The position numbers and the translations under genes are program-made. The notes below the pieces were generated by a model. That model ran no database searches. It saw only the letters and a list, made by a program, of their open reading frames with translations, and was not told the DNA's origin. From Daphnia pulex (taxonomy: Eukaryota; Arthropoda; Branchiopoda; Diplostraca; Daphniidae): a DNA stretch of 64,000 nucleotides. Position 1 is the first letter of the stretch. Every line of letters starts with the position of its first letter. Positions 1 to 64,000 of the stretch are shown one piece after another. The stretch spans positions 3,720,001 to 3,784,000 of the forward strand of contig NC_060026.1 of NCBI RefSeq assembly GCF_021134715.1, read 5' to 3'.

Positions 1-3000
1 ATTCATGATTCAGCTTCGTTCATTATTTCTCAATAGTGATTGAGCCTTGAGCTTCGAGTGTTAAAATCGGCGATTTCATCAGCCATCTTTAGACCACAGA
101 ATCAAAAGATAACAACTTTCAGACCAATCGTGGCCTTGACAAGTTGCAATCATGTCCCAATGTCCCATATTAACCCTAATGTTCAACAATTATTTTAGCG
201 CTGATTGCTGATATGAATAGGGGGGAAGAAGTCGAGGAACGCAGTTGTGGACGCATTGCATCGGATTGCATAACCTCACCCAAGTCGCTAGCGAGTTCAT
301 CCCAAGAATGAATTATTCCGTCAGTAGTTTGCGGATTAAATAAATGAACTACCTAGATTGACACTCACTGCGACAGATATGATTACTTTTGAACGCTTTG
401 GACCAGAATTGGGACGACATGTTCAAGCCAGCGGTTGGGCAATCACGTCTCTTATCTTCTCACAGCAAACGCCAATAACACGCACTTAACTTTTGACAAC
501 ATTTTAACTACTCCCTGCCACCAGCTGCTGTTGGGCGGATTTTCTCCATAAATTATGGACAACTCAATTATATTCGAGTCCACAACTTCTTGGAGTCGGC
601 AGGAGAATACCGTAAGTAAATTAACTTCAGCACAGTTTATTGAGTCCTTCGTTAGCAAAGACGATGGAAGCAAAATGAGGAATAGAGGATCTTTCAACTA
701 CCATTGTGCAATTGTGAGGATTGAAAATAATCAAAGGATGATTGTCCATTGCAATTAACTAATGAATGTTCACGCATTAAATCTGGTGTAAGTCACAAGC
801 ATCGGCTATTGCTATGAGAATATAGAACAAATTGGGGCACTACCACACTTAACGACCCGCCATCTCCCGCGATCCCTCGCACGATCCAACTTCGTTCAAA
901 ATTTTACATGTACCTATAAAACCGGAAGGAAAAATTCGTAAAAAAGGCAAAAAATTTTAAACTGCCTTATACAAAAAAACAAAAAAAAACCTACTTCAGT
1001 TCGATTCTATAAAAATCAGAATTCTTTTCCTGATAACAAAGTGCGGGCGGCCTGTGCAGTAAAAGATTTCTCCGGAACGTTCGGTGTAAATAACAATCTT
1101 TCCACCTATTGATATGACGACGAATTTTCACGAGCTTTATCTGTAGTCATATGTTTTTCAGAATTTTCTTACTTTTAAAGCATTTGCATAGGTTGCCCGC
1201 CGTTTGTTCATATCAGCTGTTGCGCAACATCATCAGTTAAAACCACACACTAGAGACCTTGAAATATTTGTTAATTCCTTTTTAAATTTCATTGCTGGCC
1301 ACTTGAAAACCAACCCAAAAAAAGGCTAATGCAATGTCGGCACATCAATTTAATTAATTTCTATCGGGATCATTGCAATCAAGCCACAATCCGGACAAGA
1401 AATCATGTCTTAGTAACTGTCTCTGCCCCTCGTTAGTACCGCCCCTCCCACCCTCAATTAATGCGCAGTTGATTCAAACCGGACAAGCGAGGAGATATGA
1501 GAGTACAATCCCGGGACACGATAACCATAAGAGCAAAGGCGAGCAAAGGGTAAAATGGCAGATTAACGATGGTCTGCTAATTCGGTGCTGATTGCAACTC
1601 ACTAACATTCCATCCACTATTCAAATTTCAGCAGGATTAAGCGATTCTACTTTTCTCAAAATTTAGAAAGAGGACTGTGCTGACGGGGAATTTTCAATAG
1701 GTAAACAAATCAACAGGACTTACCAAATCAATTCAGGTCACGGGAAATCCGAAGCTGATCAGCACGCCGTCGATATCCACGTTATGTTGAACGGAAACTC
1801 TGCCGTGCCCATCACCCGCAACAGCAAAGTATATACCACTTTATCACTGTAAGAAAAAACAGTCATCACTTTCGAGTTTCGAGCAGTAATTTAAAAAAAG
1901 AAAAACCAAGCCATAGCATAACGCAACTTCTAGCTTCCGCACACACACCTCTGACAAGTGACAAGTGTTGGATTTAAAAAAAAAATTAAACGATGGTCAA
2001 GCAGATAAACTGGAACGAAGAAAAATACTATTATTAAGCTGTGCTCCAGCACAAAATAAGAATAGCCTCTAGGTAACAGAGGCGACGGCGGCAATGACAA
2101 ACTGATGATCACACAGAATCAAAAAAACAAATGCGAATATTGCGAATAAACGACAGAAGATTATCAATGGCATTTACCCAATGAATGTTCACGCATAAAA
2201 ACTAGAATACGCATTGGCGACTAGATATGACGATAGAACAACTCGGATAAACAATGACAATTATTACAGAGCAGATATGAATAACGGGAAAGAACGCAGC
2301 CGTGAACGCATTACATCGGATTGCGTAACTGCACACGAAGCCGCTAGCCGAGCCCATCTCAAAAATTAATTATTCCATGGGCAAATAAATGAATGAACTT
2401 CATTGATTCTAACAAACTTGTCAGATGATATTCTTCAGAAGCCATTGGCCCAACATTTATAAAGACATTTTCAAGGCTAGAGTTTGAGCTATCACATCTG
2501 TAATCTCCACAACGCCAACGCCTATGACACGCAATTAAATTTGACATTATAACTCATCCTTGCCCCAACCCTATGATCCGGTGAATTAACTTGAAGAATT
2601 CCAGATAGCCACAACTCTCAAGTAATTGGCGGCAAATAGTTGTTTTACCGGGGATAAAGGGGGGGATAAACTCAAATAACTGTGCTTCTGCACAGAATAT
2701 TAAATCTTTCGACAGCAAAGGCGGCGTAAGCAAAAATGACGAATAAGAAATCCCTGCATCACCAGATAGCAATTCCAAATATTACGAGTAAACAACATAA
2801 AATTATCAAATGAATTTAACCAGTCAATGCTCACGCATGAAATCTGGAATAATTCACAAGCATCGGCGATATTACTATGACGATATAGAACGATTTGGGA
2901 AAATCTCACTAAACGGGCCGCTCCCGTTGCCGCGATCTAACTTGAGTAACTTCGTTCCAACAATTTGTTGTGCAACCTTAAGATAGAAATGGCACAGAAT

Positions 3001-3467
3001 TTTAAACTGCTTAAAGAAAAGAAAATAATGATACTAATTTAAAAAAAACTTCAGTTCGATTGTATAATCAAGATACTATTTCTTATTAACTAGTGCGGCG
3101 TAGTGCGGAAGCCGGTACAGCAAAAATATTTTTCCGTTATTTTTAGCGTAAATAACAATTTTTCTTTTATTAATATGGCGATGAATTCTCAAGAGCTTTA
3201 CTGTTTGTGACCAAAGTTTTATAGAATTTATCACTTGCGCATTGGATGTACCATGTTAACCGTTCTGTTCAAGTCAGATGTTGCGCAACATCAACAATTG
3301 GAACCACCCACTAAAGAATTTTAAAGATTTGTTAGATTTTAAATTCTTTACACAGATTATCTTGCCGTCCTTTAATCAGTCCAACAGACTTTGCATGTGG
3401 AACATGTTCTGGACTTCCACTTGCAACCATTAGTTGGGAGGGGGTATTCACAATCCGAACAAGATAT
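1..3467. repeat. Near-identical 3.47-kb duplicated segment, copy A (cut by window edge)
   Basis: This block matches 11,390-14,856 base for base apart from very rare changes; the one clearly seen is an a/g difference in the G-run near position 226. Past about 3,467 the two copies stay alignable but become clearly diverged. The copy begins at the window edge, so its true left end is unknown. It holds no convincing coding sequence: the open frames are short, low-complexity and unlike any family I know. It contains several of the recurring blocks of the 1-22 kb array. A very recent segmental duplication is the simplest reading; an assembly artefact near the edge is the alternative. Confidence 0.9.
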
Positions 3468-6400
3468 CGTGTCTCGTTAACTGTCTCTGCGCAGAATAAA
3501 AACTTTCTCTCCCTATCCGTTGACGGTGGTCTAAATTCACAAGATAGACGTTGGCATATATTAGGTAATTAACTGATGTCGATATTTTGTTTCGTAATCG
3601 TTAACGGACACCGTGATCCCCGCAGTTCAGTAACAAAAAAGAGCAGTTTCGATAAGACAAACCGATTCCTGATCGGTTGACGGTTCATTCAACTTTCTTC
3701 ACAAAGTCGCAGAAACAGACAAGAAGTTCTGAGTGGAATAGTTTTTTCTCAAATGTCCCCATACGAGGTGTGTCAGTGTCATGTTTAAACGGAACGATAC
3801 GAATTCTAAAATACTCCCGAAACGCTACAACGTGTGTAGCATTCTAAATGCAAATCTTTTCACATGAGCACTGAGCAGGTCCATGCCGCACGTCGCATCC
3901 AGTTGCCGCAATCAAAATTTCACTTTCAAAAAAATTAAACGGAGTAGAGAAACGAACTTGCTGCAAGGTGAACGTGTAAAATTTGTGTGATGCAATACAG
4001 AAAGGAAGAGTCGGGAAATGCGAAAAATTTTGAAAGTCAGGAGAGAAGCATATTGTTACGCAATGCCCATCAACAGAACATCTTCGAACTGCCGATAATT
4101 TTTTAGCTTATCGAATTGGCTTACCAAACTAAGTCAACCTCATGTGCCCAACCAGGGCGTCGTGCCAAAATGTCCCGAACGAAACCTAAGCTGCGAGGTA
4201 AGAAAGTACAGTCCCAGGAAACGACAACGAAAAGTTTTTCAACGAGCTGGAACATCGAGCAATTTACAGAAATGGCAAATAAACGGTGGTCTGATAATTG
4301 GGTGCTGAGTGAAGAAATAACTTTCGACCCACTAATCAAATTTCATCGGGACAAAGCGATTCTACTTTGATTGAAATGCTCGTTCAAATGTATAGGGAGG
4401 ACAGAGCTGACAATGGCTAAACAAATCAAATCACTTTGGACAGAGGGCGGAGGCTAACCAATCCACAGGTCACGGTAAATTCGAAATTAATCGGCCCGCC
4501 GGCGATATATCCACATTGAGTTACGCGAAAACTTAAACAGTACAATACCACAGTAAGAAAAACAGCTAACACTTTCGAGCAAAATTTTAAAAAGTAGAAA
4601 ATAAAGACACAGAAAACCGCACCTGCTGCACACCTGGCAAGTGACAACTGAAAACTGACTGAAATGCGTCATTTCTGGTGGATTCGATACATAAATGGCG
4701 CAATAAAGAGAGGAAGAGTAAAGGAAAAATCGAGAAAAAGAAAAGTAGGATTGAGGGAGGGGGGAATCAGGAAAGAAGAATAAATCCACCCCTTTCTCTT
4801 GGAAGAAAACAACATTTTTTTGATATATTTTTTCAAGAGGTTCCCACGTGTAACGGCATTTTCAGTACCACTTTCCCTCAAACTTGTACGGTGCTCATCT
4901 GTTCTTGGACGTGAAAGCGACTTTAGCGGCCTTTAAGCCCCGAGGTAAAAACAGTCCCGCCAATAATTCAAAATGGATTGATGGTAGTATTTTCAAACAA
5001 AAATAAGATCAATTGGTTAGTGAATCAAATCAAATTCCTTTCAAAGAACACCACCCACATCACACACAAGCTGAATATTCGATAAGAAAAATCACGGCAC
5101 TTAACATCTGAAACTAAAGAACGGGTTAATTGGCTATGATGTTCGTTATAAATATTGATTTAACCTTTTCAAATAAAAATTATTTACATTTTTAAATTAC
5201 CAGTCAGGTTAAGTGTGAGAAGACAATGCGCACAACACATTTTGCTGGACGGTTTGAAGAAGATAACAAACTTCTTGCCTGTCTAGTGTCTACTCTCTTT
5301 CTCATTTAACCATGATATGAATCAAATTAAACTCAATCTCCTTTTTAATCACAGCGTAGTTGCCAATCCTCTGCGCAAATACTTCTCTCCCGCTAAGCGC
5401 TAATTGAAATGCACGGCGTTAATTACCTTCACAAATATTTCATAAACGCAGGGCACTATCATAACTACGACGTGCTCATTGAGTTGAACACCAAAATGTC
5501 AATAACATTTACTGTAAACGCACAAACACCGTTCAAATTGATTGGATTCACAAAAATAAATATTTTAACTATCCTCGGGCGATTACTTAGATTTGCTACA
5601 CCCTAGAAAGATGCATTTTGCTATCAAAGTAAACAGTTACGGCACTTGAACTTGAAGGCCGAGTCCAACGCTAAAAATAGACTAAACAAAGAAATTGACC
5701 TAACATTGAGGATAACTTTAACGTAAAAAAAAATGTGCGCAAGATTGCCCTCGGGTGAAAATCAGTTCTGGCCAACGAACTAGCGCTTGTTAAATAAAAG
5801 CTCGAATCGCCGAAGGGAACCAAAAAAAAAAAACAAAGTTTAAACCATGTTCCATAACCTGAATGTTCAATAGCCAACTGTGGACGCATTGAATGGGATT
5901 GCACAGCCTTCACCCCAGTCGGTAGCGAGATGACCCCTAGAATTAATAATTCCGTTTGTAGATTCGCGTTTGAAATGAATGAACTTCATAGATTGACACT
6001 CACCGCGACAGATATGATTACTTTTGAACGCTTTGGACCAGCATTGGGACGACATGTTCAAGCCAGCGGTTGGGCGATCGCGTCTCTAATCTTCTTAGAG
6101 CAAACGCCTGTAAGACTCATTAGTTTTGCCAATTATTTAGCTTCGCCAGACCTTCAGCTGCTCGCCCCGGTCGCCCATCTCGAAGAGTTGTGTACTACTC
6201 GGTTAAATGAGACTTCTTGAAGTGGGCAGGAGGAAACCGTAATCATAACTGACTCAGCACAGAATATTAACTCTTACGTTAGCAAAGTCGTTGGAGGCAA
6301 AATGACGAATTGAGAATCCTTAAACCACAAGTAAGCAATTGCGAAGAAAACGAATAAACAACAGATGATTTTCAATTACAATTAACTAATAAATGTTCAC

Positions 6401-9200
6401 GCATCAAATCTGGAACAAGTCACAATCGTCGGCTATTGCTATGACAATATAGAAAATTTTAGGATAATCACACTTAACGACCCGCAAACATTTTTCATGT
6501 AATGGGAAGATAAAATCGGAAAAAATGGCAAAATTTTTTAAACTGCTTGATACAAAAAAAAAAAAAAAAAAAAAAAACTTATATAAAACTCATAAAAATT
6601 TTTCCCCCCTGATCACAAAATGCGGGCGGCCAGTGCAGAAAAAGATTTCTCCATTATGTTCGGTTCATCCGTACCCCAAATCGATTGTTGTCACCGTTTT
6701 CCCAGTGCCGCCCCTCCCAGCCTCCCGCCCTCAATTAATTCGCAGTTGATTCAAAGTGTAGTTATTATTTCTCCTTTAAATTAATTTTAAGAGTTATTTA
6801 CTTTTTGATTGGTGAACTTTATATTGAGCATTCAAATGCTAAATAATTCGAACAAAAAAATAACTTTTATTTAGCCAGTTACACCCAGATCATCCCATAG
6901 ACAGAGTAAGTCTGGTGTACCAATTACCCGACGGAGAAAACTGCCTAGATATTCTGGACTTAGTTGATTTTTGAGTTCACACAAGGTTAATCAGAGTATC
7001 CAGAATTCCAGATTCCAAGAGACATCTGTCAGCGTACCTTTGGCTTCCAATGCTTCAGCAGCAGAATGGGAAAAGTACAACATACAGATTTTAGAAGTAT
7101 CTGGTTCAGTAGATCTCTGTAATTTATTAATATTTATCAAGCCGCCTTTAAATAGCTCCCCATCAATATCTTAAGCGCGAAAGTATATCTGCAATAACAG
7201 ATATGAATCACGTCAAATAAAGAAAAACGGAAAACGGATAATTGCATCGGATTCATTGTCAATAAAACTGATTTGCTCACGATTTAGAAATGAGTGAGAA
7301 GCACTAATGATTCCTACCGTAAAATAGCAGCCATATTATTTGATTAGGTTACGATCAGTCATCTTTACGCCTTGACAAGTTTGCAGCTTCAAGTACCAGC
7401 AGCTGTGCAGGCACGGTACTCACGAGAGACGCTTGTGAATTGAAAATCAATTATTTCGTTAGTAGTGTCGCGAGATGAATCCATGAACTTTGATTATTGT
7501 CACACAACGTGACTGAAATGTTCCCTCTAGATGCATTAGCCCAACATTTTCAAAACGTCATTTTAGATCCAGCGATTGCGACTTCACATGTGTAATCATC
7601 ACCTGCCAAGCCACATCAGACATTATAATTTCTCAATTTTGACAAAGTGTTTTCTTCTAAATCAACCCCACAAATCTACAGTATCTGCCGCTCCTGCTGA
7701 AATAAGTCTTCCTACGATAATTCGAAAACATCTATAAGCAGGAAGCAGTTAGAACCGGAACCCATGGGATTGATGGAAGGAAAATACATTTAAGTTGTGC
7801 TCCAGCACAGAATATCAATAGCCTCTAGGCAACGGAGGCGACGGCAGCTTAAGTGAACTATGAATGCCCGAAAGACCAGTAAGCGATTGTGAATATTGCG
7901 GATAAACAACAACAATTTGTCAATGGCGTTTAACCAGTGAGTGTTCACGCATCAAATCTGCAAAACACTACATGCATCTACTATATACGACGATAGAATA
8001 ATTTCTTTTGGGCTTCAAGTGTTAAAAGCGGCGATTTTTAGTTTTCTGTGACGCAATAAAAAAGAGAGGAAGAGCAAAGAAAAATCGAGAAATAGAATAT
8101 TAGAAAAGGGGAAGGGGGGAGGGTCGGGAAAGAAAAATAGAACCACCTTCTTCAGTTCTTCTCTTGGCAGAAAACAACTGGCCAATAAAAAAACGGATTG
8201 ACGGAAAGTATTGTAAGCTGAAACGGTATCAGTTGTTTAGTTAAAACCAGATTCAAGTTCCTTTCAAAGAACACCACCCAAATCATATTCAAGCTGAAAA
8301 TTCGATTAGAAAAAATCACGGTTATGAAGCATTTTGATTCATGAAACAGGATAGTTGACAAGGGTTTCGTAGTTTATATTGACTTTTCTCAATTAGGATA
8401 TAAGATTTCATATTGTTTCATTGCATGCAGACAAGTTATCACTTGAGTCGGTCAAGTCAAAGAGGTCAAACGAAATCAAAGAAGCTTCCAGAAAGAATCC
8501 CCGAAAGAATCTTTAGTTTATTAACCGTTCGGCACCCACAATGTCAATCAAAATCAAACTCCTTTACAAGCACATCGTCATTACCAACCTACTCAGTGAT
8601 TAACTTCCTCCTGCTAAGCGCTAATTTAAACGAACGGTATTAATTACTTTCGCAATTATTTCGAAAACACAGTGCAATATCTCAAGTACGACGTGCTCAC
8701 TGACTTGAACATCAAAATTTGATTTAGGTTTAGTGTAGAAGCACAAACTCCATTCCATTCGTATTGACTAACTTTAGAATAAATTTTCGAAAAATTAAAA
8801 AAGTACCCTCGGGCTGATTACAGAATTTTGTTATTCCCTAGAAAAAGTCAGAGCGATTAAACTGAAAAAATTACGTCACTTGAAAGCCGAGTCCAACCCT
8901 AAAAAATAGACTAAACAGAGAGAATTGAACTTCAATTGAAAAGACCGCTGAACTAAAAATGTGCAAGATGCAAGCAAGATTGACTTCGGGTGAAAATCAA
9001 TTTTGATGGCCAACGAAATAACTCTAGTTAAAGCTCAAATCACAAATCGGCGAAGAAAGACACCGTTCTCTAGCGATCAAGCAAAACCTTGTAAATATAA
9101 TAAAAAGAACCAGATTTCGATGGGAAAATGTCAAACCACAAATGGAAATTTAAAAATGTGCGTGTTCGAGTTTCAACCATCAACCTCGTTTTGAATAAAT
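3468..9200. other. Array sequence without a recognisable gene
   Basis: I see no gene here. The stretch continues the recurring-block array (for example near 4700, 5885, 6395, 7945 and 8050), with A-rich runs such as the one around 6554. Open frames are shorter than about 100 codons and rich in Lys, Ser, Phe and Leu, as expected from AT-rich non-coding DNA. Confidence 0.6.
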
Positions 9201-10340
9201 TGCGGTTGCTTTCTTGATTCAGAGTAACCAACGATCTAAATATTCCAAGAAAGTGTTTAAAATTAAACATTTGTTTTATTTGATTGTTTGCCCGCAGACA
9301 AAGTTGTGCGGTATAAAACAAGCCTGATGTAGAGTCGCTCTACAAACGATTTATTTTTTTGATTTCATTAACCGTGATCTGCTCTGATTGAGATAGTAGA
9401 AACGGAAATAAAAAACCTGCAGTCAACCGTCTAACGAATAATCGTACTCCGTATCGTTACATAACCAAATGGTTAAAAAAAGGAAGAATAGAGAGATGTG
9501 TGTCCTACCTTAGAGCCCGGGGAATCCACAGCCAGGCATCCACAAATGCTCCATCCTCAGTAAGTTGACGCCAGGCAGGATAGGAAAAGGGGGTTTGAAT
9601 ATACACTCGCCTTAACACATTGGGTTACACGAGGAAAGAGTTTTTCCAATTAAACTGGGAACTGTTTATCTAAGAAAGAAGAAGAAAATGGTTACGAAAA
9701 AAATATTGCAGAGCAACAAGTAAGGAAAAGTTAGAAAGCCGTAGAAAGCAGACAGTGGGTTTGATAATGAAGATAACTTAAGGTTAACATTAAATACCCT
9801 TTTAAGCAAGTTTCAGGCACCATTATATGGCAGGTTACAGGTTAACAATAGTAACAAAAACCATTACCCAATTGATGATGCATAGATCTTTGATGATGAA
9901 AGTCAAGTTATCAAAACTTGCACATCTTGTGGTTACGATGGCTGGCTCAGACCTGAAATCTGCACAATAGATAAAGTTACATGGAGCAAAGAAAACTTTG
10001 CCTTAAATGTAGTTGGACATCATTTCAACATTTGAAACAGGTTTAACGCTTCTGTGAAGAACTCCCAAAATAATTCCATTTGTTTGCTTAGTTTTATTTA
10101 CCTGAGAAACAGCTGAAGAGCATGGGGAGTCAACGACAGGACACCAAAATTCACACCACGACCACATTTGAATTTGTTCTGCTATTTCTCTTGCAGCCCA
10201 GCCAGGTACGTCTTTCCAGACCAGTGATTCAATCAGTTTTCTATAATAAAAAATATCTGAAATTTCGTCTCTTTTTTTTTCTCGAAACTGTGAGTTGTGA
10301 AACGAAACGGCAGCAGACGACACAGATATTCTAACCACAA
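9200..10340. repeat. Diverged duplicated segment, copy 1 (paired with about 22,090-23,200)
   Basis: The segment aligns with about 22,090-23,200. Shared stretches include the start (GCAGACAAAGTTGTGCG, 9,296 and 22,103), the exon-like block near 9,510-9,646, CTTGCACATCTTGTGGTTAC (near 9,920 and 22,690), and the end around TTTTCTATAATAAAAAATAT. On the minus strand the exon-like block has lost bases relative to the other copy and carries about 60 extra bases, so its frame is broken. The pair probably derives from one ancestral gene fragment. Confidence 0.75.
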
Positions 10341-11389
10341 TAAACTATTAAGTATCGATATTAAAAATCCGCCCTCCCCACCTCCCACCACCCGCCAAAA
10401 ATTAAAAAATATCAACCTCTTATCTAAAACCAAACTTAATAAAAAACAAGCAATAAAAGCGGTTGATCGCCCGTACTTTAATGAAAATATCTGGATCTCT
10501 GAATATAAATCTATAAATATCAAGCCTTTTTTAAATACCTACCTAGTACCTACCTGGTATCAATAATGTGTTTAGGGGGAAAGTAAATCTGCATTAACAG
10601 ATTTAAATCGCATCAAATAATGATTTTTCACGATTTGCTAATGACTGAGCACTAATTATTCCTACCTTAAAAAAGCAGTTACGAATTATTTTATTAGGCT
10701 ACGATCAGTCATCATCTTTACGCCTTGGCAAGTTTACAACTTCACGTTCCAGCAGCTGTGCAAGTGTGTAGGCACGGTATTCGGGAGTCCCTTGCGAGTT
10801 CATCTGAAAAGTAAATTATTCCGTTAGTAGATGAATCTATGAACTTTGATTATTGTCACACAACGTGACAGAAATTATTTCTCTATATGCATCAGCCCGA
10901 AATTTTCGAAACGTATTTTAATTGCCTGCGATTGCGCCTTCACATACGTCATCATCACTTGTAGACTCCTATATCAGACAATTTAATTTCTCGGTTGATA
11001 AAATCTTATTTACTCCTTATTCTCTTTCATCACCTCAAAAAAGCAAGCTCGAATCTATCAAAGACTCCAGTCAAAGATATCTTGGAGCGTGATGTCTAAT
11101 AGAGATTCAGGTAAATTGATTGAACGGGAGATAATTACATTTTAACTGGGTTCCAACACAGAATATTTATAATCTTCCGGTAACAAAGTCAATGATAGCA
11201 AAACTAACAAACTGTGAACCCCCAAATAACCAGAAAATAATCTAGAATATTACGGATAAAAACAGATGACTGTGAATTGCATTTCACTAATGAATGTTCA
11301 CGCATCAAATCTGGAATACGCTAAAAGCATCAGCGACTAGATAGACGATAAAACAACTCGGGGAAATAACACTAAACAGCTCGTCCAAA

Positions 11390-14300
11390 ATTCATGATTC
11401 AGCTTCGTTCATTATTTCTCAATAGTGATTGAGCCTTGAGCTTCGAGTGTTAAAATCGGCGATTTCATCAGCCATCTTTAGACCACAGAATCAAAAGATA
11501 ACAACTTTCAGACCAATCGTGGCCTTGACAAGTTGCAATCATGTCCCAATGTCCCATATTAACCCTAATGTTCAACAATTATTTTAGCGCTGATTGCTGA
11601 TATGAATAGGGGGGGAGAAGTCGAGGAACGCAGTTGTGGACGCATTGCATCGGATTGCATAACCTCACCCAAGTCGCTAGCGAGTTCATCCCAAGAATGA
11701 ATTATTCCGTCAGTAGTTTGCGGATTAAATAAATGAACTACCTAGATTGACACTCACTGCGACAGATATGATTACTTTTGAACGCTTTGGACCAGAATTG
11801 GGACGACATGTTCAAGCCAGCGGTTGGGCAATCACGTCTCTTATCTTCTCACAGCAAACGCCAATAACACGCACTTAACTTTTGACAACATTTTAACTAC
11901 TCCCTGCCACCAGCTGCTGTTGGGCGGATTTTCTCCATAAATTATGGACAACTCAATTATATTCGAGTCCACAACTTCTTGGAGTCGGCAGGAGAATACC
12001 GTAAGTAAATTAACTTCAGCACAGTTTATTGAGTCCTTCGTTAGCAAAGACGATGGAAGCAAAATGAGGAATAGAGGATCTTTCAACTACCATTGTGCAA
12101 TTGTGAGGATTGAAAATAATCAAAGGATGATTGTCCATTGCAATTAACTAATGAATGTTCACGCATTAAATCTGGTGTAAGTCACAAGCATCGGCTATTG
12201 CTATGAGAATATAGAACAAATTGGGGCACTACCACACTTAACGACCCGCCATCTCCCGCGATCCCTCGCACGATCCAACTTCGTTCAAAATTTTACATGT
12301 ACCTATAAAACCGGAAGGAAAAATTCGTAAAAAAGGCAAAAAATTTTAAACTGCCTTATACAAAAAAACAAAAAAAAACCTACTTCAGTTCGATTCTATA
12401 AAAATCAGAATTCTTTTCCTGATAACAAAGTGCGGGCGGCCTGTGCAGTAAAAGATTTCTCCGGAACGTTCGGTGTAAATAACAATCTTTCCACCTATTG
12501 ATATGACGACGAATTTTCACGAGCTTTATCTGTAGTCATATGTTTTTCAGAATTTTCTTACTTTTAAAGCATTTGCATAGGTTGCCCGCCGTTTGTTCAT
12601 ATCAGCTGTTGCGCAACATCATCAGTTAAAACCACACACTAGAGACCTTGAAATATTTGTTAATTCCTTTTTAAATTTCATTGCTGGCCACTTGAAAACC
12701 AACCCAAAAAAAGGCTAATGCAATGTCGGCACATCAATTTAATTAATTTCTATCGGGATCATTGCAATCAAGCCACAATCCGGACAAGAAATCATGTCTT
12801 AGTAACTGTCTCTGCCCCTCGTTAGTACCGCCCCTCCCACCCTCAATTAATGCGCAGTTGATTCAAACCGGACAAGCGAGGAGATATGAGAGTACAATCC
12901 CGGGACACGATAACCATAAGAGCAAAGGCGAGCAAAGGGTAAAATGGCAGATTAACGATGGTCTGCTAATTCGGTGCTGATTGCAACTCACTAACATTCC
13001 ATCCACTATTCAAATTTCAGCAGGATTAAGCGATTCTACTTTTCTCAAAATTTAGAAAGAGGACTGTGCTGACGGGGAATTTTCAATAGGTAAACAAATC
13101 AACAGGACTTACCAAATCAATTCAGGTCACGGGAAATCCGAAGCTGATCAGCACGCCGTCGATATCCACGTTATGTTGAACGGAAACTCTGCCGTGCCCA
13201 TCACCCGCAACAGCAAAGTATATACCACTTTATCACTGTAAGAAAAAACAGTCATCACTTTCGAGTTTCGAGCAGTAATTTAAAAAAAGAAAAACCAAGC
13301 CATAGCATAACGCAACTTCTAGCTTCCGCACACACACCTCTGACAAGTGACAAGTGTTGGATTTAAAAAAAAAATTAAACGATGGTCAAGCAGATAAACT
13401 GGAACGAAGAAAAATACTATTATTAAGCTGTGCTCCAGCACAAAATAAGAATAGCCTCTAGGTAACAGAGGCGACGGCGGCAATGACAAACTGATGATCA
13501 CACAGAATCAAAAAAACAAATGCGAATATTGCGAATAAACGACAGAAGATTATCAATGGCATTTACCCAATGAATGTTCACGCATAAAAACTAGAATACG
13601 CATTGGCGACTAGATATGACGATAGAACAACTCGGATAAACAATGACAATTATTACAGAGCAGATATGAATAACGGGAAAGAACGCAGCCGTGAACGCAT
13701 TACATCGGATTGCGTAACTGCACACGAAGCCGCTAGCCGAGCCCATCTCAAAAATTAATTATTCCATGGGCAAATAAATGAATGAACTTCATTGATTCTA
13801 ACAAACTTGTCAGATGATATTCTTCAGAAGCCATTGGCCCAACATTTATAAAGACATTTTCAAGGCTAGAGTTTGAGCTATCACATCTGTAATCTCCACA
13901 ACGCCAACGCCTATGACACGCAATTAAATTTGACATTATAACTCATCCTTGCCCCAACCCTATGATCCGGTGAATTAACTTGAAGAATTCCAGATAGCCA
14001 CAACTCTCAAGTAATTGGCGGCAAATAGTTGTTTTACCGGGGATAAAGGGGGGGATAAACTCAAATAACTGTGCTTCTGCACAGAATATTAAATCTTTCG
14101 ACAGCAAAGGCGGCGTAAGCAAAAATGACGAATAAGAAATCCCTGCATCACCAGATAGCAATTCCAAATATTACGAGTAAACAACATAAAATTATCAAAT
14201 GAATTTAACCAGTCAATGCTCACGCATGAAATCTGGAATAATTCACAAGCATCGGCGATATTACTATGACGATATAGAACGATTTGGGAAAATCTCACTA

Positions 14301-14856
14301 AACGGGCCGCTCCCGTTGCCGCGATCTAACTTGAGTAACTTCGTTCCAACAATTTGTTGTGCAACCTTAAGATAGAAATGGCACAGAATTTTAAACTGCT
14401 TAAAGAAAAGAAAATAATGATACTAATTTAAAAAAAACTTCAGTTCGATTGTATAATCAAGATACTATTTCTTATTAACTAGTGCGGCGTAGTGCGGAAG
14501 CCGGTACAGCAAAAATATTTTTCCGTTATTTTTAGCGTAAATAACAATTTTTCTTTTATTAATATGGCGATGAATTCTCAAGAGCTTTACTGTTTGTGAC
14601 CAAAGTTTTATAGAATTTATCACTTGCGCATTGGATGTACCATGTTAACCGTTCTGTTCAAGTCAGATGTTGCGCAACATCAACAATTGGAACCACCCAC
14701 TAAAGAATTTTAAAGATTTGTTAGATTTTAAATTCTTTACACAGATTATCTTGCCGTCCTTTAATCAGTCCAACAGACTTTGCATGTGGAACATGTTCTG
14801 GACTTCCACTTGCAACCATTAGTTGGGAGGGGGTATTCACAATCCGAACAAGATAT
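11390..14856. repeat. Near-identical 3.47-kb duplicated segment, copy B
   Basis: This is the direct-repeat partner of 1-3,467, offset 11,389 bases. The left junction lies at or before 11,390, inside AT-rich array sequence. The right end of high identity is near 14,856, where a run of substitutions and small indels begins. Homology then continues at lower identity to about 15,330. No gene is seen inside. The abrupt identity change inside longer homology suggests either recent duplication within an old array or local gene conversion. Confidence 0.9.
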
Positions 14857-17800
14857 CATGTCTCATTAACTGTCTCTGCGCAGAATAAAAGCTTTCCCTC
14901 ACTAAGTATTGATGGTGGTACTAAATTCACAAGATAGACGTTGGCATATATTAGGTAATTAACTAATGTCGATCTTTTGTTGCGCAATCGTTAACGGACA
15001 CCTTGATCCCCGCAGTTCAGAAACAAAAAATAGCAGTTTCGACAAGACAAACCGATTAACTGTTCGGTTTATTCAACTTTCTTCACGAAGTCGTGGAAAA
15101 AAAAAGAATAAGTTCTGAGTGGAATTATATTTTCTCACATGTCCCCATACGAGATGTGTCAGTGTCATGTTTAAACGGAGCGATACGAATTCTATGATAC
15201 TTCCGAAACGCTGCAACGTGTCTAACATACATTCTAAATGCATATTTTTTCACGTGAACACTAAACAGGTCCATGACGCACGTCGCATCCAGTTGCCGCA
15301 ATCAAAATTTCACGTTCGAAAAAATTTAAAAAATCAATGGGACTTACCATAGGCCAATCACACAAGGTCGCGGGAAATTTGAAGCTGATGACCGGCACGC
15401 CTAGGCACGCCGTGTCGATATCCACATTTTGTTACGCGAAAATCTGCCGTATCCATCACCAGCAACAGTAAAGTACCACTAGAAGAAAAAAAACACATAA
15501 AACGGCTGCAAACAATTTTGAGCATAATTTTAAAACTTAGAGAAAACAAGACCACAGAAAAAGCACCTGCTGCACACCTGACAAGTGACAACCGGCATTA
15601 ATGCGTCATTTCTGGTGGATTTACATTTTCTCTGACGCAATACAGAGAGGAAAAGTAAAAAAAAAAAATCGAGGAAAAGAAAAGAAGGATTGGGAGGCGG
15701 GGGGTCAGGAAAGAAACATTCGAGAAAAATAGAACCACGTCTTTCTCTTGGCAGAAAACAAAATTTTGTCGTTGTAACTGAGCTGGCTTCACACACAATA
15801 TATATATATATGTTTATTATAATTCAAACTCATCCTTGCCATCATCTCTCGTCGCTGACAAATATCAAAAGAAGTGCACCTTCTAGTATCGTTTAGTAGC
15901 ATTCTAACAAGTGGAAGGGGGAAATCAATAAATCATAATTAAATGTGAATCACAGCCTCGGCACAAAATATTAATAATCTTTCGATAGCAAAGTCGATGG
16001 AAGCAAAATTTACGAATTGAGGATCCCCGAGTCACCAGAAAGCAACTGAGAATACTGCGAAAAAACAACAGATGATTTTCAATTGCATTTAATTTAGTCA
16101 ATTAATGTCCACGCATTAAATCTGGAATGAGCCACAAGCATCAGCGATTACTATGACGATTTAAAACAATTTGGGGATAATCACGCATAATGGCCCGTCC
16201 CCTGCCACGATCTAACTTCGTTCGACATTGTTCGTGTAACTAGAAGGTAGAAATGGCGACACATTTTCACGAGCTTTATTTGTTATTAAAACATTAATCG
16301 GAATTTATTCGTTTAAGCGCAATTGCATACGTGCTATTATTCGTTCTGCTCACGCCAGCTTTTGTTCAACATCATCAGTTAAGACCACACCTTGAAACCA
16401 TTAATTATGTGTTGATATTTCATTTCTGTACAGATTATCTTGCTGGCCTCTTAGAACTCCGACCATCTAATAGAACCATCACATGTTTACAGCTCCCGAA
16501 ATAACAATACTGTGGTACGCAAAATGTTTTTGACGGAAGTCACGTCATCATCAAGTTACCCAACTACAATCATTTTAAGGGACTGCTGTAACCTGAACAA
16601 GAAATCATACCTTATTAACTGTCTCTGCGCAGAATAAAAATCTTTTATCACCAACTATTGACAGCGGTATTAACTCCACAAGATGGACTTTGGCACATAT
16701 TCAGGTATTAAACTGGTGTTGATATTTTACTATGAACTCGCTCAAACTCACATAGATCTCCATAGTTCAAAAAACAGAAAAAAGCAGTTTCATTAAGACA
16801 AAGCGATTACGAAGTCGCGGAAAAAAAGAAAGGAAGAGTGGCTGAGTGTAATTTTTTTTTTAAATCAGAAATTCACTCAGATGTGAGGTGCACCATGTTT
16901 TACCGGACCGTTAAGAGATCTAGGATGCTCCCGAAACGCTACAACGTCAAACATTCTAAATGCACTTCTTTTCACGTGAAACACTCCGTCCATCACGCAC
17001 GTCGTCCATCAATCATCACCAACGTAGGATTTTAAACAAAATTCGCATATACTCTGCCGCAATCGAAAATTCACATTCAGAAAAAATTATACGGGGTAGA
17101 GAAATTCACTCGTTGCACGGTGGACGTGGTACATTTTTTGATGCGATAAAGATAAGAAGACTTGAGAAAATCGACACAAAAGAAAATTGAAAGCCGGAAG
17201 ACGTCAATTGGAAAATCGGCAAGTTGACACATTTTCAGTGACGCAATAAAGAGAGGAAGAGTAAAGGAAAAATCGAGAAAAAGAAAAGTGGAGTTGGGGG
17301 CGGGGCCGGGGGGGGGGTCAGGAAAGAAATATGAAACCGCCCCTTTCTCTTGCACGGAAAACAAAATTACGTTGGCATTGTATCAAAATTCCCTTTTTTT
17401 TTGAGATTTTCACACGTGTCACGGTCACGGCATTATCAAAGTACCACTTTCCCTCAATCAAAGCAATTGACTAAAACAGCAGCGTCAAATACTAATTAAC
17501 AGATTTAAATCGCGACAAATAAGGAAATAAAGAAAACGGTCAATTGCATCGGATTCATTGTCAATAGAACAGCATTATTGTTCACGATTTGGAAATGACA
17601 GAGTAGAACTACTTATTTCTACATTAAAACAGCAGCCAGAATGATTTGATTAGGCTACGAAGGATTCATCTTTATGCCGTGAGAACTTTTGCAACTTCAA
17701 GTACCAGCAGCTGTGCAGAATCGGTTCTCACGAGACGCTAGCAAGTTCATATAAAAGCTAAATTATTTCGTTAGTAGGGCCTAGTGTAGAGAGATGAATC

Positions 17801-20800
17801 TATGAACTTCATTTATTGTCGCACAGCGTGACAGAAATGATTCCTCTAAATACATCTGCCATATACTTATTGCGTCACTTTAGAGGCAGCGACCGAGACT
17901 TCACATCTGCCATCATCACCTGCAGACGCCTATATCAGACATTTTAAATTTTCGTTTCGTTCGTCAGACCTTTTTCCTTCTACATTCAACACCCGAAAAA
18001 AAGAGGAAGAGGAAAACTCACGTCAAAACACCTGTCGGGAGGAAGGAAACTCAAGTTTCACCCAAGCAGTAAGGGTATTGACAAAAAAGACATTTTTACT
18101 GAGCTCCAGCACATAATATGAATAGCCTCTCGGTAACACAGACGACGGCAGTATAAATAACAAATTGAGAATCCCTGATAGACCCAAAAGCAATTGCGAA
18201 TAATGCGAAATAACAACATAAGTTATTCAACTGCATTAAACCAGTAAATGTTCACGCATCAAATCTGAAATAACTCAATAGCATCGGCGACTACATATGA
18301 CGTTAGAACAATTTACTTCGTTCAAAAATTTCTCAAAAATGATTTCTTTGAGAGTCAAATAATAAAATCGGCAATTTAATCAACCATCTTCAAACCGAAG
18401 CATAAATAGATTAAAAAAAAGTCGAGACCAATCATATCCCATGACCCAAATGTTCAATAGTGGCAGTTAATTTAACGCTGATATTCAAAGGTGGAAGGAA
18501 CGCAGCTGTGGACGCATAATATCGGCTATCGGATTGCGTAACCTCACACAAAAGAAGCTAGCGAGTTATTCATCACAAGAATTAATTATTCGGGTGGTAG
18601 GCCTATACTTTCGCGGAATAAATGAATGAATGAACTTCGTAGATCGACACACAACGTGACAGATATAAAGACTTTCAATGCTTTGGCCCAACATTTGTGA
18701 CGTCATTGTCAAGCTTGCGGTTGGGCGATCAAGTCTCTCGTCTTCACAAAACAAACGCCTATGACACAAAGTTAAATTTATCCAATTTTTTAACCATTCC
18801 TCACCGAAAAACACATTGTTTCGTCCTTTCGCTGAAGTTGATGAGAATTCAGCCTCGGAAAAGAAAACAGAAATCGGAGCGAAGTCGAGAAGTCAATTTC
18901 TCGACATTAAGGAAGTCTAATAAAAAGTGTTTCATAACAGAATATAGAGTATAAATAGGTATAGGTAGTAAACACGTCGGCAGCTAAAATAACGAATTGA
19001 GAATGGCCGCATCACCAGAAAGCAACTGCGAGTTTTGCGGATAAACTACGCATGATTGTCAAATGCATTCAACTTATGAATGTTCACGCATCAAATCTGG
19101 AATACGCAACAAGCCTCCGCGAATAAATATGACGATACAAGAATGACAATTCGAAGAAAAAACACTAAAAAGCTTGCCCAGGCTGTTGCTGTAATTCAAC
19201 TTCGTTCAAAATATCTCAAAAATGATTTCTTTGGGCTCCAAGTGCCAAAATCGGCGTTTCCATGAGCCATCTTGACACTGAAAAATAACTAGATAACAAG
19301 ATCCAGACCAATCGTGACCTTGAGAAGTTGCAATCATGTCCCGCAACAACGTAACCCAAATGTTCAAAATTTATTTTAGCGCTGATTTGAATGGGGGCGG
19401 GGGGAGAGCACGAAGATGTGGACGCATTGAATCGCATTGCGTAACCGTACAGAAAAGTCGCTAGCGTTGATCTCAAAAATTAATTACTCCGTGGAAAGTT
19501 TCACTTAACAAATGAATGAACTACATCGATTGTAAACCAATGTGACATAAATGATTTCTCTAAATGCATTATTCCAACATTTAAGACGACAATGCCAAAC
19601 CAGCGGCTGCTCAATCACATCTGTCATCATTACAATGCAAACGCCCATAACCCATAAAATTTTTTCAGTTATTCTATCTCATACTTGCCCTCGCCATTTT
19701 CATCAAGCGTTGACATCCGATTCCCCGGGATTATTAGAAAAAAGCAGGAAAGTTGATATTTAATCGAGTATTACAAGGGGCAGGAAGAATTCTTAAAAAA
19801 CTGTGGATCAGCATAGAATATTTAATCTATCGGTAGCAAAGGCAGCGGAAGCAAAAATGACGACTTGAGAATCCCTGAGTCAGAAGATATCAACTGAGAA
19901 CATTGCGAGTAAACTACAGATGATTGTCAAATGAATTTAAGCAGTTAATGTTCACACATTGAATCTGGAATAAGTCACAAGCATCGTCGATTTACTAGGA
20001 CGACATAACACAATTTGAGGATTGTCACATTAAACTGCCAATGCCTGTTGCCATGATCCAACTGTTCCCACATTTTTTTTGTGTAACCTTAAGATAGAAA
20101 TGGCACATAATTTTAAACTGGGTCCAATCCAAAAATTAAAAAAAATAAAACTTTAGTTCGATTATATAATCAAGATTCTCTTCCTTATTAACTAGTGCTG
20201 GCGCCGGTACAATAAAGATTCTTCCGTAATATTTGGGGTAAATAACAATCTTCCTTTTAGTAATATGGCGATGAATTTTCAAGAGCTTTATTGTTTGTGA
20301 CCAAAAGTTTTAAAGAATTTATTACTTTCAGCGCATTGGATGCCATGTTTACCGTTATGTTCAAGTGCTTTTGCGCAACATCATCAATTAGAACCACACA
20401 CTTGAGACCTTGAAATAGTTGTTTAATTTTTAGTTAATACACAGATTCTTGTTCTTCTTCTTTTAATTGTCTCCCTCTTCTAAAGAGTGAATGTCATGTG
20501 AAAGTCGCACTTCTTTCAATACCAAGAAAAAAACATCTTTAAATCGGTACAAGAAATCATGACCTCCTAACTGTCTCTGCGCAGAATAATAACTCTCTCT
20601 CACTAACTGTTGACGGTGGTTATAAATCGACAAGATAAGACTATGGCAAATGATCAAACAGGTGACTTGAGTGGACATTTAGTTTCGCAATCGATAACGG
20701 ATACCTTGATCCTCGTAGTTCAGAAACGGAAAAGGGCACGGGCACGGTCGATAAGACAAAGCGATTACTGCTAGATTTATTCAAATTTCTTCACAAAGTC

Positions 20801-22316
20801 GCGGCGTAAAAACAATGAGTGGAATTTTTTCACATGTGTTTCCAAACGAGCTGTGTCAGCAGTGTCTTGTTTACACGGGACGATACGAGTCTAGGATACT
20901 CACGAAACGCTACAACAACGTGTTTAGCATTCTAAATGCATATTTTATCACATGAACACTGAACAGGTCCATGCTGCACGTCACATCCAGTTGCCGCAAT
21001 CAAAATTTCACGTTCGAAAAAATTAAACGGAGTAGAGAAATAAACCTGCTGCACGATGAACGTGGTAAATTTTTTTGAAGCAATAAAGAAAATAAGGGTC
21101 GGGAAAAATCGACAAAATAATATAAAGTCGGGAAAGAGGGATCGAAAATAAATTGTTACGCTTCTTTATTCCACCCACTATTCAAATTTCAGCGGGACTA
21201 AACGATTCTACTTTTCTTAAATTTTTGAGGGTGGATTGTGCTTACATGGCATTGGGATATTCAAAATTGATCGGCATCAAGCTGTCGTCAACCACATTTT
21301 GTTACATGAACACTCTTCCCCTTTCACGTCACCTGCAACAGTCAATGCTGCAAACACTTTCGAGCTGCATTTGAAAACTTAGAGAAAAGAAAACAAGGCC
21401 ATAGGAAAACGCACCTGCTGCACCCTAGCAAGTGACAACCGACAATAATGCGTCATTTCTGGTGAATTTGATTTTTTTGTGACGCAATAAAGAGAGGAAG
21501 AGTAAAGGAAAAAATTGAGAAAAACTTAAAGTAGAAATGGGGAAAGAAAAAAAAGAATAAAACCGTCCCTTTTTCTTGCCAGAAAACAAAATTTCGTTTT
21601 CATTGAACCAAAATTTGTTTTTTTGAAAGAGGTTCCCACGTGTCACGGCATTTCCAGTATCACTTCCCTTCAAACTTGCCGTGAAACCCTTCCGTGAAAG
21701 CGGCTTTAGCGGCATTTGAACCCCGAGGGGAACCATTTCACTCCCGCCAAGAAATTCAAAACGGATTGACGGCAGTGATGTAAGCTGAAATAGTCTCATT
21801 GATACTGTTTCCCCAATACAGTCCCCGCCCCAACCTCAATTGATACGCAGTTAATTCAGCAATTAAAACAGTAATAATAAATTCTCCTTTAGATGGATTT
21901 TAAGAGTTATTTCATTTTTAATTGTTGAACTTGATATCTAGCATCACAGTGTTAATTAATACGAATCGAACAACGAGGTGGTGCCGGTGTGGCGGCAAGT
22001 CTCTCTAGGACTTGGACATATACAATTTTAGAGACTTAAAAAAAATAGTTTGGAGTGTTAAAAACTAAAAAAAAACAAAAAAATTAATTCAATTGTTTGC
22101 ACGCAGACAAAGTTGTGCGATGTAAAACAAGCCTGATGTGGACGAGTCGCTCTACAAATGAATTATTTAATTAATAACCCTGATTGAGATAAGAAACGGC
22201 AAGAGAAAAATTACAGTCAACAGCCTAGCTCAGGAATAATCGTACTCCGTAACGTTTCATAAACCAACACCACCAATCAGTCATAAAAAGGAAGAATAGA
22301 GAAATGTGTGTCCTAC

Positions 22317-22410
22317 CTTTGAGCCCAGGAAATCCACAGCCAGGCATCCCCACAAGTGCTCCATCCTCTGCAAAGTTGACGCCAGGCAGGACAGAGTTTT
22401 CCCAATTAAG
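22317..22410 (-). other. Exon-like block with AG/GT borders, possible sushi/CCP-type start
   Basis: On the minus strand a 94-base open block lies between an acceptor (TCCTAG) and a donor (GTAGGA). It reads as 31 codons plus one base, ending GMPGCGFPGLK. The Cys-Gly-Phe-Pro-Gly pattern resembles the first cysteine of a complement-control (sushi) domain in secreted or membrane proteins. One short exon is too little to prove that. No convincing continuation was found on either side; a possible further piece starts near 22,748 (acceptor, then FRPEPAIVTT). It is probably an isolated exon of a lost gene. Confidence 0.3.
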
Positions 22411-22618
22411 CTAGGAGCTGTTTATCTAAGCAAAAATTTAAAAAATGAGTTACAAAAAAATATTGCATAGACAACAAGTAAGGACAAGTTAGAAAGAAGA
22501 CAGTGGATATGTTAAAATCAGGATTACTTAAGGTTTACGTGCAATGGTGCAGTGCAAATGGTGCCTTTTAGTTTCAGGCACCATTAAAATATATGGCAAG
22601 CCACAGGTTAACAAAAGT

Positions 22619-22648
22619 TACCAATACCAATACCAATACCAATACCAT
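22619..22648. repeat. ACCAAT-type hexanucleotide microsatellite
   Basis: About five tandem copies of ACCAAT. The paired segment near 9,850 has no such expansion, so it arose after the two copies separated. Confidence 0.9.
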
Positions 22649-22852
22649 AACCTAATTGATGATGCTGAGATCATTGATGATGATAGGTCAGTATGAAAAC
22701 TTGCACATCTTGTGGTTACGATGGCTGGCTCAGGCCTGAAATCTGCACAAAAGGTAAAAGTTACATAGAGTAAACAAACACTGCCGTGCATTGACAACGA
22801 GCATACATGATAAAGTCTCTGTAGACTCTGTCTCAAAATCTCTGTAATCGGG

Positions 22853-22899
22853 CAACATTTGGTATGTTGCAACATTTGGTATGTTGCAACATTTGGTAT
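22853..22899. repeat. 17-base tandem repeat of a small palindromic unit
   Basis: Two full and one partial copy of CAACATTTGGTATGTTG. Each unit is itself an inverted repeat (CAACAT / ATGTTG), so the stretch could fold into small hairpins. No function is evident. Confidence 0.85.
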
Positions 22900-23659
22900 A
22901 GTTTTAGTTACCCGGCTTTACTTATAGTTTTACTTACACAGCATGAGTGGAGTCACGTAGAGCATGGAAAGCATGGGGAGTCACGACACCCAATGTTCAC
23001 ACACGACGACCACATTTGGTTTTGTTCTGCTATTTCTCTCTGATTTCTATTGCAGCCAAGTGCACGTTTCCGGACCAGTTTCCCGTTCAGTTTAGAGTTT
23101 TCTATAATAAAAAATATCTCAAAGCTGAAACTTCGTCTTTGCTTTTTCTTTTTCGAAACTGTGAAACAAAGCGAAGCAGACGAGTATGCAGTCTGCATTG
23201 CAGAAATACAGACACTGTTGCCAATGCCAACTCTTTGCACATCATTCACACACAGTTTTCGTAATCAATATTTCATGTTAAAATAAACAAATAGTAGAGA
23301 CAACAATCTGCTTTTCACTCGAGAATGGGACAACGACTAAAAGTAACTGTGCGTCAAACAATCACATTACCGAAGCAGTCAAGAGAGGAGGGGTCGGTAA
23401 AATTCGTCCAAAACAAAATGACCGAGAAAGAGTGTAGGCCTAGGCTCGAAAAGCCCCCCTTTCTTGGCACGGGTCTCGGGCACACACAAAACTAGATTGT
23501 TTCCCAACCAACACCAATTTTCCAATTTTTGTTATCAACTAACAAACGCAATAAGAGAATCAAATGAATAAATAACGCACTTGTTTTTTCGCTATATTAG
23601 TGGGGCGTTAGGGATATTATTGTTAGTGTTGACGTTTAAGTGTCTTCCAACATATTCGA

Positions 23660-23800
23660 CACTGGTTTGGATGCTTTTGCGTAATACTATATACATTTAC
23701 TTTAATTGGCATAGATAACAATGCGATTACAAGTAGAATACATAGAATTCACACCTTTTTGCACCTTTATTGTTTACTGACTGTGCCTGTTTACACTTTA
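23660..23800 (-). pseudogene. Decayed 5' end of a second receptor-kinase-like gene
   Basis: This short stretch resembles the region around the start codon and signal-peptide exon of the pseudogene at 28.1 kb. Both contain AATCGCATTGTTATCT preceded by ATGTA, and both have TGTTTACACTTTAA just upstream of the start. Here the frame is lost and no downstream domain follows. Similar flanking blocks also lie upstream of both (23,250-23,520 and 31,870-32,130). It looks like the leftover promoter and first-exon region of a tandem paralogue. Confidence 0.5.
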
Positions 23801-23919
23801 AGAACTCGCATAATTATTTAAGCACATCTAATCAACTTTAATCAAAACAGGAGAATTTGACCTGTTGATAAAAATTCCATTTCCTTTTTTGTTACATCAT
23901 AATGAAGGAACTTCTTTAC

Positions 23920-24442
23920 CTGGTGAAATTGTTACTTTCCAATTCGTCTTGCGTTTTCAGGTTCCCAAACTCGTCCATCAAATTAATAAAATTGTTCCTA
24001 TGATTAATTAAAAACGTTTGCACATTCCCTAATCGACAATATTAAACGATCACTAAAAGTTCTCCTGAAAAGAGAAAGACTATGTGTAATAAAATAAAAC
24101 CGGCAGCATGTTTCAAATACTTCGGATGAGTAAATTACCTTTGTGTATTTGCTTAGTGCAGGCTCCCAGCAGATTGACGACGTTGAGGTGCGATCCCAAG
24201 TAGTCGAGGATTTTTAGTTCACCGATGAGTGCTTCCATTGCGGCGACGTTGGCTTTCGACCGGACAATTTTGACGGCCACCGTTTTGACAGTTTCTTCAG
24301 ACCCTTTAAGACCCACTTCTGGTGGTTGACAACCCCCAAAAATTGGTACCCTTTTTAACAGTGTCTGCCTTAAATAATATGCCGATGATGTCGGACAACT
24401 GGATTGGACGGGATCAATAGAAATGTGGGCGATGGGATTGCC
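23920..24442 (-). pseudogene. VEGFR/PDGFR-like tyrosine kinase N-lobe, two exons with a nonsense codon
   Basis: Two minus-strand exons are visible. The first (about 24,442 to 24,139) reads [12 protein letters not shown], then after a poorly matching stretch KTVAVKIV with the beta-3 lysine, ELKIL with the helix-C glutamate, and [14 protein letters not shown], the class III/V receptor kinase signature. The glycine-rich loop expected between these parts is not recognisable. The second exon (24,064 to 23,920) starts after TTTTCAG and reads GELLVIV, a stop codon at 24,042-24,044, then YCRLGNVQTFLINHR, the usual hinge region; the stop sits where Glu is normal. The rest of the kinase, including the catalytic and activation loops, is absent. 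This is a truncated, disabled receptor kinase, on the same strand as the ectodomain fragments at 27.0-28.2 kb. Confidence 0.8.
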
Positions 24443-25101
24443 TGGAATGGACCCAAATGTAAATGTGTACGTGTGTTTTACTGACTGGTAATGAACAGAT
24501 GGAATGAGCCGTTGAACCCCTCATCCGAGTCATTTGATAACTCTGCCCTCATCGATATGGTCGATTTGGAGCAAAGGAAATACGAAATCGATTCGACTGG
24601 CCTTGTTAAAAGCAGATACGATTCGCATCTCATGTGAAAGATGGTAAATTTAAGGTAATCAATAACTGCAACAACGTTCTTAAGACCTTCCTTTATTTGA
24701 AATACAAAGACCATTTGCATCCTTTCGCCACAACTCGGTCGATGTACTAAAATTCACAGCGTTAAAAACAGGGAAAGCGTTGGATTGTCTCCGCTTAGAC
24801 CGCCGTATCTGCTTCAGTTGAACGTCAGAAGGTTCGATCACTCGATGGTTGCCGACGACATCGTTTAAACTGTCTTTGTATATGCAATACTATTTCTTAA
24901 AAAATCTATTTAAAAACACGAATCAAAATCAAACTCGGTCGAGTTTGGTATGTATACCCGCAAAATGTGTTTCAATTTGTGTCAATGTGTTTTGTTTTAA
25001 AAATAAGAAGACAAATGAGTTAATTTTATTTTGTATTTCCGAATGATTTGATATTGAAATTGAATGTCTCGTAAAAATGTCAGAGAAATGATACGAAGCG
25101 T

Positions 25102-25734
25102 TTAGTCCAAGTCGTTGGAAGGATCGTTGGGTGGGTCGGGCTGATCGTCGGTACTGAGCAGATTGATTCTAGGAAGTCTTATTGCCACCATGAATCGATG
25201 GAAAGCATCGTCGTTCATCAAGATTTCATGGTTCAAGATGACCCGACGACTTCCATCGTGCATCCCAAAATTAGCAATTCTCCGTCTTGGTGGTGCGGGA
25301 GGACGAACGGGTGTGAAAACTTCGCCCTGGGCCGATCCCGAAGTGATGTTGTGAACGAATTGGCTGAACGGTTGCCTGCATGTCGGGCACTCCAACTTGA
25401 CGCGGCACCAGCTGACCAGACAGTCGAAACAAAAGACGTGGCCGCAATCGAGTCGTGATTTGTCCGTTTGGGGACTCATGCAAATGGCGCATTCACCGTG
25501 GTCGTAATTCATCGGTTGGTGTTGGGGACCGGAACTTCCGGAGGGAATGGCAGGTTCATCATTCACAGCAGGTAGATCGTCAGTTGAAAGGCTGGACGTG
25601 GGATTTGCCATTTCAGCTGATTCATCGTCGGTTATTACGTCACCAGCCGGTTCGTCGTTATCCTCCATGTTGGAAACAGGATTCAGATTTTCATTGGCCG
25701 ACTCGTCGTTGAAGTTTGATTGATCGTTGGACAT
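25102..25734 (-). CDS. Small intronless RING-finger protein, probable E3 ubiquitin ligase
   Basis: A single uninterrupted 210-residue frame. Residues 1-75 are acidic, rich in Asn, Asp, Ser and Glu, and probably disordered. A C3HC4 RING follows with Cys82, Cys85, Cys97, His99, Cys102, Cys105, Cys116 and Cys119, all eight zinc ligands present. The C-terminal 90 residues have no known domain, apart from a Pro/Arg-rich stretch near PPAPPRRR. RING domains of this type bind an E2 enzyme and promote ubiquitin transfer; the substrate is unknown. No membrane segment or signal peptide is visible. It has no introns although its neighbours are intron-rich, and it lies between fragments of a decayed receptor kinase on the same strand, so it may be a retrogene or a late insertion. 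An AT-rich TATA-like stretch (AAATAAATAG) lies about 55 bases upstream of the start. Confidence 0.8.
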   Translation of the reverse strand: MSNDQSNFNDESANENLNPVSNMEDNDEPAGDVITDDESAEMANPTSSLSTDDLPAVNDEPAIPSGSSGPQHQPMNYDHGECAICMSPQTDKSRLDCGHVFCFDCLVSWCRVKLECPTCRQPFSQFVHNITSGSAQGEVFTPVRPPAPPRRRIANFGMHDGSRRVILNHEILMNDDAFHRFMVAIRLPRINLLSTDDQPDPPNDPSNDLD

Positions 25735-26161
25735 GTTGAATCTTTGATATCAAGGCAATAACGATAAGAAACCGTGTCGCCTATTTATTTCCCGAGTCCT
25801 TGCCGATTTGCCTCTGCAAGTCCTCATCCGAGCCTATTTCTTTTCATATCATTTCAAATAATTTGAATTCGAGTTTTGTATGGTTTTAAATGGCTGCGTC
25901 TCATTAAATCGCATTTATTTCAATACTTTTAAAAGATAATTCATTGAGACAACAGCCGCAATTCAGGAAAATAAGTTTCACCGCCGAGCGCCATAAACAA
26001 CGTATACTGTGCACACGTCTGTGTACTTTGGTATGCGTCGCGGTTTATACGATGCAAGACACACAGGTGAATTGGGACGAGACACACGGACATAAATTAC
26101 TGGGGTTTTTTTCAGTATTTTCCTTGTGCAGTCAAGAGTAAAATCCTAAAAGCGAAAAAAA

Positions 26162-26720
26162 GCGAGCCCGAAGGGCGAAGCTAATTGCGAGCCCGAAGGG
26201 CGAAGCTAATAATCGCATACGCAGAAAAAAAAATACCATGTCACTTTGTCTGTCTGTATGTCCCGCTCCAAAACTCGGGTGTTTCACGACAGATTTCGGA
26301 CTTTTTGGTCTTAAAAATTACACAAAAAATATGCGGTGCGACCAGAACAAAAATAATTCCATTTACTTAATTAGTTTTCCTGTACTTAATGAAAAATTGT
26401 TAAAATAATTGTTTTACGACTAGTGACATCTGGTGGTTGCGACTACATTTTCATTTTAGATCAAAATAAATCACCACCAGATGTCTATAGCATCGCCGTG
26501 TTGACGCAATCTTTGATGTCCCAACTATGACGCAACAGCCAGATTTGCATTTATGTTTTACAGTTATTTGATTCATAAAAATTGAAATATTGAACTTTAT
26601 GTATAAAAATAGGAAAATATGAGTTGAACAAACTAAACGTAAATAACTTGCAAGGATATTGAACTGTGACAGAAAAATCCCGTTTTGAGACCAAAAAGTC
26701 TGTTAAGAAAAGTGTGAATT
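26162..26720. mobile_element. Possible non-autonomous transposable element remnant
   Basis: The left edge has two tandem copies of a 25-base unit (26,162-26,186 and 26,187-26,210) starting GCGAGCCCGAAGGGCGAAGC. Further in there are inverted matches: GGACTTTTTGGTCT near 26,300 against AGACCAAAAAGTCT near 26,690, and GACATCTGGTGGT near 26,426 against ACCACCAGATGTC near 26,470. There is no coding capacity. Inverted arms, tandem end units and lack of an open frame fit a MITE-like or foldback element inside the decayed receptor-kinase locus. Target-site duplications were not identified. Confidence 0.45.
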
Positions 26721-26743
26721 GTGAATAAGTCCGACTTAAACAT

Positions 26744-26829
26744 AGGCCCTGAATTTTTCATTTAAGACAGTTTTCAACTGGCTTACGACTATCCCTTCGC
26801 GGCGAGCTGATAAGCTTGCTTTTCTATCT
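26744..26829 (+). repeat. 86-base direct repeat, copy 1
   Basis: Matches 26,895-26,980 with a few mismatches near the left end and a long identical right part ending GCTTGCTTTTCTATCT. An AT-rich stretch of about 65 bases with ATCTA/GATA repeats separates the copies. Probably part of, or fused to, the mobile-element remnant to the left. Confidence 0.9.
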
Positions 26830-26894
26830 AATAGATAATAATCTAGATATCTAGATAATATCTAATGATATCTAATGATAATAATAATAATATT

Positions 26895-26980
26895 AGGCCC
26901 AGAATTTGTCAATTAAGACAGTTTTCAACTGGCTTACGACTATCCCTTCGCGGCGAGCTGATAAGCTTGCTTTTCTATCT
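26895..26980 (+). repeat. 86-base direct repeat, copy 2
   Basis: Second copy of the 86-base unit at 26,744-26,829. It abuts the minus-strand Ig-domain fragment, so the repeat insertion probably removed whatever followed that exon. Confidence 0.9.
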
Positions 26981-26999
26981 TAATAAATTAAACAAACTG

Positions 27000-27390
27000 A
27001 AAACATAGACGTATTGATTAACTGGCAATGTGTTAGAGATTCCGTATGGGATGCCCCTGCAACCGAAGTATCCAGTGTCTCTAGCTCTTCCGTTGGCCAG
27101 AGATAACGTCGATGTCATGTGGGTCTCGTTCCTTCCAAACGTTTTGCGAAGGCGATTGTCCAGGTCACTCAACTATTTAATCATACGAATTTTTTTTTTT
27201 TTTTAAGGAACGGCTCTAACCGGCATCGCAAATGGTTTTCTATACTTCCGCATTTTTGGTTAAGTAATCTGGAATTTCCCATGAAAAATTGAACGTGTTC
27301 CTTTGATTTTCGTCTTCAAAGGCGTAGACGCACGTCAACGTGAGATTTGTCCCTGCGTCGATTATTCGCTCGTTCCCACCAGGAATCATT
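27000..27390 (-). pseudogene. Ig-like domain of the decayed receptor kinase, two exon pieces
   Basis: The first piece (27,390-27,246) lies between an acceptor (ATATTAG) and a donor (GTATAG). It reads ERIIDAGTNLTLTC and NFSWEIPDY, the B-strand cysteine and C-strand tryptophan of an Ig domain. The second piece (from 27,172 after AAATAG) reads HMTSTLSLANGRARDTGYFGC, the D-x-G-x-Y/F-x-C motif that closes the fold. Together they make one Ig domain of the kind found in VEGFR/PVR ectodomains. The donor after the second piece is unclear; the frame runs to a stop within about 60 codons and then meets the 86-base repeats. These exons look intact, but upstream and downstream exons are broken. Confidence 0.7.
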
Positions 27391-27496
27391 CTAATATATT
27401 GCGCTTAAGTAGAGATGTAAGAATTAATTCATATTTCGTTAAGCAGGTTAATAACTTAAATTACTTTCTTTTGGGAGCTGAGGGCGCTCGGGGATT

Positions 27497-27705
27497 TTAG
27501 GGAGCTGCGAACTGCGGGCAACAAAATCCTGAATTTCCATCTGCTAATTTACAGGCTGTTGATCCATTGGTGGGAAGAACCAGTTGGTACCAATAGGAGC
27601 AATCTTTGGCCTGTTGGCACTCTGTCGTCAAAATTAAACTGCCGTTGCCATAAAAACCGCACTTTTGAACACCACTGCTGTTGTCAATTTTCCAGTCATC
27701 ACTCC
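27497..27705 (-). pseudogene. Cys-rich ectodomain exon of the decayed receptor kinase
   Basis: After an acceptor (TATATATAG) the minus strand reads SDDWKIDNSSG, CGFYGNGSL, TECQQAKDCSYW, and finally CKLADGNSGFCCPQ before a stop at 27,497-27,499. It has seven cysteines and two N-glycosylation sequons (N-S-S, N-G-S), which points to an extracellular module. I do not recognise the domain. It lies between the PAN-like exon and the Ig exons on the same strand. No clear donor precedes the stop, so the exon may be damaged or its border missed. Confidence 0.5.
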
Positions 27706-27772
27706 CTATATATAAAAAAGGTGTTAACAATAATTTGGATTCAATTTCATTCTGTCAATAAAATGTTTGCTA

Positions 27773-28167
27773 ATAAAAACCCGGATCAGATCTCCAAGGA
27801 ACGAATCCACAAATGACGTTTCTTTCTATGTCAGAGAGGGGTGTCGTCAATGGCGCCTTCTTCATTTAACAGTATCCAAAATCACCCAACACAAAATGAC
27901 TACATTCTGGGTTGGCAATGCAAAGTCGACCACACTCTTGACTGGTTTTGCAGTCCTATTGGGCGCATTTCCTTTATCGTCTCTGGTTGTAGTATTAAAG
28001 AGAAATTTGTATAGGTCGTCGTCGGGAAAGTCGCAATTGATCCGCCAATTGAATCCGCCGTCGCCAGGGTTCCAATCTGTCAAATTCTCAGCGTCCGCTA
28101 GATGCATTAAAGATAACAATGCGATTCCAAACAGAATGTACATCGAAGACATTTTCACCTTTGTCAT
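27773..28167 (-). pseudogene. Signal peptide plus PAN/apple-like domain, frameshifted and with a stop
   Basis: The frame starts with two candidate Met residues and a clear signal peptide (MYILFGIALLSLMHLADA), then WNPGDGGFNWRINCDFP and N-glycosylation sites (NLT, NTT, NRT). Near 27,945 the useful frame shifts by one base. The new frame reads TSQECGRLCIANPECSHFV, the core of a PAN/apple domain, then a TAA at 27,866-27,868 where an aromatic residue is usual, then MKKAPLT and CGFVPWR, which is how such domains end. PAN domains bind proteins or carbohydrates outside the cell. The domain is clear but both a frameshift and an in-frame stop break it. Followed by Cys-rich, Ig and kinase exons, it is the 5' end of the same dead gene. 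Confidence 0.75.
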
Positions 28168-28299
28168 ACTGACTACACCTGTTTACACTTTAACCATCAC
28201 TCGCATAAATATTATTCAAGTTAATGATATCAACTGTAAGCAATGTCGGAGAAAGAAGAGTCAAATAAAATGTGAGCTGACAATTTACTAGTCCCCACT

Positions 28300-29390
28300 T
28301 CTCATCGATTAAATTCTTATAAACTTGAGAGTTTAAAAATCAAACAAACAAATTTGAGCTGAATATGCACTGGTTCACTTAACTATTTCCACTTTACTTT
28401 AAACCTTAACTGTTTTTTCACTATACTGGTCACGAAATTAAATTTTTCCAAGTCAAATATTGCAGTTCGCAGCCGAATGGATTTCCCTGCAGATAATTAC
28501 TCAAGACATGGAAGAAAAAAATGTGCGTCTCTACGGATCATCCTTTGATCTCAAAGTGCCAGGTTTTTCTTTTCTTTCAAAAGCTTTAGTGAAGGACGGG
28601 GCATGATAAGGTGGAAAGTAATTCACGTGCGGCAGGCACAGCCACCCCTTTCCTCCAAACGGAACAACGGCAAGTTCTTATGTGTTTCGTCTAGTTTTTG
28701 ACGCGATTTTCTGACTTTTTAATACTAATACTGTTTTCAGCTGTGCAAATTTAACTTTTTCCATTTGGGACTTGAGTTGGGACTCGGCAACTAATGTCAG
28801 GCGTGTCTAAGGCAACAAGCCGAAACCGCAAATTCATTTCTTTCTTTCTACTCGGATTTCCTGAAAGAACAAGTAAATGAACGACCACAAAAACGCACAA
28901 AATCACAACACGTAGACAATTCTAGGGTTAGCAGATATTTTTACTATGGTTTTAACGCTAGGTAAAAAATCAACAAAAGGCGAAGTAAATGAAATCCCGG
29001 ATGGGGATGGGGATGTGGATTTCCGATATTTCACGCAAAGGCTTAACTTAATTGTTTAAAAAAAACTTATTGGACCTCTTGTTATATTTTTTGTGCTAAC
29101 GAATGAAACGTGAAGCAATTGATCTCCCGGATTAGGATGTGGAATTCCCTTTCCCAGATCTCACAATGAAGATACAAGTAATTGTTAATTAACTTCTGAA
29201 TCCATATCCAATAGGCCTACGCCAAAATTGTAATCACTTAAACATTTACATTAGGGGACAAAAGAAAATAAGCTAAGAAATGTTTAGAAGATTTACTGTT
29301 GCATAGCATGGAACGAACTTTTGATGCTCTTCTTGATTAGAGAAATCGCTTCTGACTACCAATTTCATTTGGGAACCGAAATCCCAGGAT
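28300..29390. other. Non-coding stretch upstream of the receptor-kinase pseudogene
   Basis: No coding sequence, RNA gene or strong repeat recognised. Two loosely similar pieces (near 28,997 and 29,128) share a CCCGGAT...GGATGTGGA pattern. Confidence 0.5.
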
Positions 29391-31300
29391 TGGGTGGAAG
29401 CTAAGCGGAATAAGCTGAAGAAGAGCGGGGTCGAGCTGATAACTCTGGACGATCACGATAAAATTTTAACCTTCGACACAATGTCAAACGCAAAACAGAC
29501 ACCGACTTGTTACGAGTTGAGGAAAACAGAAAAATTAATGGAAGGGTTGTCAGAAATCTATCTATTGGTTATAAGATCGGATAAAAGCTATTAGATTGCT
29601 CAATTTTGATATACACTCTTTATTACTACGCTGTCCCACCTCAAGGAGAAACTGCAAGATCAGCTGTTTCAGTTCGCACATTGCTTTGCAAATTTTAGAA
29701 ATGAAGATCAAGATATCAAGTGAACTAACTCTCTAAATTTTGGATGACCAAAGTTGAGACGCTTCAACATAATGAGCACATTCAAAACATTGGCAAACCT
29801 GTAGTAATATGCTATATATAGTTAGTCGGGTTTCTGAAACTGAAAGACGAAAATCGAGACTTCCAATGTAGTGTCAAATTCGAGGTGAATGTTTTGAAAC
29901 ACATTACTGAGCAGGACAGAGTCAAATTAAGCCTATAAAGAAAAAGTAGATGTCACAAACTACTGGCTCTCTTAAAACAACCTCTATTTATGACGAGTTG
30001 AAAAAAGTTTTGACCGCATAGCTCGTTCATTGTGCAAACGCGAATCATTTTCAAAGATTAAAAATGTTTTAATTGATTTTGACAGCAACCGAGCGGGATC
30101 TTGGACGCAATTGCCTGCTGGATCTATTAAAATCAGAGAATCCTGATGGTAATGATGAAAAACAAACTTTGCATTATGGTTCCGCATTTGCCATCGACCG
30201 TTTGGAAAAGCGCTTAGCAAATTGTGGCTTCTGACAATGAACAATGAAACATCGTCCTTCGGCATGAAATCGAAGAGCACTAGGACTGGAATGGTTTCAG
30301 CGAATTGGAGCTAGAGCGATTTGGTTTAAGCACGACAAATATTCTGTAGGCCTAATATCGTTTGACTATCTCAATCACGAAACTTTTTAAGAGCATGCTC
30401 AAGGCCGAGGGATTTGAGAAAGGGTTTTCGCTTCCTAGACATTTACGTTTTGATCGTTTCGAAGAGCGCGATAGCAAAATTGTTGCTTTAGACTATGATC
30501 GACATGATCCTTTGGAATAAAATTCAAGAGCACTCGGACTGAAATGGCTTGAGCGAATTGGTTTAGCACGACAAATATTCTATAAGATCACTTTACTATC
30601 TCAATCGTGAAACTTTTAAAGGCATGCTCAAGGCCAAGGGATTTGAGAAATAGATTCACCTCCTTCTAGACATCTATAAGGGCTTTAAATTGTTGAGTTA
30701 TGCAGATTCGGATTTTGAAAAAAAAAGAAACACTAAACATTCGCTGGAGATTGAACCAAGTTTTCCGTGTCTGATTCTTTAAGCAACTTTCTGGAATGCA
30801 TTAATGAAAAACTGAGTAAAAGAGAAGTTAACGAAAGGTTATTCGATAACATGGGAATTGTAGCCATCAGTCAATGTTGCTTAATCCACAATTGAAGGCG
30901 AAAATCCCATTAATTACTTGACAGATTCCATACAAGATTATCAAGATGAAAAGGTCTCTGGTTAAACATTTGATGAGTAAAATGCCTCTTGCAATAGAAA
31001 TCGTTATGGGTATTACTAACCGATTTGGTAAGCTAAGTCAAGGAATAAAATGCTAGATATAGCCTTAGTACTCTAAAGAAACACAAAGATGACAGGAGAA
31101 AGCACAGTATTTCAAGCTACTATTTTCAAATACTTTGACAGTAAATGTAAGAAAAGGATAACCACTAATTACTGTCAAAAATTCTATTCAGGCAGAAAAC
31201 AGCAACAAATTAATCACTGAGTGTCAAAAAGACGGATGGACTATTATTATTCCATCATTATTCGATTCGATAGCGATGACATGGATAAGCTAGCATTAGG
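29390..31300. pseudogene. Decayed sequence with short coding-like pieces and a local duplication
   Basis: Short open stretches on both strands (for example 29,394-29,594 plus) have mixed composition but match nothing I know. Within the region 30,265-30,412 and 30,524-30,655 are diverged direct copies of each other (shared pieces include AGCACGACAAATATTCT and GCATGCTCAAGGCC). Internal duplication, frequent stops and few runs of low complexity suggest an old decayed gene or transposon. The strand of the original is not clear. Confidence 0.35.
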
Positions 31301-32435
31301 CCGGCATTAGGTGAACAGATATGACAGATTTTGTCTTACCTTTGGTTGCACATAGGAATACTCTTATGTGCCTGTAAATAGAAACAAGAATTTCATTTCT
31401 GACTCTGCATTCTGTGCCTGTAATTTAAATATCTCCCATCCAGATTTTTAATTAGTTTAAATAAATTCAATATTAAACTATTGACTAAGCTGTAACAGCA
31501 TCAGGTAGTTCACATTAAGTTATAATCTAACTTATTCTTCATTAACCAATGAAAGGCACAAGATAACATTTCTAACATTTGGTAAATTATAATCAGAGTT
31601 CTCGTGATTTTACCCAAAAAGTTCTTCCACTCCCCACGGCCCACGCTAAACAAAGCTCAGCGAAACCATCTAATTCCTCTTCAATGTAAGAAATTTATTT
31701 GGGGAAGGTGATAGTATTCACAATATCTGAACAAATGACGACATACCGAAGAAGAAATCGATCCAGCTCCATTAGATGTCTGAGAAATCACAACCTCTGG
31801 TTGTCACCACGTCCATCACAAGCAACGGTCAAGCACTATTGCAGAAAGCCAGAAATACACTATTGCCAAAACTTTGCACATCAATTTCACATACAGTTTC
31901 AGAATTAATTATGTCATGTTAAAATTTAAGAATCAGTACGTATAGACAATAATCTGCTTTACAATAAAATATGAGAACTACGCTCACAATTGTTCACAAA
32001 CTTAAGTGAAACACAAACAGTCGTAGAAAATTTGACCAAAACAAAAAAAAAACGTCGAGAAGGATTCAAACCCCCCCTTTTCTTGGCACAAAAATGCGCA
32101 ACCATATTGTTACCCACCCTCACAACGATTTTTCCGTTGATGAAACATTTAAAAATAATATTAGTTAAAGCACACAATACTGCAGCGTGAATAATCAATT
32201 ACGTCGGCGACTATATATCTGTATAAAGCTGTAAATTTTAAAATATGTAATGTGATAACTTAGACATAACTACTGTCCCTTCTCCCACCGTCCCACGTAA
32301 AGGGAAAAAACAAACAAAAGATAAGCAAATAACACAATGATTTCATATTAGCGAGAATTGCTCTGTACCAATAAATAATTGATTATTACTAACAGTTTTC
32401 TAAGCGCTCTTTGTCTAAAGATTGGAATCCATATG
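31300..32435. other. Intergenic sequence with a block shared with the 23.3-kb region
   Basis: No gene seen. The part at about 31,870-32,130 is similar to 23,230-23,520: both have a CATGTTAAAAT stretch, ACAATCTGCTTT, and a CCCCC-TTTCTTGGCAC stretch. The latter resembles the CCCTTTCTCTTGG-GAAAACAA pieces in the 1-22 kb array. The shared block may be the old 5' flank of the tandem receptor-kinase genes. Confidence 0.5.
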
Positions 32436-34881
32436 GTTTCCCTTTATTCTTTGGCCCGGAATGCCGTCATTTATACCTGGCAGTGAAGAGATTCTCTTCA
32501 ATAAGTTCCGTCATGCAAAAAATCTATTGGCTCTATCGGAGAGATATGTACAGAAATACAAAGGAGGCGGGCGGCTCGTTTAAATATAAAGAAGGACTGC
32601 ATTTACGTTCCCAGGAGAAACCCGTATTGATTAAAGGTAAACAGAGAAGAATTACAAGACCTAGAAAGTCCATCTGACATATATTTCTCAGTGGCCATGA
32701 CGGAGAGTGGAATATACTAGAACGGCATCTCACCTTTCAGTCCGGCACTAGACACCCCGTTCCAACCATCTATAGAGCTGCCAATGCTGCCATCACAACT
32801 GGTTAGTTCACACATAATACAACAAATTTCAACGTGAAAGAAAATATACCTGCGGTTTAAGAAAGAAAATAACTTTTTTTGATGAGTGTGTTCGTGACGC
32901 TCGCACTTTTTTCTAAGGCCGTACTCAATGGCCGCCATAAAATAGAGTAGCCTATATAATATATTCTCTTAGTCGTGTGACCGTGGAGGAAATTTCTAGT
33001 ACAATCAACATTTTTTTTTTTTTTTTAATGGGAAAAGAAAAAAAAAACTGTCAGTCAACTTTATAGATTCAAATCAAAGTCATGTGCAACATCTCCAATC
33101 TTTTTGGCTTGATGTTTTGTCGTGACTGGTCCGTGGCAACCGTCTGTAAACTCTACGAAAGTGATGATTCCACACGACGAGCCACTCCCCAACATCCCAG
33201 TCTATTGCGTAACGTATCACATAGTACGTGGGAGTGTAAAAAGGTGAAATGTTGTTCTTATTCCTAGCGCTCCTTTTCCGACCGCGCGTCCCACCAACAC
33301 CTCGGTGCTCTTGTACCGCGCGCGCGGCAGTGTAAACAACTGGAAGCCCGTTGTATATAACACCCTCCATTGAAGTGTATATGTATACAGCATCAAAGTA
33401 CCACTGCAGTATAAAGGCTAACCTACATATATATATATATATACGTTTTGATATGTATATGTATATATTTATATCTAAAAGCGAGGAGCAGCCGAGCTGC
33501 AACTTGATTTCCATCCTTCGTGAGAAATGGGAATTACACACACAGCACAGCCACAGTTTTCTTATTTTTTTTCTCCTCGGCTTAAAAAAAGTCGAAAATA
33601 AAATCAATTTGGATGTGTAGAAACTGTCGAACACGCGATTCCATTGAAAAACTTTTATTTCTTTTTTTCAATCTCGACCGGCGCAAAAGTTTAGAGACAA
33701 CAAAAACCACTCCCGCAGAATCATTTTCTTCTCTGAAAGAAAAAGAATTGTTTGTCGACGCTGAAGGCTGAGAAACGGTGCCAAAAAATGTTCTTCTTCC
33801 GTCTGCCGCGGCGTGGCGCAATAAAAATCCTGCGAGTGATGCAGGTCGTTGGGGAGACAAGATCATTGTTTAGGCGATCCACAGTCCACACAAGAGAGAG
33901 AATGAAAGAACCTGCACTTTGTTATGACGCATTTTGCGGGGAGACACAAAAGGACGAAAAACAGGGACGTTGTCGCCATCGACGAAAAAATCACCGAAAA
34001 ACAAAATGAAAATTCAAGGCAAAAACAAAATGACCGTACACACACAGCGATCGACATTCCATAAGAAATTGGAAGAAGCCCATCATTCCGGTTGGCGGAA
34101 CTTTTCCCACCCTGGCCGCGAGCATCACCACTCCGCCAAAGGAAACAAAATGTGGGTCATTGGCGCGCGGGCGCGCGGCTTTCAAAAGTTTTCTCTTTTT
34201 TTGAACGAAAAACCGCCAATGTCGTATAGCTCCCTGGGAGGGAAAAACAAAATCATTTTCATTACTTCTTTAACGAAGTAGACGCAAACATCGTAAATTA
34301 GCCCGACAATGGATGTGGTGCGCGGTCAGGCCTGCCGTGAAAGAGAAATAAATAAGTGCGTCTCAGACGACCGATAGTACACCCAGGTTGTATACGTGTA
34401 TACCGATTGATACAATTCCGCGCTGTAAAAATACTACACATAATGATACGGGGGCTGTCATTTTATTTTCTATTCGTCCTGCTCCAAGTGCTCGGCGTGC
34501 GATTTCATCATAACTTTGTTCGTGATTTACTTTTCTTGTGAAAGGCCAGCAGAAAGAAGAAGAATCAACGAGTGGGAACAAACACAAGTGTGTTAAAAAA
34601 CGTAATAAGGATCGTCTTTGGTCATGCGTTCTTGGGTCCGGCGGAACGCTCACTCGGCGTTTCGGGTTTGTTAGTGTCTCCCTCCTTTCCTTTCCAATTC
34701 CGGCCCCCCGGACAGAGATGTTGTATACACAACGGGCACTCAACTCGAGTCCAGTAGCCGTTTGACCAGTCGGCCAGTTGCATCGTTCCAGAAAACGTTC
34801 CAAAATCAAGTTTTTGAAAACCAAGCGCATCTGAACTTGGGGACTTGCTGGGCATCGGATTCGATCCATCGACTTTCTGCC
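32436..34881 (+). promoter_or_regulatory. Duplicated 5' flank of the upstream nompC-like gene
   Basis: This 2.4 kb, repeated at 46,793-49,237, probably holds the promoter and any untranslated first exon. It contains a TA-rich run near 33,430 and a T-run near 33,010, but I could not fix a start site. Open frames here, up to 184 codons on the minus strand, have no family resemblance. An in-frame ATG 40 codons upstream of the chosen start (34,762) exists; I chose 34,882 for its better context (GCCATGG) and because the extra residues look like untranslated leader. Confidence 0.45.
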
Positions 34882-37800
34882 ATGGATTTAAAAGGTGGCG
34901 GTGGCGGCATCAGGTCGGACAAGAAACGCGGACCGGTGACGGCTCTCTTGTCCAGGCAGAATTCCAAAACGGGCAGAGGATCGACTCCGCCGGTGAGCAA
35001 TTCCGATCAGGATTCGCCGCCAGTTGTGCCAGACACAATCGACAGCCCGCTGCTGGGCAGAGCCAACAACAATGGCGCGGGTAATAGCATCAGCCGGACG
35101 TCTTCCATCCGGAGTAAACAGGGGGAGCCATCGGCGGATCGCAACACAAGTCCAATGCCGAAAAGCCGAGACCAGACACCGGAATCGGGAGATTCGATCC
35201 AGTCGACTGGCGATTCTTCCAGCCTCGGCAACAAAGTGGCCGGCAAGCGGATGATTGATTCAGCCAAGAAGAAGATTCTCTGGTTGGCGTCTAAAAACGA
35301 ATGGGGCGGACTGGAACAAGCCATGAAAACGCTGGAACAAACAGTTGCGGCCAACAAAAATTCACCCGAATTACTTTCACCACTGGCCGACATACAGGAC
35401 GAGGTAATAAAAATTCACCTCCACCCCAACTGTCTGAATCCATTAAAAAATATTATTTGATGATATAGTTCACTGGTTACACGCCGCTGATGTACGCCGT
35501 TAAGGACAACCGAATTTCTCTAATGGAGCGGATGATGGAGCTCGGTTGCGACTTGACCACCGTTAACAAAGTACCCAAACTTGATTCTTTTTTCTTTCTT
35601 TTTTTTCCTGGTTTTTTTTTTTGTTTCTGTCAAATTTGACGGTCTACATATCGGCGTGCTCTGTCTGCACGCCCGCAGTAGCACTCTTATTAACGATTCA
35701 CGTCAACAGGTGATGATCATTTTTTATGGCGGTGGCTCTGACCTGTCATCTCTGAGCATATTATCGATCAAACAACCCAAGAAAATAAAGAGAGAAACTG
35801 CGTACATACGAGAGCGCAAATCGGGTGCCGACCAGAGGGGGTCAGCAAGTATAACAAAATATAACAAAAGGGCAAACACACGGAGAAGAAGTTGAGGAAC
35901 ATGTAAACTGTTTACAGATAAATATAGTGATACATATATGCTATAGTGTAAATATAATCCCTTGGGGGTGGTATATCTCTCGTTGCTGGGAGAGCCGCGA
36001 CTTTCATTTTAAATACATAAACCGTGCGGAAGCGTGACACAATACAGTCATCTATTATCCCGAGCTTATACCGGCTTATACGCGGTGCTGACGGGAGTCC
36101 CGCACCGAAATAAAAAGACGCACGCGATCCTCAACACCCCCTAGCAGTCTGGTTCTTTATTCGCAGTTAGGGAAACTTTTTCCTTTTCTTTTTAGTGGGC
36201 ATAGTGCGCGACTCTTCTCTCTCTAACCCCGGAATTTAACAATTTTGATGGATGTGTGTACACAGGATAATTATAACACGTTCCACTTGGCCGTGTTGTA
36301 TTCGAGAGAGGATGTCATCAAGAACTTGCTGGCACGGAAGGCTGACATTACCATTCTGGCCGGGGTAAATAATAAAAAGATGCGCACCAAGTAAACGGAG
36401 GATCTTTAACCTAATCATCGCCATTAATTCATTTTGTTTTTTTGTTTTTCTGTTTGGAATATTTTTTACTAAAAACGTTGGGGGATATTTAAAAAACAGC
36501 CTCGACTACAAAATGTCCTCCATTTAGTGGCGTCGAGAACGGGCGGATCGGGAGCTTCCGTCGCCAAATTGCTACTTGCTTCCGGAGCTAAAGACTTCCG
36601 CTTGGCCAGAGATCAGGTTTTATTCGACATTGCGTGACTCGGGTCTTGACTTAATAGTATCATTAAATTGTTTGCAATTGTGATTGATTATTAGGAGGGC
36701 TATCTACCGCTGCACGTCGCCGTGGAAATAGGCAACATGCACGTGACTAAAGAGTTGCTCAATATGAACGGCGATGTCCAGGTGAAAGCCACTTTCGGAC
36801 CCAAAATGGAGATCGCCTTTCACGCGGCCACCAGACGTCGGGACATTGAACTTTTGAGGATTTTGAACGACCAAGGAAGTCCCGTCGACGCCACCAACGT
36901 AACTAAAACAAAAATTATTGTCACTAATTAGCGTTGACGGTCAAATAACCGTTGGATGATTTTTCAGGCCGAGGGGCAAACTGCTTTGCATATTGCGGCG
37001 GCCGACGGCGACGAGAACATTGTCAAATATCTTCACATGCTCCACGCCAATCCCAACATATCCGATAACGAAGGTAATAATCGATACAAATTAATCAAGA
37101 AATTGATCTGACCTTATCTCACGTCCGAAAAATTCGTTGCAGATCGAACGCCGGTACTGCTGGCAGCTGAAAGAGGTCGGACGGCCGTCGTCGAGATCCT
37201 GACGGAAAAGTTCCGGGCATCCTGTTTGGAGCGCACCAAAGATGGCAGTACTTTGCTGCACGTCGCTTCACTCCATGGACACCCGGAGACGGCCCTGATG
37301 CTGCTCAAAAAGGGAGTCCCACTTCACATGCCTAACAAGGTAACAAGAAAAAAAAATCGTTTGAAAGTTAATCAATAGGAGAATCCAATTCCCAATCGAC
37401 TAACAACGTTGGGCTTGTTGAAATTGTAGAGTGGAGCCAGGAGTATTCACATCGCGGCACGAAAAGGCCACGTCGGAGTCATCCAGACTCTTTTGTTGAA
37501 GGGCGAACAAGTGGATGCCACTACAAATGTAGGAATGAACATAATTAACAGCAGATTAGGTTTTAAAAATATAATTTGAATTTGTTGATTTTGTTACGAT
37601 AGGATAATTACACGGCACTTCATGTGGCTGTCCAGGCTGGAAAAGCTAATGTTGTAGAGACCCTGTTGGGATACGGAGCTCAAGTTCACATCCGAGGTAT
37701 ACATGGATTATTTTAAATTGATAAATGATTTAATTTAATTGATTTTAAATTTTCCTACATGGACAGCTGGAACCTTGCAAGAAACGCCTTTGCATATAGC

Positions 37801-40800
37801 GGCCAGGGTGACGGAAGGAGGTGAGAAATGTGTGCAAATGCTACTGAAATCCGGATGCGATGCCAACATCAATCGAGCCGATGGAGTTCGACCGCTTCAC
37901 GTGGCGGCCAGTGAGGGGCATTTCGGTGTAGTTCGACTCCTTCTTGCCGATGGGGCTGATCCTTTGCTGGTGAACATCAACGGTGAAACGCCTCTCCAGG
38001 TGGCTTGCGGCACGTCACATCCAGGGACGCTTTCCGTCGTCCAGCTGTTACTGGAACACGTCCAAGCCGGATCGGGTTCAGCCGCTACCTACGTCAATAC
38101 CCGCAACTCTATCGGTGAAACATCTTTACACGCGGCCAGTAACCAACCCCGAATTACCACAACCGTCAAAGGAAAATATCCTGATCGTGACATTGCCCAG
38201 TCTTTGCTCCAGGCCGGCGGAGATGTTAGTCTCGACACCTATCAAGTAAACAGTCTAATTTTAACTCCTGAAAAGATTAAAAATGTAATTACATTTCAAT
38301 CATATTTTGGTTCAAGACGAAAGAGAATCCACTGCACTACTGCGCCTCCCAGGGTAACGTTCCCGTTCTGTTGGCCCTGCTGGCCAGCATTCGACCGACG
38401 GAATTACAGCGGGTGGTCAACAAACAGAATTTATTGGGTCGATCACCTTTGCAAGTGGCGGCAAAGAACGGCCATCTTCAGTGCGCTCTACTTTTACTTC
38501 AAAATCAGGTATTAAATAATTACCAAGGCCTATTTATAATGTTTTATTACGTAATTACTTTTATTGTTTTCAGGCTCGAGTCGACGTCTTCGATAACGAC
38601 GGAATGTCGGCCTTACATTTGGCGTCCGAATCGGGACACGGGGCCGTTTGCGACGCTCTTTTGACTCACAACGCTTTTGTCAACAGCAAATCGCGTGTCG
38701 GACTGACTCCTATCCACTTGGCGGCCCTTAAAGGCTATACTGAACTGGTCCGGTCATTGGTGACTGTCCACGGAGCCACAATTGACGCCCTAACTTTGGT
38801 AAAAAAAAACAAAAAACAAATTTAAATGTTTTAAAGTTGAACGACCAATTGAATTTACTCTTTGATTGATTTCTAGCGGAAGGAAACGGCACTTCAATTG
38901 GCAGCCGGAGCCGGCCAGCTTGATGTGTGCAGTCTTTTAGTTGAATTAGGAGCCGAAACGAGTGCAGCGGACGAGTTGGGTCGTAAAGCGATTCATTTGG
39001 CCGCCCAGCAGAACCACTCAGAAGTGGTGCGTTTGTTTCTGAAACACCAGCCGGCCCTTGTGTTGGCAGCCAATAAGGTATTATAAAGCCCTAGAAAGAA
39101 AAAAGAAACATTTCTTAATAAAAAGTGATTCATGGGATACGACAATGGCATCGGACAGGACGGTAATACCTGCGCCCATATTGCTGCGATGCAAGGATCG
39201 GTGGACGTGCTCCAGCAGTTGATGAAATTCGACCTATCGATCGTGACGGCCTCTCGCAACCGGACGAGCGAATCGACTCCTCTCCACCTAGCGGCTGAAG
39301 GTGGACATGCGGATGTGGTGAAAATGTTGCTGGAAGCCGGAGCACTTCCGCAGGATGAGAATAAAGTAATGTAGTCTGCTCACTTTTGTACATCACAGGA
39401 ATTTGTGTTGTGTAAAAATGTGATTTGCTAACGTGACAGGCCGGATTCACAGCCATTCAATTGGCAGCCAAAAACGGGCACAATGTAGTCATCGACGTCT
39501 TACGCGACGCCAGTCCCGACACGCTCAGCTATGCGAGTCGTCGAACCGGATTGAATTCTTTACACGTCGCTGCTTGCTACGGTCAATCGGGTGAGAATTC
39601 CACCGGTTCCGTTGTACATTTTGAATACCTTCCTTAATTACCTGTCAATCAGAAATTGTTCGAGAAATGTTGGCACACGTTCCGGCCGGTGTGCGATCAG
39701 AAGCGCCGACAAGTTTATCCGGAACGGGAGTTCTTCGTGAGTTGGACGGCGAGGCTGGGCTGACGCCATTACATTTAGCCGCATATTCTGGCGATGAGAA
39801 TGTTGTTCGGCTCCTTCTCAACTCGGCCGGCGTCACGGTGGACCAGCCATCCGCCCAAAATGTACCGCACCGCATCTATTATAGATCGGATGTGATTAGA
39901 AATCATTTTTAAATCTGTTTGGCTAGGGTTTTACCGCATTGCACTTGGCATGCCGAGGAGGCCACGGACCAGTGGCTGGCCTCTTACTTAGCCGCTCCAC
40001 TGGACTCTTGACCACTCCAGACGGACACGGGCGATCACCACTTCATGTGGCCGCCGCTCACGGGCACGGACGATTAGTGGAGCTCCTTCTCGGTCAAGGA
40101 GCCGACATCAATGCTGCAGACAAAGTAGATTTTTGGGGGATTTATTTTTAAGTCACCTCTATTTCATAGCTGGATTCTTCTTTTCAGGCTGGATGGACGG
40201 CCCTTCATCTAGCCGCTCGAGCCGGTCATCTGGCAATGGTCCAATTGTTGCTGGACAGTGGAGCCACGCCTCGTAGTTTCAACGATAATGGGCGAATTCC
40301 GTTATGGTACGCAGCTTCAGAAGGTCACACTTCCGTCTTGACTTTACTTTTGAAACGGGAACATGATGCCTACGGTTTGATGGAAGATCGCAAAGTAACT
40401 TTTAATTCATGAATTAACACGAAGGGGTTTAGTAAATGAATTATCGCATCAACTAGTTTGTCTACAACCTGATGGTTTGTGGCAAAAATCACAACAACTT
40501 GCCACTGTGCGAATTCATTTTGGAATCGCCAGCGCCTGTGGACGTGGCCGCCAAATTATCGCACATCCTAGCCACATTGTCCGTCAAGGTAAAGTGATTT
40601 TCATGAAATTGAGCTTACATTACCTGATGCCATCCGTATTGCAGGAAAAAGAGAGGTCAAAGGACCTGCTCCTCATCTCCTCACTCTGCATGAACGAACA
40701 TTCCTGGGTTCTCTCTCCTGCTCAGGCTGGTCGCTACCAGCATATTCTTTTGGACATTATGGAAAAGTTGGCGGATAGATCATTAAGGTATTTAGCACGA

Positions 40801-40941
40801 TAGTTTAATAGAAGTGACCGAATTGATTTCTTATTGAATAACAGGCCAAATATTCATCACACCGTTATGCTGGACGGTGTGCCCGATGCAATGAAAACTC
40901 TGGATACCGTACGGGTTGGCAAAGTTGTCATGGCCTCATGA
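34882..40941 (+). CDS. Chimeric gene: NOMPC N-terminus and ankyrin array fused to a dehydrogenase-like tail, no channel
   Basis: There are 21 exons: 34882-35403, 35469-35570, 36266-36364, 36500-36616, 36695-36898, 36968-37073, 37143-37339, 37430-37528, 37603-37696, 37767-38245, 38317-38508, 38574-38798, 38877-39077, 39159-39365, 39440-39590, 39653-39861, 39927-40124, 40188-40394, 40457-40588, 40645-40787 and 40845-40941. All are in phase: 3,981 bases, 1,326 residues. Residues 1 to about 1,256 equal NOMPC: a Ser/Gly-rich N-terminus, then the long ankyrin array (repeats such as TPLHIAA, GLTPIHLAA). Inside exon 20, after EKERSKDLL, the sequence switches to a 70-residue tail with SLCMNEHSWVLSPAQAG and HTVMLDGVPDAMKTL, ending GRVGKVVM-like (VRVGKVVMAS). 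The tail resembles the C-terminus of medium-chain dehydrogenases/reductases. AATAAA follows at 40,950. All membrane segments are lost, so the protein should be soluble. The fusion keeps the frame and has no stops, so it may be expressed; a dead duplicate is the alternative. Confidence 0.75.
36083..36107. repeat. GC-rich hairpin in intron 2 of the chimeric gene (also 50,439-50,463)
   Basis: CGGTGC and GCACCG arms enclose GGGA/TCCC, giving a compact stem in an otherwise AT-rich 695-base intron, the longest of the gene. Its role, if any, is unknown. Confidence 0.5.
40645..40941 (+). other. Captured MDR-type C-terminal tail (two exons) at the fusion
   Basis: The foreign part starts at 40,671 and covers the end of one exon (donor GTATTT at 40,788) and a second exon (acceptor AACAG at 40,844) to TGA at 40,939-40,941. 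The pattern 'helix, RP, HH-x-V-L-x-x-V-P-x-A-x-x-T-L, GKVV' follows the last helix and strand of quinone-oxidoreductase-like MDR proteins. The rest of that enzyme (nucleotide-binding fold, catalytic part) is not in the window. Family assignment is tentative because only about 70 residues remain. Confidence 0.45.
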
Positions 40942-40949
40942 GCAATTTG

Positions 40950-40955
40950 AATAAA
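40950..40955 (+). terminator. AATAAA polyadenylation signal of the chimeric gene
   Basis: AATAAA lies nine bases after the TGA codon, before a GT-rich stretch (TTCTGGTCTCGTTC). This is a plausible 3' end brought in with the captured tail. Confidence 0.5.
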
Positions 40956-41598
40956 CACATTCTGGTCTCGTTCATGCCGCCTTCTCCATTCTGCTCGAGG
41001 ATCGGTTATTTCTAGATTTTTCTTCTAAGATTCAGAGGTAAACTAAAGTCGTCGTTGAGAGTACACAAAACAGATTTAGGATATATTTTTACGAAGGCTG
41101 TATTATTTTCATTTACTGTAAAATTTAATTCAAGGGAGAGGGGGTATAAATGAGGTTCAAATACGCAGCTTTTTTTCTTATCAAATTTTGCGAGTTAGTG
41201 TGGATAAAACATCTTTAGCGGGACAACATACACGAATCCCGCCATATTCGCATGCAAACGAATCTTTTTCTAAAAAAATCGTAGTAGAGAAAATGGGAGG
41301 GGGGTAAAGAATAGGACAGAACGAAAAACAACAAAGCCAAAGACGAAAAATGCTGACGATCTGGAAAATACAGATAAAGTATCATAAATGGTAGATGAAA
41401 AATGTAAGATTGAAAAAAGGCAAATGATATAAAACCGTTTTCTATCAAGACCCGAAAAAGATTTTTGACGACAACGGTATGCAAAGTGCCGACGTGAAGG
41501 CAAGTGTTGTTAGGATGGAGACAAAGGCGTGTGATCATGATGATGGGTTCACCAAAAGAAAACGTGATATCTACTTTGTTCTGTGGCGATTCGACAAT

Positions 41599-45300
<3,702 letters not shown>

Positions 45301-45303
45301 TTA

Positions 45304-45466
45304 AGATCGGAAGCGTTTAGCTCCAGAAGATACAATCAAGGACGTGATAGACGCAGTTAACGCCACCCAGGGTCAAGAAGAATTGTTAAAACTGACGCGC
45401 GACGATTATTTCACCTTATTTATAACCAGAGAAGACCAAAGCTGTATTGCGAGCCAAACGTGGCCA
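45304..45466 (+). other. Coding-like open stretch, unidentified
   Basis: The plus strand reads RKRLAPEDTIKDVIDAVNAT and GQEELLKLTRDDYFTLF before a stop. Composition is that of a soluble helical protein, and an AG precedes it (TTAATTAAG). No family is recognised and no donor is clear. It may be an exon remnant. Confidence 0.25.
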
Positions 45467-45566
45467 TGATCGGCCATGATGAACTTGAAGGACTGCTCCG
45501 TTCCCAAGTTATCGTCCTCGCTAGCCGTTATCGTAGACATTTTACCAGAGACGCCGGAAATCTTAC

Positions 45567-45780
45567 CGCAACTCGCCCAGCAGCTCGCCCAGCAGTTTGA
45601 TCGAGCTGTATAGGCCTAGCGAATGCGTCAGTTGTCGTCGAACAGACCAATCCAGTTCGGGTAACAAAAGAATGATGGCAAAGTCGCCGAACATGTTGAA
45701 AATGCGCTGTCCGACGCACAGGGCCGTGTCTACGACAAACATTTCTTGTCGGCGAGCGCCTTCAGTATAAAACGAATGAT
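45567..45780 (-). other. Orphan exon-like block with good splice sites, unidentified protein piece
   Basis: A 214-base minus-strand block lies between an acceptor (TTAGCTAG) and a strong donor (GTAAGA). It is open in one frame for about 70 codons, reading HSFYTEGARRQEMFVVDTAL, NMFGDFAIILLLPELDW and QLTHSLGLYSSIKLLGELL. The amphipathic, non-repetitive composition looks like real protein. I recognise no family, and no neighbouring exon was found on this strand. It could be a fragment left by the rearrangement between the nompC copies. Confidence 0.4.
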
Positions 45781-45940
45781 CTAGCTAATACAAGGCATGA
45801 ATCAGCGTGTGATTATAAATTCAACAACATCAGAAGGGAATTTTCACCAGCAACTCGGCTTAGTTATGAATACAGCTCATTAATGAAAAACTTACAATAT
45901 CAATATTTGATAATCCAAATCAAATATTAACTAAATTAAA

Positions 45941-45992
45941 ATTAGTCATGCTAACGCTGCCAACCATTTCGTGTCGGATAGTTTATGGCAAA
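45941..45992 (+). repeat. 52-base direct repeat, copy 1
   Basis: Identical to 46,568-46,619, starting ATTAGTCATGCTAACGCTGC. Flanking AT-rich bases are also loosely similar, so the duplicated unit may be about 120 bases. Confidence 0.9.
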
Positions 45993-46567
45993 CGGGGCTG
46001 GTGCATTGGGCTCGTAAGTCGCATTGCCAAGATACTGTTATTCTGTTCAATTGTGTTTAAATCTGTTGATATCGAGAATTTGAAAGAATGAGCATCATTC
46101 AATATTGCCCTTACTTCGACAATTTTAAATTTTTATTGGCAATTTACAAGTTTCTAATTCAGACGAATTGAACCAAGTAGTCGATCGCCCTCATAGAGAA
46201 CTGAGATGAAATAACATTTATATTACCAATGTTTGTATTGTAGGGGTGCAGTGCATCATCACGCAACGATGTGCACGACGCCCAGCGGAGCGACACTAAG
46301 CAGACAAATTCAAATCTTTGCATTGGTCTGCAGTTCGCTTGCCCGGAGACGCGTTAAATAAACCAGGAGAATCTGGAATACTAAATAATAAAATGATAGA
46401 ATATTTACGTTGATGTAATTACCAAACATAAAACCAATGGAACCCTATGTTATGTTATAACATTATGAAAAACGGATTCCTCCTAGATACTCGGCACAAT
46501 AATGAATAAGGCTCATTATTTAAAACTTGTTAAAATATTCGCTAATCTAAATATTGACTAAATAAAC

Positions 46568-46619
46568 ATTAGTCATGCTAACGCTGCCAACCATTTCGTG
46601 TCGGATAGTTTATGGCAAA
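46568..46619 (+). repeat. 52-base direct repeat, copy 2, near the nompC duplication junction
   Basis: Second copy of the 52-base unit. It ends about 170 bases left of the junction at 46,793 where the duplicated nompC segment starts. It may mark rearrangement activity here. Confidence 0.9.
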
Positions 46620-46792
46620 TCGCCAGCACTTGTCAACACTCATCAAAAATTTACACAGTTCGTGTTACACTCCTGCGATGAAATAATTCCAAATACGCAA
46701 TCCCATCGCAATTTAATAGTCGCCTTTATTACGGTACTTCAATTTGAATTTCAAATTCCATTCTCGTGTGATTTTCGGCCTTCCATTGTATT

Positions 46793-49700
46793 GTTTCCCT
46801 TTATTCTTTGGCCCGGAATGCCGTCATTTATACCTGGCAGTGAAGAGATTCTCTTCAATAAGTTCCGTCATGCAAAAAATCTATTGGCTCTATCGGAGAG
46901 ATATGTACAGAAATACAAAGGAGGCGGGCGGCTCGTTTAAATATAAAGAAGGACTGCATTTACGTTCCCAGGAGAAACCCGTATTGATTAAAGGTAAACA
47001 GAGAAGAATTACAAGACCTAGAAAGTCCATCTGACATATATTTCTCAGTGGCCATGACGGAGAGTGGAATATACTAGAACGGCATCTCACCTTTCAGTCC
47101 GGCACTAGACACCCCGTTCCAACCATCTATAGAGCTGCCAATGCTGCCATCACAACTGGTTAGTTCACACATAATACAACAAATTTCAACGTGAAAGAAA
47201 ATATACCTGCGGTTAAGAAAGAAAATAACTTTTTTTGATGAGTGTGTTCGTGACGCTCGCACTTTTTTCTAAGGCCGTACTCAATGGCCGCCATAAAATA
47301 GAGTAGCCTATATAATATATTCTCTTAGTCGTGTGACCGTGGAGGAAATTTCTAGTACAATCAACATTTTTTTTTTTTTTTTAATGGGAAAAGAAAAAAA
47401 AAACTGTCAGTCAACTTTATAGATTCAAATCAAAGTCATGTGCAACATCTCCAATCTTTTTGGCTTGATGTTTTGTCGTGACTGGTCCGTGGCAACCGTC
47501 TGTAAACTCTACGAAAGTGATGATTCCACACGACGAGCCACTCCCCAACATCCCAGTCTATTGCGTAACGTATCACATAGTACGTGGGAGTGTAAAAAGG
47601 TGAAATGTTGTTCTTATTCCTAGCGCTCCTTTTCCGACCGCGCGTCCCACCAACACCTCGGTGCTCTTGTACCGCGCGCGCGGCAGTGTAAACAACTGGA
47701 AGCCCGTTGTATATAACACCCTCCATTGAAGTGTATATGTATACAGCATCAAAGTACCACTGCAGTATAAAGGCTAACCTACATATATATATATATATAC
47801 GTTTTGATATGTATATGTATATATTTATATCTAAAAGCGAGGAGCAGCCGAGCTGCAACTTGATTTCCATCCTTCGTGAGAAATGGGAATTACACACACA
47901 GCACAGCCACAGTTTTCTTATTTTTTTTCTCCTCGGCTTAAAAAAAGTCGAAAATAAAATCAATTTGGATGTGTAGAAACTGTCGAACACGCGATTCCAT
48001 TGAAAAACTTTTATTTCTTTTTTTCAATCTCGACCGGCGCAAAAGTTTAGAGACAACAAAAACCACTCCCGCAGAATCATTTTCTTCTCTGAAAGAAAAA
48101 GAATTGTTTGTCGACGCTGAAGGCTGAGAAACGGTGCCAAAAAATGTTCTTCTTCCGTCTGCCGCGGCGTGGCGCAATAAAAATCCTGCGAGTGATGCAG
48201 GTCGTTGGGGAGACAAGATCATTGTTTAGGCGATCCACAGTCCACACAAGAGAGAGAATGAAAGAACCTGCACTTTGTTATGACGCATTTTGCGGGGAGA
48301 CACAAAAGGACGAAAAACAGGGACGTTGTCGCCATCGACGAAAAAATCACCGAAAAACAAAATGAAAATTCAAGGCAAAAACAAAATGACCGTACACACA
48401 CAGCGATCGACATTCCATAAGAAATTGGAAGAAGCCCATCATTCCGGTTGGCGGAACTTTTCCCACCCTGGCCGCGAGCATCACCACTCCGCCAAAGGAA
48501 ACAAAATGTGGGTCATTGGCGCGCGGGCGCGCGGCTTTCAAAAGTTTTCTCTTTTTTTGAACGAAAAACCGCCAATGTCGTATAGCTCCCTGGGAGGGAA
48601 AAACAAAATCATTTTCATTACTTCTTTAACGAAGTAGACGCAAACATCGTAAATTAGCCCGACAATGGATGTGGTGCGCGGTCAGGCCTGCCGTGAAAGA
48701 GAAATAAATAAGTGCGTCTCAGACGACCGATAGTACACCCAGGTTGTATACGTGTATACCGATTGATACAATTCCGCGCTGTAAAAATACTACACATAAT
48801 GATACGGGGGCTGTCATTTTATTTTCTATTCGTCCTGCTCCAAGTGCTCGGCGTGCGATTTCATCATAACTTTGTTCGTGATTTACTTTTCTTGTGAAAG
48901 GCCAGCAGAAAGAAGAAGAATCAACGAGTGGGAACAAACACAAGTGTGTTAAAAAACGTAATAAGGATCGTCTTTGGTCATGCGTTCTTGGGTCCGGCGG
49001 AACGCTCACTCGGCGTTTCGGGTTTGTTAGTGTCTCCCTCCTTTCCTTTCCAATTCCGGCCCCCCGGACAGAGATGTTGTATACACAACGGGCACTCAAC
49101 TCGAGTCCAGTAGCCGTTTGACCAGTCGGCCAGTTGCATCGTTCCAGAAAACGTTCCAAAATCAAGTTTTTGAAAACCAAGCGCATCTGAACTTGGGGAC
49201 TTGCTGGGCATCGGATTCGATCCATCGACTTTCTGCCATGGATTTAAAAGGTGGCGGTGGCGGCATCAGGTCGGACAAGAAACGCGGACCGGTGACGGCT
49301 CTCTTGTCCAGGCAGAATTCCAAAACGGGCAGAGGATCGACTCCGCCGGTGAGCAATTCCGATCAGGATTCGCCGCCAGTTGTGCCAGACACAATCGACA
49401 GCCCGCTGCTGGGCAGAGCCAACAACAATGGCGCGGGTAATAGCATCAGCCGGACGTCTTCCATCCGGAGTAAACAGGGGGAGCCATCGGCGGATCGCAA
49501 CACAAGTCCAATGCCGAAAAGCCGAGACCAGACACCGGAATCGGGAGATTCGATCCAGTCGACTGGCGATTCTTCCAGCCTCGGCAACAAAGTGGCCGGC
49601 AAGCGGATGATTGATTCAGCCAAGAAGAAGATTCTCTGGTTGGCGTCTAAAAACGAATGGGGCGGACTGGAACAAGCCATGAAAACGCTGGAACAAACAG

Positions 49701-52700
49701 TTGCGGCCAACAAAAATTCACCCGAATTACTTTCACCACTGGCCGACATACAGGACGAGGTAATAAAAATTCACCTCCACCCCAACTGTCTGAATCCATT
49801 AAAAAATATTATTTGATGATATAGTTCACTGGTTACACGCCGCTGATGTACGCCGTTAAGGACAACCGAATTTCTCTAATGGAGCGGATGATGGAGCTCG
49901 GTTGCGACTTGACCACCGTTAACAAAGTACCCAAACTTGATTCTTTTTTCTTTCTTTTTTTTCCTGGTTTTTTTTTTTGTTTCTGTCAAATTTGACGGTC
50001 TACATATCGGCGTGCTCTGTCTGCACGCCCGCAGTAGCACTCTTATTAACGATTCACGTCAACAGGTGATGATCATTTTTTATGGCGGTGGCTCTGACCT
50101 GTCATCTCTGAGCATATTATCGATCAAACAACCCAAGAAAATAAAGAGAGAAACTGCGTACATACGAGAGCGCAAATCGGGTGCCGACCAGAGGGGGTCA
50201 GCAAGTATAACAAAATATAACAAAAGGGCAAACACACGGAGAAGAAGTTGAGGAACATGTAAACTGTTTACAGATAAATATAGTGATACATATATGCTAT
50301 AGTGTAAATATAATCCCTTGGGGGTGGTATATCTCTCGTTGCTGGGAGAGCCGCGACTTTCATTTTAAATACATAAACCGTGCGGAAGCGTGACACAATA
50401 CAGTCATCTATTATCCCGAGCTTATACCGGCTTATACGCGGTGCTGACGGGAGTCCCGCACCGAAATAAAAAGACGCACGCGATCCTCAACACCCCCTAG
50501 CAGTCTGGTTCTTTATTCGCAGTTAGGGAAACTTTTTCCTTTTCTTTTTAGTGGGCATAGTGCGCGACTCTTCTCTCTCTAACCCCGGAATTTAACAATT
50601 TTGATGGATATGTGTACACAGGATAATTATAACACGTTCCACTTGGCCGTGTTGTATTCGAGAGAGGATGTCATCAAGAACTTGCTGGCACGGAAGGCTG
50701 ACATTACCATTCTGGCCGGGGTAAATAATAAAAAGATGCGCACCAAGTAAACGGAGGATCTTTAACCTAATCATCGCCATTAATTCATTTTGTTTTTTTG
50801 TTTTTCTGTTTGGAATATTTTTTACTAAAAACGTTGGGGGATATTTAAAAAACAGCCTCGACTACAAAATGTCCTCCATTTAGTGGCGTCGAGAACGGGC
50901 GGATCGGGAGCTTCCGTCGCCAAATTGCTACTTGCTTCCGGAGCTAAAGACTTCCGCTTGGCCAGAGATCAGGTTTTATTCGACATTGCGTGACTCGGGT
51001 CTTGACTTAATAGTATCATTAAATTGTTTGCAATTGTGATTGATTATTAGGAGGGCTATCTACCGCTGCACGTCGCCGTGGAAATAGGCAACATGCACGT
51101 GACTAAAGAGTTGCTCAATATGAACGGCGATGTCCAGGTGAAAGCCACTTTCGGACCCAAAATGGAGATCGCCTTTCACGCGGCCACCAGACGTCGGGAC
51201 ATTGAACTTTTGAGGATTTTGAACGACCAAGGAAGTCCCGTCGACGCCACCAACGTAACTAAAACAAAAATTATTGTCACTAATTAGCGTTGACGGTCAA
51301 ATAACCGTTGGATGATTTTTCAGGCCGAGGGGCAAACTGCTTTGCATATTGCGGCGGCCGACGGCGACGAGAACATTGTCAAATATCTTCACATGCTCCA
51401 CGCCAATCCCAACATATCCGATAACGAAGGTAATAATCGATACAAATTAATCAAGAAATTGATCTGACCTTATCTCACGTCCGAAAAATTCGTTGCAGAT
51501 CGAACGCCGGTACTGCTGGCAGCTGAAAGAGGTCGGACGGCCGTCGTCGAGATCCTGACGGAAAAGTTCCGGGCATCCTGTTTGGAGCGCACCAAAGATG
51601 GCAGTACTTTGCTGCACGTCGCTTCACTCCATGGACACCCGGAGACGGCCCTGATGCTGCTCAAAAAGGGAGTCCCACTTCACATGCCTAACAAGGTAAC
51701 AAGAAAAAAAAATCGTTTGAAAGTTAATCAATAGGAGAATCCAATTCCCAATCGACTAACAACGTTGGGCTTGTTGAAATTGTAGAGTGGAGCCAGGAGT
51801 ATTCACATCGCGGCACGAAAAGGCCACGTCGGAGTCATCCAGACTCTTTTGTTGAAGGGCGAACAAGTGGATGCCACTACAAATGTAGGAATGAACATAA
51901 TTAACAGCAGATTAGGTTTTAAAAATATAATTTGAATTTGTTGATTTTGTTACGATAGGATAATTACACGGCACTTCATGTGGCTGTCCAGGCTGGAAAA
52001 GCTAATGTTGTAGAGACCCTGTTGGGATACGGAGCTCAAGTTCACATCCGAGGTATACATGGATTATTTTAAATTGATAAATGATTTAATTTAATTGATT
52101 TTAAATTTTCCTACATGGACAGCTGGAACCTTGCAAGAAACGCCTTTGCATATAGCGGCCAGGGTGACGGAAGGAGGTGAGAAATGTGTGCAAATGCTAC
52201 TGAAATCCGGATGCGATGCCAACATCAATCGAGCCGATGGAGTTCGACCGCTTCACGTGGCGGCCAGTGAGGGGCATTTCGGTGTAGTTCGACTCCTTCT
52301 TGCCGATGGGGCTGATCCTTTGCTGGTGAACATCAACGGTGAAACGCCTCTCCAGGTGGCTTGCGGCACGTCACATCCAGGGACGCTTTCCGTCGTCCAG
52401 CTGTTACTGGAACACGTCCAAGCCGGATCGGGTTCAGCCGCTACCTACGTCAATACCCGCAACTCTATCGGTGAAACATCTTTACACGCGGCCAGTAACC
52501 AACCCCGAATTACCACAACCGTCAAAGGAAAATATCCTGATCGTGACATTGCCCAGTCTTTGCTCCAGGCCGGCGGAGATGTTAGTCTCGACACCTATCA
52601 AGTAAACAGTCTAATTTTAACTCCTGAAAAGATTAAAAATGTAATTACATTTCAATCATATTTTGGTTCAAGACGAAAGAGAATCCACTGCACTACTGCG

Positions 52701-55021
52701 CCTCCCAGGGTAACGTTCCCGTTCTGTTGGCCCTGCTGGCCAGCATTCGACCGACGGAATTACAGCGGGTGGTCAACAAACAGAATTTATTGGGTCGATC
52801 ACCTTTGCAAGTGGCGGCAAAGAACGGCCATCTTCAGTGCGCTCTACTTTTACTTCAAAATCAGGTATTAAATAATTACCAAGGCCTATTTATAATGTTT
52901 TATTACGTAATTACTTTTATTGTTTTCAGGCTCGAGTCGACGTCTTCGATAACGACGGAATGTCGGCCTTACATTTGGCGTCCGAATCGGGACACGGGGC
53001 CGTTTGCGACGCTCTTTTGACTCACAACGCTTTTGTCAACAGCAAATCGCGTGTCGGACTGACTCCTATCCACTTGGCGGCCCTTAAAGGCTATACTGAA
53101 CTGGTCCGGTCATTGGTGACTGTCCACGGAGCCACGATTGACGCCCTAACTTTGGTAAAAACAAAAAAAAAGGATTTAAATGTTTTAAAGTTGAACGACC
53201 AATTGAATTTACTCTTTGATTGATTTCTAGCGGAAGGAAACGGCACTTCAATTGGCAGCCGGAGCCGGCCAGCTTGATGTGTGCAGTCTTTTAGTTGAAT
53301 TAGGAGCCGAAACGAGTGCAGCGGACGAGTTGGGTCGTAAAGCGATTCATTTGGCCGCCCAGCAGAACCACTCAGAAGTGGTGCGTTTGTTTCTGAAACA
53401 CCAGCCGGCCCTTGTGTTGGCAGCCAATAAGGTATTATAAAGCCCTAGAAAGAAAAAAGAAACATTTCTTAATAAAAAGTGATTCATGGGATACGACAAT
53501 GGCATCGGACAGGACGGTAATACCTGCGCCCATATTGCTGCGATGCAAGGATCGGTGGACGTGCTCCAGCAGTTGATGAAATTCGACCTATCGATCGTGA
53601 CGGCCTCTCGCAACCGGACGAGCGAATCGACTCCTCTCCACCTAGCGGCTGAAGGTGGACATGCGGATGTGGTGAAAATGTTGCTGGAAGCCGGAGCACT
53701 TCCGCAGGATGAGAATAAAGTAATATAGTCTGCTCACTTTTGTACATCACAGGAATTTGTGTTGTGTAAAAATGTGATTTGCTACCGTGACAGGCCGGAT
53801 TCACAGCCATTCAATTGGCAGCCAAAAACGGGCACAATGTAGTCATCGACGTCTTACGCGACGCCAGTCCCGACACGCTCAGCTATGCGAGTCGTCGAAC
53901 CGGATTGAATTCTTTACACGTCGCTGCTTGCTACGGCCAATCGGGTGAGAATTCCACCAGTTCCGTTGTACATTTGGAATGCCTTCCTTAATTGCTTGTC
54001 AATCAGAAATTGTTCGAGAAATGTTGGCACACGTTCCGGCCGGTGTGCGATCAGAAGCGCCGACAAGTTTATCCGGAACGGGAGTTCTTCGTGAGTTGGA
54101 CGGCGAGGCTGGGCTGACGCCATTACATTTAGCCGCATATTCTGGCGATGAGAATGTTGTCCGGCTCCTTCTCAACTCGGCCGGCGTCACGGTGGACCAG
54201 CCATCTGCCCAAAATGTACCGCACCGCATCTGTTAGATCGAACGTGATTAGAAATCATTTTTAAATCTGTTCGACTAGGGTTTCACCGCATTGCATTTGG
54301 CATGTCGAGGAGGCCACGGACCAGTGGCTGGCCTCTTACTTAGCCGCTCCACTGGGCTCTTGACCACTCCAGACGGACACGGGCGATCACCACTTCATGT
54401 GGCCGCCGCTCACGGGCACGGACGATTAGTGGAGCTCCTTCTCGGTCAAGGAGCCGACATCAATGCTGCAGACAAAGTAGATTTGGAGGGATTTATTTTT
54501 AAGTCGCCTCTATTTCATAGCTGGATTCTTCTTTTCAGGCTGGATGGACGGCCCTCCATCTAGCCGCTCGAGCCGGTCACCTGGCAATGGTCCAATTGTT
54601 ACTGGACAGTGGAGCCACGCCTCGTAGTTTCAACGATAATGGGCGAATTCCGTTATGGTACGCAGCTTCAGAAGGTCACACTTCCGTCTTGACTTTACTT
54701 TTGAAACGGGAACATGATGCCTACGGTTTGATGGAAGATCGAAAAGTAAGATTTAATTCATTAATTAACACGAAAGAGTTTAGTAAATGAATTATCGCAT
54801 CAACTAGTTTGTCTACAACCTGATGGTTTGTGGCAAAAATCACAACAACTTGCCACTGTGCGAATTCATTTTGGAATCGCCAGCGCCTGTGGACGTGGCC
54901 GCCAAATTATCGCACATCCTAGCCACATTGTCCGTCAAGGTAAAGTGATTTTCATGAAATTGAGCTTACATTACTTGATGCCATCCGTATTGCAGGAAAA
55001 AGAGAGGTCAAAGGACCTGCT
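46793..55021 (+). repeat. 8.2-kb segmental duplication, downstream copy
   Basis: Direct-repeat partner of 32,436-40,670. At 55,021 this copy simply continues in nompC exon 20, so it holds the ancestral right-hand junction and the upstream copy is the truncated one. About 6.1 kb lie between the end of the first copy and the start of this one. Confidence 0.95.
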
Positions 55022-57152
55022 GGAAGCTGCCAAGCACTGCGAGTCGATGGCTACTGAATTGTTGGCCTTGGCTTCATCTTTGGAAGGAGCTGCCCGTCTT
55101 CTGACGGCCCAAGATCGAAGGCAGATGCCACTGTTAGACATCCTTGTTGAACAGGAACAGAAGGAAGTCATTTCCCATCCAGCTGTCCAGCGCTACCTTC
55201 AAGTCAGCTCAAAAGAAGGTTGAATTTGGTCGTTCCAGTCAATCAATAATTTTCTTTCTTTTTTCCAACACAATCAGGAAGTCTGGCTAGGAGGATTGCA
55301 ATGGGCACCGTGGAAACTTCTTTTACTGTTCCTGTGCTGCGTCGTTTTGCCGCCCGTTTGGCTCTGCTTGTGTCTTCCACTCGGACATCGTTACGACAAA
55401 ATCCCCGTCATTAGGTAAATTTTCTAAAGATGAATTACAGATAATCAGTACTAAAAGGTAAAACGATAATTACAGGTTCATGGCTTACTTGACGTCTCAC
55501 ATCTATTTAATGACGCTCCTGATTTTGACGAGTACTTTGCCCATTTGTCCCGTTTTGCGGACGTCGTTGCTTCCTTGGTAATCAGCAATACGAGTTTTCA
55601 TTAGTATAATTTGTTAATTCATCTTCTTTAAATCGAATTTTTAGTTGGTACGAATGGTTGCTACTTATTTGGCTATCGGGCGTTTTACTGGCTGAACTGG
55701 CCACACCAAGAGACAGAGGCGGATTGGGTTGGCTCAGGATCGCTATCCTCTTCATCAGCGCGATTGCCATTTTGATCCACGCCGTAGCATTCCTCTTGAA
55801 ACCGGAGCATTGGACCGTCGCTCTATTCTTCCGTAATCAACTGCTGGCCGTCGTCGTCCTACTGTGTTGCATGCTCCTTCTCGATTTCCTGTCCTTCCAT
55901 TACCTGTTTGGTCCATGGGCCATAATAATCGGTTAGTTGTCTCAATCAAGTTTCAATGTTTCTTTTAATATCTAAATGAAATGTTTTAAGGGAACCTGAT
56001 GGTCGACGCTTGCCGTTTCCTCATCATTTTGGCCATCTTCATGTTCGGATTTACGATGGTTGGTTTTGATTGATAAGAAAATTTCTCGTTGGGTTGTTCT
56101 AATGAAGGACATTTTGTCTTGTTCCAGCATGTGGCTGCACTCAACCAACCGTTTTGGGCAAGGGATATCACACCCATCACGGCTAAAACCATAACAGGTG
56201 GTTTGAATTCAGGAGGTGATACATTTGAATATTTAAGATAATCTACCGTAAATGATTCATCACGGTGTGGTTGGTCCTTTCACAGTTGTGGTGACACCGT
56301 TGGACACATTCCAATTGCTCTTCTTCGCGCTGTTTGGTCTGACGCAACCGGCCGATTTGCGGATGGAGACAGCTCAGCCCGAATGGACACTCTTTTTCTA
56401 CAAAATAGTCTTCGGGTTCTACATGTTGGTGACCACCGTCGTGCTCATCAACATGCTTATTGCCATGATGAGCGACACCTACCAGAGAATACAGGTAAAA
56501 TCATGTGTTATTATGTAAATTGAATTATTTGAATTCAGACTGCAGTTTTGAAGGCTCAATCGGATGTGGAATGGAAGTTTGGACTAGCCAAATTGGTTCG
56601 GGCTATGCATCGTACGGCGGCCACTCCATCTCCACTCAATCTGTTTACTTCGTGGATTAGTTACCTGTGGCAGTTATCTAGGAAACAAGGTAACATTCTT
56701 TAAAAACATCTTTTGTGTGAAGAAGCATGTCCAGTATGCTCGTATGCCACTAATGTATCTAACGCTTATTCATTACTACCTCAACCCTCAGTTGTCCATG
56801 AGAATGCGGATGATCATGCACGACTGGTTAGACAATGTGCCCCATCGGCAAGTGAGAACAACAAAGGATGGATGAGAAAGTTCCAGCACAAAACCAAAGT
56901 CGGTCATCGAGGTATTTGTCCTGCTAAACAAAACTAAATTTAAAGAATTTCCAACGGGTGTACAAATAAGATAATACTAAACCTACACATTTTTTGGGGG
57001 TTGCAGAGTCCAATGCATTGGGGGTTGTCCGTCCGGCTCCTCTTAGTTCACAAATGTCGATTATCGGCGATCGCAACAGCTTGGAACATGTCACTGATTG
57101 GCGCGTAGTCGTCAAGCAGTACATCAGCAACAACTTGTCGCAGTGCAATTAA
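49238..57152 (+). CDS. nompC: NOMPC (TRPN) mechanotransduction channel, complete
   Basis: There are 29 exons: 49238-49759, 49825-49926, 50622-50720, 50856-50972, 51051-51254, 51324-51429, 51499-51695, 51786-51884, 51959-52052, 52123-52601, 52673-52864, 52930-53154, 53231-53431, 53513-53719, 53794-53944, 54007-54215, 54279-54476, 54539-54745, 54808-54939, 54996-55202, 55278-55414, 55476-55577, 55645-55931, 55991-56058, 56128-56197, 56286-56494, 56539-56689, 56792-56911 and 57007-57152. All are in phase: 1,745 residues, as expected for the family. NOMPC opens in response to force carried by its ankyrin tether to microtubules in touch and hearing organs. The N-terminus is Ser/Gly-rich; ankyrin repeats run from about residue 185 to 1,170. 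A linker (EKERSKDLLEAAKHCESMAT) is followed by membrane segments: WKLLLLFLCCVVLPPVWLCL, WYEWLLLIWLSGVLLAEL, FLSFHYLFGPWAIIIG, pore FQLLFFALFGLTQ, and last segment VVLINMLIAMMSDTYQRIQ. A TRP-domain region follows with DVEWKFGLAKLVRAMHR. Exon 20 needs the weaker donor GTCAGC at 55,203; a donor at 55,219 would shift the frame. Confidence 0.95.
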
Positions 57153-57712
57153 ATAGAAAAAAATTCTGAATTATTAAATTATTAACATTTTTGGGATATT
57201 GAATTATAAATGATATGCAATGCTAACAGAACAGAATATAAAGTTGTTTTGACAAGTCATGTATTAAATCTAGCAGCACACTTTTAGGATTTTTTTTTGT
57301 ACAAAAATTGAAACTTATGACAGTGATATGATTCACAGGATGAGGGAAAATTCGTAGCCATAACTACGATATGTTTTCTTATTTTTTTTTTTCAAATGTT
57401 TTTTGGTTTAAATTTTCGCGACTTTTTGAAAAATAAAAAAATGTTAAAACGCGACAAATCGGAATGGCAGAAAGGGAAACAATCGAGATATCGATGTTAT
57501 GTACAACGTCCTTTGTGGGAAATGGGGGAAAGAACACGTAAATTTCATATTATAAATATTCTTAGAAGGTCAGTGATTACTATCCATCGCTAAAACTGCG
57601 CCAATTCTAACGTAGAGATGGGCGGTGGAGTCGTCAGGGAAACAGCATGCCATCTAGAAATCAAAACGAACGTTACAAAATTGGTCACTAAATATTGCTA
57701 GGCAATAAAAGC
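57153..57712. other. Convergent 3' ends of nompC and cyclin A
   Basis: No gene is seen in this 560-base gap. It should hold the 3' untranslated regions of both genes. It is AT-rich with a T-run near 57,383. Confidence 0.6.
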
Positions 57713-59333
57713 TTACTTTTCGGCCTTGTACTTCTCGCGGATAGCTTGCTGAGGGCTTGATGGAGCCTGAATCCACGTGGCGTGGAGATCCTTGATGCAA
57801 GGCATCAACTGCTCAAGGGAGTAACCGGATGATGCCTGCACGTGTGACGGCCAGATTTCGTTGCCACAGGCGAGTCTTGCTAGTGCAACGGAAGAGGCGG
57901 CTACAACCGAGGGCAGATGATGCAGGTATGGCTCAGTCTCCATCAATGTCAATTCACACAAATACTATTGAGGGCAAGGACAGCATTAGCAAGCTATTAA
58001 CACTCAAGTCATACAATCACGAAAAATACCGATGCCAGGTGCAGACACGTCTCACTTGAACGAGACGTCTGGATGTAGCGTTGGAGAAAGTAATTCGTTG
58101 TTGGCACAGCCAATTCGAAAGCTAAAACTTTGAGGATTAAATGCTCCATGCGCAAGACTTGCTTCTTGGTGTATGTGTCGTCGGTGATGTAGACAAACTC
58201 GCTAACCTCAGGTGGGTAGATCTCTTCGTATTTACTGAGGAATCAAAATCGAAATAAGTTTCTACCGACTAAAGACAATGAGACAAAGCTGGACTTACGC
58301 GGCAATGAACATGGCGGCAGTTCCAACCAATTGTAACTTTCCACGCAAAACAGACATGTGCGAAAGAAAGCGGTCAATAAAAGAAACGGCGAGGAATAAT
58401 GTTTCGTTGTGGATTTTGTACTCTTCGGCAACTTCAACGAGCCAATCAATCAAAATGGCGCGCATGCCGTGAGTAATGTCAGATTGCTTACGCATGTAAT
58501 GGGGCTTGGGTCTATGGCGTTCCTACAACACAATAATGCAATTTAGCCTACAGGTCTAAAAGGAAGAAGCACAAATCAACTTACTTCGCATTCCCTAAGG
58601 TACTTGTAAATGTCCTTGAGGTAAACTTCAGGTAAAGCAGATTCTAAATGGCGATTTAACTCAGCAAAGGTAGCACATGGCTTGCTTTCTTCAAGGCCTA
58701 TTTCATCGATTACCATAGGGCTGAGATGATCCTACAAATAAACCACATTAGCCTACAGTTTTCGATCTAGTCAAGCAGCAACTTACTTGAATCTTAAAGG
58801 ATTCACGAGATTCCTCTTCTTTGTGCTGGAGAACATAGTCTAGTTGATGTAAACTTGTGTTCATGGACATAAAGCTGCAAGCTGAATCTTCAAGGCTCTG
58901 AGAAATTGGAGCCAAAGCTTGTCTGTGGGACTTGGATGCAACTTCATCTCTGTAGACAGCAAACCCCTGCTTCGGTTCAGCAAACGACTGTTGCTTCACA
59001 TTGATGGGTGGGATTGGGTTCCAGTAATTCTGTCCCTTGTTGACTTTATCAGTGTGATCAGTAGCATTCTCATCAAACACTGCAAAGGCAGGAGCCTGAG
59101 CACAACCAAACAACATTTACATTACAAGACACAGCACACACTCAAAACTAGAAAGGATGCAATATCATTACCTTCTTGCTCTGAAGCTGAGATGCCTTCT
59201 TTGCATTGGCAGCATTGGAGTTGACGATTGAAAGCCCCAATTTTGGTTGGCCGGCTTCTTTCCTCAAACCAAAGCGTGAAGAAGCAGCTTGAGTCGAAGG
59301 AAGTTGATTCTCTTGGTCGAAGTGGGAAGCCAT
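57713..59333 (-). CDS. CycA: Cyclin A
   Basis: Six exons: 59333-59172, 59095-58787, 58731-58585, 58522-58299, 58234-58030 and 57964-57713. All are in phase and give 432 residues, normal for cyclin A. Cyclin A activates CDK1/CDK2 to drive S phase and entry into mitosis. The cyclin box carries [19 protein letters not shown] (the hydrophobic patch that docks substrates), [35 protein letters not shown] and [19 protein letters not shown], all typical. The upstream helix (YKYLRECE...[10 protein letters not shown]) is present. The N-terminus has an RFGL (R-x-x-L, residues 20-23) as a possible destruction box; a full canonical D-box is not obvious. I chose [10 protein letters not shown] as the start; an in-frame ATG eight codons upstream exists. 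It ends 560 bases from nompC, facing it. Confidence 0.95.
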
Positions 59334-61706
59334 GACGTCGTAGGTTTTACAAGACAATTCAATTCAAAATGCCCCTAGAATAAAAGTGAACAAAACGTGG
59401 CGGGACTAACAGAGAATGAAAGACCTCGTTGGAAGTCCGTTATTAAATCAGATGAATCTGTTCTTCATAAGAATCTTCCTCTCGACTCATCTAACCAAGA
59501 CTGAATGTGCAGTAAGCAACGTTCTCGATTTTCGAAATTGTGACGGTTAGGGGGAGGGAGGAGCCTCATTCGAACATCTCAAGATCGGCATTGCCAGATC
59601 GCTAGTCCTGGAAGCTACATCAGGTTGTTGAATGGAATGCGGTACAAAATAGTCGTTTTCAATACACTATAAAATAGAATAGAATATTTGAAAGGTAAAA
59701 AATACGTTAAATTCAATAATTGGTTGAAATTCATTATTAAATTGTTGAGAAGAAGAAAGCACGAGCAGCCACCTGATGTCGTTTCATGTCGATCAACAAT
59801 CAACATCAACTAGCGCCAAACATCGAATTTGGCTATCATAAAAAAAATCTATAAATAATTTTGAAAACGGCTTTCATGGTTAAATCTAGCAACAAAAGAA
59901 TGCGGAAAAATAAATAAATAAAGGGTTTTGTTAGAACGGTTTTATATGGTTTTACTGCTCTCAGAGCTGCAAATGATGGAATGGACTTCTTGTCGATATT
60001 TTTCAATGAATTGTTGATTATGACTGTTATATTGTGAAATTTTTTTTGTTTCTAACCGATTTTCTTTCAAAAAATGACAGTTTTTGTCAACGGACGCCTC
60101 TTATCTTCAACAGTGAACCTTGTCTTTGGGAGGTTTACCTGACGCTTTTTCCCGCTCTCTCCCTGTTCCATCCCCCCCTGCGTGCTTTTGACGGTTATTT
60201 TTTTCCGTCTCCACAAGCTTTCTTCTCTTCACCATATCCTGTCCCGAATACCCTCTGCTGTGGCCGGTTTCCGGTTACTACAAGACTCTTGAGGATATTT
60301 CAAACCGTTAGTAAATGATAAAACATAGCAGAATAAATGCGTGTATTTTTATTTGAAAACTGCTTAAAACCTTGGCATTTTTTGACATCCCAAATCATTG
60401 GAGCGAAGCTTTGTTCGATTTGATTTGCATAAGCATCGTCACAGCTGCAGTGGAGATGCCTATTGATCAATGGCCCCCCAGCTCCCTTTTGAGTGTGTCA
60501 ATCAATTCGATGGCGCAAATAAGCCCATTCTCACACGAGAACACGCCCCATTTTTATTCGTGGAAATGTTCGATAATCGCGTAGTTAAAAATGATTCATC
60601 AAGTTAATCAACCCAAATATAAAGGATTAAAAATAGAATTTCCTTGAGGTGAGATGACAGGTGTGTAACAACTGTTATATACTACGTTTACGGTAAGGCA
60701 TCAGTCAATCCTCATCTTGTATACAATGTGAAAGGAGTAAATGGCGCGAATGAAGGCCACACACAACAATCGATCATGAAACTTTATCCAAACTTTGCAG
60801 GTAGAGAGACCACAAGATGCACAAGGTTGAAGGCGGGTCAAGGACGCACCTCTCCTCAACCCACTCACCTTCCTTAAATTCCAGACTACCTTGTATTAGT
60901 ACACCCCCGCATCAGGTATATATACATAAGCCCTTTTGTATAAATCAACTCGAGCCTATTGAAAGATGGAAGACGACCGGTGGCGATCTAAAGGTAAAAA
61001 ATAAGATATCGATCGGCGCTGGCTGGTGTCCCAAATACAATTATTGATCTGTCTCATGAATTTCATTTTTCCAAGAATTTGTTTTCTGTTATATATTTGT
61101 TTTGAGAATGTATTTTTGTTTTTCCATGTGTCACACTATTTTCCAAAAACTGTTGAGATAGAAATGGCTATTCACATAAGATAATAGGTGTATTTTGTAA
61201 CTATACGCTACGACAAGGGTGCGCCATATTCTTTCTTCATCATCATCCGCTGACTACATATGTCGTCCCTTGTGGTATTCGGAATCCGCACCAAATTTCT
61301 TCTTCATAAACGATTAGAAAGAAAGAGGTTTGAGTGAGGAGAGAGGAAAGGAGGAAAAGAAACAATTTTGTTTTTCGCGGACATAACCGATACCTGGCAT
61401 ACTCTAGTACGTACACAAAGGACAGCATTCATACACGACATCATCCGAACGTGGAATTTCACTTTAATCATTAATCAAAAAAACGGTTCCGTAACGTCTT
61501 TACTTCGAATTTCGAGGGATTCAGGGTGAGGGGGAATTCGGGCAACTAGGTTATTGTGTAAGAAGATTCAAAAAAGGTGATAACAAGAGCAATCAAGTTT
61601 GAAGTCTTCAAAAGAAAAAGAAACGATGAATGGAAAACAAGATTAAACGAGGGGGGAAACATATTCCCCTAGTTTTTGGGGGGCACAAAAAATTACAAAT
61701 TAAATC
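59334..61706. other. Intergenic region between cyclin A and the 61.7-kb gene
   Basis: No supported gene, RNA or repeat in 2.4 kb. The part next to 59,334 should contain the cyclin A promoter. Open frames up to 94 codons are Phe/Ser/Lys-rich and unconvincing. A weak TATATATACAT near 60,916 has no gene to serve. Confidence 0.6.
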
Positions 61707-64000
61707 CTACATCGACATGTCGGCCACGATAACAGTGGGCGACGTAAGATGACGAGAATCATCAACGTTGGCCTGTTCCTTGTTGTCCGTGGAGGGAAAG
61801 AGCTTGACCACCGTCTTCTTCAAGTCTTCGTTGTTATCGGCGGCCAGGGAAACTCGTTGACCAGGTGACTGATGTCCGCCAGTTGCCGGACTTGTTGTTG
61901 TTGTTGTTGGCGCCTGCACTGCAACAGGGACTTTCTGGACGACCACTTTCATATCTTTATACTGCTTGTTATTCTGAAAACACTCCTTCAAATTCTTGAC
62001 CGTCAGAAACGTACCAGCAGTGGAAGGATTTTGTGAATTGGAAAGAGGTGGGCACGTCTTCAACAGTGATATGGGTCTCTTGATGGCGGCCGACTGATTA
62101 GTGCCGTGATTCTTATCGGCAAAAGGAACGATGACAAAGTTGGATACTCCTCCGGCTAGACATGGAACTTTGGGGGCGATGGGGACAAATTTGCCGACCT
62201 GTGAATTCATAGGAGCCGATGACGGTGGAGTTAAATTCTTCAATCCTTGATTTCCCATCGTTAACTTGGGCATGGCAGGCAGCGGAGTTGTGGCTGTTGA
62301 GGGAGACGACGCGTTATTAGGAGCGATGGCCAACTTGGGAGTCGTGATAGGAGACGAGAGTTTAGGTGCTGGAGCTATAACAACTGGCTTAGGAGGTACG
62401 ACTGTCGTCACTGTTGAATTTGCGGATCCTGACCAATTGGATGATGCCACAGTCGCGTTCACAGACGGAAACGTGCGATAGAATTTGAAATGTGGAGCTC
62501 CCATCCAGCTGCCGCACTTCTCAATGCATCGACCCATCTCTTCTTTGTTGCCACTTTCGTCCGCTTTAGTTGCCGCTGGATTGGGCATCGTTTCTGCGTT
62601 TGACGGTCCTGCCTTGATAGGTGTTGTAGACGGACTGAAACCCTGGTGCGATAAACGAGGTCTCTTGATGGGTTTCGACGACGGTTTAATCTTCCTCTCT
62701 GGCGTAATACGAGGGCTGCTGCCATTCTCCGTAGAAGTTTGAGACTGTATGATTTCGATATCACTTTCTACGATGGAAGCGCGAGGTGAAGAAAAAGACG
62801 GTGATCCATTAACAGCCGCCTTAGGGACACCGCCAGCTGCTGGGCTAGTTATGGAGTCTTTGGACGAAGGGAAAAATACTTTGAAATGAGGCACACCATC
62901 AACAACCGTGTAGGTGACGCAGGGTTCTAGAGCTCGACTTCCATTTTTGCTATTAGAATCCACAGTCTCTGATTTGTTCGACGGACTCGAGGTGGACGTT
63001 GCAGTTTTACTTGACGGACTTGATTTGTTTTGTTGATTATTGTTATTGTTGTTAGTCTTGCTAGGTGTTGGAGGCGGCGCTTTCTTGGCTTTGGCACGAG
63101 ACTTGGTACTTCTTAAGTGTTTGGTGTTTGAGCCGGAAGTGTAACTATCTTTGCCATTGTAACTATCCGTCTGAGAGAAAATGGGAGATGAGGCTCGGGA
63201 AGAAGCTCGAGACGATCCTCGCGAGTCGTGATGACGAGTTTTAACTCCGCTGAATTCCATAGAATTTGTCGCCAAAACTGATCGTTTGGGATCTTTCTGC
63301 CTAATGGTTACGTGCAGGCCAGTTAAGTAGTTGCATCTCCGGTTAGAAACCTGGAATTTATACAAATAAATCATGTGTTAATTCATTGAACAATGTTTTT
63401 TTCTTATAAAGAAGGGTTAATCAAAAAAATGTTTACCTTGGTTGGAATATCAATGATTTGCCAAGGACCAGTTGTAATAACTTTTTTACCCTGAACAGCC
63501 TTTGCTTTTCTCTGGTTCAATAATTCCTCTGATTTCTTGTACTGACTTACATGGACCAATTCTGAAAGAAAAGAAAGATTAGCCAACTTCAATTCCGGTA
63601 AGTTACAAGTTAATAAATGAACTCACCAACAGCAGACATAAAGTCACGTTGAAGAACTTTTGACCCTACTTTCTCTACTTTCTGCAGCAGTCTGTCAGAC
63701 TCTGACCATTGTTCTCTGGTCAAATCTTCCCAATCCATTGGTGTTTCTTCCAACGGTTGTTCAAGTTCTTCCTCAATCTCTTCAACAACAGCCATTTCAT
63801 TTGGTTCTTTGAAGTTGTCAGCTGAAGCCAACGATGAGACAGGACTTGATGAAATGTCTTGACCAGTGTTTGTTAGTTCCTGAGGAGATGATGGGAATTC
63901 ATCTTCGGTTTCGCTAAATTCCCCGGTTTGAGCAGGTAGTCCAGGTTCGCTCAATGTCTCAGAACGGAACAAATCATTCTGAATTTCTTGAGAGATGCAT
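61707..64000 (-). CDS. Unrecognised Ser/Thr/Pro-rich, probably nuclear protein (5'-partial)
   Basis: Three exons lie in the window: from beyond 64,000 to 63,627, 63,561-63,437, and 63,350-61,707. They are in phase and give a fragment of about 713 residues that is open at the right edge. The first exon is acidic (SETEDEFPSSPQELTN, VVEEIEEELEQPLEETPMDW), ending with a helical piece (LLQKVEKVGSKVLQRDFMSA). The second reads HVSQYKKSEELLNQRKAKAV and GPWQIIDIP. The large last exon has SSRASSRASSP, a basic KSRAKAKKAPPPTPSK stretch, poly-Asn, and many SSP/TTP motifs; it is mostly disordered. A motif G-x-PHFK-x-F/Y occurs twice (near 62,890 and 62,490 on the DNA). There is no signal peptide, membrane segment or catalytic domain. 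Basic and Ser-Pro-rich composition suggests a nuclear, phosphorylated protein. Family unknown. Confidence 0.7.

Follow-up and report, generated by a model that had tools for sequence, protein, structure and literature searches.

A chimeric gene was found in Daphnia pulex on the forward strand at 34,882-40,941 of the analysed window, by which the whole stretch of 64,000 bases is meant (contig NC_060026.1, here C10, positions 3,720,001 to 3,784,000). The gene joins the ankyrin region of NOMPC in frame to the 3' end of CRYZL1 (quinone oxidoreductase-like 1), the source of the foreign tail, whose parent gene lies 59 kb upstream. It is probably young and seems to have arisen by head-to-tail tandem duplication, one breakpoint lying in NOMPC exon 20 and the other in the penultimate exon of CRYZL1. 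By its sequence organisation the fusion belongs to a known class, the chimeric genes made by tandem duplication in which a 5' and a 3' gene part are joined on the same strand. How the locus is built and that the reading frame is open were observed directly; the order of events, transcription, translation and any present effect are what we infer from them.

The gene model of the fusion consists of 21 exons with GT-AG introns and a coding sequence of 3,981 nt for 1,326 amino acids. The upstream NOMPC copy contributes the ATG at 34,882, 19 complete exons with their introns (34,882-40,588, + strand, assigned by the gene model and Pfam ankyrin families) and the first 26 nt of exon 20, which starts at 40,645 and is NOMPC until 40,670. 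The coordinates stated in the preliminary description of the locus were confirmed. At 40,671 the sequence switches in the middle of codon 1,256, which reads CT plus C (Leu) in the fusion and CT plus G in the full copy. After this CT, 20 filler bases are followed by CRYZL1, starting at TGAACGAAC. The fusion exon (40,645-40,787, + strand) is composed of 26 nt of NOMPC exon 20, 20 nt of filler and 97 nt of the CRYZL1 penultimate exon. As had also been described, the frame carries on through a GT donor after 40,787 and an AG acceptor before 40,845 into the final exon (40,845-40,941, + strand), identified by the gene model and its match to the parent as the last CRYZL1 exon with its own stop. The terminal TGA ending at 40,941 is the sole stop in the coding sequence (internal stops: 0), in agreement with the earlier reading of a stop-free frame of 1,326 codons, and is followed by CRYZL1's own poly(A) signal AATAAA (40,950-40,955, + strand). 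In the predicted protein, 1,255 residues stem from NOMPC and the last 63 from CRYZL1; between them lie the joint codon and 7 residues that the filler encodes in whole or in part. A long ankyrin array was detected in this protein with Pfam Ank_2 (E 7.7e-165).

Full-length NOMPC is encoded by the downstream copy (49,238-57,152, + strand; 29 exons in the model, 1,745 amino acids, full reading frame), which was aligned with Drosophila NOMPC (PDB 5vkq) over 5vkq residues 56-1736. As in Drosophila NOMPC/TRPN, exons 1-19 of the fusion encode the ankyrin region. Unlike Drosophila NOMPC, the fusion is without most of the linker domain, the six transmembrane helices and the pore, and this remainder is confined to the downstream NOMPC copy. 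The 5' flank of the upstream copy (32,432-34,881, + strand) is common to 46,789-49,237 apart from a single substitution over 2,450 bases and a gap of 1 base, and the copied NOMPC promoter presumably lies within it. Beside full-length NOMPC a cyclin-A-like gene, named by eye, was seen on the minus strand at 57650-59330.

The parental CRYZL1 exons matched chain C of PDB 7nd2 with an E value of 4.5e-71; the exons examined, which flank the breakpoint on both sides, are present in the parent and match 7nd2. The fusion keeps the last 63 residues of CRYZL1 in their native exon structure and frame. A NOMPC ankyrin tether without a channel, carrying a dehydrogenase-like tail, had been proposed at the outset; the chimera stood, and the tail proved to be only these 63 residues. 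A dehydrogenase domain was ruled out by Pfam coverage. No ADH_N match was obtained for the fusion tail, and ADH_zinc_N_2 was matched at positions 78-133 of 134 only, with 17.2 bits (cut-off 27). The parent itself passed only for ADH_N (32.9, cut-off 23.5), its score for ADH_zinc_N_2 being 25.5. Failure at the cut-off is therefore weak evidence by itself, and it is because of missing length rather than the Pfam cut-off that the tail was not taken as a full NAD(P)-binding fold. Judged from coverage and length, the tail is too small for an enzyme. CRYZL1 is listed as a subunit of the FERRY complex in the available excerpt of PMC11928052. Unlike CRYZL1, the fusion is without ADH_N and a complete cofactor-binding fold, and it would not be expected to work as an enzyme or as a normal subunit.

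Comparison of the two NOMPC copies and of their neighbourhood provided the evidence for the duplication. Positions 32,432-40,670 duplicate 46,789-55,021 over 8,239 alignment columns at 99.45% identity, far beyond chance. A DNA search of the genome (133,188,837 bases, 13 contigs) with 32,000-40,670 returned 4 matches. Two of these were the copies themselves, and the other two covered only the repeat to the left of 32,432. At the parental locus, CRYZL1 and its neighbour are convergent and both lie upstream of NOMPC. This neighbour, which we take to be scrib (scribble), was named by eye from its first exon and a PDZ-like reading frame; a PDZ domain was recognised by eye in a long reading frame at C10:3,707,417-3,708,850, between the parental scrib blocks. 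Pfam assigned no family to the two small scrib pieces.

Past 40,670 the end of CRYZL1, the 3' and 5' parts of scrib and NOMPC repeat the parental order and orientation, intergenic DNA excepted, which argues for a head-to-tail tandem duplication. The 3' ends of CRYZL1 (+ strand) and scrib (- strand) form one block at 40,691-42,958 (+ orientation), which matches C10:3,701,570-3,703,816 at 98.4% with 16 substitutions, one 20-bp gap and one 1-bp gap. The 5' end of scrib (42,980-43,648, - strand) matches C10:3,712,691-3,713,348 at 97.8%. In the present assembly the duplication unit measures 59,101 bases (C10:3,701,570 to 3,760,670). No high-identity intergenic match was found between the copies, which speaks against this model; a duplication of the whole 59 kb would have to have been followed by loss of this DNA in one copy or by its growth in the other.

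The duplicated stretch would have run from the CRYZL1 penultimate exon through the convergent scrib and intergenic DNA to NOMPC exon 20. The NOMPC end would then have been sealed to the CRYZL1 end via 20 bp of filler, the CRYZL1 frame being kept by chance. In the same event or later, the second scrib would have been shortened by an internal deletion, and it would also have received a frameshifting insertion, while the second intergenic stretch would have turned mostly into repeats. The outcome would be a chimera that takes its 5' flank and exons 1-19 from NOMPC and its final splice sites, stop codon and poly(A) signal from CRYZL1.

The 20-bp filler at the duplication joint (40,671-40,690, + strand) matches neither parent, and no 12-base template for it was found on either strand of the surrounding 114 kb (12-mers of 40,665-40,696). 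Only one of the three frames in which the CRYZL1 part can be entered is open through to the CRYZL1 stop. Combined with an open 20-nt filler, this gives a joint chance of ~0.24 by a simple estimate, or overall between about 1 in 4 and 1 in 3. Because CRYZL1 supplied the splice sites, stop and AATAAA, luck is limited to the frame and the open filler. The preliminary description had offered luck or function as explanations of an open, spliced and polyadenylated tail at a random junction; luck was retained for the frame, and chance was withdrawn for splicing and polyadenylation, since those signals are CRYZL1's own. A tail of random DNA that happens to splice was ruled out as well, since from C10:3,701,570 on CRYZL1 contains these very exons together with the splice donor and acceptor, the stop codon and AATAAA.

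The joint was also examined as a possible assembly artefact, in which two diverged haplotypes would have been joined end to end at NOMPC exon 20 and CRYZL1. Such a false join would give the identical block order and orientation, and the patchy divergence of 0.05%-4.6% between the copies resembles allelic variation. However, the surrounding 114 kb contain no N, an overlap join or a scaffolding gap would not normally create 20 bp that belong to neither side, and the second block carries its own internal scrib deletion with filler. An artefact was considered improbable on these grounds, and tandem duplication was kept as the preferred origin.

About 8.9 kb of scrib are missing at the deletion joint, which is occupied by a second filler (42,959-42,979, no strand assigned). 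A template search for this filler with 11-mers gave one match, the flank at the filler's own source. A palindrome (GCTTAGTC-ACTGA-GACTAAGC) was read by eye at 42,975-42,995, adjoining the TTAGG-like filler; it suggests snap-back repair synthesis as a putative mechanism. A 20-bp insertion in the scrib fragment (42,770-42,789, - strand) is absent from the parent and causes a frameshift that leads to a stop. By eye, the scrib fragment beside the CRYZL1 tail differs by this frameshift, one silent change and one amino-acid change. As a variant of the tandem duplication, and compatible with it, a single replication-based template-switching event may have produced the duplication joint together with the scrib deletion and both fillers, in place of a duplication with a later deletion. 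This variant is doubtful, though conceivable: it would account for two joints with short fillers, one of them with a snap-back-like palindrome, and for the similar substitution levels of the two scrib blocks (16 substitutions in 2,247 sites, 0.7%, in the CRYZL1-scrib block; 4 in about 655, an approximate number of sites, 0.6%, in the second scrib block), but the 3.1 kb repeat-rich spacer demands further steps.

The spacer (43,649-46,788, no strand assigned) is covered to ~84% (summed) by matches elsewhere in the genome and showed no high-identity homology to the sequence that precedes the upstream NOMPC copy. The genome DNA matches numbered 45 in all; two were followed as sources, and 5 further loci were aligned for the spacer repeats. 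A dispersed repeat of ~1 kb (45,812-46,792), with an 89% copy on contig C2, abuts the second NOMPC copy at its left edge. On the other side, a repeat match stops at 32,404, close to where the first copy begins on the left. The only traces of the intergenic DNA in parental order were weak matches of 43,706-44,006 (to C10:3,716,381-3,716,683, 82%) and of 46,028-46,118 (to C10:3,716,858-3,716,948, 79%); their divergence is too great for an origin in the same event, and they probably represent repeats, or else old homology. Elsewhere in the window, a 3.9 kb tandem duplicate (1-3939 and 11390-15329, 98.4% identity) sits inside an array of more diverged repeats (~62-83%) at 1-23 kb, and a RING-finger-like single-exon reading frame, named by eye, is located on the minus strand at 25105-25749.

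In total, 39 substitutions and 6 gap columns separate the two NOMPC copies. Within the 1,255 codons that both contain, the count of unpolarised differences was 12 synonymous and 0 non-synonymous. The preliminary description had called for a comparison of the copies in exons 15-19 as those in which they differ; all 12 coding changes were synonymous, and the differing exons were found to start at 12 (38,780) and not at 15. At 32,432-38,779 only 2 substitutions occur in 6,348 bases, none of them in coding sequence (0.05% at noncoding sites). At 38,780-40,670 the total is 37, made up of 25 in 541 noncoding bases (4.6%) and 12 in 1,350 coding bases. Fisher's test on this tract was run with 600 noncoding sites rather than the counted 541, by which the contrast was understated. 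The noncoding divergence rises in a sharp step from 0.05% to 4.6% at 38,780-40,624, reaching almost to the duplication joint.

The divergent tract 38,780-40,670 probably represents pre-existing NOMPC alleles, judging from its depth. The block divergences would not fit a single duplication date without conversion or allelic exchange. Allele exchange at or after the duplication would explain the contrast in depth without extra assumptions, and the silent changes would then show only the constraint on NOMPC alleles. Alternatively, the duplication may be older, with the 4.6% as its true depth, and the 5' part and spacer may have been homogenised by later gene conversion; if true, this would favour selection. 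Purifying selection on the fusion was not accepted as the reading of the 12:0 ratio, since the divergence is distributed in blocks of very different depth (0.05%, 4.6% and, in the spacer, 0.7%).

An alternative reading is that the fusion is a functional new gene, expressed in mechanosensory neurons via the copied NOMPC promoter and selected as a soluble ankyrin decoy or scaffold. Its frame is fully open, and the copies differ at silent sites only; if six of the 12 changes had fallen in an unconstrained fusion, the probability that all were silent by chance would be 0.0002-0.0008. The CRYZL1 tail, read by eye against its parent, shows 2 synonymous changes and no other coding change, whereas the neighbouring scrib fragment is frameshifted. 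In addition, the ankyrin region of NOMPC has been reported to be associated with microtubules (PMC8186909 and PMC9108448, as excerpted). Against a functional gene, the noncoding divergence of the tract, deeper than that of the spacer and much deeper than that of the 5' block, is what would be expected of pre-existing alleles, and the tail covers only part of a fold. The chance of finding no nonsense change without selection is 0.62 at 0.35% divergence per lineage, 0.39 at 0.7% and 0.09 at 1.8%, so that at spacer-level depth the open frame of the fusion is unsurprising without selection. A selected function was judged unlikely on this balance. The present state of the fusion is most likely that of a recent by-product of the tandem duplication, neutral or mildly harmful.

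An mRNA whose stop codon is located in the last exon escapes nonsense-mediated decay. The stop of the fusion is in its last exon, and the mRNA, if transcribed, should therefore be stable. The encoded protein would then be soluble and consist largely of ankyrin repeats; it would lack most of the linker domain, the membrane helices and the pore and would end in 63 CRYZL1 residues. The simplest action of such a protein, if any, would possibly be that of a channel-less decoy or scaffold at the microtubule site of NOMPC. A more elaborate proposal is that the fusion is a newborn NOMPC gating spring without a channel, which would be expressed in the same neurons and retained for tuning touch by competition for microtubule sites, its CRYZL1 tail providing a new partner, e.g., the mRNA-carrying FERRY complex; this proposal was regarded as very unlikely.

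Comparable chimeras have been described in Drosophila yakuba, where 76 chimeric genes from tandem duplications were reported for 15 lines, 24 of the 76 being upregulated (Rogers et al. 2017, PMC5460883). According to the available part of the same source, these chimeras occur at lower frequency than whole-gene duplicates, and one case combines a duplication with a secondary deletion. An earlier study cited there found signals of positive selection more often in chimeras than in whole-gene copies, which speaks against assuming a by-product. The Daphnia fusion resembles the D. yakuba chimeras (PMC5460883, as excerpted) in the head-to-tail join of a 5' to a 3' gene part, in the probable persistence of the parents and in the secondary deletion. 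It differs from them in that a mechanosensory channel gene is involved, that the joint is exonic on both sides and that it contains 20 bp of filler. For Daphnia, copy-number mutations are described as frequent, with events of 0.6-89 kb cited for D. pulex (PMC8691059, excerpt). In literature searches, no title on this fusion was found under NompC and Daphnia; among the matches listed for chimeric genes, tandem duplication and gene conversion in Daphnia, the fusion was not named in a title or at the start of an abstract; and no paper combined all the terms searched for a truncated or dominant-negative NompC.

The locus presents a chimeric gene near its birth at base resolution; the parents, the joint with its filler and scrib as a decaying bystander all lie within ~77 kb. 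It illustrates why such fusions can resemble finished genes, since the neighbouring gene supplies ready-made 3' splice sites, a stop codon and a poly(A) signal. If expressed, the fusion would constitute a natural test of the NOMPC ankyrin array without a pore.
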